From the NCBI RefSeq assembly GCF_030323145.1, contig NZ_CP100470.1:5497001-5561000 (forward strand): a stretch of 64,000 bases of DNA, given 5' to 3'. This DNA comes from Mesorhizobium sp. C432A (GTDB lineage Bacteria > Pseudomonadota > Alphaproteobacteria > Rhizobiales > Rhizobiaceae). Shown piece by piece: positions 1 to 64,000 of this stretch. Below the pieces are notes generated by a model. It had not been told where the DNA came from. It did not search any database and worked only from the letters and a program-made list of their open reading frames with translations. The translations under genes were made by a program, and so were the position numbers. Position 1 is the stretch's first letter. Each line of letters starts with the position of its first letter.

Positions 1-1300
1 CGGCGATCCAGGCGGCACGCGCCACGTCGTAGTTGCCCTTCTGCTCGAGGAAGGAATAGTGGGTCTTGGTATCGGTGTTGAGCAGCGTGATCTCGACGCC
101 AAGCGGCTTCAACTGTTCCTGGATGGCAACCGCGGTGTTCTTGTGGTTTTCCGAGGTGTTGTAGCGGATCTCCATCTTCAGCGGATGCTCGGGCGTATAG
201 CCGAGTTTCTCAAGGATCTTCTTGGCGGCGTCCTCGCGGTCGATCTGCGGCATGTCGGCGTATTTGGCCATTGCCGGCGTGTAGCCGGCGATGCCCGGAG
301 GCACCATCGAATAGCCAGGCAGCATGGAATTCTGCCAGACCTTTTCGGCCAGGAAGTCGCGGTCGATAGCCATCGAGATGGCGTTGCGCAGCTCGACATT
401 GTCCCAGGGCGCCTTGTCGGTCTTGATCGCGTAATAATAGGTGCCGAGATACGGTCCGACGCGGACCTGATCGCCGAACTTGGTCTTGAGGTCAGCGAGC
501 TGTTCGGTCGGCAGGTCGCCGTAGCTGTCGAGTTCGCCGGCCTCGAAGCGCTTCATCGCCGAAGAGCGGTCTTCGGTCGGGATGTAGTTGACGACGTCCA
601 TCTTGACGGTCGCGGCATCCCAGAATTTCGGATTCTTGACCAGCTTCATGTGGTCGTTGGGAATCCACTCGGCCAATGTATAGGCGCCGTTCGAAACGAG
701 ATTGCCCGCCTTGATCCAGTCGGCGCCGAGCTTGTCGATCGAGGCCTTGTTGACCGGGTAGGTAGCCTGGTGGGTCAGCATCTCCAGGAAGTATGGCGTC
801 GGCGCCTTCAGCGTCACTTCCAGGGTGTTGGCGTCGATCGCCTTGACGCCCATGTCCTCGGGCTTGCCTTTCTTGGTGTTGACTTCCTCGGCGTTCTTCA
901 CGGGATAGAGCATGGAAGCGTATTCGGCGGCGGTCGCCGGATCCTCCAGCCTACGGAAGGAATAGACGAAGTCGTCCGCCGTCACCGGGCTGCCATCCGA
1001 CCACAAGCCGTCCTTGCGCAGCTTGAAGGTGTAGACGGTGCCGTCATCAGATACCGTCCAGCTTTCGGCGGCGCCCGGGATGAGGTTCGTCTTCTGATCG
1101 TGCATGACCAGTCCCTGGAACAGGTCGCGTATGATATCGGCTTCGTAGACGGTCGAGGTCTTGTGCGGATCGACCGTCTCCGCTTCGGCGGCGCTGCCTC
1201 TGTTATAGACGGTCTCGGCAAGGGCCGGCGTCAGGAACGTGCCTGCGGCAAAGGTCATGGTCGCGGCGACAAGCGTCGCCTTCAGCATATTTTTCAGCAT
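1..1300 (-). CDS. Peptide ABC transporter substrate-binding protein (C-terminus beyond window)
   Basis: Periplasmic solute-binding protein of the OppA/DppA family (SBP family 5), which captures peptides for an ABC importer. The reading frame starts at an ATG at 1300 and runs without a stop off the left edge, giving about 433 residues of a family normally 530-550 long, so roughly the last fifth is missing. The N-terminus is a signal peptide with a basic start, a hydrophobic core and an Ala-Leu-Ala cleavage site near residue 28. The mature start reads YNRGSAAEAETVDPHKTST, then the family-typical ESWTVSDDGTVYTFKLRKDG and WSDGSPVTADDFVYSFRR. Permease and ATPase genes would lie to the left. Family assignment is firm; the exact substrate is not visible. 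Confidence 0.9.
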   Translation of the reverse strand, partial: MLKNMLKATLVAATMTFAAGTFLTPALAETVYNRGSAAEAETVDPHKTSTVYEADIIRDLFQGLVMHDQKTNLIPGAAESWTVSDDGTVYTFKLRKDGLWSDGSPVTADDFVYSFRRLEDPATAAEYASMLYPVKNAEEVNTKKGKPEDMGVKAIDANTLEVTLKAPTPYFLEMLTHQATYPVNKASIDKLGADWIKAGNLVSNGAYTLAEWIPNDHMKLVKNPKFWDAATVKMDVVNYIPTEDRSSAMKRFEAGELDSYGDLPTEQLADLKTKFGDQVRVGPYLGTYYYAIKTDKAPWDNVELRNAISMAIDRDFLAEKVWQNSMLPGYSMVPPGIAGYTPAMAKYADMPQIDREDAAKKILEKLGYTPEHPLKMEIRYNTSENHKNTAVAIQEQLKPLGVEITLLNTDTKTHYSFLEQKGNYDVARAAWIA

Positions 1301-1749
1301 GAAGTCTCTCCCTGTGGCGCTGCCCATCGGCTGCGCCTTACGAGTGTTGACGCCCCGGAACCGATTTCTGGCCCCTTCGAGCGCGCCGCCGGTTCCCGTT
1401 CCGGCAGCTGGTGGCAGGAGACTAGACAGACGGAAATATTATTTCAACCGAGTCTTGCTTGACGCTAAGTGAGCATCCTCACCCTAAACCAGCCATAGCT
1501 AATCTATACTATCAGGTTCAATTGGGTGCAGCTTGCGGTTGTCCTGCAATTTTGCATTTTGCCCTCAGCAGTTGTCATTAGCGCAACCATCTGGAAACAT
1601 TCCAGGAATGCAGTTCGTGGCGAAGCTCAACGAAAGTACCTAAGAAGCCCGAAAATGAAAAACGTGGCGCCGGTGACGTTGCGCGGATCACTCGGCACGG
1701 TTGCATGCGGACTCGATCTTTTTTGAAGCCGGACGGCGTCCCTGAAAGA
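1301..1749. other. Intergenic region between the peptide-binding protein and the glg operon end
   Basis: About 450 bases with no convincing gene. It should hold the promoter of the binding protein (reading left) and the 3' end of the glycogen operon transcript. It is clearly more AT-rich than its surroundings around 1430-1570. A GC-rich partial palindrome followed by a run of six T on the plus strand near 1718-1735 hints at a terminator for the minus-strand operon, but its loop would be too short, so none is called. Confidence 0.5.
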
Positions 1750-3399
1750 TCAGCCAACCTTGCCGACAAACCAGCCCAGGGCCGGCAGCAACAGCCCCTC
1801 CTCCTGCAGGACGGCACCGCCACCCAGAGCGATCGCCTCGACAGGCTGGAGATCCGGCGGCAGCCGCCAGTCGGCCGGCTTGTCGGCGAAATTGAAGACG
1901 CAGGGCAATATCTCGTCCTCGCCCTGCCGGATGAAGGCAAGGACATCGCCGTCGGTATCGAGAAAGCGGATCGGGCCCTTGACCAGCGCCAGATGCGCCT
2001 TGCGCAAGGCGAGCATCGTCCGGTAGCCGGCGAGCACGGACTTGTCGTCGGCGTTCTGGATATCGACCGCCCGAGCGCGGTGGCTTTCCGGCACCGGCAG
2101 CCAGGGTTTTCCCGAGGAAAAACCGGCATTGTCGGCGCCCGCTTCCCAGACCATCGGTGTGCGGCAGCCGTCCCTGCCCTTTACCCCCGGCCAGAAACGG
2201 ATGCCGACGGGATCGCGCAGATCCTCGAAGGTCAGTTCCGCCTCCTCCAGCCCAAGCTCTTCGCCTTGGTAGAGACAGATCGAGCCCCGCAGGCAGGAGA
2301 GCAAAGCGATAGCGAATGTCGCCACCGCATCTGGATCGCCGCCCGGCCGCGTCCAGCGGCTGACATGGCGCACGACATCGTGGTTGGAGAACGCCCAGCA
2401 GACCCAGCCGTCGGCGACAGCTGCCTCGAAGGCCTCGACGCAGCCGCGCACATGGGCGGCTGAGAATTGCTGACCGAGCAGGTCGAAGGTGTAGCACATG
2501 TTGAGCTTGTCGCCGCCGGATGTGTAGGCGGCCAGCGTCTGCAGCGAACGGCCTTCGTCGCCGACCTCGCCGACACTGGCGCGGCCGTCATATTCGTCGA
2601 GCAAAGCGCGGAAGCGCCTGAGGAAACCGAGGTTTTCCGGTTGCGTCTTGTCGAACAGATGCTCCTGGAAGAGATAGGTGTTGGTTTCGCCATTGGTGCC
2701 GGCGACGCTCGACGCCAGCGGCGGATTGCTGCGCAGCCAGCGGTCGTGGACATAGTAGTTGACCGTATCCAGGCGGAAGCCGTCGACGCCGCGCTCGAGC
2801 CAGAACCGCACCGTCTGCAACAACGCGTCTTGAACCTCAGGATTGTGGAAGTTGAGGTCCGGCTGCGAGGCGAGGAAATTGTGCATGTAGTATTGCCGGC
2901 GGGTCGCGTCCCACTCCCAGGCCGGGCCGCCGAAGACCGACAGCCAGTTGTTGGGCGCGTTGCCGTCCGGCCTGGTGTCGGCCCAGACATACCAGTCAGC
3001 CTTGGGATTATCCTTGCTGGCACGGCTCTCTACAAACCATTCGTGCTTGTCGGAGGAGTGCGACAACACCTGATCGATGATCACCTTCAGGCCGAGCCTG
3101 TGCGCCTCGGCAACCAGCGCGTCAAAGTCGTCGAGCGTGCCGAACATCGGATCGACCGCCTGATAGTCGGAGACGTCGTAGCCCATATCGGCCATTGGCG
3201 ATTTGAAGAAGGGCGACAGCCAGACGGCGTCGACGCCGAGCGAGGCGACGTGCGCCAGCCGTGAGGTGATGCCTGAGAGGTCGCCGCTGCCGTCGCCGGT
3301 GGTGTCCTGGAAGGAGCGAGGATAGATCTGGTAGATGACGCAGCCGCGCCACCAGTCGGCGCTCTGTTCGGGTCCCGGCTGGGCATTGTCGTCGGCCAT
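1750..3399 (-). CDS. GH13 alpha-glucosidase (oligo-1,6-glucosidase type)
   Basis: Cytoplasmic glycoside hydrolase family 13 enzyme of 549 residues that would release glucose from maltodextrins or isomalto-oligosaccharides produced during glycogen breakdown. The (beta/alpha)8 barrel begins at WWRGCVIYQIYPRSF (16-30). Catalytic residues are visible: nucleophile Asp211 in GFRLDTVN, acid/base Glu278 in VGEVGDE and transition-state Asp341 in FSNHD. No signal peptide is seen. The start at MADDNA is chosen because its ATG overlaps the glgX stop codon as TGATG, a translational coupling arrangement. An upstream in-frame start would overlap glgX by 80 bases. It is the last gene of the glycogen operon. 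Family is sure; exact linkage preference is not. Confidence 0.93.
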   Translation of the reverse strand: MADDNAQPGPEQSADWWRGCVIYQIYPRSFQDTTGDGSGDLSGITSRLAHVASLGVDAVWLSPFFKSPMADMGYDVSDYQAVDPMFGTLDDFDALVAEAHRLGLKVIIDQVLSHSSDKHEWFVESRASKDNPKADWYVWADTRPDGNAPNNWLSVFGGPAWEWDATRRQYYMHNFLASQPDLNFHNPEVQDALLQTVRFWLERGVDGFRLDTVNYYVHDRWLRSNPPLASSVAGTNGETNTYLFQEHLFDKTQPENLGFLRRFRALLDEYDGRASVGEVGDEGRSLQTLAAYTSGGDKLNMCYTFDLLGQQFSAAHVRGCVEAFEAAVADGWVCWAFSNHDVVRHVSRWTRPGGDPDAVATFAIALLSCLRGSICLYQGEELGLEEAELTFEDLRDPVGIRFWPGVKGRDGCRTPMVWEAGADNAGFSSGKPWLPVPESHRARAVDIQNADDKSVLAGYRTMLALRKAHLALVKGPIRFLDTDGDVLAFIRQGEDEILPCVFNFADKPADWRLPPDLQPVEAIALGGGAVLQEEGLLLPALGWFVGKVG

Positions 3400-5399
3400 C
3401 ACGGACCCTTCCTGGCGCGGGCCTTTGCGGTCCGGCGCTCGATCATGAAACTGACACTGCGGCCGGGCAGCGGCCACGCGAGGTCGACCGCTTGCGCTTC
3501 AACAGCCGGCTGCCATTCAAACCCTTGCCGCGCGGGCAGCGTGAAGACGCATTGGCGGCGATCGCCATTGACGATCACAGCCAGGCGGCCTTCCCCGCCA
3601 TCGCCGAGCAGCATGACGAGGCGATGGCGCGAGCCATCGTTCCAGTCGGCTTCGCCGAGCGGCGCGCCGGTCTCGGTCAGCCAGGCGACGTCGGGCGTTT
3701 CAGAACCGGCCGGCGGCTCTCCGGTCAGGAAGCGCGTATCGGAAAGCGCCGGCACCGCGCCGCGCAGAGCTGCGAGCGCGGACACATGGGCTTCCAGCCC
3801 GACGTCGCGCCCGGCCCAGTCGAGCCAGGTGATGGCGTTGTCCTGCGCATAGGCGTTGTTGTTGCCCCCTTGCGTGCGGCCGAATTCATCGCCCGCCGTC
3901 AGCATGATGGTGCCGCGCGAGGCGAACAGAGTGGCGAGCAGCGCGAAGCGATCATGGGAACGGGCCTCGGCAATCGCCTTGTCCGAGGTTTCGCCCTCGA
4001 CGCCGTTGTTCCAGGACAGGTTCTCATTGTGGCCGTCGCGGTTCTTCTCGCCATTGGCCTGGTTGTGCTTGGCTTCATAGGCGACGATATCGGCCAGCGT
4101 CATGCCATCGTGCGCGGCGATGAAGTTGACCGTGCGGCTGGCGGATTGGCCCTCCCTGCCGAACACATCGGAGGAGCCGGCGAGCCTTGTCGCCAGCGCA
4201 CCGACCGCGCCGGCATCGCCGCGCCAGAAGCGCCTGACGTCGTCGCGGTAGCGGTCGTTCCATTCGAGGTAAGGCGGCCGGAAATTGCCGAGCTGATAGC
4301 CATTCGGGCCGATGTCCCAGGGCTCGGCGATCAGCACCCTGTCGGCAAGGATGGGATCGGTTGCGATGGTTTCGAGCAACGGGGCTGCCGGATCGAATGC
4401 GCCATCGACGCGACCGAGGACCGGCGCCAGGTCGAAGCGGAAACCGTCGACGCCGGCTTGGCGGACGAAATGGCGCAGCGTGTCGAGTACCATGTCACGA
4501 ACGACCGGATGGTCGCAGGCGATGGTATTGCCGGTGCCGGTATCGTTGGCCAACCTGCCGTCCGGCTCGCTGCGGTAGTAGGCTTGATTGTCGAGGCCGC
4601 GCAGCGACAGCGTCGGCCCGAGCCGGTCACTTTCGCCGGTATGATTGAAGACGAGATCGAGGATGGTGCCAATGCCAACCCTGCGCAGCACCCCCACAGT
4701 ATCGCGCAACTCGGCGAGGCCGCCGGGCGCCAGGCGCGGGTCGAGCGCCATGAAGGTGACTGGGTTGTAGCCCCAGGCATTGCTGAGGCCCAGCGGCGGC
4801 AAATGGCGCTCATCGACCCATGCCGTCACGGGCATCAGCTCAACGGCGGAGACGCCGATCTTCTTGAGATGTTCGACGATAGCCGGATGGGCAAGGGCTG
4901 CAATGGTGCCGCGCTGCGCTTCGGGCACGTCCGGATGCAGCCTGGTGAAGGAGCGGACGTTCAGTTCGTAGATCAGGCCGCCTGGCTGGAACAAAGGCGG
5001 CTTGGCCGGCAGCGGCTTCGGTTGAGCCCGCGCGATGGTCTTCGGCATCAGTGGCGCGGTGTCGGCGCCTTCGTTGCGCCGGGCGGCAAGCCGCCAATGA
5101 TGCTGGTAGGGCCGGTCTATCTCGACGGCGTAGGGATCAGTGAGCAGCTTGTCGGGATCGAACCACAGCCCGCGCTCCGGCGCATATTCGCCGTCGGCGC
5201 GAAAGCCGTAGCGCGTACCCGCGGCAAGGCCGGCGACGAACAGCGCATGGACGCCCTCGCTTTCCGGCTGAAGTTCGAGCCGGTCGATTTCACGGGCGCC
5301 GGTGTCGTCGAAGATCGACACCCACAGGCGCCGCGCGGATGACGACCAGGCGGCGAAGCGGATGCCTTCGGGAGTGACGGTTGCGCCGAGCTGGGTCAT
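3399..5399 (-). CDS. glgX: Glycogen debranching enzyme GlgX
   Basis: Hydrolyses alpha-1,6 branches of phosphorylase-limit glycogen (GH13 subfamily 11, isoamylase type), acting with GlgP. The 666-residue protein has an N-terminal CBM48 domain (about 5-105), then the barrel with GLIYELNVRSFT (141-152), the nucleophile Asp323 in GFRFDLAPVLGR, Glu359 in IAEPWDIG and Asp431 in AAHDGMTL. The length matches the family. The ATG at 5399 is preferred over a GTG at 5414 because a GGAGGA ribosome-binding site lies 7 bases before it, inside the longer version. The upstream gap to pgm carries a large palindromic repeat that could form a hairpin in the operon mRNA and affect stability of the distal genes. 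Confidence 0.96.
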   Translation of the reverse strand: MTQLGATVTPEGIRFAAWSSSARRLWVSIFDDTGAREIDRLELQPESEGVHALFVAGLAAGTRYGFRADGEYAPERGLWFDPDKLLTDPYAVEIDRPYQHHWRLAARRNEGADTAPLMPKTIARAQPKPLPAKPPLFQPGGLIYELNVRSFTRLHPDVPEAQRGTIAALAHPAIVEHLKKIGVSAVELMPVTAWVDERHLPPLGLSNAWGYNPVTFMALDPRLAPGGLAELRDTVGVLRRVGIGTILDLVFNHTGESDRLGPTLSLRGLDNQAYYRSEPDGRLANDTGTGNTIACDHPVVRDMVLDTLRHFVRQAGVDGFRFDLAPVLGRVDGAFDPAAPLLETIATDPILADRVLIAEPWDIGPNGYQLGNFRPPYLEWNDRYRDDVRRFWRGDAGAVGALATRLAGSSDVFGREGQSASRTVNFIAAHDGMTLADIVAYEAKHNQANGEKNRDGHNENLSWNNGVEGETSDKAIAEARSHDRFALLATLFASRGTIMLTAGDEFGRTQGGNNNAYAQDNAITWLDWAGRDVGLEAHVSALAALRGAVPALSDTRFLTGEPPAGSETPDVAWLTETGAPLGEADWNDGSRHRLVMLLGDGGEGRLAVIVNGDRRQCVFTLPARQGFEWQPAVEAQAVDLAWPLPGRSVSFMIERRTAKARARKGP

Positions 5400-5412
5400 C
5401 GGCGCATCCTCC

Positions 5413-5540
5413 ACTCTCCCCCTTGTGGGGAGGGTCGCGAACGAAGTGAGCGGGGTGGGGGTCGGCGCGGGGAAAGCGCTTTACGAGCACCCCCAACCCG
5501 ATCCGCTGCGCGGATCGACCCTCCCCACAAGGGGGAGGGT
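5413..5540. repeat. Palindromic intergenic element (RIME/REP-like)
   Basis: A 128-base palindromic block between pgm and glgX. The outer arms, 5413-5437 and 5516-5540, are inverted copies matching at 24 of 25 bases (core CCCTCCCCACAAGGGGGAGG). A second, imperfect pair of C-rich/G-rich arms lies inside (around 5451-5462 and 5489-5500). Transcribed from either strand it would form a long hairpin. Elements of this look are widely dispersed in rhizobial genomes (RIME-like families). Only one copy is in this window, so family membership is inferred. Confidence 0.8.
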
Positions 5541-5556
5541 AAAGACGTCACCACCC

Positions 5557-7188
<1,632 letters not shown>

Positions 7189-8634
7189 TCAGGCAACCCT
7201 TTTCGAAAGCAGCAGGCGGTAGAGTTCAACGTATTTGTCGGCGCTCTTGTCCCAGGAGACATCGGCCTTCATGCCCTGGCGCTGGATCTGTTCCCAGACG
7301 GCCGGGCTCGAATGCGCATCGACCAGCCGGCGGATGGCGTGCAGCATGGCGCCGCCATTGTTGGGCGCGAACTGGAAGCCGGTGGCGACACCGGCCGAGA
7401 TCGCTGCTTCATTGGCGTCGATGATGGTGTCGGCAAGGCCGCCGGTGCGGGCGACGACCGGCACGCAGCCATAGCGCAGGCCGTAAAGCTGGGTCAGCCC
7501 GCAAGGCTCGAAGCGCGACGGGATGACGATGGCGTCGCAGCCGCCCTGCATGGTGTGGGAAAGCCCCTCGTCATAGCCGACGACGACGCCGACACGGCCG
7601 CGATGGCGGGCGGTGGCAGCCAGCAGCGCGCCTTCCAGGCCGGCGTCGCCTGAGCCAAGGATCGCCAGCCGCGCGCCGGTGGCGACGACGCCGTCGACCA
7701 CAGCCGCCAGTATGTCCATGCCCTTCTGCCAGGTCAGCCGGCTGACGACGCAGACGATCGGACTGTCGTCGCGCTCGAGGCTGAAGCGGTCCTCGACAAC
7801 CGCCCGGTTGGGAAGGCGAGCCTTCAGCGTCGCGGCGGAGTAGGCCGACACCAGATGCTTGTCGGTCTCCGGGTTCCAGATGTCGGTGTCGATGCCGTTG
7901 ACGATGCCGTAGAGGTCGGAAGAGCGCATGTTGATGAGGCCGTCGAGGCCCATGCCGAATTCCGGCGAGCGGATTTCCTGGGCATAGGTGGGGCTCACCG
8001 TTGTGATCGCCCAGGCCGCCTGCAGGCCGGCCTTGAGGAAGCCGACGCCGCCATAATATTCGACGCCGTCGAGCGCCATCGCCGCGGCCGGCAAGCCGAG
8101 CTCGCCAAAAATGCCGGCGCCGAACTGACCCTGGAAGGCAAGGTTGTGAACGGTGATCAGCGACGGTACGCCGACCGCCTTGCCGTAGCGCATGTAAGCC
8201 AGCGTCATCGCCGACTGCCAGTCATGGGCGTGCACCAGGTCGGGCTGGTAGCCGGAGATGGCGCCGCCGGCGATATCGCCGCCGACCTGGCTCAGCGCAG
8301 CAAAACGCCGCCAATTGTCGGGCCAATCGGCGCCCGCCGCATTGCCGTAGGGGCCGCCCGGACGGTCGTAGAGATGCGGCGCGTCGAGCACGAACAGGTC
8401 GAGCCCGGCGATCTTGACGGCATGGACCGAAGCCTTGCCGCCCTGCAGCAGCGGATATTGGTAGACGGCTTTCTTTTTCTTGAAGGCGTCCATCACCTGG
8501 GGAAAGCCAGGGATGAGCGTGCGCATGGTCACGCCCTTGGCGGCCAGCGCGATCGGCAATGCGCCGGTCACATCGGCAAGTCCGCCGGTCTTGACCAGCG
8601 GGAATATTTCGGGCGTGACCGACAGAACCTGCAT
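7189..8634 (-). CDS. glgA: Glycogen synthase (ADP-glucose, GT5)
   Basis: Transfers glucose from ADP-glucose to the non-reducing end of the alpha-1,4 glucan. The 481-residue length is standard for bacterial GlgA. The N-terminal Rossmann domain carries the hallmark KTGGLADV (Lys15, ADP-glucose binding), and the C-terminal domain carries [17 protein letters not shown] with the catalytic Glu. It lies 19 bases after glgC. The ATG at 8634 is followed by the canonical start [18 protein letters not shown]; its ribosome-binding site is weak, which fits coupling to upstream translation. Confidence 0.97.
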
Positions 8635-8653
8635 GCGTCTATGGTATCCCGTC

Positions 8654-9919
8654 TTACAGCTTCAGCTTGTCGATCATGTCCTGCGTGACCAGGCAGATGC
8701 CCTTTTCCGAAACCCGGAAACGCTTGGCGTCGAGAACAGGGTCTTCGCCAACCACCAGCCCTTCCGGTATCCTTACACCGTGGTCGATGACGACGCGCTT
8801 CAACTTTGCGTTCCGGCCGACATGAACGTCGGGCAGCATGACGACCTCTTCCAGCGTCGAATAGGAGTTGATGCGCGCGCCGGTGAAGATCAGGCTGCGC
8901 TTCAGCGAAGCACCCGAGACGATGCAATCGCCTGAGACCAGCGAGGACACGGCCGAACCGCGCCGGCCATCCTCGTCATGCACGAACTTTGCCGGCGGCT
9001 TCAATTCGGCATAGGTCCAGATCGGCCAGTCACGGTCGTAGAGGTCGAGTTCGGGGGTAATGTCGGTCAGGTCGATATTGGCTTCCCAGTAGGCGTCGAC
9101 CGTGCCGACATCGCGCCAATAGGCCTCGTTCTCGGCCGTCGAGCGCACGCAGGATTTGGCGAAGCGATGCGCGATCGCCTTACCGTGCTGGACGATGTAG
9201 GGGATGATGTCCTTGCCGAAGTCGCGGCTGGAGCCTGGCTCGGCCGCATCGCGGCGCAGCTGTTCCATCAGGAACTTGGTCTTGAAGACATAGATGCCCA
9301 TGGAGGCCAGCGCGAATTCCGGCTTGTCGGGAATGCCGGGCGGGTCGGCGGGCTTTTCGACGAAGGCGATGATGTTGTCCTTGCCGTCGACATGCATGAC
9401 ACCGAAGCCGGTCGCTTCCATGCGCGGCACTTCGAGGCAACCGACGGTGACGTCGGCATTGGCATCGACGTGCTGGCGCAGCATCAACTCGTAGTCCATC
9501 TTGTAGATATGGTCGCCGGCCAGGATGACCATGTATTCCGGCCCATAGGCCTCGATGATGTCGATGTTCTGGTAGACGGCGTCGGCGGTGCCTTCATACC
9601 ACTGGGTTTCCGAGACACGCTGGGAGGCCGGGAGGATGTCGAAGCTTTCGTTTCGCTCCGGGCGCAGGAAGTTCCAGCCGCGCTGCAGGTGGCGGATCAG
9701 CGAATGCGCCTTGTACTGGGTGGCGACACCGAGGCGGCGAATGCCGGAATTCAGCGCATTGGACAGCGCGAAATCGATGATGCGCGTCTTGCCGCCGAAA
9801 TAGACAGCCGGCTTGGCGCGGCGGTCGGTCAATTCCTTGAGCCGGCTGCCGCGGCCGCCGGCCAGCACATAGGCCATGGCATCGCGCGCCAGCGGCTGGG
9901 TTCTCTTCAAGTCTGCCAT
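8654..9919 (-). CDS. glgC: Glucose-1-phosphate adenylyltransferase
   Basis: Makes ADP-glucose from ATP and glucose-1-phosphate, the committed and allosterically controlled step of glycogen synthesis. The 421 residues hold an N-terminal nucleotidyltransferase domain with [15 protein letters not shown] (17-31) and the KPAVYFGGK substrate loop, followed by a left-handed beta-helix regulatory domain. In Rhizobiaceae the enzyme is activated by fructose-6-phosphate and pyruvate (family knowledge). A strong GGGAGGG ribosome-binding site precedes the ATG by 6 bases. The gap to glgB contains a 24-base tandem repeat. Confidence 0.97.
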
Positions 9920-9958
9920 TTTTTACCCTCCCAAATTACCAGTCTGGAGCATCGCCCG

Positions 9959-10020
9959 GTCCGCAACGAGTCGACGGACCTAATCCGAAACGAGTTGACG
10001 GACCTAGTCCGCAACGAGTT
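9959..10020. repeat. 24-base tandem repeat spanning the glgB 3' end
   Basis: Unit 1 (9959-9982) and unit 2 (9983-10006) differ at three positions. A partial third copy (10007-10020) matches the first 14 bases of unit 1. Unit 2 contains the glgB stop codon and the partial copy encodes the last residues LVAD, so the repeats look like tandem duplications of the glgB 3' terminus pushed downstream of the stop. Since 24 is a multiple of three, all copies keep the same frame. Confidence 0.8.
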
Positions 10021-12217
10021 CAAGCATGATCGTCGACAGCGGCGGCAAAAGCATCGTTGCCGAAATGCCTCCTCCTTCCGCCCTGGCTTCGACCACACCG
10101 CCATTGCCCTTGCCCGAACCATCGTAGTCCGAAGCGTCGGTGTTGATGATTTCGCGCCATTTGCCGACCTTGGGCAATGGCACGCGATAATTGTCGCGCG
10201 GCACTGGCGTGAAGTTGGAAATGACGGCGATCGGGTTGCCGCCGGGCGCGCTGCGCAGCCAGGCGAAGACCGAATTTTCCTTGTCGTCGACGATCAGCCA
10301 GGAGAAGCCGTCCGGCTCGCAGTCGCGTGCATGCAGCGCTGGGCGCGAGCGATAGAGATAGTTGAGGTCGCGCACCGTCTGCCAGACGCCGCGATGCGGG
10401 TGGAAGTCGAGCAGGTTCCAGTCGAGCGCGCGCGCCTCGCTCCACTCGCGGCGCTGGGCGAATTCCTGGCCCATGAACAACAGCTTCTTGCCGGGATACC
10501 CCCACATGAAGGCGTAAAAGGCGCGCAAAGTCGCGAACTTCTGCCAGTCGTCGCCGGCCATCTTGCCGAGCAGCGTGCCCTTGCCGTGCACGACCTCGTC
10601 ATGGGACAGCGGCAGCACGAAATTCTCGGAGAAAGCGTAGGTCAATCCGAACGTCAGGTCGTTGTGGTGGTGCTTGCGGAAGATCGGCTCCTTGGCGAAA
10701 TACTCCAGCGTGTCGTGCATGAAGCCCATGTTCCATTTGAAGCCGAAGCCCAGCCCGCCTTCATGCACCGGCGCCGAGACCTTCGGCCATGAGGTCGATT
10801 CCTCGGCGATGGTCATCACGCCGGGATGGTGGCCGTAGACCTCCTTGTTCATCTTCTGCAGGAAGGACACCGCTTCGAGGTTTTCGCGGCCGCCCTTCTC
10901 GTTGGGGATCCATTCGCCGGCCTTGCGCGAATAATCGAGGTAGAGCATCGAGGCCACCGCATCGACCCGCAAACCGTCGACATGGTATTTCTCGGCCCAG
11001 AACAGCGCGTTGTTGACGAGGAACGACACCACCTCGCGGCGGCCGAAATTATAGATCGCGGTGTTCCAGTCGGGATGAAAACCCTTGCGCGGATCGGCAT
11101 GCTCGTAGAGTGCGGTGCCGTCGAAATTGGCGAGGCCATGCGCGTCGACCGGGAAATGCGCCGGCACCCAGTCGAGGATGACGCCGACGCCGGCGCGGTG
11201 CGCACCGTCGACGAAACGGGCGAAGCCGTCGGGGTCGCCGAAGCGCGCCGAGGGGGCATAAAGTCCGGTTGTCTGATAACCCCATGACGGGTCATAGGGA
11301 TGTTCGGAGATCGGCAGGAACTCGATGTGGGTGAAGCCAGTCTCGACAGCATAGGGGATGAGCTGGTTGGCGAGTTCGTCCCATGACAGGAAGCTGCCAT
11401 CATCGTGCTGCTGCCACGAACCGGCATGGACCTCGTAGATCGATATGGCTTCCCGCCGCGGATCGGCCTTTCGCCAGTAAGCGCGATGCGCTTCGTCCCC
11501 CCATTCATGCGCCGGGGGCACCGCCGTCACCGATGCTGTGGCCGGGCGTAATTCAGACTTGAAGGCGAACGGATCGGCCTTGAGCGGCAGGCGCACGCCG
11601 TCGGGGGCAATGATCTCGTATTTATAGGGGTGGCCGGCGCCGATATCGGGAATGAACAGTTCCCAGATGCCGGTGTCGCGGCGGTCGCGCATCGTATGGC
11701 GGCGGCCGTCCCATTCGTTGAAGTCGCCGACCACGGAGACGCGCCTTGCATTGGGCGCCCAGACGGCGAAATGGACGCCCGACGCGCCTTCATGGTCGAG
11801 GAGATGGGCGCCGAGCTTGTCGAACAGCCTGAGGTGCGACCCTTGCGCGATATAGTAGTCGTCCATCGGGCCGAGCACCGGGCCGAAGGAATAGGAATCG
11901 GTCAGCCACCAGTCGCCGCCGGCATTTTTGGCGTGATAGCGCAGCGGCTGACGCTTCTTGATCGACAGTCTGCCTTCGAAGAAACCGGCGTCGTCGCGCC
12001 GCGTGAGTTCGCCGGCGTTCTTGCCGGCCAGCGTGTATGCGGTGACGAACTCGGCATTGGGGACGAAGCAGCGGGCAACCAGGCTCTTGCCGGCATCATG
12101 CACGCCCAGGATTGCAAAAGGATCGCCATGCGTGCCTGCAACAATTGCGGCGACATCGCCGGCTGACGCCAGCCCGTCCGACCCGCTCGTCGTCGCGGTC
12201 GCGCGCGGTTTCTTCAT
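10004..12217 (-). CDS. glgB: 1,4-alpha-glucan branching enzyme
   Basis: Introduces alpha-1,6 branches in glycogen (GH13 subfamily 9). The 737-residue protein has a long N-terminal module (about 20-110), a CBM48 domain (about 140-230) and the barrel. Catalytic residues are visible: nucleophile Asp419 in [10 protein letters not shown], Glu472 in TIAEEST and Asp540 in [12 protein letters not shown]. The length agrees with family members having two N-terminal modules. The ATG at 12217 is chosen over an earlier in-frame start at 12283 because a GGGAGG ribosome-binding site lies about 11 bases upstream and the longer form would overlap the end of glgP. It lies 71 bases after glgP. Confidence 0.96.
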
Positions 12218-12288
12218 CAGGCGGTGTCCCTCCCTGGGAACCAGTTCTTGTGCACAAGACCCGTTGCTCGTGGCCTCATGCAATCATA

Positions 12289-14751
12289 TCAGGCGGGCAC
12301 GTTCCAGATTTCTTTCGCATATTGGCGGATCGTGCGATCGGAAGAGAACCAGCCGACGCGGGCAACGTTGCGGATAGCGCGCGCGTACCAATCGGGGCTG
12401 TTGCGCCAGACGGCGTCGACATCGCGCTGGGCGGCGGCATAGGCGTCGAAATCCGCCGCCACCATGAACCAGTCGCTGTTGTAGAGACCGTCGACCAGCT
12501 CGCGGTAGCGATCCGGCTGGTCGGGCGAGAACACGCCCGACGATACTGCGGCAACAGCCTGCGCCAATTCAGGGGAGCCCTCGATCACGGCGCGCGGGTT
12601 GTAGCCATTGCTGCGCCGCTCGGCGACTTCCGCCGTGCTCAGGCCGAAGATGAAGATGTTGTCGTCGCCGACGCATTCCTTGATCTCGACATTGGCGCCG
12701 TCGAGCGTGCCGATGGTCAAGGCGCCGTTCAGCGCGAACTTCATGTTGCCGGTGCCCGACGCCTCCATGCCAGCAGTCGAAATCTGCTCGGACAGGTCGG
12801 CGGCCGGCATCATCACCTCGGCCAGGCTGACATTGTAGTTCGGCACGAACACCACTTTCAGCAGCCCGCGCACCGACGGGTCGCTGTTGATGACCTTGGC
12901 GACGTCGTTGGCCAGTTTGATGATCAGCTTGGCATTGTGGTAGCTGGGCGCCGCTTTGCCGCCGAAAAATTTGACGCGTGGCATCCAGTCCAGCTCGGGA
13001 TGCGAGCGGATCTGGTCGTAGAGCGCGATAGCTTCCAGGATGTTGAGCAGCTGGCGCTTGTATTCGTGGATGCGCTTGACCTGAATGTCGAACAGCGCCG
13101 ACGGGTCGAGCTTGATGCCGAGCCGGTCTGCGACCAGATTGGCGAGCTTGACCTTGTTGGAGCGCTTGACGGCGGCGAACTTGTCGCGGAAGGCGGCGTC
13201 GCCGGCAAAGGCTTCGAGCCCCTTGATGGCGTCGATGTCGTCGAGGAAACGGTCCCCGATCGCCGCGCGGGTGAGCGCGGTGAGGCCCGGATTGCACTGG
13301 ATCAGCCAGCGCCGTGGCGTGATGCCGTTGGTCTTGTTGTTGATGCGATCGGGATAGAGCTTGTGGAGATCGGCAAACACCGTCTCCTTCATCAGTTCGG
13401 TGTGCAACGCCGACACGCCATTGATCGAGTGCGAGCCGACAAAGGCCAGGTTACCCATGCGCACGCGGCGGTCGCCATTTTCCTGGATCAGCGAGATGCG
13501 GCTGATCTGCTCATTGGAAAACTGGTTGGTGGCGCGGGCCTCAAGCAGCACCTGAGCATTGATGGCGTAGACGATCTGCATGTGGCGCGGCAAAAGCCGT
13601 TCGAACAGCGGCACCGGCCAGCTTTCCAGCGCTTCTGGCAGCAGCGTGTGGTTGGTGTAGCCGAAGGTGCGCTTGGTGATGTCCCAGGCCTGGTCGAAAT
13701 CCATGCCATGGACGTCCATCAGCAGGCGCATCAGCTCTGGCACGGCGATCGCCGGATGGGTGTCATTGAGATGGATCGCCGCCTTGTCGGGCAGCGAGGC
13801 GAGATCGCCATACTGGCTGAGATGGCGCTGGACGATGTCCTGCAGCGATGCGGTGGAGAAGAAATATTCCTGCCGCAGCCGCAGTTCCTGGCCGGCCTTG
13901 TGGGAATCGGCGGGGTAAAGCACGCGCGACAAGGCATCGGCCTTGTTGCTTTCGGCCAGCGCGCCGATGTGGTCGCCGGCGTTGAACTTGTCGAGCAGGA
14001 TCGGATCGACCGGCATGCCGGACCAAAGCCGCAGCGTGTTGACGCGGTTGGCCCGCCAGCCAACCACCGGGGTGTCGTAGGCGACGGCCTGGACATGCTC
14101 GGTCGGCTTCCAGACGTGACGTTCGAGCCGGCCATCCTTGGAGGTGATCGATTCCACCGAGCCGCCGAAGCCGACTTCGAAGGCGCGTTCGCGGCGCTCG
14201 AACTCCCAGGGGTTGCCGTGGTCGAGCCAGGTTTCGGGCAGTTCGACCTGCCAGCCGTCATGGATCTCCTGGCGGAACATGCCGTTGGCGTAGCGAATGC
14301 CGTAGCCATGCGCGGGAATGTCGACGGTCGCCATGCTTTCCATGAAGCAGGCGGCGAGCCGGCCGAGACCGCCATTGCCGAGCGCTGCATCCGGTTCGAG
14401 CCCGGCGATGAGGTCGAGGTCGACGCCCAGCGACTTGAGCGCTTCTCGCATATTGTCCATCAGGCCGAGATTGGAGAAGGCATCGCGCATCAGCCGGCCG
14501 ATGAGGAATTCGAGCGACAGGTAATAGACGCGCTTTTCCTGCTGGGCGTAGGCCTCCTGCGTCGCCTGCATCCAATGATCGACGATGCGGTCGCGCACGA
14601 CCTTGATCGAGGCTGTCAGCCAATCATATTGCGTGGCAACGGAGGTGCCTTTGCCGACCCGGTATTTGAGAGCCAGCAAGACTTCGTCGGCCAGCGTCTT
14701 GGGATCGGGTATTTCGAGATCGGGGGCTTTGGCTGTCATTGTTCGCGTCAT
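12289..14751 (-). CDS. glgP: Glycogen/starch/alpha-glucan phosphorylase
   Basis: PLP-dependent GT35 enzyme that releases glucose-1-phosphate from the ends of glycogen. The 820 residues match the family. The PLP-binding lysine is Lys671 in the motif EASGTGNMKFALNG, and the N-terminal domain shows LEFLIGR and the GNGGLGRLAACFMES glycine-rich loop. A GAGAGG ribosome-binding site is 4 bases before the ATG at 14751. It is the first gene of the minus-strand glycogen operon, so the operon promoter should lie in 14752-14891, the 140-base gap after frcA; no clear promoter boxes were recognised there. Confidence 0.97.
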   Translation of the reverse strand: MTRTMTAKAPDLEIPDPKTLADEVLLALKYRVGKGTSVATQYDWLTASIKVVRDRIVDHWMQATQEAYAQQEKRVYYLSLEFLIGRLMRDAFSNLGLMDNMREALKSLGVDLDLIAGLEPDAALGNGGLGRLAACFMESMATVDIPAHGYGIRYANGMFRQEIHDGWQVELPETWLDHGNPWEFERRERAFEVGFGGSVESITSKDGRLERHVWKPTEHVQAVAYDTPVVGWRANRVNTLRLWSGMPVDPILLDKFNAGDHIGALAESNKADALSRVLYPADSHKAGQELRLRQEYFFSTASLQDIVQRHLSQYGDLASLPDKAAIHLNDTHPAIAVPELMRLLMDVHGMDFDQAWDITKRTFGYTNHTLLPEALESWPVPLFERLLPRHMQIVYAINAQVLLEARATNQFSNEQISRISLIQENGDRRVRMGNLAFVGSHSINGVSALHTELMKETVFADLHKLYPDRINNKTNGITPRRWLIQCNPGLTALTRAAIGDRFLDDIDAIKGLEAFAGDAAFRDKFAAVKRSNKVKLANLVADRLGIKLDPSALFDIQVKRIHEYKRQLLNILEAIALYDQIRSHPELDWMPRVKFFGGKAAPSYHNAKLIIKLANDVAKVINSDPSVRGLLKVVFVPNYNVSLAEVMMPAADLSEQISTAGMEASGTGNMKFALNGALTIGTLDGANVEIKECVGDDNIFIFGLSTAEVAERRSNGYNPRAVIEGSPELAQAVAAVSSGVFSPDQPDRYRELVDGLYNSDWFMVAADFDAYAAAQRDVDAVWRNSPDWYARAIRNVARVGWFSSDRTIRQYAKEIWNVPA

Positions 14752-14891
14752 ACTGCCTCTCGTGATCGTGCTGCGATCATACCGGCTTTCGCTCTCAGTC
14801 CCAGCCTATCCTAGTGCATCGCAACATACGTTCAATCGATTTAGACCAGCATGCCGCCAGTTCCCCTGCGGCAATTTATCCGTCGAGCGGA

Positions 14892-15674
14892 TCAGGCAGC
14901 GAGTGCAGCCTCCGGCGGAACCTTCGCTCCCGTCATGAAGGCGACGGCGTCGGACATGGTATATTGCTTGGGATCGATGACGCAGAGGCGGCGACCCAGC
15001 CGATGGATATGGATGCGGTCGGCAACCTCGAAGACATGCGGCATATTGTGCGAGATCAGCACGATCGGCAGGCCTCGTTTCTTGACGTCGAGGATCAGTT
15101 CCAGCACGCGGCGGCTCTCCTTGACGCCGAGTGCGGCGGTCGGCTCGTCCATGATCACCACGCGGCTGCCGAAAGCAGCGGCGCGCGCCACCGCCACGCC
15201 CTGGCGCTGGCCGCCCGACAGCGTTTCCACCGCCTGGCTGATGTTCTGGATGGTCATCAGCCCAAGCTCGGTGAGCTTGTCGCGGGCGCGCTTTTCCATT
15301 GCGGGCCGGTCGAGCATACGAAGCCAGTCGCCGAGGAAGCCGGGTTTGCGGATCTCGCGGCCCAGGAACATGTTGTCGGCGATCGACAGGGCCGGCGACA
15401 AAGCCAGGTTTTGGTAGACCGTCTCGATGCCCGCCTCGCGCGCCTCCATGGGCGATTTGAAAGCGACAGCCTTGCCTTCAAGACGGATCTCGCCTTCGTC
15501 GGGCACGGCGGCGCCGGAAATCGCCTTGATCAGCGATGATTTGCCGGCGCCATTGTCTCCGATGACGGCCAGGATTTCGCCGGGGTAGAGGTCGAAGTCG
15601 GCATTGTCGAGGGCGGTGACACGGCCATAGCGCTTGATCAGGCCGCGCGCGGTGAGGATGGGTTCCACGGTCAT
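14892..15674 (-). CDS. frcA: Sugar ABC transporter ATPase (fructose FrcA type)
   Basis: Single-domain ATPase of the CUT2 sugar importers, energising uptake through FrcC. Of its 260 residues, the Walker A is GDNGAGKSS (39-47), the signature is LSGGQRQGVAVARA and the Walker B is VVIMDEPTAALG. CUT2 ATPases such as RbsA usually carry two ATPase domains in about 500 residues; this half-size form is typical of the rhizobial fructose system FrcBCA. The start at MTVEPI is set by a 4-base ATGA overlap with the frcC stop. It is the last gene of frcB-frcC-frcA. Specificity for fructose rather than ribose or another sugar is inferred from resemblance and neighbours. Confidence 0.88.
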   Translation of the reverse strand: MTVEPILTARGLIKRYGRVTALDNADFDLYPGEILAVIGDNGAGKSSLIKAISGAAVPDEGEIRLEGKAVAFKSPMEAREAGIETVYQNLALSPALSIADNMFLGREIRKPGFLGDWLRMLDRPAMEKRARDKLTELGLMTIQNISQAVETLSGGQRQGVAVARAAAFGSRVVIMDEPTAALGVKESRRVLELILDVKKRGLPIVLISHNMPHVFEVADRIHIHRLGRRLCVIDPKQYTMSDAVAFMTGAKVPPEAALAA

Positions 15675-16732
15675 GCCGAAACCTTTCTGATCCATTGGTC
15701 GATCGCCACGGCGCCGATGATCAGCACACCGGTGAGCAGCACCTTCCATTGCGGATCGGCGCCCAGCATGTTGAGGCCCATCGAGACGACACCGACGATC
15801 ATCGCGCCGAAAAGCGTGCCCAGAATTGAGCCGCGCCCGCCGAACAGTGAAATGCCGCCGATCACCGTCGCGGTTATCGCCTGCAGGTTGTAGTCGGTGA
15901 CGGCGGCTGACGGCGAGATCGAGCCGTTGCGGCCGATGGACACCCAGGCAGCGAAAGCGGCGATCAACCCGGCAAGGGTGTAGACCGTCATCAACACCTT
16001 CTTGGTCTGGATGCCAGACAGCTTCGCCGCCTCCTGATCATCGCCAACGGCGTAGACATGGCGGCCCCAGGCGGTGTGATTGAGCACGTACCAGAGGATC
16101 AAAACGAGCACGACCGTGGCGATGACGCCCAGTGTGAGCACCGCCGTGCCGATCTTGAAACTCAGGGCAAAGAGATGCAGCAGCGGCGCCTGGGCGTCGA
16201 CGTCGGTATCGCGGATCGTCTCATTGGCCGAATAGATGAAGTTCGTCGCCATGACGATGTTCCAGGTGCCGAGCGTGACGATGAACGGCGGCAGCTTCAT
16301 GTAGGCGACCAGCAAGCCGTTGAGCAGGCCGCAGACTGCGCCGGCGGCAAGCCCGATGGGCACTGCGAGCACGGCCGGCATGCCGTAGCTGACCGCGCAA
16401 TTGCCCATGATCACGGCCGAAATCACCATGATCACGCCGATCGACAGGTCGATGCCGGCGGTCAGGATGACCAGTGTCTGCGCGGCACCGAGGATGCCGA
16501 CGATGGCGATCTGCTGCAGGATCAGCGTCAGCGTATAGGATGAGAAGAAACGCCCGCCAATGGCGATGCCGAAAATGACGATCGACAAGACCAGCACAAT
16601 CAGCGGCACCGCCGCCGGCGTGGAGTGCAGGAAATGCTGGATGCGCTTGACGGCCGATTTGTGCTCGTCAAAGGCGGCAACGCTTGTGTCGCTGCTCGAG
16701 AGAACCTTCTCGAATTCCTGTGCTTGAGCCAT
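15671..16732 (-). CDS. frcC: Sugar ABC transporter permease (fructose FrcC type)
   Basis: Inner-membrane permease of the CUT2 (BPD_transp_2) family, 353 residues with 8-10 predicted hydrophobic segments. The family stretch LVILTAGIDLSIGVIMVISA lies near residue 100, followed by the typical PPFIVTLGTWNIVMATNFIY. The ATG at 16732 is preferred over 16759 because a GGGGAGGAAAC ribosome-binding site lies directly before it. It follows frcB after 150 bases and overlaps frcA by 4. The N-terminal 50 residues are polar and probably cytoplasmic. Confidence 0.9.
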   Translation of the reverse strand: MAQAQEFEKVLSSSDTSVAAFDEHKSAVKRIQHFLHSTPAAVPLIVLVLSIVIFGIAIGGRFFSSYTLTLILQQIAIVGILGAAQTLVILTAGIDLSIGVIMVISAVIMGNCAVSYGMPAVLAVPIGLAAGAVCGLLNGLLVAYMKLPPFIVTLGTWNIVMATNFIYSANETIRDTDVDAQAPLLHLFALSFKIGTAVLTLGVIATVVLVLILWYVLNHTAWGRHVYAVGDDQEAAKLSGIQTKKVLMTVYTLAGLIAAFAAWVSIGRNGSISPSAAVTDYNLQAITATVIGGISLFGGRGSILGTLFGAMIVGVVSMGLNMLGADPQWKVLLTGVLIIGAVAIDQWIRKVSA

Positions 16733-16882
16733 GTTTCCTCCCCTGGGCTTCAGCTCCATGCCGATACCCGCTCGCGCCTGTCCGGTCTGCTGCCGGGATT
16801 ATTCGCGTGACGCATCGTCCACCCGAAGCGGCCGGGGATCAAGCCCCCGGCCGTCAGCTTGCCGCTGGCTGTCAGGCAGCCA

Positions 16883-17914
16883 TCAGCCCCAGCACTTGGC
16901 GAGGCCTTCCTTGGTGTCGATCGACTTCACGCCATTGGCCGGCTTGTCGGTGACGAGGTTGACGCCGGTGTCGAAGAAGTTCTTGCCTTCGGTCGGCTTC
17001 GGCTTGGCGCCGTCCTTGGCGAAGGCGGCGATCGCCTCGATGCCGAGTGCCGCCATCTGCAGCGGGTATTGCTGCGAGGTGGCGCCAATGACGCCTTCGG
17101 TCACCGACTTCACACCGGGGCAGCCGCCATCGACCGAGACGATCAGCACCTGGCTTTCGAGCCCGACCGCCTTGAGCGCCTGGTAGGCGCCGACAGCGGC
17201 GGGCTCGTTGATGGTGTGGATGACGGTGATGGAGTTGTCCTTCTGCAGAAGGTTTTCCATCGCCTTGCGGCCGCCTTCTTCATTGCCGTTGGTGACGTCG
17301 TGGCCGACGATGCGGGCATCGTCCTCATCGCCGATCTTGTTGGGATCCTTCACGTCGATGCCGAAGCCCATCATGAAGCCCTGGTCGCGCAGCACATCCA
17401 CGGTCGGCTGTGAGGGGGTCAGGTCGAGGAAGCCGATCTTGGCGTCCTTGGCCTTGTCGCCGAGGGTCGCGGCTGCCCAGGCGCCGATCAGCTTGCCGGC
17501 TTCCAGATTGTCCGTCGCAAAGGTCGCGTCGGCGGCATCGATCGGGTCCAGCGGGGTATCGAGCGCGATCACCAGCAGGCCGGCGTCACGCGCCTTCTTC
17601 ACCGTCGGCACAATGCCCTTGGTGTCGGACGCGGTGATCAGGATGCCCTTGGCGCCGTCGGCGATGCAGCTTTCGATCGCCGCCACCTGGCTCTCGCTAT
17701 CGCCGTCGATCTTGCCGGCATAGGTCTTGAGGTCGACGCCAAGTTCCTTGGCCTTGGCGGTCGCGCCCTCCTTCATCTTGACGAAGAAGGGGTTGGTGTC
17801 GGTCTTGGTGATCAGGCAGGCGCCGACGCCGGCGGCCGATGCTGTCGAAGCAAACGCCATCAGGCCGAGGCCCGCCGCGGCGAACACGGTGGACTTCAAT
17901 AAAGCTTTGGTCAC
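16883..17914 (-). CDS. frcB: Sugar ABC transporter substrate-binding protein (FrcB type)
   Basis: Periplasmic binding protein of the Peripla_BP_4 family, 343 residues, which delivers the sugar to FrcC. The start is a GTG at 17914 preceded by GGGAGGA, and opens a signal peptide with Lys at positions 3 and 7, a hydrophobic core and cleavage after ASTASA near residue 29. An earlier in-frame start at 18076 would place 50 odd residues before the signal peptide and cross the operator, so it is rejected. The mature part begins [19 protein letters not shown], as in FrcB. The gene lies divergently from the ROK regulator with 210 bases between starts. Confidence 0.92.
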
Positions 17915-18023
17915 GATCTTCCTCCCATGGAACCATGCGGATGCCGCCAACCGGCATCTTGAGCGCGTCCACTGAAGTTCTCCCAGTGTGGACGCGCCCT
18001 CAAATGACACCAGCGGGAGCCGC

Positions 18024-18061
18024 CTGTCAATAATTAAATCACTCTTATTTATTATTGACAG
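18024..18061. promoter_or_regulatory. Inverted-repeat operator candidate in the frcB/ROK divergent promoter
   Basis: Two perfect 11-base inverted arms, CTGTCAATAAT (18024-18034) and ATTATTGACAG (18051-18061), separated by 16 AT-rich bases that extend the symmetry further. Each arm contains a TTGACA hexamer reading outward, so each could serve as a -35 box for one of the divergent genes; matching -10 boxes are poor. Position and symmetry fit a binding site of the adjacent ROK repressor controlling both units. Binding is inferred. Confidence 0.65.
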
Positions 18062-18124
18062 CTTTGCGCGGTTCACTCATTCTGCCGCAAAAGCAGTAAG
18101 AATAAACCAAGGGAAGGAACAAGG

Positions 18125-19351
18125 GTGGAGACCGGCATTGCGAGGCACGGTTCGCCCGAGGCGGCCGCCAGCCGTCTCCACCGTGGCACCAACCAGAGCG
18201 GCATGCGCGACCACAATGAGCGGCTGGTGCTGTCGTTGGTTCGCCAGCACGGCAGCTTGGCCAAATCAGACATTGCGCGCATGACCGGCCTTTCAGCGCA
18301 GACCGTCTCGGTCATCATGCGCGAACTGGAGGAAGACAGCCTGCTGCTGCGCCAGGCGCCGTTGCGCGGCAAGATCGGCCAGCCCTCCATCCCGATGGCG
18401 CTGAACCCCGAAGGCGCCTTCTTCATCGGCCTCAAGATCGGCCGCCGCAGCGCCGAACTGGTGCTGATCGATTTCCTCGGAACTGTGCGTTCCATGCTGC
18501 AGCACTCCTACCGCTATCCGGCGCCGCGCGAGACGGTTGAGTTCGTCACCGAAGGCATGAAGACGATGCGCGCCGAACTGACACCTGCGCAGGACAAGCG
18601 CATTGCCGGGCTCGGCATCGCCATGCCGTTCGAACTGTGGAACTGGGCCGACACCGCCGGCGCGCCGCGCGACATCATGGACGAATGGCGCCATCGCGAC
18701 ATCCGTGCCGACATCCAGGCGCAGTGCGAATTCCCGGTCTATCTGCAGAATGACGCCACCTCCGCCTGCGGCGCCGAGCTGGTGTTCGGCCAGACCGGCG
18801 GGGCGCGCGACTTCGTCTATTTCTATATCGGCGCCTTTGCCGGCGGCGGCATCGTGCTCAACGGCCGGCTGTTCGGCGGGCCAACCGGAAATGCCGGGGC
18901 GCTGGGTTCGATGCCGGTGCCGGGGCCGGACGGCAAGCCGACGCAGCTCATCGACGTCGCCTCGATCGCCATGCTGGAAAAGGCGCTTAACGCACGCGGC
19001 GTCGAGGCTTCGCATCTGTGGACGTCGCCTGAGGATTGGGGCGAGATCGGTCACGAGCTCGACGACTGGATCGCCAATGCCGCTCAGGCGCTGGCCTATG
19101 CCATCGTATCGGCGTCCTCGGTGATCGATTTCGAGGCCGCGGTGATCGACGGCTGGATGCCGCTCGCTGTCCGGCGCCGGCTCGTCGATGCGATCAGGCA
19201 GGCGATCGGTACGATCGATGGCGAAGGGCTGAAGCTTCCGGTGGTGCGCGAAGGCACCGTCGGCATCCATGCCCGCGCGCTGGGCGGCGCCAGCCTGCCG
19301 CTGTCCGAACGCTTCCTCATCGGTTCGACCACGATTTCCAGGAGCATCTGA
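18125..19351 (+). CDS. ROK-family transcriptional regulator (FrcR-like)
   Basis: Sugar-sensing repressor of 408 residues. The winged-helix DNA-binding domain is at about 30-85 (NERLVLSLVRQHGSLAKSD, then IARMTGLSAQTVSVIMREL). The ROK sugar-kinase-like domain follows, with GLGIAMPF, a YLQNDATSACGAEL segment and GPTGNAGALGSMPV. The cysteine-rich zinc motif of many ROK proteins (CxCGxxGCxE) is not seen. The start is a GTG at 18125 with GGAAGGA 7 bases upstream. It is divergent from frcBCA and heads a plus-strand unit with a mutarotase and a sugar kinase. In Sinorhizobium a ROK gene (frcR) sits beside frcBCAK, so the same regulatory role is likely. Confidence 0.85.
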   Translation: METGIARHGSPEAAASRLHRGTNQSGMRDHNERLVLSLVRQHGSLAKSDIARMTGLSAQTVSVIMRELEEDSLLLRQAPLRGKIGQPSIPMALNPEGAFFIGLKIGRRSAELVLIDFLGTVRSMLQHSYRYPAPRETVEFVTEGMKTMRAELTPAQDKRIAGLGIAMPFELWNWADTAGAPRDIMDEWRHRDIRADIQAQCEFPVYLQNDATSACGAELVFGQTGGARDFVYFYIGAFAGGGIVLNGRLFGGPTGNAGALGSMPVPGPDGKPTQLIDVASIAMLEKALNARGVEASHLWTSPEDWGEIGHELDDWIANAAQALAYAIVSASSVIDFEAAVIDGWMPLAVRRRLVDAIRQAIGTIDGEGLKLPVVREGTVGIHARALGGASLPLSERFLIGSTTISRSI

Positions 19352-19798
19352 ATGCTGATCGGTATTCCGTCGCTGCTCGGTCCGGAGCTTCTGGCGACAT
19401 TGCGCGCCATGGGCCATGGCGACGAGATCGCGCTCGTCGACGGCAACTATCCGGCGGAAGAACAGGCAAACCGGCTGATCCGCGCCGACGGTCTTCACCT
19501 CATACCGGTGCTTGACGCCATTTTGAGCGTGCTGCCGGTGGACGACTTCGTGCCGGAAGCGCTGTTTCGTGCCTCGGTCAAAGGCGATCCCTCGGTCGCC
19601 GATCCGGTCCACCATGAAATCGAAACGATCTGCACCAGGCGCGCGCCGGGCCGCAAGGTGGTTGCGCTGGCGGGCGCCGACTTCTATGCACGCGTCCGGT
19701 CGGCATATGCGATCGTCGGGACCAGCGAACCCCGGCTCTACGCCAACATCATCATCCGCAAGGGCGTGATCTATCCGCCGGAGAACAAGAAATCATGA
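19352..19798 (+). CDS. RbsD/FucU-family sugar mutarotase
   Basis: Small cytoplasmic protein of 148 residues in the RbsD/FucU transport-protein family, which converts between anomers or ring forms of an imported sugar. The start MLIGIPSLLGPELLATLRAM and the run GHGDEIALVDGNYPA match the family, including the conserved GHGD substrate site. The end reads YANIIIRKGVIYPPE. Its ATG follows the ROK stop directly and its stop overlaps the kinase start by 4 bases. FucU acts on fucose and RbsD on ribose; here the partner system looks fructose-type, so the sugar is uncertain. Confidence 0.9.
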   Translation: MLIGIPSLLGPELLATLRAMGHGDEIALVDGNYPAEEQANRLIRADGLHLIPVLDAILSVLPVDDFVPEALFRASVKGDPSVADPVHHEIETICTRRAPGRKVVALAGADFYARVRSAYAIVGTSEPRLYANIIIRKGVIYPPENKKS

Positions 19799-20718
19799 TC
19801 CTCTGCTGCGGCGAAGCCCTGATCGACATGCTGCCGCGCACCACGACACAGGGCGAGCCGGCCTTTGCGCCCTATGTCGGCGGCGCGGTGTTCAACACGG
19901 CGATCGCGCTTGGCCGCCTCGGCGCGCCCGCCGGCTTCTTTTCCGGCCTGTCGTCGGATCTGTTCGGCGGCCAGTTCCGCGAGGCGCTCGGCGCAAGCAA
20001 GGTCAGCTCCACCTATGCGCACACCTCCCCTCGCCCGACCACGCTCGCCTTCGTGCGGCTCACCAACGGCCAGGCGACCTACACTTTCTACGACGAAAAC
20101 ACCGCCGGGCGCATGCTGACGACAGAGGATCTGCCGAAACTGGGCGCCGAGATCGAAGCCATGCTGTTTGGCGCCATCAGCCTGATTTCGGATCCGGCGG
20201 GTGCTGCCTACGAAGAATTCATGAAACGCGAGCACCAACGCCGCGTCATGATGCTCGACCCCAACATCCGGCCGAACTTCATCCCCGACAAAGCCAAGCA
20301 CCTCCGGCGCATCCGCTCGATGATGGCGATGGCCGACATCGTGAAGCTATCGGATGAGGATCTGCACTGGTTCGGCGAGGCCGGCTCGCATGAGGACGTC
20401 ATCCGCAATTGGCTCGATCGGGGCCCCAAGCTGATCGTCGTCACCCATGGCAGCGAAGGCGCAGTCGGCTACAGCAGGGATCACAAGGTCACGGTGATGC
20501 CGCATAAGGTGGAGGTGGTCGACACGGTCGGCGCCGGCGACACTTTCAATGCCGGCATTCTGGCCTCGCTGCACGAGCAAGGCCTGCTCACCAAGGCCGG
20601 GATCGGCGGCCTTTCGGAGGACGCCATCCGTCAGGCGTTGGCCCTCGGCGCCAAAGCGGCGGCGGTGACCGTGTCGCGGGCCGGCGCCAACCCGCCCTGG
20701 CGGCACGAAATCGCCTGA
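19795..20718 (+). CDS. PfkB-family carbohydrate kinase (fructokinase-like)
   Basis: ATP-dependent sugar kinase of 307 residues, ribokinase fold. The N-terminal part shows CCGEALIDMLPR and the substrate-binding GGAVFNTAIALGRLG, and the C-terminal signature DTVGAGDTFNAGIL holds the catalytic base Asp in GAGD. It overlaps the mutarotase gene by ATGA, so it is co-translated. In the Sinorhizobium fructose system the kinase FrcK accompanies frcBCA; this gene likely phosphorylates the sugar brought in by the divergent transporter. Fructose is the most probable substrate by context, but ribose or a related sugar cannot be excluded. Confidence 0.9.
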   Translation: MILCCGEALIDMLPRTTTQGEPAFAPYVGGAVFNTAIALGRLGAPAGFFSGLSSDLFGGQFREALGASKVSSTYAHTSPRPTTLAFVRLTNGQATYTFYDENTAGRMLTTEDLPKLGAEIEAMLFGAISLISDPAGAAYEEFMKREHQRRVMMLDPNIRPNFIPDKAKHLRRIRSMMAMADIVKLSDEDLHWFGEAGSHEDVIRNWLDRGPKLIVVTHGSEGAVGYSRDHKVTVMPHKVEVVDTVGAGDTFNAGILASLHEQGLLTKAGIGGLSEDAIRQALALGAKAAAVTVSRAGANPPWRHEIA

Positions 20719-21009
20719 TCCACGCTTAGTCCGCCGCCAGCCGCTGCAAGCAGCCGATCACTTTATGTTTCCGCGAGCCGGAAAGACGCACTGAATCAGC
20801 CGGATTAATAGGCGGCGAAGCCCGGATTTCCGGCATCTTGCGGCAATGCAGGGAAAGCCTGAAGTAACAGGCTGCGACACCTAGACAACCCGTCCCGCGG
20901 CCGGTCCGGCTTTCTAGACCGACCCAACTCTGGTACCAGCGGCCCGGTTAAGTTGTTGTTTCTGTGCGTGTCGTTGGGGCGGCTCGCACCACACCGTTTT
21001 GAGGCCGAC

Positions 21010-22152
21010 ATGCAATTCATCGATCTTGGCGCGCAGCGCGAACGTATCCGCGACCGGCTGAAGGCCGCGATCGACAATGTCGTCGAGGAAGGCCGCTATA
21101 TCCTCGGACCGCAAGTCACCGAATTCGAAAACAAGCTCGCAGCCTATATCGGCACCAAGCATGTCGTGGCCTGCGCCAACGGCACCGACGCGCTGCTGTT
21201 GCCGCTGTTTGCCGCCGGTATCGGCCCCGGCGACGCGGTGTTCGTGCCGAGCTTCACCTTTGCCGCGACGGCGGAAGTGGTGGCGCTTGCCAAGGCCGAA
21301 CCGGTTTTCGTCGATGTCGACGCCGAGACCTACAACATCGACATCGCCAGCCTCGAGGCGGCGATCGCCATGATCAAGAAGGAAGGCCGGCTGAAGCCGA
21401 AGGCGATTATTCCCGTCGACCTGTTCGGGCTTGCCGCCGACTACGAGGCGATCATGGCGATTGCCAAGCGCGAAGGGCTGCTGGTGATCGAGGATGCGGC
21501 GCAGTCGATCGGCGGTTCGGCCGACGGCACAATGTGCGGCGCCTTCGGCCATGTCGGCTCGACCAGCTTTTATCCGGCCAAGCCGCTGGGCTGCTACGGC
21601 GATGGCGGCGCGATGTTCACCAATGACGACGCGCTGGCCGACCAGCTGCGCTCGTTTGCGTTCCACGGTAAGGGCGAGACGCAGTATGACAATGTCCGCG
21701 TCGGCATCAATTCACGCCTCGACACGATCCAGGCGGCGATCCTGATCGAGAAACTCGCCATCCTCGAAGACGAGATGGTCGCCCGCCAGGTGGTGGCCAA
21801 GCGCTACGCCGAAGGTCTCGGCGACATCGTCAAGGCGTCACGCAATCTGGGCGGTGGCCGCTCGGCCTGGGCGCAATACGCCATCGAGACGCCGAAGCGC
21901 GACGGGTTGAGGGCGCATCTCGGCGAAAAGGGCATCCCTTCGGTGATCTATTATGTGAAGCCGCTGCACGAGCAGGTCGCCTATCGCGACTATCCGCGCA
22001 CGCCGACCGGGCTTGCGGTTTCGGAGGAACTGCCGAAGCGCATCCTGTGCCTGCCGATGCATCCCTATCTCAGCGAAGCCGACCAGGACCGCATCATCGA
22101 GACGATCCGCAACTACATTGGCTCGAACTCGGCGCATGTAGCGGCGGCGTAA
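21010..22152 (+). CDS. DegT/DnrJ/EryC1 sugar aminotransferase (WbpE-like)
   Basis: PLP-dependent aminotransferase that aminates a keto-sugar nucleotide. The 380 residues start MQFIDLGAQRERIRDRLKAA; the PLP lysine is Lys191 in FYPAKPLGCYGDGGAMF, and the cofactor-binding Asp is in VIEDAAQSIG. It resembles WbpE, which makes UDP-2-acetamido-3-amino-3-deoxyglucuronate, though no partner dehydrogenase is adjacent. The ATG at 21010 is chosen because an upstream start at 20953 would add 19 residues not typical of the family. It stands alone between the kinase gene (291-base gap) and the convergent cysQ (1-base gap). Role in surface polysaccharide or lipid A sugars is inferred. Confidence 0.88.
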   Translation: MQFIDLGAQRERIRDRLKAAIDNVVEEGRYILGPQVTEFENKLAAYIGTKHVVACANGTDALLLPLFAAGIGPGDAVFVPSFTFAATAEVVALAKAEPVFVDVDAETYNIDIASLEAAIAMIKKEGRLKPKAIIPVDLFGLAADYEAIMAIAKREGLLVIEDAAQSIGGSADGTMCGAFGHVGSTSFYPAKPLGCYGDGGAMFTNDDALADQLRSFAFHGKGETQYDNVRVGINSRLDTIQAAILIEKLAILEDEMVARQVVAKRYAEGLGDIVKASRNLGGGRSAWAQYAIETPKRDGLRAHLGEKGIPSVIYYVKPLHEQVAYRDYPRTPTGLAVSEELPKRILCLPMHPYLSEADQDRIIETIRNYIGSNSAHVAAA

Positions 22153-22153
22153 G

Positions 22154-22975
22154 TTACGCCGCGTCCGCCGCCTTCCCGCTCGCAATAAAATGCGGGTTGG
22201 CGAAATCCTCGTCGTCGCTCTGTTTGCGCTTGCCATAGGTGAGCGGCTCGCCGTCCAGCGTGCGCGTCATGCCGCCGGCGGCGCGCAGTACGGCGTCGCC
22301 GGCCGCCGTGTCCCATTCCATGGTGCGGCCGAAGCGCGGATAGATGTCGGCTTCGGCTGCGGCGAGCAGGCAGAATTTCAGCGATGAGCCGACCGAGACG
22401 ATCTCGGCGGCGCCGAGATCCTTGATGAAGGCTTCGGTCTCCGGGGTGTTGTGCGAGTGGCTGGCAACGACCGCCAGCGGCGTGACCGCCCTCCTAACCG
22501 AAATCCGCCGGCGGCCGACGATACGGAAGTCGCCTTCGACCTCGATTGCTTCGGCCCAGCCCGGCCGTCCAGAGAAGAACCGCCCGCTGCACGGTGCGAA
22601 GACGACGCCGATCTCCGGCACGCCGTGCCGGACAAGCGCAATGTTGACGGTGAAATCGGTCCGGCGGTTGACGAATTCCTTCGTTCCATCGAGCGGATCG
22701 ATCAGGAAGAAGGCGCCATCCAGATCGGGCGGCACAATGCCTTCGGCGACCTCTTCCTCGGCCACGCAGGGAATATCGGGATAGGCCGCACGCAGGCCGG
22801 CGAGGATGATCGTCTCGCTCTCGCGGTCGGCTTCCGTGACCGGCGAGGAGTCGGACTTGCTGTCGACCGCGCAGCCGGCCTTGAAGACCCGCATCACCTC
22901 GCGTCCGGCTTCGAGCGCCAGGCGCTCGAACACGTCGAGCATCACTTCGTCGTCAGATGCCGCCGCCGCTGTCAT
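22154..22975 (-). CDS. cysQ: 3'(2'),5'-bisphosphate nucleotidase CysQ
   Basis: Removes the 3'-phosphate of PAP (and PAPS), clearing the by-product of sulfotransferases or PAPS reductase. An inositol-monophosphatase-fold protein of about 273 residues with the metal-binding motifs [19 protein letters not shown] and, near the C-terminus, [16 protein letters not shown]. Two starts are possible: ATG at 23002 (overlapping cysNC by 50 bases) or ATG at 22975 (23-base overlap); the shorter is given, without strong ribosome-binding evidence for either. It is the third gene of the cysD-cysNC-cysQ unit. Confidence 0.92.
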
Positions 22976-24890
22976 ATTGGTCTTCGGCAATGTCGCGCTC
23001 ATTCAGCCAGTGTTCCAGAGCCTCTACCATCTCCTCGGCCGTCTTGCCGAGTGTCTTGAGATGGATTTCGGGATTTTCGGGAGCTTCATACGGGGAATCG
23101 ACGCCGGTGAAGTTCTTGATCTCGCCATTCAGCGCCCGTGCGTAAAGGCCTTTCGGGTCGCGTCGGGCGCATTCCTCGAACGGCGTATCGACGAACACTT
23201 CGACGAACTCGCCGTCGGCCATCAACTCCCTGGCCATGCGCCGCTCGGCGCTGAAGGGCGAGATGAAGGAGACAATGACGATCAGCCCGGCATCGGCCAT
23301 CAGCTTGGCCACCTCGGCGACCCGGCGGATGTTTTCGACACGGTCGACGTCGGTGAAGCCGAGATCGCGGTTTAGGCCGTGGCGGACATTGTCGCCGTCG
23401 AGAATGTAGGTGTGGCGCCCGGAAGCGAACAGCTTCTTCTCGAGCAGGTTGGCGATGGTCGACTTGCCCGAACCGGAAAGCCCAGTGAACCAGAACACGG
23501 CGGGACGCTGGCTCTTCAGGTCGGAGCGGCCGCGCTTGCCGACATCGAGCGACTGCCAGTGGATGTTTTCGGCGCGGCGCAAGGTATGCAGGATCATGCC
23601 GGCGCCGACCGTGGCATTGGTGATGCGGTCGATCAGGATGAAGGCGCCGGTATCGCGGTTGTCGGCGAAGGAGTCGAAGGCGATCGGCGCCCGGGTCGAG
23701 ATGTTGCAGATGCCGACTTCGTTCATCTCGAGCGACTTCGCCGCCTCGCGAGCGAAGTCGTTGACGTTGACGCGGTATTTCAGGTCGGTGACGGTGGCGC
23801 TGGTCTGGTCGGTCTCGGTGCGCAGTATATAGGAGCGACCCGGCAGCAGCGCTGCCTCGTCGAACCAGACGATGTTGGCGGCGAACTGGTCGGCGACCTG
23901 CGGCCGTGCCGCCGGCGACACCAGCATGTTGCCTCTGGAGACCTCGACCTCGTCATCGAGCACAAGGGTGATGGCCTGGCCGGCCACCGCCTGGGCAAGA
24001 TCGCCGCCTTGCGCGACGATGCGCTTGACCCGCGAGGCCTTGCCGGATTTGGCGACCACCACCTCGTCGCCCTGCGCGACGGAGCCGGACGCGATGGTGC
24101 CGGCAAAGCCGCGGAAGTCGAGATTGGGCCGGTTGACATACTGCACCGGAAACCGGAACGGCAGTTCGACCGCGGCCTCGTCGACCGATATGGTTTCGAG
24201 ATGCTCGATCAGCGACGGGCCGGAATACCACGCCGTCTTGCCGGAGCGGCTGGTGACATTGTCGCCATAGCGGGCCGACATCGGGATCGGCACGATCGTC
24301 TGGAAGCCGAGCTCGTGCGAGAACTGCCGGTAATCCTCGACGATACGGTCGAACACCGCCTGGTCGAAATCGACGAGGTCGATCTTGTTGACGGCAAGCA
24401 CGATATGGCGGATGCCGAGCAGCGAAGCGATGATCGAGTGGCGCCGGGTCTGGCGCAGCACGCCCTGGCGCGCATCGATGAGCACGATGGCGAGATCGGC
24501 GGTAGAGGCGCCGGTCGCCATGTTGCGGGTGTACTGTTCATGGCCGGGCGTGTCGGCGACGATGAACTTGCGCTTGGGCGTGGCGAAGAAGCGGTAGGCG
24601 ACGTCGATGGTGATGCCTTGCTCGCGCTCGGCCTCGAGGCCGTCGACCAGAAGCGCGAAGTCGATGTCGTCGCCAGTGGTGCCGTGCTTGCGGGAATCGC
24701 GCGCGAGTGCGGCGAGCTGGTCCTCGAAGATCTGCTTTGTGTCGGACAGAAGACGGCCGATCAACGTCGACTTGCCGTCGTCGACCGAGCCGCAGGTGAG
24801 AAAGCGGAGCAGCGACTTCTTCTCCTGCGCCGCCATGTATTCGCGCACGCCGTCGGTGGGAGCGAGGCTCTTGGCCAGGATATGGCGCAT
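22953..24890 (-). CDS. cysNC: Bifunctional sulfate adenylyltransferase subunit 1 / APS kinase
   Basis: Fusion of the GTPase subunit of ATP sulfurylase (CysN, about 1-455) with APS kinase (CysC, about 460-640), 645 residues. With CysD it turns sulfate into APS and on to PAPS. The GTPase P-loop is [15 protein letters not shown] (34-48) with [12 protein letters not shown] and NKIDL; the kinase P-loop is GLSGSGKST (about 470-478), followed by [16 protein letters not shown]. The same fusion is found in rhizobial NodQ. It starts 3 bases after the cysD stop. No PAPS reductase (cysH) lies nearby, so PAPS here may serve sulfation rather than cysteine synthesis; that is inference. Confidence 0.95.
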
Positions 24891-24892
24891 GC

Positions 24893-25798
24893 TCAGAAAT
24901 ACCCCTCGCGCTTCTTCTTTTCCATCGAGCCGGCTTCATCGCGGTCGATGAGGCGGCCCTGGCGCTCGGAGGTGCGCGCCGTCAGCATCTCGCCGACGAT
25001 GGCTTCGAGCGTGTCGGCGTCGGATTCGATGGCGCCGGTCAGCGGATAACAGCCAAGCGTGCGGAAACGGACCAGGCGGTTCTCCACCGTCTCATCGGGG
25101 CGCAATTGCATGCGATCGTCATCCTTCATGATCAGCATGCCGTCGCGTTCGACCACCGGCCGCTCCTTGGCGAAATAGAGCGGCACGATCGGGATGTTTT
25201 CCTGCAGAATGTACTGCCAGATATCGAGCTCGGTCCAATTCGACAGCGGAAACACGCGGATCGATTCGCCCGGCGCGATGCGGGTGTTGAAGATCTTCCA
25301 CATCTCCGGCCGCTGGTTCTTCGGGTCCCAGACATGCTGGGCGTTGCGGAAGGAAAAGATGCGCTCCTTGGCGCGCGACTTCTCCTCGTCGCGCCGCGCC
25401 CCGCCGAAGGCAGCGTCAAAGCCGTATTTGTCGAGCGCCTGGCGCAACGCCACCGTCTTCATCACATGGGTGTGGGTGTTCGAGCCATGGTCAAAGGGGT
25501 TGATACCGTCGCGCACGCCGTCTTCATTGACGTGGACCAGCAGGTCGAAGCCGAGCTTCTGCGCCATCTGGTCGCGAAAGGCGATCATCTCGCGGAACTT
25601 CCAGGTGGTGTCGACATGCAGGAAGGGGAAAGGCGGCTTGGCCGGATAGAAGGCCTTCATCGCCAGATGCATCAGCACGGAGGAATCCTTGCCGACGGAA
25701 TAGAGCATCACCGGCTTGGAGAAGGAGGCCGCAACCTCACGGAAGATGTGGATGGACTCGGCCTCGAGCCGCTGCAGATGCGTAAGCGCGATGTTCAT
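24893..25798 (-). CDS. cysD: Sulfate adenylyltransferase subunit 2
   Basis: Catalytic subunit of ATP sulfurylase, 301 residues, PAPS-reductase/N-type PPase fold. The PP-loop is [14 protein letters not shown] (about 33-46), and the C-terminus reads [11 protein letters not shown], as in CysD/NodP. The start [15 protein letters not shown] is chosen because the family begins this way; an in-frame ATG at 25837 would add 13 atypical residues. The ribosome-binding site is weak for both. It is the first gene of the operon, so its promoter should be in the 413-base gap upstream. CysD and NodP are near-identical families; no nod box or other nod gene is seen, so cysD is the better name. Confidence 0.95.
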
Positions 25799-26211
25799 GG
25801 ACTGTGAGCGTTCTCTCGTGCAATCCAGACCTTGCATCAGATGGATCGGGCGTCCTTTTCAGCCGCCCGGTTCAAGCTTCACTGCTGGACACTATCGGTT
25901 CGTGCCGGCGTTCTAGCAGATCGCCACCTGATATAACAACGCTGGAAAGGCCGGCGGCCACACCGATCGGCAACGAATTTTCCATGAAAAGCCCAGAATC
26001 GGGAAATTCCTGCCCGACGGAGCGATAGCCTTCAAAGGCCGGGAAAAATCTTGCCTGGACCGAAAGAAACGCCGGCCCGACCTCGTCGCACTTTCGAAAA
26101 CCGCACCCAGCCGCTATACCGGCTCCTGAACCTGCGCCGGGCGGCATGCCGCAAATGCCGCGCCAAACATTGTCCGTCGCCACGCGACCCAGCGCATTGT
26201 GAACCAGAGCA
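25799..26211. other. Divergent intergenic region cysD / O-antigen ligase
   Basis: About 410 bases between divergent genes. It should contain the cysD promoter and the promoter of the rightward polysaccharide genes. A minus-strand open frame crosses it but runs on into the ligase gene and has no recognisable family, so it is not called. No clear operator, riboswitch or terminator was seen. Confidence 0.4.
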
Positions 26212-27498
26212 TTGACCCCGATCTCCGCCATCAAGCAGCACGTTTCGCCGTCACGGATCAACATCACCTTCTCCATTCTGTGCTTCTTTTTCCCGCCGGT
26301 GCTGGGATCGGCGGTCAGCTTTTTGTTCAATGGCGGCGGCCTGTGGTCGGTGCTTCTGCTTGCGTTGAAAAGACGGCGTTTCAACATTGACCGGCCGATG
26401 ACCGTGATGACGGTGGCCATCTATGCCTATTGCGCAGCCAGCGTGCTCGCCTCCATCGTCAACAATTCGATCGCCAGGGATGCGCCGCATCTGGCAGGGC
26501 TGATCACCTTCCTGTTTTTCCCTGTCTCATACGCGACCTGGAGCATTACCGAGAAAACCACGCTGACGCGCATCGTCGTGCTGGCGAGCGCCGCCGCCTG
26601 TTTTGGCGCCGTGCTGCTGGCGGTCGTGCAATATCACGGGCTGGGCATACGGGCCGAAGGCGGCGCCGGCAATCCGATCGTGTTCGCGACCGTCGCCTGC
26701 CTCAGCATGATGATGTGCCTGGCAGGCGCTTTATCGGGTGTAGAAAAGAACAGGACGTTGCTGGCCTGCGCGACACTGGCCGGCGCGGTCGCCATTGTCT
26801 ATTCGGGATCTCGGATAATCTGGCTGGCGATGCTGGTGGCCGGCATCGCGGTCCTGCTGATCAACCGTCGCAAGCTCAACAACAGAAACGCCATTCGGCT
26901 TTTGCTGATTGCGGGGGCGACCGGCATCGTCATCGCTGTCATCGGTCTCCCCATCATTTCCGAGCGCGCGGCCTTCCTGTTCAGCGACTGGGATGCGCTC
27001 GCCACGAAGGGCGACCACACGACCGCGCTCGGCTTGCGCGCCGCACTTTGGCAGATTGGCCTGAGCGCCTTCCACGACATGCCGATTTTCGGCCACGGCA
27101 TTGCCGCAAGCCGCGAGCTGATAAAGGATGGGTTCCACAATCAGTTCAACATGCCGTCGACGGGCTTCAGCCATTTCCACAATGGCTTCCTGACCGCATT
27201 GGTGGAGGCCGGCCTGCTTGGAGCCGTAACGCTCGCGGCTGTGTTCGTCGTTGCCGCGAGAAACGCGGCCATCGTGCTGCGCACCAGCGCGGACGCGATC
27301 GAGCGGTTCGGCGCCACGATGATTGTCGTCACTGCGATCACCTATCTCATCGGCGGCCTGACCGGCATCCTGGTCGGCCACGACATCCTCGATGCCACAC
27401 TGATGGTGTTTCTGGTGTCCGGGACCTATCTTGCATCGGGCCGGCAACAAATGCTGCCGGAACAACCGGCCCCGGCGCCCCAGGCAAGCCGGCCGTGA
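26212..27498 (+). CDS. O-antigen ligase/polymerase-family membrane protein
   Basis: Integral membrane protein of 428 residues with 10-12 hydrophobic segments, of the Wzy/WaaL (PF04932) type. The conserved long periplasmic loop and its histidine motif are visible: GHGIAASREL followed by FSHFHNGFLTALVEAG (about 320-335). Such proteins ligate O-antigen to lipid A-core or polymerise repeat units. The first available start in frame is a TTG at 26212; a stop lies four codons upstream and no in-frame ATG occurs before the first membrane segments. Since an ABC exporter lies 14 kb away, a ligase role is somewhat more likely than a Wzy role, but sequence alone does not decide. Confidence 0.82.
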   Translation: MTPISAIKQHVSPSRINITFSILCFFFPPVLGSAVSFLFNGGGLWSVLLLALKRRRFNIDRPMTVMTVAIYAYCAASVLASIVNNSIARDAPHLAGLITFLFFPVSYATWSITEKTTLTRIVVLASAAACFGAVLLAVVQYHGLGIRAEGGAGNPIVFATVACLSMMMCLAGALSGVEKNRTLLACATLAGAVAIVYSGSRIIWLAMLVAGIAVLLINRRKLNNRNAIRLLLIAGATGIVIAVIGLPIISERAAFLFSDWDALATKGDHTTALGLRAALWQIGLSAFHDMPIFGHGIAASRELIKDGFHNQFNMPSTGFSHFHNGFLTALVEAGLLGAVTLAAVFVVAARNAAIVLRTSADAIERFGATMIVVTAITYLIGGLTGILVGHDILDATLMVFLVSGTYLASGRQQMLPEQPAPAPQASRP

Positions 27499-28445
27499 AA
27501 GTGCTGGTCACAGGCGCGACGGGTTTCATCGGCAGGCAGGTGGTCAACCAGCTTCGCGAAGCCGGGTTCGGGGTGCGCATGGCATCGCGCCACCCGGAAC
27601 GGCTCGATCCCGTGAGCGATGCGGTTTTGTTGCCGGACTTCGACGCGCCGGCCCAGGCATTCCAGGCGCTGATGCGAGATGTCACCCATGTCGTCCACTG
27701 TGCGGCGCTCAACAATGACCGCAAGGCGAGCGAAGCCGACTTCATGGCCGCCAACGCGACACTGACCGCCCAGCTGGCGCGCGCGGCCGCCTGGCGGACA
27801 AGCGGGCGCTTCGTCTATCTGTCATCGATCCGGGCGGTGGCCGGTCCCGGTTTCAGCGGAACCATCAGTGAAGCGACGCCAGCAGCCCCGCAATGCGCCT
27901 ATGGGCGCTCGAAACGCGAAGGCGAGATCAGGATGCTCGAAGCCTATGCCTCCAGGCCCTCCGACGCCACGACGTTGCGCCTGCCGCCGGTCTATGGCGA
28001 AGGCATGAAGGGAAACCTGGCGTACCTGATGCGGCTGAGCGGCATGCCTATAGCCTTGTCGCTGCCGGCGGCGACCTTCAGCGGCCTCCGATCATTGATG
28101 TCATGCGAGAGTGCGGCGCGAACCGCTGTTTATCTGTTCAGCCGTCCGCAGTCGGTTCGCCGGGCCTACGTCGCCTGCGACCTCCCGCCCCTCCCGGTCT
28201 CATCCATCATCATGGCCTTCCGGGACGGTTATGGCTACTCGTTGAAGCTGTCCAGAGTGCCCGGCGGCCTGGTGCGGACAGCACTGACCTTGATCGGCAA
28301 ACGCACGGCATGGGAGGCGATGACCGCGACCCAAATTTGCGATCCGTCCGTGCTGGTATCCGAAGGCTGGGCGCCACAGACCGATTCGCTCGAACAGCTG
28401 ACCGAGCTCGCACGCCGCTACAAATCGGGTGCCGTTCAGCGGTAG
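27495..28445 (+). CDS. NAD-dependent epimerase/dehydratase (SDR)
   Basis: Extended short-chain dehydrogenase of 316 residues acting on a nucleotide sugar. The Rossmann motif is VTGATGFIGRQV (4-15), and the YxxxK pair is in CAYGRSKREGE after LSSIRAVAG. The GTG at 27495 overlaps the preceding stop as GTGA, so the two genes are translationally coupled; a much longer frame extends upstream through the ligase gene, but it is only the shadow of that gene. It resembles WbpV/WbpK-like 4-epimerases or reductases that pair with initiating sugar transferases, such as the one convergent here. Substrate unknown. Confidence 0.85.
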   Translation: MKVLVTGATGFIGRQVVNQLREAGFGVRMASRHPERLDPVSDAVLLPDFDAPAQAFQALMRDVTHVVHCAALNNDRKASEADFMAANATLTAQLARAAAWRTSGRFVYLSSIRAVAGPGFSGTISEATPAAPQCAYGRSKREGEIRMLEAYASRPSDATTLRLPPVYGEGMKGNLAYLMRLSGMPIALSLPAATFSGLRSLMSCESAARTAVYLFSRPQSVRRAYVACDLPPLPVSSIIMAFRDGYGYSLKLSRVPGGLVRTALTLIGKRTAWEAMTATQICDPSVLVSEGWAPQTDSLEQLTELARRYKSGAVQR

Positions 28446-28975
28446 AAAATCGTGCCTATGAGAATGCGGACATCGAGGCCCACCGATGCCGACTTTAAAT
28501 ACTCGGCATCGGTTTCGGCGCAGAGCTTTGGGTCGGACATGTCGATGCCTTTCATCTGCGCGAGCCCGGTAATGCCCGGAAGCGCCGCAAGCACACCCAA
28601 TTGCCTGCGGCGTTCGACCAATTCCGTCTGCGTGGGCAGGCACGGCCGCGGTCCGACCAGGCTCATCTCGCCCTTGAGCACGTTCCAGAGCTGCGGCAGC
28701 TCGTCGATCTTGAATTTCCGCAGCACCTTGCCGACGGCAGTGACGGAAATTGCCGGCGCCTGATGCGAGGGCAGAGACGGCGTTCCCACAACCATCGTGC
28801 GCAGCTTGTGGCAGGCAAACGGCACCCCGTGCTGGCCGACACGGGTTTGAGAGAAGAGTGCCGGTCCAGGCGACGTCGTCCTGATTGCCAGCATGGCAAG
28901 CAGGATGAAAGGCGAGGCCAGTGGCAGCAGCAGCGCCGCCACCGCCAGGTCGAAAGCTCGCTTGGGTTCCCTCAT
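28436..28975 (-). CDS. Initiating sugar-phosphate transferase (bacterial sugar transferase family)
   Basis: Short polyprenyl-phosphate hexose-1-phosphate transferase of 179 residues, the PF02397 family, which loads the first sugar onto undecaprenyl phosphate. One N-terminal hydrophobic hairpin (about 8-32), then KLRTM and the hallmark KFKIDELPQLWNVLKG followed by SLVGPRP (about 87-112). It lacks the four-helix N-terminal domain of WbaP/WcaJ, like PglC-size enzymes. The start at MREPKRAFD is set by family alignment. Its 3' end overlaps the convergent epimerase gene by 10 bases. Next to a SDR and a WbpM-type dehydratase, it may use a di-N-acetylated or 6-deoxy sugar; that is inference. Confidence 0.92.
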   Translation of the reverse strand: MREPKRAFDLAVAALLLPLASPFILLAMLAIRTTSPGPALFSQTRVGQHGVPFACHKLRTMVVGTPSLPSHQAPAISVTAVGKVLRKFKIDELPQLWNVLKGEMSLVGPRPCLPTQTELVERRRQLGVLAALPGITGLAQMKGIDMSDPKLCAETDAEYLKSASVGLDVRILIGTIFYR

Positions 28976-28992
28976 GGCCGTGTCTGCATGCT

Positions 28993-29925
28993 CTAGATCC
29001 GCCGCCAGATGAAGGCCAGATAGAGCCCAAGCGTCCCAGCCAGCGTCTGCCGGTAGACGCCGCTTTTTCTGAGAAGGCGCAGGCGTCGCAAGATACCGCC
29101 CTTTCGTGCCCTGATGAACAGGCCGAGACAGGCGGCGGCATCCCTCGAGAGGATGTCGCGATTGACCGCCAGGCCACTCAGATTGTGATCGGTCCAGACG
29201 GCGAACTCGCCCCTGAAGAGGCGCCCCAGCCGCGACAGCCTCGCCTTCCACGACACGTTGGCGCCGACCAGGTTTGCCTCATGCTGGCGGTAGCGCACCA
29301 GCGGTCGCGGGTCATAGCGAACAATGCCGCCGGCAGCCGTGACGATCAGATAGGTCCACCAGTCATGGCTGACGAACTCGGTCCTTGCCGATGCCTTTGC
29401 CAGCAACTTTCGCGCGGCGCGGTTGATCATCATCGTGTTGCCGCCGGCAATGCTTTGCACAAGCGCATTGCGAAATGCGGGTGGATGCTGGAACAGCGGC
29501 GAATACCCTTGCGCCGCTCCGGTTTCGGACATGGTCGCGGTCCTGGAGCAAAACAGCAGCGGCGTTGCGGCATCGTGCCCTTGCATCCAGGCAATAGCGC
29601 TCTCCAACCTATCCGGCTCCCAGATGTCATCCTGGTCGCAGAAGGCGTAGTAGTCGGCCTCGATGCGCGGATCGATGATCATCGCGCGGAAATTGGCGGC
29701 AAAGCCCTGGCGAGGACCATTCGACAGGGTCAACCGGCCCTTGGACCAGCGGCTCTGCCAGGCGCCGATAATGGCCGAAGTGCCGTCTGTCGAACCGTCG
29801 TCGGAAACCCAGAGGTCGACAACAGGATGCGATTGCGCAGCCAGCGACGCGAGCTGCTCGTCAAGGAAAGCCGCGCCATCTTTCGTGCCCAGCAGCACGG
29901 CCACGCGCTGATCTTGTCTGCTCAC
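28993..29925 (-). CDS. Glycosyltransferase family 2
   Basis: GT-A fold transferase of 310 residues. The nucleotide-binding start is VAVLLGTKDGAAFLDEQLAS, with DDGS at 42-45 and the metal-binding motif in AFCDQDDIWEPDR (about 93-105). It resembles rhamnosyltransferase-type GT2 enzymes that begin in the same way. The start is a GTG at 29925. It lies 17 bases upstream of the sugar-phosphate transferase on the same strand, so both may be one transcript. Donor and acceptor sugars are unknown. Confidence 0.88.
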   Translation of the reverse strand: MSRQDQRVAVLLGTKDGAAFLDEQLASLAAQSHPVVDLWVSDDGSTDGTSAIIGAWQSRWSKGRLTLSNGPRQGFAANFRAMIIDPRIEADYYAFCDQDDIWEPDRLESAIAWMQGHDAATPLLFCSRTATMSETGAAQGYSPLFQHPPAFRNALVQSIAGGNTMMINRAARKLLAKASARTEFVSHDWWTYLIVTAAGGIVRYDPRPLVRYRQHEANLVGANVSWKARLSRLGRLFRGEFAVWTDHNLSGLAVNRDILSRDAAACLGLFIRARKGGILRRLRLLRKSGVYRQTLAGTLGLYLAFIWRRI

Positions 29926-30065
29926 TGGTTCAAAATCATCTGCAAACGCCTGGGAACGGCCATCGGATCGGTTTCAATAGCCAATCCCGGTCGATCAGGA
30001 CAGGCTCTTTGTTTTGACGCAATCCCGGACGGGAAAACCGCTCCACACTTTTTCCTGGAATTGCT

Positions 30066-30270
30066 CTAACCAGCTTGCCCGACTGTTTTCGCAACGGTTT
30101 CCCGGCGTGCGTCACTTGGAGGCTCTTCCGCCTGATAGAGGGCGGCCATGACGGCGAGCGCCGAGGCCTTGTCCTGATCGCGCATGGCCGCCTGCAGCGA
30201 TGTCAGCGCCGCCTGGACCTTGGGCCATCCCACGACATCGGTTCTGAGGCCGAAGATCTTGGGATATCCA
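30066..30270 (-). other. Out-of-frame C-terminal tail of the WbpM/CapD-like gene
   Basis: After the codons for ALDIP, the minus strand contains a run of three C (plus-strand GGG at 30261-30263). With one more C the frame would continue PKIFGLRTDVVGWPKVQAAL and on through MRDQDKASALAVMAALYQAE to a TAG at 30066, adding about 65 residues. This tail has normal codon use and reads like the family C-terminus. Either a natural single-base deletion or a sequencing error in the homopolymer explains it. Confidence 0.7.
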
Positions 30271-32053
30271 GCGCGACGATCTCCTCATTGCCGCCATGCA
30301 GCACCTCGTGAAGCTTCTCGCCCGGCCTGATCCCGGTGAAACGGATCGGAATGTCGGTGTAGGGGCTTTTGCCGGCCATGCGGATCATGGTTTCAGCGAC
30401 TTCGAGGATCGGCACCGGCTTGCCCATGTCGAGCATGTAGATGGCGTAGTCGTCCTTGCCCTGGCGCCGCTCGGCGTCGGCCGCCGACATGATGACGAGG
30501 TCGACGGCTTCGGCCACCGTCATGAAGTAGCGGGTCATGCGGCGATCGGTGATGGTGACCGGACCGCCGGCCTCGATCTGCGCCTGGAAGATGGTGGCGA
30601 CCGAGCCATTGGAGCCGAAGACATTGCCGAACCGCACGGCGATGAACTTGGTGCCGGAGCGACGGCCGCTAGGCCCGGTGGCGTGCGTTTCGTGCAGCGA
30701 AGAGACGATCTGCTCGGCGGCGCGTTTCGTCATGCCGAGCACCGAGGTCGGATCGACCGCCTTGTCGCTGGAAATCAGCAGGAACTGCGGCACCCCGCAT
30801 TTGGCGGCAACCTCGGCGCAGACGAGGGTGCCCAAAATGTTGGTCTGGATCGCCGATTCCCAATTTTCCTCGAGCAGCGGCACATGTTTGAGCGCGGCGG
30901 CATGGAAGATGATGTCGGGCTTGAAATCGCTGACGACGCGGGTGATCTGGCGCCGGTCTGTGACATCGACGATGCGGCTCTTGAGCCGGACATGGTCCTT
31001 TTCGTCAACCTGCTGGTCGAGCTGGAAAATACCGAACTCCGAGATATCGGCGACCAGAACCGCCTCGGCGCCAAGTTCCAGCGACCGCTTGACCAGGATG
31101 CGACCGATTGAGCCGGCGCCGCCGGTGACCAGGACGCGCTTGCCGTTGAGGAAGCCGCCAATGCGCTCAATGTCGGATGGAACCGTTGAGCGGCGCAGGA
31201 TGGTTTCCATCTCGACGGCATCGAGAACCAGCTTTCCGCGCTGCCCGAGCTCCGAGACGCCGGAGAACTGGACGACGGCGATGCCGCTATGACGGGCGAT
31301 GCGAACCAGTTCCGAAAATTCTTCGATCTCGCGCTCGGCGCCTTTGCCGAAAATCAGCATGTCGAGGCTTTTGGTGCCTCTTGCATATTCTTCGAGGACC
31401 TCGACCAGGCGGGGGCGCACGGCCACCACCGGAACGCCGTGGATCTGCGTGCCCAAAGGCGCGCCGTTCTCGATGGCCATGATCCCGGCGATGGAATATT
31501 CGGCCGGCTCTGCCGTGCGCGTGAACCGGATTATGACGTCTGCTTCGCCGAGCCTGCCGACGAACAGCGCCTGCTTGATCGCCACATTGTTTGCGTTGCG
31601 GCTCAGGATCCGCCAGCTCGCCCCGTCGCGCAGGAACCGGTAATAGAGCCGAGGCGCCGATATGATGGTGAAGGAGACGAGGAAAAAGACGATGAACTGG
31701 CGCTCGTTGAGGCCGGTCACCGGCTGAAACGATCGAACCGCCAGCGAGACGACATAGAGCGTGACGGTCAGGATGGCGCAGCTCTTCAGGATGTTGAAGA
31801 AGTCCGGCGTGGAGGCGAAACGCCACACGGTGTTGTAGAGGCCGCAATAGCGAAACAGCATATGGCTGAGAAAAACAATACTTGCCCAGCACGCCAGGCC
31901 GGCCGTGGAGAGCGCGTCGAATGAAAGTCTCGACTGCGAAAGCCCCAGACTCAGCGCCACCGCGACCAGGACCATGACCAGGTCCTGGATCATTATAATG
32001 GCGCGCCGCATCTTCGGCCGAAGTCCGGACACGACCTCTACATAGGATGTCAT
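30203..32053 (-). CDS. UDP-sugar 4,6-dehydratase, WbpM/CapD/FlaA1 family (frameshifted 3' end)
   Basis: Membrane-anchored nucleotide-sugar dehydratase acting typically on UDP-GlcNAc to give UDP-4-keto-6-deoxy-GlcNAc. The 616-residue frame has four N-terminal transmembrane segments (about 15-130), a CoA-binding-like linker domain and a C-terminal SDR domain with VLVTGGAGSIGRIL (about 295-308) and SSDKAVDPTSVLGMTKR. It should work with the downstream initiating transferase and SDR. The reading frame ends in RSSASEPMSWDGPRSRRR, which does not look like the family; the expected tail is found intact one frame over, down to 30066 (see the separate entry). Start at MTSYVEVV, ATG at 32053. Family is sure, activity of the shortened form likely but not certain because the catalytic domain is complete. 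Confidence 0.9.
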   Translation of the reverse strand: MTSYVEVVSGLRPKMRRAIIMIQDLVMVLVAVALSLGLSQSRLSFDALSTAGLACWASIVFLSHMLFRYCGLYNTVWRFASTPDFFNILKSCAILTVTLYVVSLAVRSFQPVTGLNERQFIVFFLVSFTIISAPRLYYRFLRDGASWRILSRNANNVAIKQALFVGRLGEADVIIRFTRTAEPAEYSIAGIMAIENGAPLGTQIHGVPVVAVRPRLVEVLEEYARGTKSLDMLIFGKGAEREIEEFSELVRIARHSGIAVVQFSGVSELGQRGKLVLDAVEMETILRRSTVPSDIERIGGFLNGKRVLVTGGAGSIGRILVKRSLELGAEAVLVADISEFGIFQLDQQVDEKDHVRLKSRIVDVTDRRQITRVVSDFKPDIIFHAAALKHVPLLEENWESAIQTNILGTLVCAEVAAKCGVPQFLLISSDKAVDPTSVLGMTKRAAEQIVSSLHETHATGPSGRRSGTKFIAVRFGNVFGSNGSVATIFQAQIEAGGPVTITDRRMTRYFMTVAEAVDLVIMSAADAERRQGKDDYAIYMLDMGKPVPILEVAETMIRMAGKSPYTDIPIRFTGIRPGEKLHEVLHGGNEEIVALDIPRSSASEPMSWDGPRSRRR

Positions 32054-32246
32054 TGGGTGGTACTGAACTCCAGGCGCAAGGACTTATGCATAAAGTGGCG
32101 CCAGATTGACTGTCATCCGTCACCGACCACGTGTCTTAATGTGCCAAATCCTCCGCCCGCCGCCCTGTATCGCATAGCGCGGAGTTGAGGGCATCGCCAG
32201 CGGTTTTTTGGATGTGCGTGTGGTTAAGGCGCTGCTTCCGGCTAGA

Positions 32247-33002
32247 TCATCCCGCGTGCAAGATGCGAGTACCTTCAAACTTCAGGCGCTTGGCAATAGG
32301 CTGTACATTGTCCTTATAAGTAATGCATCTGCGGTAGATGCCAGCGGCGACCCGCTCTTTGCCAATCACTTCCCATTCTGGTGCCCATGAGCCCTCCCAA
32401 TCAAAATGCTGGGAAATGAGACGTTCCCTGTCGAAACATTGGGGGTCCCGTTCGACTATTCTATGGGCCTCATCGGCGAGCGGGGAATAGCTCTCGACGG
32501 CGGCCATTTTTCTCGCTCGGGCAGCGTGGTCGAGTTGAATTTCCAGTCCAATAGGTCCCGCCACGTTTGGAACCGCTGCGGAGCAAAGGTGCTGTGCCAC
32601 TTTCGCTGTCCTTTTCAGCGCTCCGGCGAGAGCCTGTCCATAGGCATAGGCTAGGTCATGTATCGGGTTGTAGCCATCGACCGCGTCCGACACGAATTGA
32701 ACGTTTTTCGCGCCTGCCAAATCGGTGGCGATTTTCGTCAGCACATCAACAAAGAAGTCAGTTTCTCCAGCCAGCAGAGCTTCGTACCAGACGGCATCGG
32801 GAATATCGCCGAATACTGCGCCCGGCGTCGCGCCCGCAGCTTTCACAAGGTGGCGCGAGTACTGCGTACGCGCCGTTTGGCGACCGCCCGATCCGTCTGT
32901 CAGAAGGTAGACTCTGGGTTGTGCGCACTCGAGCCAATGGTAAACCCTGAGTTCATGTCCCGGATGGGCGAGAACCAAGACATTTTCCAGCTTTTCAGAC
33001 AA
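32247..33002 (-). CDS. PIG-L/LmbE-like protein with altered metal motif
   Basis: A 251-residue protein whose N-terminus, NVLVLAHPGHELRVYHWLE followed by VYLLTDGSGG, lines up with the PIG-L (LmbE) deacetylase fold, where the family motif is AHPDDE and the later strand ends in TDG. Here the first Asp is Gly and the metal-binding second Asp is His. A further conserved-looking block is NPIHDLAYAYGQAL (about 111-124). PIG-L enzymes deacetylate N-acetylated sugars; whether this one still binds zinc is unclear. The only available start is a TTG at 33002, with GGAGG about 10 bases upstream and a stop immediately before. It is divergent from the next glycosyltransferase gene. Base composition is less GC-rich than the flanking genes. 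Confidence 0.7.
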   Translation of the reverse strand: MSEKLENVLVLAHPGHELRVYHWLECAQPRVYLLTDGSGGRQTARTQYSRHLVKAAGATPGAVFGDIPDAVWYEALLAGETDFFVDVLTKIATDLAGAKNVQFVSDAVDGYNPIHDLAYAYGQALAGALKRTAKVAQHLCSAAVPNVAGPIGLEIQLDHAARARKMAAVESYSPLADEAHRIVERDPQCFDRERLISQHFDWEGSWAPEWEVIGKERVAAGIYRRCITYKDNVQPIAKRLKFEGTRILHAG

Positions 33003-33127
33003 TCAATGGCTCCCTCCGAGATTTTGCAGAGCTTGTTTGGAAAACGGCTTCAAACTAAGACGCTTCCAATAGCTCTTGTGCCTGTCGCTCGTTTGCAGGC
33101 ACGTTGCGAAACAAGCAAGGAACGCCG

Positions 33128-34180
33128 TTGCGGGTTCTTATCACCAATCTGTCCCTATCCCGCAATAGCGGGTCAGAAGCGGTTGTTGAATTGCTTGCTG
33201 ACGGGCTCCGCAGTGGCGGGCATCATACCATGCTGCTGGCCCCAACTCTTGGCGATATGGCATTTAGAATGCGCCAGCGGGGGCATCATGTTGTAGACCG
33301 GATTGCCGAAATCGTCGAAAAGCCCGATGTAGTCCATGCCCAACACCTGACACGCTGTCTGACAGGTTTCCGGACGTGCCTGCCGTATTTTCATGCCACA
33401 AGTACCTTCTATGAGGTCGAAGCACCTATTCTTCATCCTCAAATACGCCATTGGATAGCCGTAGACGAAGCGTGTAGGCTTAAGTGCCTTTCGAGGGGGA
33501 TTCCCGCTGACCAACTAAGCCTCGTCTACAATGCGGTTGATCTCAATCGCTTCAAACAACGCCCGCAACTGCCTGCGCGGCCCGCAAGAGGGCTGTTGTT
33601 GACGAAGAACTTCGATCACCAAGCGGCGGTTCGTCAGGCCTGCGCCAAAAATGGCATCGAGCTAGATGGACTGGGGCCTGCCACAGGCCGATTTTCGCAT
33701 CAGCTCGAACAGGATTTGCTTGGCTATGATATCGTGTTTGCGACCGCCCGCATGGCAATCGAGGCGGCGGCAGTGGGATGTGCCGTTGTCGTCTGCGACG
33801 CACGCGGCTTTGCGGGGTTGCTCAACACCGCAAACATGCAGGCGTGGCGCCGAATGAATCTTGGCGTCGGTGTTTTGGCCAAACCCATGACAGTCGAGAA
33901 TCTAATGGATGCGATCTCCAGATTCGATGCAGGCCATGCCGCAGCGGTTTCTGCGTATTTTCGAAGGGTGGCGGGAGATGCGCATTTCGTAGAGGAACAT
34001 CTTCGAATCTATAGTCAGGCCATGCAAACCGACGAGGCACCGAACTTTGACGCGCGATTCCTCGCGACCGCCTCTTGGATTGAAGAGATTGGTATCTTAG
34101 CATCAGCGCAGGCGATGGTTTCACATTGTAAAGGAGCTGCATGGATGGCCCAGATTCGCCAGAGCCAACTGCGCTTCTGA
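33128..34180 (+). CDS. Glycosyltransferase (GT4-like)
   Basis: Likely GT-B glycosyltransferase of about 350 residues. The N-terminal half begins LRVLITNLSLSRNSGSEAVV and DVVHAQHL, typical of GT4 donor-independent domains; the middle reads IPADQLSLVYNAVDLNRF as in the interdomain region; the C-terminal Rossmann half has MAIEAAAVGCAVVVCDARGF in place of the usual ExFG segment. Two TTG starts are possible: 33128 with AAGGAA five bases before, or 33104 with a weaker site; the former is given. Its end overlaps the following small gene. Similarity to GT4 is moderate, so the enzyme could be a diverged member with an unusual donor. Confidence 0.72.
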   Translation: MRVLITNLSLSRNSGSEAVVELLADGLRSGGHHTMLLAPTLGDMAFRMRQRGHHVVDRIAEIVEKPDVVHAQHLTRCLTGFRTCLPYFHATSTFYEVEAPILHPQIRHWIAVDEACRLKCLSRGIPADQLSLVYNAVDLNRFKQRPQLPARPARGLLLTKNFDHQAAVRQACAKNGIELDGLGPATGRFSHQLEQDLLGYDIVFATARMAIEAAAVGCAVVVCDARGFAGLLNTANMQAWRRMNLGVGVLAKPMTVENLMDAISRFDAGHAAAVSAYFRRVAGDAHFVEEHLRIYSQAMQTDEAPNFDARFLATASWIEEIGILASAQAMVSHCKGAAWMAQIRQSQLRF

Positions 34181-34470
34181 TGATGTTGCAATCAAATACC
34201 GAAATTCTGAAGGGTAATGCCGCCTCTTTAACGAAACTGGGCGAGCAGGTCGGGTCGATCGAACTTGAAATTGCCAAAAGTCGCCAGATCATGCTCGGCG
34301 AATCCAATTCGCGCGCTGCCATCGCTGAAACCAGCCAAACCATGCTGCGCGCAATTGACAAAGAAGTTTCAGTCCTGGCAAATTTTGTGACCGAGATAAA
34401 GCGATTCTACAACCGCATGATCCCTCTGTTCATCCGAAAAATCCTTCTTTGGGCTCGCAGGAGAGATTGA
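34141..34470 (+). CDS. Small coiled-coil protein of unknown function
   Basis: A 109-residue protein preceded by a good AAGGAG ribosome-binding site four bases before its ATG, and overlapping the glycosyltransferase gene by 40 bases, so it is likely translated with it. Residues 10-85 are rich in Leu, Ile, Glu, Gln and Ser with heptad-like spacing (SNTEILKGNAASLTKLGEQV, then LEIAKSRQIM), suggesting a coiled coil. The C-terminus is basic with a short hydrophobic patch (MIPLFIRKILLWARRRD), perhaps membrane-associating. No family recognised. It could scaffold polysaccharide enzymes at the membrane; that is speculation. Confidence 0.6.
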   Translation: MDGPDSPEPTALLMMLQSNTEILKGNAASLTKLGEQVGSIELEIAKSRQIMLGESNSRAAIAETSQTMLRAIDKEVSVLANFVTEIKRFYNRMIPLFIRKILLWARRRD

Positions 34471-34544
34471 ATTTGGTCGCGCGCGAACGCTTCATCTGGG
34501 CGATCAGCAGAGGACTGGCGGCTTCGGCGGTGGTATGAGAAGTT

Positions 34545-34630
34545 CTAACCTTGCGCTCTCGGGAAGTGACCCTCGAAAACGCGAAGCCAGAATCGATAAA
34601 TTGGCGTGGCGACGTGAGAACCGAGGGAAC
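34545..34630 (-). pseudogene. 3' remnant of an unrecognised gene
   Basis: A short minus-strand frame ends in YRFWLRVFEGHFPRAQG before a TAG at 34545. The segment RVFEGH and its DNA (15 identical bases) recur at 58.7 kb, where the frame reads YEFWFRVFEGHVLRPECD. Both look like 3' ends of related genes left behind by rearrangement. No start or full domain is present. Confidence 0.35.
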
Positions 34631-34652
34631 ACCAGCATGGCCGGAACTCGAC

Positions 34653-37331
34653 CTACCCCTGTCCTGTCATGAGAGACTGACGTTTGCCCTGCGGCCGTTT
34701 TTCAAAGACGACAATACTGTCATAGACACAGATCGAGTCTGTTGCATGGGTGAAGGCGTTCGCCGGCATTGCGCCGCGCGCGTGATGAGCGTTGATTTCG
34801 TCGAGCTTTCCCTTGGCAAATTCCATGAACGACCCGGGCCTGCGGAGCCCGCCACCATAGTCCTCCCAATAGCTCGTATGCGTGTCCTCGACCAAGTAAA
34901 CGCCGTTCGGCTGCACATGATGGTAGAGATGCTCAAATGTCGCGATGACATGATCCATCATGTGACTGCCGTCATCGATGACGATGTCGATGGAACCATA
35001 CTTCTCGACGATCCGATCGAGGAGTTGAGCGTCATCCTGGCTTCCAACGAAGACCTCCACGCCTCCGGACTCGTGCGCCTTGCATGCAGGATCGATATCG
35101 ATTCCAACAATTCGCGCGCCCTCGCCGAAATAGGCTCGCCACATCTCGAGTGATCCTCCCTTATAGACGCCGACTTCAACGACGACCGGCCTTCGATTTC
35201 TGAACCTTTCGAAGTGACGTTCGTAAACGTCGAAATAGTGCAGCCATTTGTAGATCTCTTTGCCGCTGTTGTTCAAAAAGTACTGATGCAAGAACCCGCC
35301 CATCGTAGCCTCCTTGGCGTCGGACTTTGCCACCGCCAGTTGCTCTGATTGTGGCTGTCTCCTCCTTTTATGGACGAGGTTGGTCCTGAGCCGCGCAAAC
35401 ACCGGCTCCCATTCGTTTGCAACCAGGCAAAGCGCTTCCCCAAGATTTGCCGCGATCTCGGTGTATTCCATGTTTGCAAAGCGTTCTCCCGCTTGGACAA
35501 TCCACGAAGGATCGTATCTAAGCTTGCCAAAGCCGGATACCACGGTGAGCCCGGTCCAAGGCGTTGCAATGGTAAACACGTCGAGATCAGGGCGAAGCGC
35601 CTTGAGCGCCGGAACCATTTTCCAGACATCGCCGGTGTGGAATTGCGTTGTCGGCGGAACCTTTTGCGTCGTGTCGTCCAGGGGAACAGTGTCGTGCACG
35701 AGCAAAACCGAGCCAGGGTCGCAGTAGTGTTCGAGGTTCGCAAAATCGCGCAATGCCTGGTCGAACGTGTGAAGACCGTCAATGAACCCTACACCCAACG
35801 GGCGGCCGGCTAGCAATGCATCCGCTCCGCCGCGATCAAAAAAGGTGTCACTCGTCTCTGGAAAAATGTGCGTTTCTGCGCTGAGTGCCATCGTGGCGCG
35901 TGGATTGGGATCGATCCCGATTGCAAGAGCCGGAGGCTTGATCTTGGAGAGCGATACGCCGTCACAGACGCCTATCTCTACCACGACAGTGGGTTCCAGC
36001 TCCGAGTAAAGACGCTCCAGCCAGTCGTAATAGAAAGGCCCGGCCATCCGTGTGCTGGCCAGGCCGACATGGGCCCCCACAGTATCCGGGTTGAGGTCCA
36101 ATGCTTTGCGGTATTGGACTTCAGCCCTTTCGTTGTCGCCGATGGCAAAGTACGCATCACCGATCCCAGTAAAATAGGCGGCGTTTCGAACTGGATCGTG
36201 TCGGGCAAGAATGCCGGCAGAAGAAAGAAGTCGCGACGCAGCAAGCTCGGCGGGTGCATGCGTGCTTGCCATGCGAAGGATGTCTGCCGCCGTCTGATAG
36301 TGCCCCGACTGAAACTGACCCTTGGCCAACTCGACCAGCGTCGCCGCTGTCTGGTTCGCCGGCACGCGTTCTTCTGGCGGCCTCAAATGCGCCCTGAAGC
36401 CTGCGGCGGTGGCTGGAGCGACCCTGAATGGGTTTGCAATTGTCGCCCGGGCAAGGTGCGGCAGAAGCGATGAAGGCAGCGAACCCACGAATGCCGAGGG
36501 GGTGTGAAGGGTAAACTCGCCTGCCCCCCTCAACGCATCCCTTTCAGCCTTCCAGACGATCCAGTTCTTGCGCTGCTGGTCGACGCTTGCGTTGGTGGAC
36601 ACCCCGCCATGCAGTTGGTGAAATGTAGCCTCTCCCAGAGTGAGGATGAGCTGTGCTTGCGACAGCGTCATCGCACGTTCGAGCGTATCGAGGTTGACCA
36701 GGCCGCCGCCCGGACAGCTGAAGCGCTCATCCATGCCGCCGATCGCCTGCCAACCCTTCCGGCTCATGAAGAGGACATTCGCTTCGGCTATCGGCGAGAA
36801 CCACGGATCGACCGACGACTCATCCATCGTCCCGATCTCGAACAATCGATACCCATCTTCTGGCCATCTGATCGATCGCAAAAGCGAATCCTCGATGGCC
36901 CGGGTATAGCCATTCCCGGACGCGTTCCCCTGGATGTCGCTTCCAAGATACCAGCCAGGCGCGGCCACGACTGCTGTCGGAGCCATGTCCAACCCGATGC
37001 GAGCGAAATGCACCAACCCGGGCGTCGCCATCCGTGCGCCGTCGATCATCACGCCGATCTTGTCTCCCCTCGCCTCCTTTATCCCGAGGTTGACGGCAGC
37101 CGCAGGCGAGGGTGACGCGTCATCGATGCGCAGCAGGCGAAAGTTCGGCCCATATTCCGCGACCAGGCTCCCACCAACCGCAGGTGATGATCCGTTGTCG
37201 ACGACAATGACCTCGTAGTCGTCCGTCGTCACGCGTTGCTGATAGCGCGATGCGAGCGAAAGCAAGGTTCGGGGCAGTTCTCGGGCGATGTCGTAAGCGA
37301 CAACAACGACGGACACGTAGTTCTGTTTCAT
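34653..37331 (-). CDS. Multidomain GT2 - TPR - methyltransferase - methyltransferase protein
   Basis: An 892-residue fusion. Residues 1-270 are a GT2 domain (VSVVVVAYDIARELPRTLLS, VIVVDNGSS at 41-49; a GGGLVNLDTLERA acceptor segment). Residues about 330-420 hold two TPR-like repeats (GDAYFAIGDNERAEVQYRKA). Residues about 430-625 form a SAM-methyltransferase (VVVEIGVCDGVSLSK, GVGFIDGLHTFDQALRD). Residues about 690-880 form a second one, of the CmcI/macrocin type (VVVEVGVYKGGSLEMWRAYF, DIVIDDGSH at 782-790, VEDTHTSYW at 814-822). The last is clearly paralogous to the N-terminal domain of the 1745-residue protein at 49.8-55.0 kb. The ATG at 37331 is preceded by GGAAG. It lies 14 bases after the TylF-like gene. 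It probably adds and methylates sugars of the surface polysaccharide; donors unknown. Confidence 0.85.
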   Translation of the reverse strand: MKQNYVSVVVVAYDIARELPRTLLSLASRYQQRVTTDDYEVIVVDNGSSPAVGGSLVAEYGPNFRLLRIDDASPSPAAAVNLGIKEARGDKIGVMIDGARMATPGLVHFARIGLDMAPTAVVAAPGWYLGSDIQGNASGNGYTRAIEDSLLRSIRWPEDGYRLFEIGTMDESSVDPWFSPIAEANVLFMSRKGWQAIGGMDERFSCPGGGLVNLDTLERAMTLSQAQLILTLGEATFHQLHGGVSTNASVDQQRKNWIVWKAERDALRGAGEFTLHTPSAFVGSLPSSLLPHLARATIANPFRVAPATAAGFRAHLRPPEERVPANQTAATLVELAKGQFQSGHYQTAADILRMASTHAPAELAASRLLSSAGILARHDPVRNAAYFTGIGDAYFAIGDNERAEVQYRKALDLNPDTVGAHVGLASTRMAGPFYYDWLERLYSELEPTVVVEIGVCDGVSLSKIKPPALAIGIDPNPRATMALSAETHIFPETSDTFFDRGGADALLAGRPLGVGFIDGLHTFDQALRDFANLEHYCDPGSVLLVHDTVPLDDTTQKVPPTTQFHTGDVWKMVPALKALRPDLDVFTIATPWTGLTVVSGFGKLRYDPSWIVQAGERFANMEYTEIAANLGEALCLVANEWEPVFARLRTNLVHKRRRQPQSEQLAVAKSDAKEATMGGFLHQYFLNNSGKEIYKWLHYFDVYERHFERFRNRRPVVVEVGVYKGGSLEMWRAYFGEGARIVGIDIDPACKAHESGGVEVFVGSQDDAQLLDRIVEKYGSIDIVIDDGSHMMDHVIATFEHLYHHVQPNGVYLVEDTHTSYWEDYGGGLRRPGSFMEFAKGKLDEINAHHARGAMPANAFTHATDSICVYDSIVVFEKRPQGKRQSLMTGQG

Positions 37332-37345
37332 AGCGCTTCCGTGGG

Positions 37346-38104
37346 TCAGTTGCCGGCAATAGGCTTCTGCCACCAACCGCCGGTCCAGTCTATCTCATGG
37401 ATTTCCGCTTTGATGCGGTTACGAGCGCGGTAATCCTCGACTGCCTGCCGGCATGGCGGAACCGCAAGGTCATCTATGATCGCGAAACCGCCGGGCGACA
37501 GCCTCGGATAAAGCGCTTCAAGGCTGTCCGTCGTCGACTCATACATATCGCCGTCCAGCCGGATCAGGGCGAATGGACCGGCCCTCAGGCTGGGCAAGGT
37601 CTCACCGAACAGGCCTTTGACGAAGATCACCTGGTCATCCAAAAGGTCGTAGGCGGCAAAGTTGGATTCAACCTGTGCCTGATCAATCGCCAACTGGCGA
37701 TATTCGTGCAGCCTGCCTCCCCGGTCAGCTGGAAAATTCTCGGCGTCTGGCGGTGGCAAACCGTCGAATGAGTCGGCTACGTAAACCTTCCTGTCCTTGA
37801 CCTCATTGGCGGCCAGCACTCCCCTCATGAGGATGCAGCAGCCACCACGCCAGACGCCAGTCTCAATGAAATCCCCAGGCACGTTCTCATCAATGGCTCG
37901 CTGGACGAGGTCACGCACATTCGCCAAACGTTTCACACCCGCCATAGAATGAGCAATCGCCGGCCAATCGCGACCCAGGAGGCGATCCTCGCGATTGAAG
38001 GGCGTCGCCTCTCCGACTTTCGTCGGATCAATCACCTGCGAACCGGAGCCGTAGATGGTATTGGCAATGATCTTGATCAGGAGATCTGTATAGAGGCGGT
38101 TCAC
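37346..38104 (-). CDS. TylF/MycF-family sugar O-methyltransferase
   Basis: A 252-residue SAM-dependent methyltransferase of the macrocin-O-methyltransferase (TylF) family, which methylates hydroxyls of deoxysugars. Family features are GDFIETGVWRGGCCILMRG (SAM loop, about 77-95), VYVADSFDGLPPPD (about 107-120), FALIRLDGDMYESTTDSLEA and GGFAIIDDL, carrying the metal-binding aspartates. The start is a GTG at 38104 with AAAGG six bases before. It is transcribed with the downstream multidomain gene. In a rhizobial context, O-methylated 6-deoxyhexoses in LPS are the likely target. Confidence 0.9.
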   Translation of the reverse strand: MNRLYTDLLIKIIANTIYGSGSQVIDPTKVGEATPFNREDRLLGRDWPAIAHSMAGVKRLANVRDLVQRAIDENVPGDFIETGVWRGGCCILMRGVLAANEVKDRKVYVADSFDGLPPPDAENFPADRGGRLHEYRQLAIDQAQVESNFAAYDLLDDQVIFVKGLFGETLPSLRAGPFALIRLDGDMYESTTDSLEALYPRLSPGGFAIIDDLAVPPCRQAVEDYRARNRIKAEIHEIDWTGGWWQKPIAGN

Positions 38105-38254
38105 AATCGACCTTTCAGTACATCACGATTCCATATCGAAATAAGCTGTTGCGGATATCCGGCCAAAGTGCAACGGAACGACCATCAATTCGCGACGGCC
38201 TTTCCAAAGTGCCGCGCAAGCAAGTCGCAACCAATTGCCCAAGGAGCCACCCCA

Positions 38255-39178
38255 ATGCCAACCGCCGAACAAGCGATGGGCATGATCGAGACGCTGGATA
38301 TTGCCGTTTTCCAGGTCAAGACCGAGAGCACCCTCAGTGACCGCAAGAGTTTCCTTCGTGTCCAGAACTTCGCTCGATCGGTATTCGGCCACTATGTGTA
38401 CCTTGAGGTCGGCTCGCATATCGGCGGAAGCCTCTTCCCGCACCTGATTGATCCGGCCTGCGAGGCAGCGATATCGGTTGATGCGCGGCCCACGGCGCAG
38501 CCTGACGAACGTTCACAGGTTTTTCACTACCCTGAAAACTCAGCGGCCCGAATGATCGCCGTGCTGTCGGATTGGATTCCTCCCGCCGCAATGGCCAAAC
38601 TTACCACGATTGACAGCGACGTCTCCGACGTAAGTCCCGAGGCGGTCGATCCCAGGGCTACGCTCGCTCTGATCGACGGAGAGCACACGGACACGGCCTG
38701 TTTTTCGGACTTTGTCGGCGTTTTGCCGCTCATGGAGCAGGACTGTGTCGTTGCCTTCCACGACGCCAACCTGATCGCGGACGCGATTCTCAATGCGGAG
38801 CGCTTTCTCGACCATCTCGGCATCACGCACGAGACGGTATTCCTTCCTGACACCGTGGCCGTACTTGGCCTCGGCAGGCTCGCGTCTGCAGTCCGGGATC
38901 GGCTCCAGCCTCACGCATTGGACCGCAAGACTTTCCTGGACCTATCGCAACGGCAGCTATGGTCTCACATAGCCAAGGTGCACTCGCCCAAAATCCATGC
39001 CGAATTGGAGGGCCTGCGCTCGGACAATTCGCAGCTGGTCAAGGAGATTGAGCGCATGCAAAAGGCGAGCCGCGACGCGGAAGCCCGTGTCGCCGCCATG
39101 ACGTCCAGCACGACCTGGCGCGCATCCGCCCCAGTACGAGCGGTGGTCGATCGCATCAAACGTCGCTTCGCAAGTTAA
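38255..39178 (+). CDS. Class I methyltransferase with C-terminal coiled coil
   Basis: A 307-residue protein. Residues 25-230 resemble the Methyltransf_24 fold: YVYLEVGSHIGGSLFPHLI in the SAM loop, then ATLALIDGEHTDTACFSDF and VVAFHDANLI. Residues about 250-285 form a coiled coil (LEGLRSDNSQLVKEIERMQK), ending in SSTTWRASAPVRAVVDRIKR, a tail that also occurs after the coiled coil of the 1745-residue protein (STSWRLTRPLRGIASRV). The ATG at 38255 has AAGGAG eight bases before; a longer frame starting at 37949 overlaps the divergent TylF gene and is rejected. It precedes the Wzm/Wzt genes by 840 bases on the same strand. Coiled-coil methyltransferases near ABC exporters can act as chain terminators (WbdD precedent), which is only a suggestion here. 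Confidence 0.8.
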   Translation: MPTAEQAMGMIETLDIAVFQVKTESTLSDRKSFLRVQNFARSVFGHYVYLEVGSHIGGSLFPHLIDPACEAAISVDARPTAQPDERSQVFHYPENSAARMIAVLSDWIPPAAMAKLTTIDSDVSDVSPEAVDPRATLALIDGEHTDTACFSDFVGVLPLMEQDCVVAFHDANLIADAILNAERFLDHLGITHETVFLPDTVAVLGLGRLASAVRDRLQPHALDRKTFLDLSQRQLWSHIAKVHSPKIHAELEGLRSDNSQLVKEIERMQKASRDAEARVAAMTSSTTWRASAPVRAVVDRIKRRFAS

Positions 39179-40016
39179 AGTCGCGATGAGCGCTGTTGGA
39201 GCCGACGATGAAGCAACTTGCCGGGGTGTCTATGGACGAAATTATTGAAACGCCGCACGTACCGCTCCGATCCATCCCACTGTGTACGATGGAGCGCCAA
39301 GCCGGAAAAGTCAGCACAGGTTACAAGCAACCTTTCCGCCCGTACCCCCAGCCCCCCGTGCGCCCGACATGTCAGGTATAACCGCCGCTGCTGGTGTGGA
39401 TGCCGTCGAGCCCTGCACACTTGTGGAGCGGCAACCAGGAAACGCCGGCCGCATGAGGCGAACAGCATCGCGCCTGTCATCCATTATTGCACGCGAACAA
39501 CCCTTAGCCCTATTCGCGAACGATCTCGGTGTAGGCCCTGGGCCCTTCGTCATCCTCGGAAACCGGCAGGTCTGCCAGTCCTCAGCCTCGACATTGGACA
39601 GACCGAGTGGCACTTTTCCCCTGCCGTCCGGCAGGTCAAACGGATTGCGAATGCCTGATAGGGACGCGCAGCGCGCTGACCAGCGCCTGGCTTTCTGCAA
39701 CGGTGGGCCTCAAGCATGTGTCATCAACCAGTTCCTCGATTTGCCCCCGCAGTCTGCGACTCTCGTCGGATGAGCGACCGCGGACCCGACATCGTGATGT
39801 ACTTTGGATCGGCGGCGAACTCCGCCTGGTTGGCAATGAACGGGAGATCGTACTGCATATCCCGAATGTTCGCTTTGCGAATCGATGGCAGCTTCACTAC
39901 GACGCAGCGCGTTGCCATATGTGTGTCGCAATCAGTGTGAAGAGATCCTTGGCGGCTCCATTACAGCCATGGGAAAGCCATGAAGCCCAGAAACAGAAAA
40001 TGCGATACCATCAGCG
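39179..40016. other. 838-base stretch without an intact gene
   Basis: Several open frames exist on both strands but none has a recognisable domain, a good ribosome-binding site or family-like composition. The right half carries the minus-strand remnant described separately. The last 100 bases should contain the promoter for the exporter genes. The left 330 bases show nothing clear. Confidence 0.4.
39510..39930 (-). pseudogene. Decayed minus-strand gene, function unrecognised
   Basis: Protein-like sequence appears in pieces in different frames: KLPSIRKANIRDMQYDLPFI around 39830-39890, SRRLRGQIEELVDDTCLRPT around 39700-39770, NPFDLPDGRGKVPLGLSNVE around 39590-39650 and LPVSEDDEGPRAYTEIVRE ending in a TAG at 39510. 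At least two frameshifts are needed to join them. The pieces have normal codon bias for this genome, which speaks for a dead gene and not chance. Family not recognised. Confidence 0.4.
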
Positions 40017-40808
40017 ATGATTGCAGTATTTAACGGCGCCGTCGACGACATCAGCAAGGCTATGAAGTTGCACAGGGTCTGGATCGCCCTTGCCCATGAG
40101 GACATCGGCGATCAGCACAGGCGCACGACGCTCGGCCCGCTTTGGCTTCTGGTCAACTACGTCGCTTTCGTGGGCACGTTCGTTTTCGTGTTCCAGCCTG
40201 TCGGCAAGGATGCCGCCGGTTATTCCGCGTATGTCGCGATAGGCCTTCTGGTATGGTTCTATCTGATGGAAGTAATGTCCACGAGCGTGGCGCTCTTTCA
40301 ACGCGAAGAGAGCTTCATCGAAGGCACGACGCTGCCTTTGTTCGTGTATGTGATGCGATTGGCATTGCAGTCTGTCATCAGAGCAGGCTATGCGATCGCG
40401 GGTTGCGTGTTCATTCTCGTCTTGAGCGGCTCCCCGATCGGCACTCCATGGCTGTGGTCACTGGCAGGATTGCTCCTGATCTTGTTCGCCACGCCTGCTC
40501 TTATCACCGTCTTCGCGTTTCTTGGAGCTTTCTTTCCCGACAGCCAGTTCATTGTTGGTAATTTGCTACGGGTCGGCATGTTCTTCACGCCTGTTTTCTG
40601 GGTGTACAACGGTCAAGACCCCGTCCAAACATACGCCTACGAATGGAATCCGTTCACCTATTTTCTGGAGATCGTCCGTTTGCCGATCATGACTGGAGAG
40701 TTTCCCACCCATGCTTTCACGGTAACGATCATCGTGTCATTGGCTACATGGATGATTGCATTGCTACTGCTTGGTCGTTATCGCAAGCAAGTCGTCTTCA
40801 TCATCTGA
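40017..40808 (+). CDS. wzm: Polysaccharide ABC exporter permease (Wzm/KpsM type)
   Basis: ABC-2 family permease of 263 residues with six hydrophobic segments, which moves an undecaprenyl-linked O-antigen or a capsule chain across the inner membrane. Family features are the amphipathic N-terminus (HRVWIALAHEDIGDQHRRTT), GPLWLLVNYVAFVGTFVFVF, and the late FTPVFWVYNGQDP and NPFTYFLEIVRLPIM. The ATG at 40017 follows the gene-poor stretch, and the ATPase gene begins 7 bases after the stop. Wzm versus KpsM cannot be fixed from sequence; the surrounding O-antigen-like genes favour Wzm. Confidence 0.9.
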   Translation: MIAVFNGAVDDISKAMKLHRVWIALAHEDIGDQHRRTTLGPLWLLVNYVAFVGTFVFVFQPVGKDAAGYSAYVAIGLLVWFYLMEVMSTSVALFQREESFIEGTTLPLFVYVMRLALQSVIRAGYAIAGCVFILVLSGSPIGTPWLWSLAGLLLILFATPALITVFAFLGAFFPDSQFIVGNLLRVGMFFTPVFWVYNGQDPVQTYAYEWNPFTYFLEIVRLPIMTGEFPTHAFTVTIIVSLATWMIALLLLGRYRKQVVFII

Positions 40809-40815
40809 GTTTTCG

Positions 40816-41556
40816 ATGGTTTCTATCAAGCTGGACAACGTTAGCCTTGTTTACAAGCTGCACGAGAAGCTGACGCTTTCCGCGCCGGACCGGCGCGTGG
40901 ACGGGCCTGGCGGCAGAATCGAAGGCTCGGGTAGAAAGCAGTTTGTGCAGGCGCTCGACGGCGTCAGTTTCGAACTCAAGGCGGGCGACCGGTTAGGCTT
41001 GGTTGGCCCGAACGGAGCCGGCAAGACCACCCTTCTCAAGGTGCTCTACGGGATCTACGAGCCATCCGGGGGAAGCGTCGCGATAGAAGGCAAAGTCGAC
41101 GCTCTTTTCAACATCAACATAGGCTTTCGCCGCGAGGCAACCGGGCGCAGAAATATCGTCCTGCGTGGATTGATCAGCGGATGGACGGAAGCCGAGATCG
41201 AAGAGAAAATGGAGGACATCATTGCCTTCAGCGAATTGGGGGACTTCATCGATTTGCCGTTCAAGGCCTACAGCCAGGGCATGGCCGCGCGACTGGCCTT
41301 TTCGGCAGCGACCGCGCTTGATCCCGAGATTCTGTTGATGGACGAGTGGATCGGCGCCGGCGACGCCGCTTTTCAGGACAAGGCCAAAAGGCGCATGGAC
41401 GAACTGGCGGAAAAGGCCGGCATCATCGTCCTCGCGAGCCACAGCGAGGCTCTTATCCAAAGTGTGTGTACGAAGAAATTGACGCTCAGGAGCGGGCGGA
41501 TAGAATCGCTCACGACAGAGCCGGTAAAGAGAGCTGCAACGACAGCCAAGCGTTAG
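40816..41556 (+). CDS. wzt: Polysaccharide ABC exporter ATPase (Wzt/KpsT type, short form)
   Basis: ATPase partner of the upstream permease, 246 residues. Walker A is GPNGAGKTT (about 76-84), the family-specific stretch is LFNINIGFRREATGRRNIVL, the signature is YSQGMAARLAFS and Walker B is EILLMDEWIGAGD. It ends soon after the nucleotide-binding domain, with no C-terminal carbohydrate-binding domain such as the one Wzt uses in E. coli O9a to recognise the capped chain end. An insertion rich in Gly, Arg and Asp (RRVDGPGGRIEGSGRKQ) near residue 25-45 is typical of rhizobial members. The start MVSIKLDNVSL is chosen over 40756, which would overlap the permease. Confidence 0.92.
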   Translation: MVSIKLDNVSLVYKLHEKLTLSAPDRRVDGPGGRIEGSGRKQFVQALDGVSFELKAGDRLGLVGPNGAGKTTLLKVLYGIYEPSGGSVAIEGKVDALFNINIGFRREATGRRNIVLRGLISGWTEAEIEEKMEDIIAFSELGDFIDLPFKAYSQGMAARLAFSAATALDPEILLMDEWIGAGDAAFQDKAKRRMDELAEKAGIIVLASHSEALIQSVCTKKLTLRSGRIESLTTEPVKRAATTAKR

Positions 41557-41828
41557 ACACTCTCGACGGCCATCACGCTGGCCTGCCTTTCTTGCGCCAA
41601 GACGGGGCTGTTCGTGGGCCCTGTTGAACATGGCGCGCATCCTGCGCTACCGATGCGAAGCCGGTTGCAGCGGCGTCAGAATCCCAATAGTTGTGCCTCT
41701 TCTTTCGGCGCCCCTTCACGCTCGCAAGCGGACTTCTGGATTTACCATGCCTGCGGCAACTGAGCTTGCCAAACGTTCCGCCGTGCGAACATTCTTAAAT
41801 GAAGCATGCTTGAGCAGTTGAGTTGACC

Positions 41829-42959
41829 ATGACAACACAAGACTCCGTCCCGATGAACGACCTGAAGCGCCTGTATCAGCGCTATCAAGTCGAAATCGAG
41901 CGTGAAGTAGCGAGCACGTTGCGTTCGGGATGGTGGCTCGATGGCGCGGTCGGCAAACGATTTGCGGCAAATTTTTCCAGATTTATTGGTGTTTCGGAAT
42001 GCGTCCTCGTGGCCAACGGTACTGACGCACTCGAATTTGCATTGGCCGCGGTCCTCAAGCGCGGCGGCGCGCGCGGGCGCGAAGTTGTCCTTCCGGCCAA
42101 TGCCGGGGGCTATGCCAGCTGTGCCTGCTGGCACAACGACCTCATTCCGCACTACGTCGACATCGAACCGACCAGCCAGCTCGTACACCTTCAGTCGGTG
42201 CTGAAAGCAGCCAACGCAGACACTGCTGCAATCGTCGTTACCCACCTTTATGGCGGCGTCGTCGATGTCCGGGCCATCAGGGCGGGACTTGCCGAGGCTG
42301 GTCTCTCGCACATTCCAATCGTGGAGGATTGCGCGCAGGCGCACGGGGCAAGGATCGGAAGCGACGTTGCGGGTTCGCTGGGCGATATCTCCACTTTCAG
42401 CTTCTATCCAACCAAGAATCTCGGGGCCATGGGTGACGGCGGCGCCGTTCTCACCTCCGACGGGGCAGCCGCCGCACACGTGCGGCAGCTGCAACAATAT
42501 GGCTGGAGTTCAAAATATCATGTCGGCGTGCCCAACGGCCGCAACTCTCGTATGGATGAGGTTCAAGCGGCGATACTGGACGTTTTGCTGGGCGATGTGG
42601 ATATCCGCAACAGGCAGCGACGTGCCATTCTCGACCGATACAAATCGGTCGCCGGGCATCGATTGCAATTCCTGGAGGGTGGCGACGGCGCTGTCGCGCA
42701 CCTCGCCGTCGTGCTCTGCGACGATCGAGATGCATTCAGAGCGTACATGAAAGAACACCGCGTCGATACCGACATTCACTATCCCGTGCTGGATTGCGAC
42801 CAGGTCGGCTGGGCGGACCTGCCGATGAAAGGAATGGAAAATCTCGCCATTTCAAGGGACAGCGTCGGCCGCCTCTGTTCCGTCCCCTGCTATCCCGACA
42901 TGACGAGTGACGAAATCGAGCAGGTGTGCCTGGCCCTCCGCGAATGGGAGGCAATGTGA
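41829..42959 (+). CDS. DegT/DnrJ/EryC1 aminotransferase (FdtB/QdtB-like)
   Basis: PLP-dependent aminotransferase of 376 residues. The PLP lysine is Lys196 in FYPTKNLGAMGDGGAVL, and the cofactor Asp is in IVEDCAQAHGA. Similarity and context (WxcM two genes downstream, RmlA/RmlB at 56-58 kb) point to the 3-aminotransferase of dTDP-3-amino-3,6-dideoxyhexoses, making dTDP-Fuc3N or dTDP-Qui3N from the 3-keto sugar. ATG at 41829 is used; TTG at 41823 and ATG at 41853 are alternatives. Its stop overlaps the following GT2 start by GTGA. Which epimer is made cannot be read from the sequence. Confidence 0.87.
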   Translation: MTTQDSVPMNDLKRLYQRYQVEIEREVASTLRSGWWLDGAVGKRFAANFSRFIGVSECVLVANGTDALEFALAAVLKRGGARGREVVLPANAGGYASCACWHNDLIPHYVDIEPTSQLVHLQSVLKAANADTAAIVVTHLYGGVVDVRAIRAGLAEAGLSHIPIVEDCAQAHGARIGSDVAGSLGDISTFSFYPTKNLGAMGDGGAVLTSDGAAAAHVRQLQQYGWSSKYHVGVPNGRNSRMDEVQAAILDVLLGDVDIRNRQRRAILDRYKSVAGHRLQFLEGGDGAVAHLAVVLCDDRDAFRAYMKEHRVDTDIHYPVLDCDQVGWADLPMKGMENLAISRDSVGRLCSVPCYPDMTSDEIEQVCLALREWEAM

Positions 42960-43894
42960 CAACGCGCTCGATCGTTTTCCCGATCTATCGAAATCAGGCG
43001 AACATCCCTTCCCTTCTGCAGGCGGTCGCCGATTTCCATTGCAGATATCAGGGCGACATCGAGTTCGTCTTCGTTGTCGACGGGTCGCCTGACGAATCCG
43101 GCCCTCTGCTGATCAAGGAAATGAAGAGCACGGGCTACGATTACAAGATCATCTTCCATAGCCGGAATTTTGGTTCTTTTACCGCCATCCGCACCGGCCT
43201 CGAACACGCATCGGGCAATCACGTTGCGGCCATGGCGGCCGACCTGCAGGAGCCGCCGGAACTGATCCTCGAATTCTTTTCGAAACTGGAGAAGGATGAG
43301 GCGGACGTGGTGTTTGGGCAGCGAGCTGGACGTAGCGATCCGCCTCTGACTAAATTTCTCTCGAGGGCTTTCTGGGCCGCCTACCGCAGGCTGGTCCTGC
43401 CCAGCATGCCGAGCGGCGGGGTGGATATCTTCGCTTGCAATCGCCCGGTGCTGGAAGCGATCCTGTCGATCGAAGAGCCGAACAGCTCGCTTGTCGTGCA
43501 GCTGTTCTGGGTGGGCTTCAGGCGGCAATTCGTGCCCTATCGCCGGCGCGAACGAGAGCACGGAACAAGCTCCTGGGGCATGGCACGGCGGTTCCGATAC
43601 ATGATGGACAGCGTCTTTTCGTTCTCTGACTTTCCGATCATGCTCACACTCTGGGTGGGCTTCGCGGGCTGCGTCTTGAGCCTGATATTTGCCACCGTTA
43701 CCGTGATTGCCCGCTTGCTTGGCAATATCGATCCCGCCGGTTACACGACGCTGGTGTTGCTGATCACGGGCTTCGGTTCGGCCAGTCTCCTGGTTCAGGG
43801 CATTCTTGGCTGCTATCTCTGGCGGGCAGTTGAAAACACCAAGTCACGCCCTCTCAGAATCATCAGCCGCGTCGTTGACGGAACAGCCAAATGA
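42956..43894 (+). CDS. Polyprenyl-phosphate glycosyltransferase, GtrB/DPM1 type
   Basis: GT2 enzyme of 312 residues with two C-terminal transmembrane segments. The catalytic domain starts RSIVFPIYRNQANIPSLLQA, has VVDGSPDESG for nucleotide binding and MAADLQEPPELI with the metal-binding DLQ motif; the membrane part is at about 225-295. Such proteins move a sugar from a nucleotide donor to undecaprenyl phosphate on the cytoplasmic face, for flipping by GtrA and transfer by a GtrC-like enzyme. The start is a GTG overlapping the preceding stop, with GGGAGG before it. Sitting between the aminotransferase and WxcM, it may load the 3-acetamido sugar. Confidence 0.88.
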   Translation: MTTRSIVFPIYRNQANIPSLLQAVADFHCRYQGDIEFVFVVDGSPDESGPLLIKEMKSTGYDYKIIFHSRNFGSFTAIRTGLEHASGNHVAAMAADLQEPPELILEFFSKLEKDEADVVFGQRAGRSDPPLTKFLSRAFWAAYRRLVLPSMPSGGVDIFACNRPVLEAILSIEEPNSSLVVQLFWVGFRRQFVPYRRREREHGTSSWGMARRFRYMMDSVFSFSDFPIMLTLWVGFAGCVLSLIFATVTVIARLLGNIDPAGYTTLVLLITGFGSASLLVQGILGCYLWRAVENTKSRPLRIISRVVDGTAK

Positions 43895-44841
43895 CCGACA
43901 AGCCATTTTTCGTGCATGAGCGCGGCATTTGCGAAAGTTCGTATGTCGGCGATGGAACACGGATCTGGGCGTTCGCCCACGTCCTTCCCGGCGCCGTGAT
44001 CGGCTCGAATTGCAACATTTGCGATCATGTTTTCATCGAGAACGACGTGATCATCGGCGATGAGGTGACCATAAAGTGCGGTGTTCAATTGTGGGACGGC
44101 CTTCGCCTGGGCAATCGCATATTCGTCGGCCCGAATGCGACTTTCACCAATGATCGATTCCCTCGTTCGAAGGAATATCCCGAAACGTTTCTGCTGACGA
44201 CCGTCGAGGATGGCGCATCAATCGGCGCCAACGCGACGATTCTCCCAGGCATAACCATCGGTCGTCAGGCGATGGTCGGCGCCGGCGCCGTGGTGACCAA
44301 GAACGTCCCTGCCAATGCCGTTGTCGTCGGGAATCCCGCCACGATCATCGGCTACCAGACCGGCCCGCGAGTGGAGCCGATCGTGACCCAAACCTTTCCC
44401 GGCACAGCTGGCGAGAAAATGCCGCTTGGCATTGGCGGGTGCGAACTCTGGCGGCTACCGCATTTTGGCGACCTGCGCGGCGAGCTCGCTCCACTAGAGT
44501 TCGGTTTGAATCTGCCCTTCAAGCCGGTCCGCTCATTCCTGGTCTACGGCGTGCCGTCAGACAAGGTCAGAGGCGAGCATGCGCATCGCGAGTGCCATCA
44601 GTTCCTTATTGCAACCCATGGTCGCCTTTCGGTCGTCGTGGATGACGGACGTGACAGGAAAGAGGTGTCATTGACCGAACCTTCGATCGGCCTCTATTTG
44701 CCGCCAGGAATTTGGGGGATTCAGTACAAATTTCAGCCAGAAACGGCCCTGCTGGTGATGGCCTCGCACCAATATGATGCAGACGATTACATCCGGGACT
44801 ATTCAGATTTCCTCAATGCGGTCGGGCAGGATGGCCGCTGA
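43891..44841 (+). CDS. wxcM: WxcM: sugar 3,4-ketoisomerase fused to acetyltransferase
   Basis: Bifunctional enzyme of 316 residues. Residues 1-155 are a left-handed beta-helix acetyltransferase (WAFAHVLPGAVIGSNCNICD, ASIGANATILPGITIGRQAM, VVVGNPATIIG). Residues about 180-310 are an FdtA-like cupin with the active-site pair His230/His232 in RGEHAHRECHQFL. In the Fuc3NAc/Qui3NAc pathway the cupin turns dTDP-4-keto-6-deoxyglucose into the 3-keto isomer, the aminotransferase adds the amine, and the acetyltransferase finishes the sugar. The same fusion is known as WxcM in Xanthomonas. It overlaps the GtrB-like gene by ATGA and the GtrA gene by 11 bases, so all are one unit. Confidence 0.92.
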   Translation: MTDKPFFVHERGICESSYVGDGTRIWAFAHVLPGAVIGSNCNICDHVFIENDVIIGDEVTIKCGVQLWDGLRLGNRIFVGPNATFTNDRFPRSKEYPETFLLTTVEDGASIGANATILPGITIGRQAMVGAGAVVTKNVPANAVVVGNPATIIGYQTGPRVEPIVTQTFPGTAGEKMPLGIGGCELWRLPHFGDLRGELAPLEFGLNLPFKPVRSFLVYGVPSDKVRGEHAHRECHQFLIATHGRLSVVVDDGRDRKEVSLTEPSIGLYLPPGIWGIQYKFQPETALLVMASHQYDADDYIRDYSDFLNAVGQDGR

Positions 44842-45211
44842 TCGTGTGGGCGCAGACGCTATCCGCTTTCTTGTCGCCGGCGGCCTAAACACCGCGCTGA
44901 CCACGCTCATATATTTCGCCGGCCTAACAGTGTTCCCTTCAAGTTTCTCCTACGGGCTTGCCTGGCTGGCAGGCCTCGTTTTTGCGATGGTATTCTATCC
45001 AGATCGTGTCTTTCCCGGAGGCCGTACGGGCTTCGCTGACAGACTGGCAATCGGCGCCTCGATCGCAATCGTGTTCGTAGTCGGATTGGTTAGTCTTCAG
45101 GTCCTCGAAAGAATCTTGCAAAACACGGCGGTAGCATTCTTCGTAACCCTCGCCACGACGACCATCCTCAACTTCTTGATTTCTCGATGGATACTCCGCA
45201 GATCATGCTGA
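44831..45211 (+). CDS. GtrA-family membrane protein (putative flippase)
   Basis: A 126-residue protein with four hydrophobic segments, PF04138 (GtrA-like). It opens IRFLVAGGLNTALTTLIYFA, the typical first membrane helix, and ends NFLISRWILRRSC. GtrA proteins are thought to flip the undecaprenyl-phosphate-linked sugar made by GtrB. The ATG at 44831 lies inside the 3' end of wxcM; the longer frame from 44774 would add residues read from wxcM's second frame. The gene overlaps the following one as well. Confidence 0.88.
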   Translation: MAADRVGADAIRFLVAGGLNTALTTLIYFAGLTVFPSSFSYGLAWLAGLVFAMVFYPDRVFPGGRTGFADRLAIGASIAIVFVVGLVSLQVLERILQNTAVAFFVTLATTTILNFLISRWILRRSC

Positions 45212-46716
45212 CGCGCCCAAACACAATCCGGCAGGCAATCAATCTCTTCGCGATTTTTGTCGCGATGTATTTCTCTGAGCTGGCTTCCTTTTCGCTCTCC
45301 GTCGACGAAGAACTCGCCGCGTTCAGAACTGATGCGTCAATCTGGATCATTCAGGGGCGATGGGGCGCGTATCTGATCGAGAGATTTCTCATCCCCCACC
45401 CAGTGATGCCGCTGCTGACACCGGCCGTCTTTGGTGCCGGTTGCGTAGCCGCCTATCTCCTCGTCATGGACGCCATCGACAAGCGCGAGCTTTCCATCGC
45501 GGAGTATGCATGTTTTGCAATCTTCTGCGGTTTCCCGACCTGGTTCTTCATCGTCGAGTTTTATTCGAACATCGCCGCTGTCGGGATTGGTCTGTTCGCC
45601 ACCGCGCTCGCGCTTTGGCTGATCGTCAGGAGTGACGTTTCTGTACTCAGCCCATCCTTCCTGGGTGCAGTAGCCGCAGGCGGCTTCGCGATCTCGATCT
45701 ATCAGAGTTTCGCGCCGGCAATTCTGGTATTGGGCATCGCGATCTCAATTCTACAGACAAGGGCTGGCACGGGAAAATCGCTGCCTAAAGTCCTGTTTCG
45801 GATCGGTGTTCTGCTGACCGGCGCCATATTGTTCTACGTCACCGGCAACGCCGTTTTTAGATTGTTCGTCTCCGGCAGTAACGCCTATTTCGATTCGCTT
45901 TCCCAGCCGGGTTTTCTGTTTGAACATCCGATTGTGGTCATTGGACGCGTATTGGAGGCGATGAGCGGGGCTTACGCTCTGGACCGGGGCACCTATGGCG
46001 TTGCGTTGTGGGCAATTCCTCTCTTGCTGATCCTGGGCGGCTGGGTACTTTTCGAGGAATCGCCCCGCACAAGACTGATGTTGACGGCACCCGCCTTCGT
46101 TTCGTTGCTTGTTCCCTTCGGTCTTCATTTGCTCGCGGCGGGCAGCATGCCTGTCAGAAGTCTCGTTGGGGTTCCGATCGCGGTGTGGCTGTTTTCTTAT
46201 GTGGCGGTTACGAGCGGGAATTACAGGATTCGTGTCGCCTCGGCTATTTTGCTGGCGGTGGCGCTCTTCCAGATCCAGGTCATCCAGAACTATCGTCTGG
46301 CGTCCAGCTATCTGGTCGACAAGCACGATACTCTTCTGGCGGGAGCCCTCTACGAGAGGTTGTCGGCCACGCCCGGTTTCGACGCAAAACGCAGCTACGC
46401 CTTAAGCGTGTTCGGTGCCCAGCCATTTGTGACAACCTATCCCAGGCCGCCAGGCTCGACAGTCGGTTATTCCTTCTTCGAATGGGACGGTGGCAATCCT
46501 TGGCGTATCGCTTCCTATATGGAACTTCTGGGCTATTCTAATTTGACAGGCCCGACCCTGGATCAAGTCGACCAAACAATCGTCCGTCTTTCAACCATGC
46601 CGGTGTGGCCCGCTCCCGGCAGTGTAGAAATCAAGGACGACATCGCACTGATAAGGCTCGGCCAGACGCCTAGCTACGCACATCAGCAAGCCCTCACAAG
46701 GATGGCCAAGCGTTGA
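45187..46716 (+). CDS. GtrII-like membrane glycosyltransferase
   Basis: Polytopic membrane protein of up to 509 residues with about 10-12 hydrophobic segments, resembling the glucosyltransferase GtrII family (PF14264). The first periplasmic loop contains SVDEELAAFRTDASIWIIQG and WGAYLIERFLIPHP, which hold the conserved acidic residues of the group (a DEE/D motif), and FYSNIAAVGIG follows. It would transfer the sugar carried by undecaprenyl phosphate to the growing or finished O-antigen in the periplasm, completing a gtrB-gtrA-gtrC type cassette. The start may be ATG at 45187 or ATG at 45205; the latter overlaps the GtrA stop by 7 bases. Sugar transferred is inferred to be the acetamido sugar made by the adjacent enzymes, not shown. 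Confidence 0.82.
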   Translation: MDTPQIMLTRPNTIRQAINLFAIFVAMYFSELASFSLSVDEELAAFRTDASIWIIQGRWGAYLIERFLIPHPVMPLLTPAVFGAGCVAAYLLVMDAIDKRELSIAEYACFAIFCGFPTWFFIVEFYSNIAAVGIGLFATALALWLIVRSDVSVLSPSFLGAVAAGGFAISIYQSFAPAILVLGIAISILQTRAGTGKSLPKVLFRIGVLLTGAILFYVTGNAVFRLFVSGSNAYFDSLSQPGFLFEHPIVVIGRVLEAMSGAYALDRGTYGVALWAIPLLLILGGWVLFEESPRTRLMLTAPAFVSLLVPFGLHLLAAGSMPVRSLVGVPIAVWLFSYVAVTSGNYRIRVASAILLAVALFQIQVIQNYRLASSYLVDKHDTLLAGALYERLSATPGFDAKRSYALSVFGAQPFVTTYPRPPGSTVGYSFFEWDGGNPWRIASYMELLGYSNLTGPTLDQVDQTIVRLSTMPVWPAPGSVEIKDDIALIRLGQTPSYAHQQALTRMAKR

Positions 46717-46965
46717 AGGGCGCCGCAATTGGTCCTGCTCGCGAAAGTCCTGTAGTGTGGTTTGGCACTTATCGCTGCGGACTTGACATGCGCCCGACTA
46801 GTCCAGGTTTGACCCGTACGTCGCCAGCTCTTGAAACGGTGGATCGGGGACCCTTCGATTCAGTTTTCAGCGGTGATTCCTTTGGTCGTTGATTGGCTGA
46901 CTGCAATTCGACGCGTGCTACACGGTCACGCAAACGGAGAGACCTCACGAACAGCGCGAGGCCGC

Positions 46966-47823
46966 ATGTTTTCCACTGCCGTCCCACACTTGAATGCGGC
47001 GGAAAGCTCGGCGGCCAACGGATGCACGGTTGAAGAGGCACTCGTTTTTCTACGCCGAATGAGCCTGGACGACTTCGGCCTCTTTATGATTTCCTTGCCG
47101 AACAAGCACTATCCTGGTTTGTCGCGTCTCCTGCCAGCAATGGCCAGCGACGACGTGCAGAAGACTTGGACCGGAGCATCTGGTCTCGACCTGTATCGGC
47201 AGACAGCATCTTTTGCCCGTCAACTTGAAAACAACTACACTCGGCATGTGAAAAAGCCGCTGGCAGGGTCTGACATCCTCGATTTCGGATGTGGCTACGG
47301 GCGTATCTTGCGCATGATGTACTACTATAGCGACCCGTCGCACATATGGGGTGTTGACGCGTGGGATAAATCTCTGGACCTATGTCGAGAGGCGAGGATG
47401 CATGGCAAGTTCGCTCAATCGGAGCGGATGCCTTCTGGTCTACCCGTCAATGATCAACGATTCGATTTGATTTTCGCCTTCTCGGTCTTCACTCATCTCG
47501 CGCCGGCAACCGCCAAAACCTGCCTTGCGGCGCTTCGAAACCACATCAAGCCCGGCGGACTGCTCGTCGCCACCATTCGGCCCATCGAATTCTGGCCGTT
47601 CATCGATGGGATTCGAAAGACCTCCATCGCTGCGGAGATGGAGTCGAATCACCGCCTTAACGGATTTGCCTATCTTCCTCATGGTGGTGTCGAAGGCGAA
47701 ACGTATGGTGACATCTCTTGCGAAATCGATTTTTTGAGGGGGAATGGCTGGACACTTGTAGGACATGACCGATCCATACTCGATCCATTCCAAGTGTCGG
47801 TGCTGATGCAGCCTTCCGGTTAG
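46966..47823 (+). CDS. Class I SAM-dependent methyltransferase
   Basis: A 285-residue protein with a SAM-binding fold at about 98-215: ILDFGCGYGRILRMMYYY (motif I at 106-113), FDLIFAFSVFTHLAPATAKT (motif II/post-I) and LRNHIKPGGLLVATIRPIEF. The N-terminal 90 residues are helical and of unknown role. The ATG at 46966 with GAGG four bases upstream is chosen; a TTG at 46831 would add 45 low-complexity residues. It is 250 bases after the GtrII-like gene and is probably transcribed with it. Likely an O- or N-methyltransferase of surface glycans; the substrate is not visible. Confidence 0.8.
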   Translation: MFSTAVPHLNAAESSAANGCTVEEALVFLRRMSLDDFGLFMISLPNKHYPGLSRLLPAMASDDVQKTWTGASGLDLYRQTASFARQLENNYTRHVKKPLAGSDILDFGCGYGRILRMMYYYSDPSHIWGVDAWDKSLDLCREARMHGKFAQSERMPSGLPVNDQRFDLIFAFSVFTHLAPATAKTCLAALRNHIKPGGLLVATIRPIEFWPFIDGIRKTSIAAEMESNHRLNGFAYLPHGGVEGETYGDISCEIDFLRGNGWTLVGHDRSILDPFQVSVLMQPSG

Positions 47824-48032
47824 CGGCGGGCTAAGGTGACGATAAATCGCGGTTTATCAACCACCTGCACGAGAGAGAGATAGTGGATTAATTGTCTGCC
47901 GGACCGAGATTCTCCGGTAATCGCTTCTACTATGATTTGATCGGCTGCCATTCGCCGTGTGGGGACGATTTCGGCAATGGCGAGCGGTACTCGGTTCCGG
48001 TGCCGGCGCTAATGGCTCCTTATGAGGTGCTA

Positions 48033-48680
48033 ATGAATTTTGATTTTCTCTTTATCGTGACCTATGGGCGATCAGGCTCAACTCTGCTTCAGGGGATAGT
48101 GAACACCATCCCGGGTGTGCTTATCAGAGGTGAAAATGCGGGCGCTCTTCACGGTCTTATCAAGTCCTGGGAGGCGGTGAAGATTGCGCAGGACCTGTTC
48201 TCAGCCGATAGCGAAAAGCCCACCAGTCCATGGTTTGGCGCCGCCGGCATGGATCTTGATCGATTCGGGCACGATCTTGCCGCCAGTTTCATTCGGAATA
48301 TCTTGAAGCCGCCGCCAGATATTCGCGTCACAGGCTTCAAGGAAATTCGCTATCACTTGACTGCTGGTGAACTGGCGTTCGAGCTGGAATTCATGCGGCG
48401 CTTCTTTCCTCGCTGTGCCTTTCTTATCAACACGCGGGGTCTGGAGGCCACTATCGCCAGCAACAAAAAGGCAGGTCATGATGTTTCAAAGGAGGATTTG
48501 ACTAAAGCCGATCAGTTGCTTCGCGACATAGCAGAATCGTCGACGCGAGACATTTTTCACGTCCATTATGATGACTACCGCTATGACCCTGATCGCCTTA
48601 GGCCACTATTTGACTTCCTTGGCGTTAACTTTGACCGCGTCACCCTGCAGAACGTTTTTGACACAAAGCACTCGAGCTAG
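48033..48680 (+). CDS. Sulfotransferase-family protein
   Basis: A 215-residue protein whose first residues, MNFDFLFIVTYGRSGSTLLQ, contain the 5'-phosphosulfate-binding loop GRSGSTLL of PAPS-dependent sulfotransferases. Further family-like parts are TGFKEIRYHL and FPRCAFLINTRGLEATIASN (3'-phosphate-binding region with Arg and Ser), then HVHYDDYRYDPDRLRPLFDF. The ATG at 48033 has GAGGT five bases before it; a longer frame from 47892 exists but has no good ribosome-binding site. With cysD-cysNC in the same window it could sulfate a surface sugar. The C-terminus is shorter than in many relatives (250-300 residues), yet no frameshift is apparent. Confidence 0.82.
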   Translation: MNFDFLFIVTYGRSGSTLLQGIVNTIPGVLIRGENAGALHGLIKSWEAVKIAQDLFSADSEKPTSPWFGAAGMDLDRFGHDLAASFIRNILKPPPDIRVTGFKEIRYHLTAGELAFELEFMRRFFPRCAFLINTRGLEATIASNKKAGHDVSKEDLTKADQLLRDIAESSTRDIFHVHYDDYRYDPDRLRPLFDFLGVNFDRVTLQNVFDTKHSS

Positions 48681-48943
48681 GGGACGCCTTCTCAACGGCC
48701 TCGGCGGTCAAGGCCTCGACTGCACCGCACCCGCTGCGTTACCCCATTGATCTAGACTAGTCGATACGTGGGTAAACCGACCGCGTTTGGCCATATCAGT
48801 TCCAAACTTGGTCCACTATGGCTCCGGCGCGAAATTCGATGCATGGATTTGCCTTTCCGACCGACGCACGTGAAGGAAATGCGGCTGTAGGTTTGTGACG
48901 GCTACAGAGTTCGGCTAAGTTTGAGGCTGAGCGGAGGACATCA

Positions 48944-49678
48944 ATGGCGATAGAGTTTCAGGCGACTTGCCCGATCTGCACCGAGCGGAAGACGTTCACA
49001 TCCCCAGACGACTATTACAGCTGCCGAGACTCCCTTGTCGCCGTCAATTGCCCGCTGAACGATTGCGTGACGCGCGAGCGGGCCGCAGCTGATGTCGTAT
49101 TCTCGCTCTTCCCAAGAGAAGCTTTCAAGACGCTCCGCGTGCACGAATCGGCGCCGGGAGGGCGCGGCCTTTCGCTATGGCTTTGGTACAATTCAAAGCA
49201 AAAGGTGTTTTCAGGCTATTATCCGAGCAAACCTTTCGGTTCGATGGTTGAGCACATCAGGAATGAGGACCTGGAGGCTCAAACCTTTCCTGACCGAACT
49301 TTCGACCTAGTCATCCATCTTGATGTAATGGAGCACCTATTCCACCCATTTGCCGCCCTCAGGGAGATTTTCCGAACTCTGGATTTCGGTGGCGTGTGCA
49401 TTTTCACAACACCGACATACCCGGAATGGGCGGCCTCAGAACAAGTAGCCTTCCGATCGAAGGATGGCATCCGGATTGTGGGCGAACCCGAATACCATGG
49501 CAACCCGCAAGATCCGAGCGGATCATTGGTCACTTGGCGGTATGGCTACGATTTTCCCCTGCTGATCCAGCGACACACCGGATTCGACGTTGAAGTGCGG
49601 AGAATGCAGTCCAATAGCATTGCGGTCCTTGGCCCTATGACGGAGGTATACATACTGAGAAAGCCACGCACGTTCTAA
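48944..49678 (+). CDS. Methyltransferase with N-terminal Cys-rich motif
   Basis: A 244-residue protein. The first 45 residues have a zinc-ribbon-like set of cysteines (Cys9, Cys12 in CPICTERK, then Cys27, Cys36 and Cys41). The rest is a class I methyltransferase: EDLEAQTFPDRTFDLVIHLD followed by VMEHLFHPFAALREIFR and GGVCIFTTPTYPEW. The Gly-rich motif I is degenerate (HESAPGGRGLSLWL), so SAM binding should be tested. GGAGG precedes the ATG at 48944. It is convergent with the giant polysaccharide gene. The layout recalls small sugar C- or O-methyltransferases with an N-terminal zinc site, but the substrate is unknown. Confidence 0.8.
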   Translation: MAIEFQATCPICTERKTFTSPDDYYSCRDSLVAVNCPLNDCVTRERAAADVVFSLFPREAFKTLRVHESAPGGRGLSLWLWYNSKQKVFSGYYPSKPFGSMVEHIRNEDLEAQTFPDRTFDLVIHLDVMEHLFHPFAALREIFRTLDFGGVCIFTTPTYPEWAASEQVAFRSKDGIRIVGEPEYHGNPQDPSGSLVTWRYGYDFPLLIQRHTGFDVEVRRMQSNSIAVLGPMTEVYILRKPRTF

Positions 49679-49764
49679 TCTAGAGGTGCGAACCTCGTCA
49701 GCGGCGATAAATTTCAGCTCTTCTGAGTGAGGTTTCAAAAATTCTATTTGGACATTCACGGTGT

Positions 49765-52700
49765 CTAGTCCGGCCGCTCCACGAGCGTAACGCAATCCAG
49801 TTCGTCCACGCCGCCCCAGTGAATGATATTGCTTTCGCGAACGACAAGCCCCGCACTTTTGGCGTAGGTCTCGAACAGTTTCCTGGTCATGTGGTTTCGC
49901 GCCAGTGGATTCCGACCGTAGTGCCGGTTCATTGGCGCTGGATAGTTAGAGTGGTGAAAAAGCCCCATTCCGCCGGGCCGCAGTATTCGTGCTGCATCCC
50001 TGAGATAGCTCTCAACGATATCCGGGCTGAAATGCACCATGGAGTCATAACAATAGATAGCGGTCACACTTCCTTGTTCCACCGGCTCAAAGGTGGCCCC
50101 GTCCCCCTTGAGATATCGGACAAACGGATACGCCCGCAGCCTGTCTCGGCAGAAATCCAGGTTGGCCTCGTGAATGTCCATCAGCGTCAGGCGATCCGTC
50201 ATCTGAGCAACTCGTTCGGCGTGCCGACCATGTCCGCACGACAATTCGAGAACTGACGTCAGGTCCAGTTTGTTGAAGAGACGACGAAAGTTCTTGTCCT
50301 CGTCCCAAAACAGATGGGTCCAGGGCTCGGCATCGTCATAGTATGGGCTTTCGACCCAAGCGGCGCCGACGATCGCCACTGACTCGCCGAGCTTTCTCTT
50401 CGATTCAGAATTGATCATATCGGCGCTGTTTGTTTCTTCGGCCTTGGCCCGAGTTTCCCCAGAAACCTGATGCCACTCGAACCGTGGCTTGTCGCCTGTC
50501 GCGAGGCCAAATTGCTCGTAGAGTCGTTGGGCATATGCGCTTGCTGATTCTTGCGCTGCCGCTCCCAGATGGAAGCGGGCAATCGTTTCGGATTGCACGC
50601 GCGCGATCTCTTGCAGATGGCTGGCGTTGAAACTCCCGATGGTCACGCTTGATTGATGCCGGCGATGCGCGTTGAGCGCGTGCGGATGGAACGCGATATC
50701 GCCCTTCTCCAGCAATCGCAGATACGCGACCCAGTCGCCGGCATTCCTGTAGGAAGCGATTTCATCAAGGTGCTGGCTGAGAGCCTCGCGCAGCGCCTCC
50801 CTTCGAAACAGAACGCCGCTGACGTTTGGAATGGTGTTCTTGAGGTAAAGTGCCTCGGCGATCTCCTGGCGGCCATCCACGACATAGGGTTTCGTCCAGC
50901 GAGACCGGTCAATATCGGCCACATAGTCGAGATAGTGTTCGGACAAGACGCGGCCGGCGCCGTCTATCTGGCGCGACTGGCAGTAGCTCATTACGACTTC
51001 GTCGCGCTCGAAGGCTGGCATAAGCTCGGCCAGAAAGCCGGGATCGGCGAGGTCGTCGGCTTCGGCGATCCAAACGTAATCGCCCCGCGCCATTTCGACC
51101 CCACGCATCCATTGACGGAAGACCGAGCCCGAATTCTGCGCATTCACGACCAACCTGCACGAAATGTCGCAATCGGCCAGAAATTGCTGGATGACCTCGA
51201 CGCTTTCGTCCGTCGAAGCATCGTCAAGCACGATCAACTCATAGGGCCGCATCGTCTGATCGGTGATCGAGCTCAGGCGCGCACCCAGATATCGGGCGTA
51301 ATTGTAGTTCGGCACGATGACCGACACCCGCGGCGATGGCCTTTCTGCGTAAATCAGCAAGTCGTGCAGGTAGTGGCTGAAGCTGAATTCCTGGCGGACA
51401 ATATCACGGCCCACGCCTGCCAGATTTCGAGCATTGTCCGGATCATCGAGTAGACCGTTGATGGCCTTGGCCATGGCGTCAGTGTCGAATGCAGGCACAA
51501 GACTTCCGCAATCACGCTTCAGCAAGTCCTGGAAGCCGCCTGCGCCTTCGAAGGCAACGACCGGGACCGTGGCATCAAGCGCCTCAAGTACCACCGACGG
51601 GAACGGATCTTCACGCGAAGTCAGGGCGTAAATATCCGCCGCGAAATAATATTCCTGCGGGTTCTCTACCAAGCCCACAAAGACGAAGCGATCCTCGAGC
51701 CCTGCTTCCCTCACGCGTTGCATCTGTTTGGCGTGAAAGGCGCGATCGACGTGGCCGACCCAGACCGCAACCACATCCGGATTGGACCTCATCAGAGTGA
51801 GGCAAACGTCAACGAAAAGATCGAGGCCCTTCCGATGATCGGCGTAGCCCGCGCACAAGATGATGCTGGTGTTTGTCGATAGTTGCAATTTGGCGCGGAC
51901 CGCCTCGCGGACCCGTTGACGGTCCCCTGCGTGGTACGGCATGCGCAAATAGAGGCCTTGCGGTCTGACGACTGACTGGCTGACCGGCCGGCCAACAAAT
52001 TCTTCAAATCCGGCTTTCACGATCTCTGCTGGGAAAACGACTGTATCGGCGCCCTCGGCAATCGCCTCGGCGGCATCAGCAAGGCCGTAGGACTTTAATA
52101 TCCCGGGCAGCTCGTGGACGAGGCACACCGTGCGGAACCCCGCCTGTTTCAGCAGCGGGACGAGCATGCCGGATACGGTGGTGTTCACGACCGCCACTTC
52201 CGCGCCTGCGTTCCTGATGGCGGTCAGGCGACACAACACATCGGCGGCATCTCCCTCTGGCACATTGATCCTATGCACTGTCGCTGTGTCGGCGAAACGG
52301 CCGAGCAGCGGCCCATCACCCAGCACGACGAGATCCGGCGCGAAACCAAGCTGTGTGAACCCCTTGGCCAAATTGAGCGCCAGCAATTGTGCGCCATGCG
52401 GATGGGCGTCGTGGGAAACGATTGCGATCCGGGGTTTGCATTTCCCGCTCGCCGCCTCCAGAGCGTCGCGGGTCGCTTGCAGGTAGGCGTAGCCGTTTAC
52501 GGTATCGGGCTCCAGATGAGCGCCTTCCGCCCATTCGTTCCAGGCGTTGACGAAGACCAGCCGCTCGGATGGCTCCTTGACATGGGCCAGCGTGTCCTCG
52601 ATGGCGTTGCCCAGCCACCCTCGGTAGAGCGCGGGGGTGTTGTTGATGAACACGGTGCCGCCGCGCTTGCGGCGCGCCGTGTTGTCCCAGCCGGGACAAA

Positions 52701-55002
52701 CCGAGCGGAAGAGCTTGTATTTGCGGGGTGGATAGTTCTCGCTGCGCTGCGGAAAAACAGACCAGTCATAGACAGTGGTGGCAAAATCGTCGTGCAGCGG
52801 CGCAACGGTGTGCGTGACATTTGGCGGCGCCGAATTGTTTGGCGGAAATTCCACAGCGGCATCGAACCCGTAACGGTCAGGAGACACGGCTTCGAAGGAC
52901 TGGGTGTAAGCGAGGAAAATCTCGCCTATGCCGTTCTCCCGGCACCATGTCCGCCAGCGTTGCGCCGTCTCGGCTGCCGCCGGAAGCAGGCTTGGGCGAT
53001 AGACAAGCAGAAGCGGCTTGCCGTCGATCCGGATGTAACGAGGGTCGCGAAGATAAGGCGCGACCTCGGCGATGAAAGCGAGATCATCCTGGGGAGAGTG
53101 ATCCTGGGCGATCAGGATCTCTTGGTCCAGCCCGTCCCAGCGGCGCGACCAGTTTTCGTTGGCCCAGCAAAGGCAGAACGGCATGTCGAGGCTCTTGTCC
53201 CCGAGCCAGTTTTCGAGCGGCTTTTCCAACAGCCTCTTGCCGCCGAACCAATAAAAATAGAAGCAGAAGCCTTCCACGCCATAGAGCTTTGCCAGGTTGA
53301 TCTGGCGGTACTGCACGGCGGTGTCGCGCAGATCATAGTAGCCGAGGGCATCCGGTTCATGCGGCTGGTGGTGGCCGAAAAATTGCGGTTGGGCGGGCCT
53401 GACATTGGTCCATTCGGTGAAGCCTTGCCCCCACCATTCATCGTTTTCGGGCGTCGGGTGGAACTGCGGCAGGTAGAACGCAATGACGCGCACCGGCTTT
53501 TGGTGCAGCGGCGGAGCTTCGAGACGCGGCACGTAGACGGGTTCGGGTGCAACGGCCGGGCCAGAACTGGCCGGCCGGTACAAGGCCGTCCCGACGTAGC
53601 CCATCGGTGCGTCGGGCGCCTCCAGGCTTCGCCAGGCGCGATAGGCATTCGTAACGCCAAACAGCGAAGGAAAGGTCGAAAACACCGCGCTTTTCAACTT
53701 CCGTTTAACGTCGACAGACAGCGGCAGTTTGTGCCAGCAAATGTACGCGCCGCGAGCCAAGACGCGGCGAGCGGTCATAGGTGCCTTGCCGATCGCGCGG
53801 ACGCGGCTCGCAATTCCGCGCAATGGCCTGGTCAGTCGCCATGAGGTGCTGGCGTAGACTGCATCGAGAACACCGTGCAACCGGACTTCCTCGAAGCGAG
53901 CATTGTCGCGATCGGCAAGGAGCGTGCTGGCGGCCGCATGCGCCGTCGACAGTTCCGCTTGCAAGGCGTTGATCTCTTCTAACCTTTCAGCGAGCTGGGC
54001 TCTTGCGCCTGCGATCTCGTCGGAGCGGCTCTCGATCTCTCTGCGCGCCTTGGCGACCTCCTCGAGGAGCGCCTGCATTTGCGCTTCGCGATGGTCGCCC
54101 AGTTCCCGTTTGCTCGTGATCTCCTCTTCCATCGTCATCGACCGCAACGACCAGGGATTTCCAGCCTGGCTGGCAGCGTTCAGCGCCGTGCCATCAAGAC
54201 GAAGGATGCTCTGTTCAACCGCCGCGACCTCTCCTGCTACGTAGCGGCGCCCGAGGACGTTCTCCTGGGACGGCCGTTTGGTTACGATACAAAGAGAGTT
54301 CAGGAACTCTACGGAATGAATCGACGCAAGCGAAGGATCATCGAATACGACCCCGTACCGATTCGCGAATGCCGCGAGTGCATCCGTTCGACTATGGTCC
54401 AGTCCCCAGTGCTCGTGATTGATCAAATCAAGCAATCGCTTGAAGAACGACATCGAGGAAAGCGGATCATAGAGGCCACCTTCGAAGTCCTGCCAGTAGC
54501 TGGTATGCAGATCTTCGACAACGAATATCCCACCATCTGAAAGATGAGGAAAATAGCCTGTGAATGTCCGTATGACGTCGGAAGATCTGTGCGAACCGTC
54601 GTCTATGATGATGTCGAAAGCCTCGGATCGATCGACAATACTGCGCTTAACGTCTTCGGCGTTAGCATCACCTATGACAACGTCGATTTTCCCGTCGTCG
54701 AAACGCAGGAGTCCGCAGTTCTGGTTGATATCACAGCCCAGAATAATTTCCGCTTTTGTAAAATACTTTCCCCATATCTCAAGCGAGCCGCCGTTCTGGA
54801 TTCCAATTTCGAGGATCCGAACCGGTTTGTTTCGATATCTCGAAAAAAATCGATCATACTCACTCAAGTAAATCGACCACTTGTCAGACACCTTGCCGTC
54901 ATGTTTGTCGTAGAGTCGGCGAAGTGACCGGCCGCGGATATTCGTCGGCTCCGTATCCGCTTTCGGATCGCTGCCTTTCCGCGAAGTTGCTGGCTCATTC
55001 AT
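49765..55002 (-). CDS. Giant polysaccharide assembly protein: MT - coiled coil - WbsX/GH99-like - GT4 - GT2 - MT
   Basis: A 1745-residue protein with at least six parts. About 30-245: methyltransferase of the CmcI/macrocin type (VRILEIGIQNGGSLEIWGKY, DIIIDDGSH at 130-138, VEDLHTSYW at 162-170). About 290-375: coiled coil, followed by STSWRLTRPLRG. About 503-850: WbsX/Glyco_hydro_99-like domain (IAFYLPQFHPTPENDEWWGQ, WTNVRPAQPQF, FVNAWNEWAEGAHLEPD). About 856-1220: GT4 (AGYADHRKGLDLFVDV; ALTSREDPFPSVVLEALD). About 1224-1460: GT2 (SVIVPNYNYARYLGARLSSI, DDAST at 1260-1264, WIAEADDLADPGF). About 1540-1742: second methyltransferase (VLELSCGHGRHAERVA). No signal peptide or membrane helix is seen. 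The ATG at 55002 overlaps the rmlD stop by 4 bases, placing it in the rml operon. Likely builds and caps a rhamnose-containing glycan; that role is inferred. Confidence 0.88.
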   Translation of the reverse strand: MNEPATSRKGSDPKADTEPTNIRGRSLRRLYDKHDGKVSDKWSIYLSEYDRFFSRYRNKPVRILEIGIQNGGSLEIWGKYFTKAEIILGCDINQNCGLLRFDDGKIDVVIGDANAEDVKRSIVDRSEAFDIIIDDGSHRSSDVIRTFTGYFPHLSDGGIFVVEDLHTSYWQDFEGGLYDPLSSMSFFKRLLDLINHEHWGLDHSRTDALAAFANRYGVVFDDPSLASIHSVEFLNSLCIVTKRPSQENVLGRRYVAGEVAAVEQSILRLDGTALNAASQAGNPWSLRSMTMEEEITSKRELGDHREAQMQALLEEVAKARREIESRSDEIAGARAQLAERLEEINALQAELSTAHAAASTLLADRDNARFEEVRLHGVLDAVYASTSWRLTRPLRGIASRVRAIGKAPMTARRVLARGAYICWHKLPLSVDVKRKLKSAVFSTFPSLFGVTNAYRAWRSLEAPDAPMGYVGTALYRPASSGPAVAPEPVYVPRLEAPPLHQKPVRVIAFYLPQFHPTPENDEWWGQGFTEWTNVRPAQPQFFGHHQPHEPDALGYYDLRDTAVQYRQINLAKLYGVEGFCFYFYWFGGKRLLEKPLENWLGDKSLDMPFCLCWANENWSRRWDGLDQEILIAQDHSPQDDLAFIAEVAPYLRDPRYIRIDGKPLLLVYRPSLLPAAAETAQRWRTWCRENGIGEIFLAYTQSFEAVSPDRYGFDAAVEFPPNNSAPPNVTHTVAPLHDDFATTVYDWSVFPQRSENYPPRKYKLFRSVCPGWDNTARRKRGGTVFINNTPALYRGWLGNAIEDTLAHVKEPSERLVFVNAWNEWAEGAHLEPDTVNGYAYLQATRDALEAASGKCKPRIAIVSHDAHPHGAQLLALNLAKGFTQLGFAPDLVVLGDGPLLGRFADTATVHRINVPEGDAADVLCRLTAIRNAGAEVAVVNTTVSGMLVPLLKQAGFRTVCLVHELPGILKSYGLADAAEAIAEGADTVVFPAEIVKAGFEEFVGRPVSQSVVRPQGLYLRMPYHAGDRQRVREAVRAKLQLSTNTSIILCAGYADHRKGLDLFVDVCLTLMRSNPDVVAVWVGHVDRAFHAKQMQRVREAGLEDRFVFVGLVENPQEYYFAADIYALTSREDPFPSVVLEALDATVPVVAFEGAGGFQDLLKRDCGSLVPAFDTDAMAKAINGLLDDPDNARNLAGVGRDIVRQEFSFSHYLHDLLIYAERPSPRVSVIVPNYNYARYLGARLSSITDQTMRPYELIVLDDASTDESVEVIQQFLADCDISCRLVVNAQNSGSVFRQWMRGVEMARGDYVWIAEADDLADPGFLAELMPAFERDEVVMSYCQSRQIDGAGRVLSEHYLDYVADIDRSRWTKPYVVDGRQEIAEALYLKNTIPNVSGVLFRREALREALSQHLDEIASYRNAGDWVAYLRLLEKGDIAFHPHALNAHRRHQSSVTIGSFNASHLQEIARVQSETIARFHLGAAAQESASAYAQRLYEQFGLATGDKPRFEWHQVSGETRAKAEETNSADMINSESKRKLGESVAIVGAAWVESPYYDDAEPWTHLFWDEDKNFRRLFNKLDLTSVLELSCGHGRHAERVAQMTDRLTLMDIHEANLDFCRDRLRAYPFVRYLKGDGATFEPVEQGSVTAIYCYDSMVHFSPDIVESYLRDAARILRPGGMGLFHHSNYPAPMNRHYGRNPLARNHMTRKLFETYAKSAGLVVRESNIIHWGGVDELDCVTLVERPD

Positions 55003-55976
55003 CGTTGGAGGCTGTCCTTGATTGGCGCCAAATCGCTTCGAGGCGGTCCGGCAACAGGTCCATGGCGATGCCCCTCGATCGCGCTCGTTGTCTCCCCCGC
55101 CAAAAGGCGGCCGACCAAGGCATTTGTGGATAATTGCCACTCCGGCGCCGTCCATCCGAACGTGGCTGCGAATTTCGCGCTCGAAAGCCGCGAATTGGCG
55201 GGGCGCCCCGCCTTGGTAGGATAGTCGCTGGTCGCGATGTCGCGCACCTGCGCACGCGGGCCACCCAACGCCCGGCTTGTGTCCAGGATGTGGCGGGCAA
55301 AGCCACTCCAGTTAGTCTCGCCGGTTCCCGCCAGATGGTAGATGCCGAAGGACGCAAAGCCTGTGTGGCCACGCAGGATCGCTGCTGCACGGAGGATAGC
55401 GTCGGCGATATCGAGCGCGGAAGTCGGGTTTCCCCACTGGTCGCCCACCACCGCGATCTCGTCACGGTCGCTAGCCAGCCTGAGCATGGTCTTGACGAAA
55501 TTCTTGCCGAACGGGCTGTAAACCCAACCGGTGCGCAGTATCACGTGGCGCGGGCTGGCTGCAGCCACCGCCTGTTCGCCCGCAAGCTTGGACGCGCCGT
55601 AGACGCCGAGCGGCGCGGTCGCGTCCGCCTCATCATAAGCACCGGTCTTGGTGCCGTCGAAGACATAGTCGGTCGAAAGATGAATGACCGGGACACCAAG
55701 CCGCGCTGCCGCTTCGGCCACCTTGCCGGCGCCCGCGGCGTTCACCGCAAAAGCCAGTTCGGGCTCGTCCTCGGCCTGGTCCACCACGGTGTAAGCGGCG
55801 GCCGAGACTATGACATCGGGCCTCGCCGCCGCAAGCGCCTCGAACACCGTGTCGGGCCGCGCCAGATCGAGCTGCGGCCGTCCCACGGCGACCACCTCCA
55901 CGCCCGCCAGCCCTTGCCCCGCCTCCAGCAAACTGGTGGCGACCTGGCCCTCGCGTCCGGTGACGACAAGCCTCAC
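54999..55976 (-). CDS. rmlD: dTDP-4-dehydrorhamnose reductase
   Basis: Last step of dTDP-L-rhamnose synthesis, NAD(P)H-dependent, 325 residues. The protein starts at a GTG ([20 protein letters not shown]) that overlaps the rmlB stop by GTGA. Family motifs are [28 protein letters not shown] and the catalytic Tyr/Lys in [10 protein letters not shown]. The C-terminal part (about 295-325) is longer than in most RmlD proteins and ends next to the start of the giant gene. A frame from 56054 would overlap rmlB and is rejected. Confidence 0.95.
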
Positions 55977-57049
55977 GCCGCGCCCTTCCTGTCTTGGACC
56001 TGGCCCAGCCGCTCGCCGGCATAGCGCTGTTCGCGGATCGGGCCCCACCACCATTTGTTGTCGAGGAACCAGTCGACCGTCCTTGCCAGGCCGCTGTCGA
56101 AACTCTCGGCAGGCGTCCAGCCGAGGTCACGGCTGATTTTGGATGCGTCGATCGCGTAGCGGCGGTCGTGGCCGGGGCGGTCGGTGACGAAATTGATCAG
56201 ATCACGATGGCTTTTGCCGCCTTTTCGAGGCCGCCTGATGTCAAGCAGGTCGCAGATCGTCTCGACGACGCTCAAATTCGTCCGCTCCGAATTGCCGCCG
56301 ACATTGTAGCTTTCGCCCGGCATTCCCTTGGTCGCGACAAGCTCCAGCGCGCGCGCATGGTCCTCGACGAACAGCCAGTCGCGCACATTGGCGCCGGCGC
56401 CGTAGACCGGCAGCGGCTTTTCGTCGAGCGCGTTGAGGATGACCAGCGGGATCAGCTTTTCGGGGAAGTGATAGGGCCCGTAATTGTTCGAGCAATTGGA
56501 GAGCACGACTGGCAGGCCGTAGGTCTCGTGCCAGGCCCGCACCAGATGGTCCGACGCCGCCTTGGAGGCAGAATAGGGCGAGGACGGCGCGTAAGGCGTT
56601 TCCTCGACGAACATGCCGCCGTCGAAAGGCAGATCGCCGAACACCTCGTCGGTCGACACATGGTGGAAGCGGAAGCGGGCTTTCCTGTCGTCGCCAAGGC
56701 CACGCCAATATTCGAGCGCCGAATTCAGCACCCGGTAGGCGCCGACGATGTTGGTCTCGATGAAGGCGCCCGGTCCGTCGATCGAGCGGTCGACATGGCT
56801 TTCGGCGGCGAGGTTCATGACGACGTCGATCTCGTCGCGGTGGAGGATGTCGAGAACCGCCCGCTCGTCACAGATGTCGGCCTGCGCAAATTTGTAGTTG
56901 TGCGCATTCTCGATGGTGCGCAGCGAGGCCAGATTGCCGGCATAGGTGAGCTTGTCGAGATTGGTCACATGGTAGGCCGGATTGGCGCACAAATGCCGGC
57001 ACACGGCCGAGCCGATGAAGCCGGCACCGCCTGTCACCAGAAAATTCAT
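55973..57049 (-). CDS. rmlB: dTDP-glucose 4,6-dehydratase
   Basis: Converts dTDP-glucose to dTDP-4-keto-6-deoxyglucose, the branch point for rhamnose (RmlC, RmlD) and for the 3-amino sugars (WxcM and the FdtB-like enzyme). The 358 residues begin [49 protein letters not shown] and the catalytic [15 protein letters not shown] are clear. GGAGAG lies before the ATG at 57049. A frame from 57202 would overlap rmlC. The order rmlA-rmlC-rmlB-rmlD is one operon with the giant gene. Confidence 0.97.
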
Positions 57050-57074
57050 GGCGCTCTCCTCACATCGTCGCGCG

Positions 57075-57626
57075 TCATGCGAACACCTCGGCCTCAGCAA
57101 GCGCCGACGCCTTGAGGTCCTTGGCCGAGAGCTCGAAGGCGCCGGCCGGCGACGGCCAATCGATGCCGATATCAGGATCGTCGAAACGGATCGATCGATC
57201 ATGCGCCGGCGAATAGGTGTCGGTGACCTTATACAGAACCTCGGTGTCCGGCACGAGCGTGACGAAACCGTGCGCGAAACCCTTCGGCACCAGGATCTGG
57301 TTGCCTCTCTCGGCCGATATTTCGAGCGCGACCCATTTTCCGAAGGTTTTCGAGCTGCGGCGGATGTCGACCGCCACGTCGAGAATCTTGCCTCGGATCA
57401 CACGCAGCAACTTGTCCTGCGCGCGTGGAGGCAGTTGATAGTGAAGCCCCCGCACGACACCTGCCGCCGCCGAATAGGAGTGATTGTCCTGGACGAAACG
57501 CAGGTCGATGCCGGCTTCAAAAAAGCGCTCGGCATTCCAGGTCTCGATGAAATAGCCGCGCGCATCGCCGTGCCGCTTCGGCACGATCTCGAGCACGCCA
57601 TCAAGACCAAGCTGCCTGAAGTCCAC
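57075..57626 (-). CDS. rmlC: dTDP-4-dehydrorhamnose 3,5-epimerase
   Basis: Cupin epimerase of 183 residues acting on dTDP-4-keto-6-deoxyglucose. Hallmarks are [35 protein letters not shown] (active-site His), and [20 protein letters not shown]. The start at [10 protein letters not shown] is 1 base after the rmlA stop, implying coupling. Its presence with RmlD shows that L-rhamnose, and not only the amino sugar, is made. Confidence 0.97.
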
Positions 57627-57627
57627 T

Positions 57628-58509
57628 CTAGTTCTCCGTCAGCTCGGTGACACGCCGGCGCAGATAGGCGGCGTATTCGTTCTTGCCCAGGCGCGTGGCG
57701 CGCTCAAGCACCTTGTCGGCGGTCAGCCAGCCCTGCTCGAAAGCGATTTCTTCAGGACAGGCAACCTTGATGCCCTGGCGGTGCTCGATGGTGCGCACGA
57801 AGGACGAGGCCTCATGCAGGCTGTCATGCGTGCCGGTGTCGAGCCAGGCATAGCCGCGGCCAAGCTGATGCACGTGCAATTTCCCGCGCTCGAGATAGAC
57901 GTTGTTGACCGCCGTGATCTCGAGCTCGCCGCGCGCCGAGGGCTTGATCGTCGAAGCGATGTCGACGACATCGTTGTCGTAGAAATAGAGCCCGGTGACC
58001 GCCCAGTTGGACTTCGGCTTCTCCGGCTTTTCCTCGATCGTCAAAGCGGTGCCGGTGAGCTTGTCGAACGACACCACGCCATAGCGCTGCGGATCCTCGA
58101 CATGGTAGGCGAACACCGACGCGCCGCTTTCGCGCTGCGCGGCAGCGCGGCAGAGCTGCAACAGGCCCTCGCCGAAATAGATGTTGTCGCCGAGGATCAT
58201 CGACACATTGTCCTTGCCGATGAAGTCGCGGCCGATGATGAAGGCCTCGGCAAGCCCGTTGGGCCGCGGCTGTTCGGCATATGAGAGCTCAAGGCCGAAC
58301 TCCGAGCCGTCGCCAAGCAATTCCCGGAAAGTGGGTAAGTCACGTGGAGTTGAGATGATCAAAATCTGTCTGATACCCGCGAGCATCAGCACACTCAGCG
58401 GATAATAGATCATAGGCTTGTCGTATATCGGCAGGATTTGCTTAGAGACCGCTAATGTTAGCGGATAGAGACGGGTGCCGCTGCCTCCTGCAAGGATAAT
58501 TCCTTTCAA
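57628..58509 (-). CDS. rmlA: Glucose-1-phosphate thymidylyltransferase
   Basis: Makes dTDP-glucose from dTTP and glucose-1-phosphate, entry step of the dTDP-sugar pathways. The 293 residues start [20 protein letters not shown] after a TTG start at 58509; AAGGAG lies 6 bases before. An ATG at 58617 would add 36 atypical residues. Motifs [20 protein letters not shown] and [10 protein letters not shown] are typical. It is the first gene of the operon; the promoter should lie within 58510-58700. Confidence 0.95.
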
Positions 58510-59097
58510 CAAGCTCTCCTTGAAAACCGAGGCCCCCGCCCTGACAACAAGTTGCCCGTGCTTAGGTTTCAAGCAATGGCTTGTCAATCTTCCGGCTCGG
58601 GCAGCGTCTAGGATCATCCCCGTTCGTCCGAATCGGTCAATCGCGAAACAGATTTGCTACGCCCTCATCAAAAGATAGCGGGCTAGGTGCCTTCCGTTCA
58701 ATCACATTCCGGTCGCAGTACGTGACCCTCGAAAACCCGGAACCAGAACTCGTAGTCATCTTGTTGGCGACTGTCACAGCGCGCGGTAGAGAAGGTCGCG
58801 GCGAGCACAGCACTGTTCTGCTCAAGTGTTGTCGAACTGACGAGGGCGCTTGCCTTGCCATGAATGGTCGAAGGGATTGGTCTGTCTCGTTTCTGCTGAC
58901 GATGTTCGTGCGTGAATGTCCGACGTGGGGTTTAAAGATGACCGGACCTCTAAACAGCGCGAGTTGCGAGTGAAGCGCGCCGCGCGTGCTGGCGGACGCG
59001 CTTGCACGAAACAGTGCATAGGAGTTGTCTCTCGATTGCTGTTGCCCACAAAGGATGCGAAAAACTTCTGAAAAGACGGAAGCTCTCGGGAGGAGTT
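58510..59097. other. Intergenic region between rmlA and the acyltransferase
   Basis: About 590 bases between divergent genes. It should hold the rmlA operon promoter near its left end and the acyltransferase promoter at its right end. The middle carries the minus-strand remnant described separately. No clear promoter boxes or hairpin were recognised. Confidence 0.4.
58698..58865 (-). pseudogene. 3' remnant related to the one at 34.5 kb
   Basis: A minus-strand frame without a usable start, open for at least 55 codons, reads STTLEQNSAVLAATFSTARC then DSRQQDDYEFWFRVFEGHVL and stops at 58698. Its end resembles the fragment at 34545-34630 (YRFWLRVFEGHF), with 15 identical bases over GTGACCCTCGAAAAC. 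No known domain was recognised. It looks like the 3' end of a lost gene; together the two copies bracket most of the polysaccharide island. Confidence 0.4.
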
Positions 59098-60246
59098 GTG
59101 CCGAAAGTATTTCTATCTATTCAAGGGCTGCGCGGGATCGCGGCACTGCTCGTCGTCGTGCATCACTACTACGGCGTCTATGGTTCAATCCACAAACTGG
59201 TCGGCGGCGATCTCCCCTGGCTTTTCTCCTACGGAAATGTGGGAGTCTTTGGCGCCGTTGGCGTGCCCATATTCTTTGTGGTTTCCGGCTTTGTCATAGG
59301 CTTACAGCGGTTCGAGATTGGCGCTGCCGGTGTCTATGATTTCATGGCCAAACGGGTATCCCGAATCCTCCCGCTCTATTGGGTGATGACCCTCGCCTAT
59401 GTTTGTTGGGCCTCCCAAGTGTGGACATGGCCGCAATTGGGCCGCTCACTACTGTTCCTCGAGAGGCCTATCACAGGCCAGCTACCTGCGCTGGGGGTCG
59501 GCTGGACTCTTGAATACGAAATGTTCTTTTACATAGCATTCGCGGTCGTGGTGGTTTCCGGCATAGTTGGCACCAGGGTAAGGGGCGCGGCCATTCTGAT
59601 CTCTGTCTTCGTGCTGATGGTTTACGTGAACTTATCGACCGATGCGGCGGTCCTTGGCTTTTCCGGATCTCCGGTTATCTTGGAGTTCTGTGGCGGCTTA
59701 ATCATCGCATCGACCATCCAGAACTGCGCCGTGACGCGGCTATGGCTGGCGTATCTCGTTTTTGCCCTGGCGATACTAATCCTTTCGACGACAGCCTTCG
59801 TCGGTGAGTCGCGAAACGTCATTTTTTCCATGTGGGGAGCCGGGGCCTTCTTCCTCGTGTTTGGGCTTGCCGCCGCAGAGGTCGAAGGTCGGGTCTTCAT
59901 GCGAGGGCGACCATTTCAGATGCTGGGTGCAGCTAGCTACGCGATCTACCTTGCGCATCTTGTCGTGCAGGGGAGCTTTTTCAAATGGCCGATTTGGTAC
60001 TGGCGTTGGTACGAGGTGATAGAGCCCCACCTTGGGCTTTTGTTGATGCTCTCGTTTGCGACCGCCTGGGGGCTGGCTATCCACTATGGCTTCGAAGTCT
60101 GGGCCAACGCCTGGTTTAGGCGCTGGCTGCTGCAATGGTCGCCATCGCGTCTTCAGCTCAATCATCTTCAAATTGCCGATGGCGATGGTCTGCGTATCCC
60201 CCTTTCGCTCAGGAACCGAACCGAAACGCTGTTCCCGTGGCGCTGA
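59098..60246 (+). CDS. Acyltransferase 3 family membrane protein
   Basis: Integral membrane O-acyltransferase of 382 residues with about 10 hydrophobic segments (PF01757), the family that acetylates or otherwise acylates O-antigen, exopolysaccharide or Nod factor sugars. It opens SIQGLRGIAALLVVVHHYYG, carrying the conserved His pair and the Arg after the first helix, then GAVGVPIFFVVSGFVIG and RVSRILPLYWVMTL. The start is a GTG at 59098 with GGGAGGAG directly upstream. It is divergent from the rml operon. Donor is presumably acetyl-CoA; acceptor unknown. Confidence 0.9.
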   Translation: MPKVFLSIQGLRGIAALLVVVHHYYGVYGSIHKLVGGDLPWLFSYGNVGVFGAVGVPIFFVVSGFVIGLQRFEIGAAGVYDFMAKRVSRILPLYWVMTLAYVCWASQVWTWPQLGRSLLFLERPITGQLPALGVGWTLEYEMFFYIAFAVVVVSGIVGTRVRGAAILISVFVLMVYVNLSTDAAVLGFSGSPVILEFCGGLIIASTIQNCAVTRLWLAYLVFALAILILSTTAFVGESRNVIFSMWGAGAFFLVFGLAAAEVEGRVFMRGRPFQMLGAASYAIYLAHLVVQGSFFKWPIWYWRWYEVIEPHLGLLLMLSFATAWGLAIHYGFEVWANAWFRRWLLQWSPSRLQLNHLQIADGDGLRIPLSLRNRTETLFPWR

Positions 60247-60252
60247 GTGCGC

Positions 60253-60633
60253 CTAGTTCCGCACGATCCAATCCAGCAAATCTGGATCGATCGTCTCTGC
60301 GCCGGTGAAGTCGCTGACCATCTGCGCCGCAATTCCGGCCATGCGAGACGGGTTCCCTTGCTTGGACGCGACATACCTCTCTCATGCGCTCGATCGCGGC
60401 CAAGGCGTATATTCCTTGTTGGCGATCATTTCTGTGGTAAGGCGACCCTGATCGCGCTCCTTTCGGAACCCTTTGACGCCCATCGTTCCATCCGGAAAAG
60501 CGAGGTTGGCAGCAGTATCCAGTCGCAAGGGGGCGTCGATGTCGTAGTCGGAAAACTCTGGCGCGATATCTCTCTCGCGGCTGATGATGACCTCGCCATA
60601 AAGTCTGATTTCAGTGAAATCTTGATCTTGCAT
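60253..60633 (-). pseudogene. Frameshifted small phage-type (excisionase-like) gene
   Basis: An 83-codon minus-strand frame starts at an ATG at 60633 (QDQDFTEIRLYGEVIISRER) and reads PLRLDTAANLAFPDGTMGVK then GFRKERDQGRLTTEMIANKE. It then loses frame: the natural continuation LAAIERMREVCRVQARE lies in a second frame and a last piece, MVSDFTGAETIDPDLLDWIV, in a third, ending at a TAG at 60253. The pattern of an AFPDG segment, a helix-turn-helix-like GRL segment and a TLAAIERMR tail resembles small proteins often next to integrases in rhizobial prophages and islands. The resemblance is from memory, so the assignment is tentative. Confidence 0.55.
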
Positions 60634-60722
60634 AGGCGACCGGACGCTGTTGCCGCAAAAAGCCGTACCCCCGGTTTTACACTCTTTTATTCACGTAAAG
60701 TTCGGTGGAAAAAGCCTCCGTT

Positions 60723-61316
60723 TCAGGGCTGCTTGGGCAGCAGCGACCATACCGCCGGCACCAGGCTGGCGGCGAGCGCAACCTTGATCAAATCCCCGAG
60801 GACGAACGGCAAAACGCCGAACTGCCACGCCTTTTCCACGCCGATGAGGGTGGCCAGCCAGGCAAAGCCCATGGCCATCATGACGATTTCGGCGACCAGC
60901 ATGGCGTTGAACAACTTGATCGGGTGGCGGTCCCAGCCGCGGTCGGCGGCCCAGCCGACAATGGCCGCCATGACGACGAAGCCGGCGAGATAACCGCCGG
61001 TGCCGCCGATCATGTAGGCGATGCCGATGCCCTTTTCAGGCGTGCTTTGGAAGACCGGGAAGCCCATGGCGCCTTCGGCCATGTAGAGAAGCAGGGTAGC
61101 GACGCCAAGCCGCAGGCCAAATGCGGTGGCGATCAGCAGGACGGCCAGCGTCTGCATCGAGATGTCGACCGGCCCGAGCACGACTTTCGTCTTGGCCGAC
61201 AGGGTCAAAAGCAGCGTTCCGGCGATCGCCAGCAAAAGCTGGGTTGCCAGGCGCTGCGCGCCCTCCTGGGGCAAAGCGAGAGAAACAAGCGGGCGCATCG
61301 TCGTTGCAAGTGCCAT
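60723..61316 (-). CDS. bioY: Biotin transporter BioY
   Basis: Substrate-binding membrane component of the biotin ECF transporter, 197 residues with six hydrophobic segments. The family parts are VDISMQTLAVLLIATAFGLR, then MAEGAMGFPVFQ and GGTGGYLAGFVVMAA. The ATG at 61316 has GGGGAAG three bases before, preferred over 61328. No bioM or bioN is adjacent, so it may work alone or use a shared energising module, as reported for solitary BioY proteins. It lies divergent to an MBL-fold hydrolase. Confidence 0.94.
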   Translation of the reverse strand: MALATTMRPLVSLALPQEGAQRLATQLLLAIAGTLLLTLSAKTKVVLGPVDISMQTLAVLLIATAFGLRLGVATLLLYMAEGAMGFPVFQSTPEKGIGIAYMIGGTGGYLAGFVVMAAIVGWAADRGWDRHPIKLFNAMLVAEIVMMAMGFAWLATLIGVEKAWQFGVLPFVLGDLIKVALAASLVPAVWSLLPKQP

Positions 61317-61358
61317 GGTCTTCCCCAATCCGGATTGCCGCAGATCGCGGCCTTGCGT

Positions 61359-61368
61359 TTTTCTATAT
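61359..61368. promoter_or_regulatory. Possible BioR-type operator upstream of bioY
   Basis: The sequence TTTTCTATAT, 43 bases before the bioY start, matches the BioR consensus TTATCTATAA at 8 of 10 positions. BioR represses biotin genes in Rhizobiales. The two mismatches break the palindrome, so the call is weak. Confidence 0.25.
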
Positions 61369-61433
61369 TGGCTTCCGTGTTATGCGGCAATCAGTTTTGC
61401 CGTCTTCCTGAACAGAGATTCAACGACACCGCC

Positions 61434-62342
61434 ATGGCGCTCAAATTCGACACCAGCTTCGATCCCGCCTATGGCCAGGGCGTCACCGTCGCGCCCGAGG
61501 TCTTGCGCGTCACCGCCAAAAACCCCAGCCCATTCACCTTTCACGGCACAAACAGCTACATTATCGGCCGCGACACACTGGCGGTGATCGACCCGGGTCC
61601 GGATGATGAAGCGCATTTCCAGACGTTGCTGAAGGTGATCGCAAACCGGCCGGTGAGCCATGTTTTCGTCAGTCACACGCATCGCGACCATTCTCCCCTG
61701 GCCGCCCGGCTGAAAGCGCGCACCGGTGCCGCCGTGCTGGCCGAAGGCCCGCACCGCCCGGCAAGGCCGCTGCGGATCGCCGAGATCAATCCGCTCGACG
61801 CCAGCGCCGACACCGGTTTCGTGCCGGATGTCACTTTGCCCGACGATACGCTGGTCGAGGGCGATGGCTGGACGATCCGGACGGTGCTGACGCCGGGCCA
61901 CACCGCCAATCACGCGGCATTTGCGCTCGAAGGCACCGGCATCCTGTTTTCAGCCGACCATGTGATGGCGTGGGCGACATCGATCGTGGCGCCGCCGGAC
62001 GGAGCGATGGCCGACTACATGGCCTCGCTCGACAGGCTGATCGCGCGCGGCGATCGCCTGCTGCTGCCCGGCCATGGCGGCCCGGTGACCGCGCCGCGCA
62101 GCTTCATGCGCGGCCTCAAGACCCATCGCAAGATGCGCGAACGGGCGATCCTCGAACGGATCCGCGACAGCGACCGGACGATCCCGGACATGGTCAAGGC
62201 TATCTACCGGGACACCGACCCGCGCCTGCATGGCGCCGCCGGCCTGTCGGTGCTTGCCCATCTCGAGGACCTGGTGGCGCGCGGCCTGGTTGCTACCCAG
62301 GGTGACCCGGCCATCGACGGCGTTTTTGTGCCGGTGGGGTAG
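61434..62342 (+). CDS. MBL-fold metallo-hydrolase
   Basis: Metallo-beta-lactamase fold hydrolase of 302 residues, LACTB2-like. The metal site is FVSHTHRDHSPLA (HxHxDH), followed by LTPGHTANHAAF, FSADHVMAW and LLPGHGGPV; the C-terminal part after about 220 is a winged-helix-like LACTB2 domain (RILERIRDSDRTIPDMVK-type). The ATG at 61434 is chosen because the frame begins MALKFDTSFDPAYGQGV; a longer frame upstream runs through bioY. Substrate unknown; relatives include thioesterases, ribonucleases and glyoxalase-type enzymes. Confidence 0.9.
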   Translation: MALKFDTSFDPAYGQGVTVAPEVLRVTAKNPSPFTFHGTNSYIIGRDTLAVIDPGPDDEAHFQTLLKVIANRPVSHVFVSHTHRDHSPLAARLKARTGAAVLAEGPHRPARPLRIAEINPLDASADTGFVPDVTLPDDTLVEGDGWTIRTVLTPGHTANHAAFALEGTGILFSADHVMAWATSIVAPPDGAMADYMASLDRLIARGDRLLLPGHGGPVTAPRSFMRGLKTHRKMRERAILERIRDSDRTIPDMVKAIYRDTDPRLHGAAGLSVLAHLEDLVARGLVATQGDPAIDGVFVPVG

Positions 62343-62344
62343 AA

Positions 62345-63127
62345 CTACTCAGCCGGCGCGGCACCCACCTGCCCTGCAACCTCCTGGTCGAGTTCGGCGA
62401 GGAACCCGACGATGCGCGCCGCATTGTCGCCGAGGTCGTAGCGGCCGTAGCGGGAGGCTGAGCGCATGTCGACGACGATGGTGTCGCCATCATTGCTGAC
62501 CCGGATGGCGACGTCGGCGGGCAGGCCTACGACGAAGCTCCGGGCAACGGCCGATATCGTCACCTCGTCTTGACCGTCCGTCACCGGATATGGCGCAGTA
62601 AGTTGCCAATCGCGGCGGTCGAGCACGGTTTCAACGGCGTCGACGACGGTTTCGAACGGCAGATTGTAGCTGTGCCCGGTGACCAGCGGATAGGCGTCGG
62701 CCTGCAGGCGCACTTCGCCAGGCGTTGGCGGCGCGAGCACGTTCATGTCCTTGGTGCGGTCGCTGGTCTCGAGCACCGGCGGATTGTCGAGGTCCGTCGA
62801 AATGTCCCTCAGGGGCGGCGTGGTCGCCGCCAAATAGGTGGCAAAGCCGTAGGGCGTCAGCACCAGCAGCGCCAGCAGGGCGCCGACCGAGAGGTCGCGG
62901 CCGCCACGGTCACCGAAATGCCACAGCCGGGACAAAGCGAGGCCGGCAAACAGCAAAGCGAACGCGGCAAGCAAGGCGACGATCGCCAGCACCCACAGGA
63001 AGGCCGGCGTTTCGACCAGTTCGAAATGATGGCCGGCCAGCACGGTGAGCAGCAGGACCAGGGCAAAAGCGCCCGTGCGCCGCGACCAGCCGGCCGCCTT
63101 CGATGTCTGCCGCTCGTCAATTTCCAT
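62345..63127 (-). CDS. DUF1499 membrane protein
   Basis: A 260-residue protein with three N-terminal hydrophobic segments (about 17-110) and a C-terminal soluble domain of the DUF1499 family (about 120-250), with YNLPFETVVDAVETVLDRRD and SRYGRYDLGDNAARIVGFLA, the family's conserved SRYG stretch. Function unknown. The start may be ATG at 63127 or GTG at 63154; no ribosome-binding site decides. It is convergent with the MBL-fold gene, 2 bases apart. Confidence 0.85.
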   Translation of the reverse strand: MEIDERQTSKAAGWSRRTGAFALVLLLTVLAGHHFELVETPAFLWVLAIVALLAAFALLFAGLALSRLWHFGDRGGRDLSVGALLALLVLTPYGFATYLAATTPPLRDISTDLDNPPVLETSDRTKDMNVLAPPTPGEVRLQADAYPLVTGHSYNLPFETVVDAVETVLDRRDWQLTAPYPVTDGQDEVTISAVARSFVVGLPADVAIRVSNDGDTIVVDMRSASRYGRYDLGDNAARIVGFLAELDQEVAGQVGAAPAE

Positions 63128-63249
63128 TGTCTTCAGCACCGCCCCAACCCGCACAGACGCTTAGAGCAAAGGATGCTCAAATTGAACATCCCCTGCCCTA
63201 ACGTTTTTGCGGCCGGTAGCTTGAAGGTCAAGGAAACGCACGGTCCCGG

Positions 63250-64000
63250 TCAATCCGTCGGCAGGCGGTAGTCGCTGAACTGCTTGCGCAAGGTGATCTT
63301 CTGGATCTTGCCGGTGGCGGTGTGCGGGATTTCACTGACGAAAGCGACGTCGTCGGGTATCCACCATTTCGGCACCTTGCCGTCCATGAACGCCAGTATA
63401 TCGGCCTTGCTCGGCTCCTTGCCGGGCTTGGCGACCACGACCAGCAAGGGCCGCTCGCCCCATTTCGAATGATGGACGCCGATCGCCGCGGCCTCGGCGA
63501 CATCGGGATGGCCGACGGCGAGGTTCTCCAGGTCGATGGTCGATATCCACTCGCCGCCCGACTTGATGACGTCCTTGGCGCGATCGGTGATCTGCATGTA
63601 GCCGCCGGAATCGATATGGGCGACATCGCCAGTGTCGAACCAGCCGTCCTTGTCGAACTGCTCGGCTCCGACGCCGCCATAATAGGCGCTGGCGACGGCT
63701 GGACCGCGCACCTTCAGCCGGCCGAAGGTCTTGCCGTCCCAAGGCAGTTCCTTGTCGTCGTCATCCGTCACCTTCATCTCGACCCCGAAGGGCGGGTAGC
63801 CCTGCTTGCCCTGGATATCGAGCCGGTCCTCGCCCTCGAGCGCTTGATACTGCGGCTTCATGGTGCACAGCGTGCCGAGCGGTGACATTTCGGTCATGCC
63901 CCAGGCATGGATGACTTCGACACCGTAATTGTCCTGGAATTTCCTGATGATGGCGCGCGGGCAGGACGAGCCGCCGATGACGACTTTGCTGAGATAGGGA
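63250..64000 (-). CDS. AMP-dependent acyl-CoA synthetase (N-terminus beyond window)
   Basis: C-terminal 249 residues of an AMP-forming fatty-acyl-CoA ligase (ANL superfamily); the frame is open to the right edge. Visible are [31 protein letters not shown] (A5 motif), [20 protein letters not shown] (A7/A8) and the catalytic lysine region [15 protein letters not shown] (A10). The family usually has 540-550 residues, so about 55 percent is missing. It resembles medium/long-chain AlkK-type ligases. Stop at 63250 after RLPTD. Confidence 0.93.

What the first reader, a model, noticed from the sequence alone, without database searches (positions are those of the whole stretch)
49765..55002. 1745-residue polysaccharide assembly protein with two methyltransferases, coiled coil, WbsX/GH99-like domain and two glycosyltransferases
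Seen: six domain-like parts in one frame, ATGA-coupled to rmlD. Known: in E. coli O9a the WbdD methyltransferase/coiled coil acts as a chain-length ruler and cap for an ABC-exported O-antigen. Inference: this protein joins polymerising glycosyltransferases with methyl capping and a coiled coil, so it could be a single-chain version of polymerase plus terminator, acting on a rhamnan.
Basis: partly seen in the sequence, partly recalled or inferred. Interest (0 to 1): 0.7.

Follow-up and report, generated by a model that had tools for sequence, protein, structure and literature searches.

The report
Modular sugar-chain builder, ruler and cap
A soil bacterium (Mesorhizobium) carries one giant protein that probably builds a surface sugar chain, measures it with a long rod and caps its end with a methyl group, and its relatives appear to exchange the cap (methyl, sulfate or sugar) and the chain-building part like plug-in modules.

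Summary
Confirmed: one intact 1745-aa frame (MT, coiled coil, WbsX, GT4, GT2, MT), ATGA-overlapping rmlD, in a Mesorhizobium O-antigen locus. The N-terminal MT is a MycE/SpnK-type sugar O-methyltransferase with conserved motif residues; AlphaFold2 shows an unbroken 94-residue helix behind it. Single-chain polymerase-plus-terminator proteins are already known (WsaE, K. pneumoniae O7 ORF6, WbbB): this is a new variant. Whether the product is a rhamnan is undetermined.

Beyond the finding: (1) among 10 Mesorhizobium orthologues, 26 of 35 unequal pairs differ in rod length by 14 or 28 residues, as a ruler might; (2) the cap module varies: of 54 sampled full-chassis relatives, 28 carry a sulfotransferase (some by an in-house profile only), 16 an MT, 6 a GT, 4 unassigned; (3) cap+rod and GT4-GT2 recombine around a near-constant WbsX, and two cap types x two polymerase types occur in all four combinations in one genus; (4) against the WbdD model, the locus Wzt lacks the cap-reading domain and the genome has no such domain, so cap-gated export is not supported here. 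I know of no biochemistry on this protein.

The parts
49765..55002 (-). whole gene, 1745 aa, cap-ruler-WbsX-GT4-GT2-MT protein; ATGA overlap with rmlD
54277..54924 (-). N-terminal MycE/SpnK-type sugar O-methyltransferase (residues 27-242), proposed cap enzyme
   Evidence: conserved D134 D135 H138 E163 D164
53851..54132 (-). coiled coil, one predicted helix, residues 291-384
53620..53844 (-). STSWRLTRPLR motif and basic segment (residues 387-461) between rod and WbsX, possible membrane or docking segment
   Evidence: W388 invariant in A2; role inferred
52471..53487 (-). WbsX / GH99-like domain (residues 506-844), NEWAEG motif with E823 and E826
51373..52431 (-). GT4 glycosyltransferase module (about residues 858-1210)
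50593..51336 (-). GT2 glycosyltransferase module (residues 1223-1470)
49768..50427 (-). C-terminal methyltransferase (residues 1526-1745), rare fusion
54999..58617 (-). rmlA-rmlC-rmlB-rmlD (dTDP-L-rhamnose), same strand, upstream
40017..41556 (+). wzm-wzt ABC exporter; Wzt short (ORF 266 aa, likely start 20 codons in), no Wzt_C domain
41823..46716 (+). DegT aminotransferase, GT2 (ArnC/PgfS-like), hexapeptide-FdtA fusion, GtrA-like (25.4 bits, just under the cut-off 26.1), GtrII: possible aminodeoxyhexose side branch
   Evidence: pathway inferred
46831..49678 (+). methyltransferase, stand-alone sulfotransferase (47892-48680), methyltransferase

Best explanation
The protein is a single-chain cap-ruler-polymerase for an ABC-exported O-polysaccharide of Mesorhizobium. 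GT4 and GT2 (C-terminal) lengthen a lipid-linked chain at the membrane. The helix (residues 291-384, about 14 nm if straight) holds the N-terminal methyltransferase away from the polymerase, so only chains that reach it are O-methylated (2-O or 3-O of a terminal 6-deoxyhexose) and stop growing. WbsX is a near-constant, probably catalytic GH99-like domain acting on a feature shared by different polymers. The C-terminal MT is an extra, perhaps methylating inside the chain. Shown by computation: domains, motif residues, helix, heptad-sized length steps, mosaic and cap exchange. Inferred: polymerase role, cap role, length control, regiochemistry, what WbsX does.
For: Domain order as in WsaE and O7 ORF6. 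N-MT is closest to the solved methyltransferases MycE and SpnK by sequence (1.6e-26 and 2.2e-20) and fold (E about 1e-13 to 1e-15). Residues aligned with MycE's DDGSH and ED motifs are at least 90% conserved in the 27 sequences of A2. Single helix 291-384. Rod length differs by 14 or 28 in 26 of 35 unequal pairs, the 9 exceptions all involving L138, whereas the 192 gap runs counted elsewhere are 1-10 long and none is a multiple of 7. On the chassis tree the six N-terminal classes need at least 24 changes, including MT/sulfotransferase changes within the genus, as expected of a terminator more than of a polymerase part. M. loti NZP2213 S-LPS has 2-O-methyl-6-deoxytalose 0.40 against QuiNAc 0.45 and 6-deoxytalose 15.0 (PMC6274867 Table 1, passages), i.e. 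about one 2-O-methyl sugar per core. B. gladioli wbsX mutants (stop at 419, frameshift at 1346) resist an LPS phage, and the wzt mutant lies in the same cluster (PMC13391952 passages).
Against: Wzt at the locus has no cap-reading domain and the genome has no PF14524 match, whereas PMC11231755 says that all its terminated O antigens have one. WsaE methylation was chain-length independent in vitro (PMC2943079). Heptad contrast is not significant in 6 of 14 rods tested, e.g. L135 p 0.13, L142 p 0.14, L154 p 0.58. Counted as single gap runs, only 21 of 51 gaps inside the rod are multiples of 7, since the aligner often splits them; L138 differs by 18, and 7 of 12 rods of MycE-type proteins without WbsX do not differ from the window by sevens. 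The pairs are not independent. The oligomer state was not modelled. I could not tell whether M. loti NZP2213 carries this gene; the passages I saw do not call its 2-O-methyl sugar terminal, and its oatB mutant has more of it (1.10).
Confidence: 0.67

Rival explanations
1. Decorator, not terminator: the N-MT and C-MT methylate residues inside the chain, the rod only spaces domains, and chain length is set by the polymerase:exporter ratio as in CBM-less K. pneumoniae O1/O2 systems.
For: In the 18 MycE-type Mesorhizobium loci with a Wzt-like ORF in view it has at most 304 aa (one, L152, is a 97-aa fragment), too short for the extra domain; 7 of the 18 were also scanned with Pfam and none has Wzt_C. 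O1/O2 exporters lack a CBM, and in O2a growth is coupled to export (PMC11231755 passages). A second MT is fused here and two more lie nearby.
Against: Heptad-sized length changes of the rod, other cap-like enzymes in the same place in relatives, position at the far end of the rod, and the low 2-O-methyl content in wild-type M. loti.
Confidence: 0.23
2. Fusion for convenience: proteins of one pathway are joined for co-regulation, and the N-terminal, WbsX and GT parts act independently without geometric coupling.
For: Split relatives exist: L065 has a separate sulfotransferase ORF upstream of WbsX-GT4-GT2, A. salmonicida has a 216-aa sulfotransferase-domain ORF before a 1122-aa WbbB (PMC4483657 passages), and five MT-rod proteins of 394-455 aa stand alone (L147-L150, L154). 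In 23 of 25 chassis proteins with a short N-terminus no such cap gene was found in the stretch held.
Against: The five stand-alone MT proteins keep the rod and the SWR motif, like WbdD beside WbdA; the rod is kept between cap and chassis although its sequence diverges.
Confidence: 0.08

Closest known systems
WsaE, Geobacillus stearothermophilus S-layer glycan (passages of PMC2943079)
   Same: N-terminal methyltransferase then two glycosyltransferase domains in one chain; 2-O-methyl cap on a rhamnose chain; wzm/wzt and rml genes in the cluster.
   Different: No WbsX-like domain or C-terminal MT is described in the passages I read; WsaE was not compared by sequence here.
K. pneumoniae O7 ORF6 (passages of PMC11231755)
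   Same: Methyltransferase end, coiled coil, two C-terminal GT modules in one chain; TDP-Rha donor.
   Different: Cap is methyl-phosphate made by MT plus kinase; both GT modules are GT2; terminated systems there have a CBM on Wzt; no WbsX mentioned in the passages read.
WbbB, K. pneumoniae O12 (passages of PMC11231755)
   Same: Polymerase and terminator in one polypeptide with a ruler.
   Different: Cap is a Kdo residue added by a GT.
WbdD, E. coli O9a / K. pneumoniae O3 (passages of PMC11231755)
   Same: Terminator, coiled coil, then polymerase side; stand-alone MT-rod proteins in Mesorhizobium resemble this split format.
   Different: WbdD is kinase plus MT, the polymerase is a separate protein, and export is gated by a Wzt CBM, absent here.
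MycE and SpnK (3ssm, 8ia9)
   Same: Fold and motif residues; both methylate 6-deoxysugars (substrates recalled).
   Different: Macrolide- or spinosyn-modifying enzymes, not tied to a rod or polymerase.
A. salmonicida WbbB (passages of PMC4483657)
   Same: 1122-aa protein with a 'polysaccharide biosynthesis', a GT1- and a GT2-family domain, the WbsX-GT4-GT2 layout by position, beside a sulfotransferase-domain ORF and a 438-aa Wzt.
   Different: No N-terminal cap or rod in the same chain; sequence not compared here.

Membership tests
Single-chain cap / coiled-coil / polymerase format (WsaE, O7 ORF6, WbbB) | cap enzyme N-terminal to a coiled coil, polymerising GTs C-terminal, one chain | tested here: met
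Single-chain cap / coiled-coil / polymerase format (WsaE, O7 ORF6, WbbB) | extended coiled coil with ruler-like length variation | tested here: met
   94-residue helix; 26 of 35 unequal pairs differ by a multiple of 7; heptad contrast p < 0.05 in 8 of 14 copies; oligomer state untested
Single-chain cap / coiled-coil / polymerase format (WsaE, O7 ORF6, WbbB) | cap ends growth and sets chain length | not testable with these tools
   needs mutants or in vitro assays
WbdD/WbbB-type pathway with cap-gated export | Wzm/Wzt genes at the locus | tested here: met
WbdD/WbbB-type pathway with cap-gated export | carbohydrate-binding domain (PF14524) on Wzt | tested here: not met
   0 of 16 short Wzt incl. 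window; 0 in own genome; positive control 26 of 27 long Wzt of relatives
WbdD/WbbB-type pathway with cap-gated export | amphipathic membrane segment after the coiled coil | tested here: inconclusive
   18-mer 387-404 muH 0.35, charge +5, protein 95th percentile 0.30; AF2 block means under 70 throughout 371-470
MycE/SpnK sugar O-methyltransferases | fold, and the motif residues recalled as metal ligands and base | tested here: met
   assignment of ligands and base recalled from the MycE structure (paper not held)
MycE/SpnK sugar O-methyltransferases | methylation of a 6-deoxysugar hydroxyl | not testable with these tools
   no assay
Pfam WbsX (PF14307) | profile above cut-off over full length | tested here: met
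   446 bits, cut-off 25.1, 1-350 of 350
GH99 glycosidases | glutamate pair in the NEWxEG motif (catalytic role recalled) | tested here: met
   E826 in 46 of 46, E823 in 45 of 46 (one Asp); colinear with GH99 chains but E only 0.017
GH99 glycosidases | GH99 fold and glycan-cleaving activity | not tested
   structure search of the chassis model was never accepted; no assay

The most novel reading that the evidence does not exclude
WbsX-GT4-GT2 is a widespread polymerase chassis onto which cap-and-ruler cassettes are plugged and swapped by recombination. The commonest cassette in the sample is a sulfotransferase, so many of these bacteria would end their O chains with a single sulfate, a terminator that I did not find described. 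In Mesorhizobium such capped chains would be exported without any cap-reading domain, so the cap would set length but not gate export, and WbsX would be a near-constant GH99-like chain-processing enzyme and not one of the sugar-specific transferases.
Probability: 0.35. Interest if true: 0.78.

Novelty: new variant of a known kind. Interest (0 to 1): 0.6.

Why it matters
O-antigen length and end group affect how bacteria meet hosts, phages and predators. If the reading holds, chain end and chain body evolve independently by module exchange, which would explain fast serotype change; sulfate joins methyl, methyl-phosphate and Kdo as a terminator; and the rule that a capped chain needs a cap-reading exporter has an exception that is testable in a non-pathogenic symbiont. 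M. loti makes sulfated LPS, and a nodPQ mutant made no sulfated polysaccharide and nodulated less well (PMC6192434, passages); sulfotransferase caps are candidate enzymes for such sulfation.

Tried and rejected
Rejected: (1) that the C-MT belongs to the same family as the N-terminal MTs of L038 and L074: the matches are only 37.8 and 24.6 bits; the one strong relative among the ORFs compared, apart from the G031 copy, is a separate 213-aa protein in L043 (238.9 bits). (2) That the CBM follows the cap type: in Mesorhizobium sulfotransferase caps occur with short Wzt (L039, L139, L140, all with GT4-GT2) and with long Wzt (L155, L156, L157, L158, L164=L107, without GT4-GT2 matches), so it rather follows the polymerase. 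(3) That the stand-alone sulfotransferase of the window belongs to the cap-type sulfotransferases: it is not among the 45 matches of that profile. (4) That 'WbsX' papers would give a function: 25 papers hold the word, and most of the 20 listed are about filarial antigens; one useful paper, PMC13391952.

The genome searches scored only the best 3 or 8 candidate places per genome, so they can miss second copies.

Full report
What is there. The frame at 49765-55002 (-) encodes 1745 residues and overlaps rmlD by ATGA. Pfam finds an N-terminal methyltransferase, WbsX, GT4, GT2 and a C-terminal methyltransferase. The window lies in a complete 6.02-Mb genome (G000); its nearest relatives are records named Mesorhizobium. 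Upstream on the same strand are rmlACBD. Converging from the left on the + strand are wzm, wzt, a DegT aminotransferase, an ArnC/PgfS-like GT2, a hexapeptide-FdtA fusion, a GtrA-like protein (just under its cut-off), GtrII, a methyltransferase, a sulfotransferase and another methyltransferase. Further left are an O-antigen-ligase-type protein (Wzy_C), an initiating-type sugar transferase (Bac_transf) and genes that look like PAPS synthesis. I read this as an O-antigen locus (inference).

The N-terminal enzyme. Solved relatives are MycE and SpnK. SpnK is named so in the titles of 8ia9 and 8iaa; that both methylate 6-deoxysugars is recalled. The MycE DDGSH and ED motifs, which I recall as metal ligands and base, align with D134-D135-G136-S137-H138 and E163-D164 here, all at least 90% conserved in the 27 sequences of alignment A2.

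The rod. AlphaFold2 (27-sequence alignment, mean pLDDT 68.9) gives the MT domain mostly at 85-96 and one unbroken helix 291-384; its ten-residue means are 76-86 over 301-370 and lower at the ends (60, 68, 48). Measured from NPW to STSW, the length is 106 in the window and 106, 120, 124, 134 or 155 in the other WbsX-bearing MycE-type proteins of Mesorhizobium that have both motifs. MycE-type proteins without WbsX range from 80 to 129, and 7 of these 12 do not differ from the window by sevens. In pairwise alignment of 10 orthologues (window, L032-L037, L136-L138), 35 of 45 pairs differ in rod length; 26 differ by 14 or 28, and the other 9 (18, 10 or 4) all involve L138. Elsewhere in the same alignments 192 gap runs of 1-10 residues were counted, none a multiple of 7; terminal gaps and the stretch after about residue 1440 were left out. 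Taken as single runs, only 21 of 51 gaps inside the rod are multiples of 7, because the aligner often splits a length change. The pairs are not independent. By residue shuffling the heptad signal has p < 0.05 in 8 of 14 rods, p 0.02 in the window copy.

The cap module varies. The search for related loci kept the best 80 of 585 confirmed loci. Together with Mesorhizobium stretches, and after dropping four second copies of the same genomes (L133, L134, L135, L141) and the broken L142, 54 distinct proteins have WbsX, GT4 and GT2 plus more than 300 residues before WbsX. N-terminal module: 27 sulfotransferase by an in-house profile plus one Sulfotransfer_2 (L045); 11 MycE-type including the window; five other methyltransferases (L055 and L060; L062; L074; L038 by a weak 37.8-bit match only); six glycosyltransferases, two of them behind a PIG-L deacetylase; four unassigned (L048, L081, L084, L096). 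Of the 54, 28 N-terminal segments were scanned with Pfam. Of the 14 profile-type sulfotransferases among these, 12 match a Pfam sulfotransferase family at E <= 0.001, 6 of them over its curated cut-off, and 2 (L042, L056) match no Pfam family. The 45 profile matches share HRSGTS and RNPLSVA motifs, which I recall as PAPS-binding. Another 25 chassis proteins have a short N-terminus. On a quick tree of 71 chassis rows the six classes (short and unassigned included) need at least 24 changes (shuffled mean 37.3, none of 200 as low), and the MycE label needs 4, at least 3 of them forced by well supported branches.

The gene is a mosaic. Against L136, the window is 79-91% identical over cap and rod and 88-94% over WbsX, but 40-57% over GT4-GT2. 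MT with polymerase type 1 (window), MT with type 2 (L136-L138), sulfotransferase with type 1 (L139, L140) and sulfotransferase with type 2 (L039) all occur in one genus. WbsX, 77-94% identical in all seven comparisons, is the near-constant centre.

WbsX. The profile of 46 sequences is colinear with GH99 chains, but only at E 0.017. The two glutamates of NEWAEG are kept (E823 45 of 46, E826 46 of 46). I recall this pair as catalytic in GH99. The chassis model is confident (mean pLDDT 91.3), but I could not search it against solved folds. Residues invariant in 50 chassis sequences include D1260, D1261, E1314, D1316 and D1317 in GT2 and R1057, K1058 and E1131 in GT4. B. gladioli mutants in a wbsX of at least 1346 codons resist an LPS phage (PMC13391952, passages), so a large WbsX protein matters for O antigen elsewhere; its architecture was not checked here.

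The exporter does not fit the prototype. Of 27 long Wzt of relatives 26 carry Wzt_C, of 16 short ones none; the 16 were chosen from 21 short ABC matches, five (L044, L059, L063, L084, L097) being dropped as low-scoring and likely other ABC proteins. Of the 18 MycE-type Mesorhizobium loci with a Wzt-like ORF in view none exceeds 304 aa; ten further such loci show none in the stretch held. The window genome has no PF14524 match. Among 146 Mesorhizobium genomes 47 have one, 44 over the cut-off. Of the 28 genomes with a MycE-type match (window included), four (G001, G018, G027, G029) have one over the cut-off, each at another place in the genome, and G104 has one below it, also elsewhere. PMC11231755 states that in all its terminated examples the CBM is present (passages). 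So the protein matches the single-chain format while its pathway fails one defining feature of cap-gated export.

Published chemistry. M. loti NZP2213 S-LPS: 6-deoxytalose 15.0, 2-O-methyl-6-deoxytalose 0.40, QuiNAc 0.45 (PMC6274867, Table 1 passage), about one 2-O-methyl sugar per core. The word 'terminal' was not found in that main text, and in the oatB mutant the value is higher (1.10), which a pure cap would explain only if other residues can be methylated too. A. salmonicida has a sulfotransferase-domain gene beside a WbbB of the chassis size, and the authors find no such residue in the O-antigen structure (PMC4483657, passages); a single terminal sulfate could escape repeat-unit analysis (inference).

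Verdict. Real, intact and well conserved; a new variant of the known single-chain terminator-ruler-polymerase. The more interesting results are the exchangeable caps, above all sulfotransferases, the near-constant WbsX centre, and a ruler system without a cap-reading exporter. That I found no print on sulfotransferase terminators rests (and on terminators in general), in this library only.

Noticed in passing
window 22157-25837 (-): Inositol-phosphatase-family protein (CysQ-like), GTPase plus APS-kinase fusion and a PF01507 protein (CysD- or CysH-like): probable PAPS synthesis genes beside the O-antigen region, with a stand-alone sulfotransferase at 47892-48680.
   Followed up: partly
window 34653-37376 (-): 907-aa protein: GT2, TPR, methyltransferase and a second MycE-type methyltransferase at its C-terminus (39% identical to residues 14-198 of the finding).
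   Followed up: no
L059, L063, L097 (Rhodobacter): Same chassis with a sulfotransferase and very long rods: 633, 493 and 473 residues between sulfotransferase and SWR motif; the two R. capsulatus records differ by 140, twenty heptads.
   Followed up: partly
L155-L158, L164: Mesorhizobium proteins with sulfotransferase and WbsX but no GT4-GT2 match, all five beside a 471-541-aa Wzt: perhaps a third polymerase type.
   Followed up: no
L142 (G031): The only other copy seen with the C-terminal MT; its gene is broken into several frames, either sequencing error or decay.
   Followed up: no
L046, L068: N-terminal PIG-L deacetylase plus GT2 in front of the chassis: possible two-step cap.
   Followed up: no
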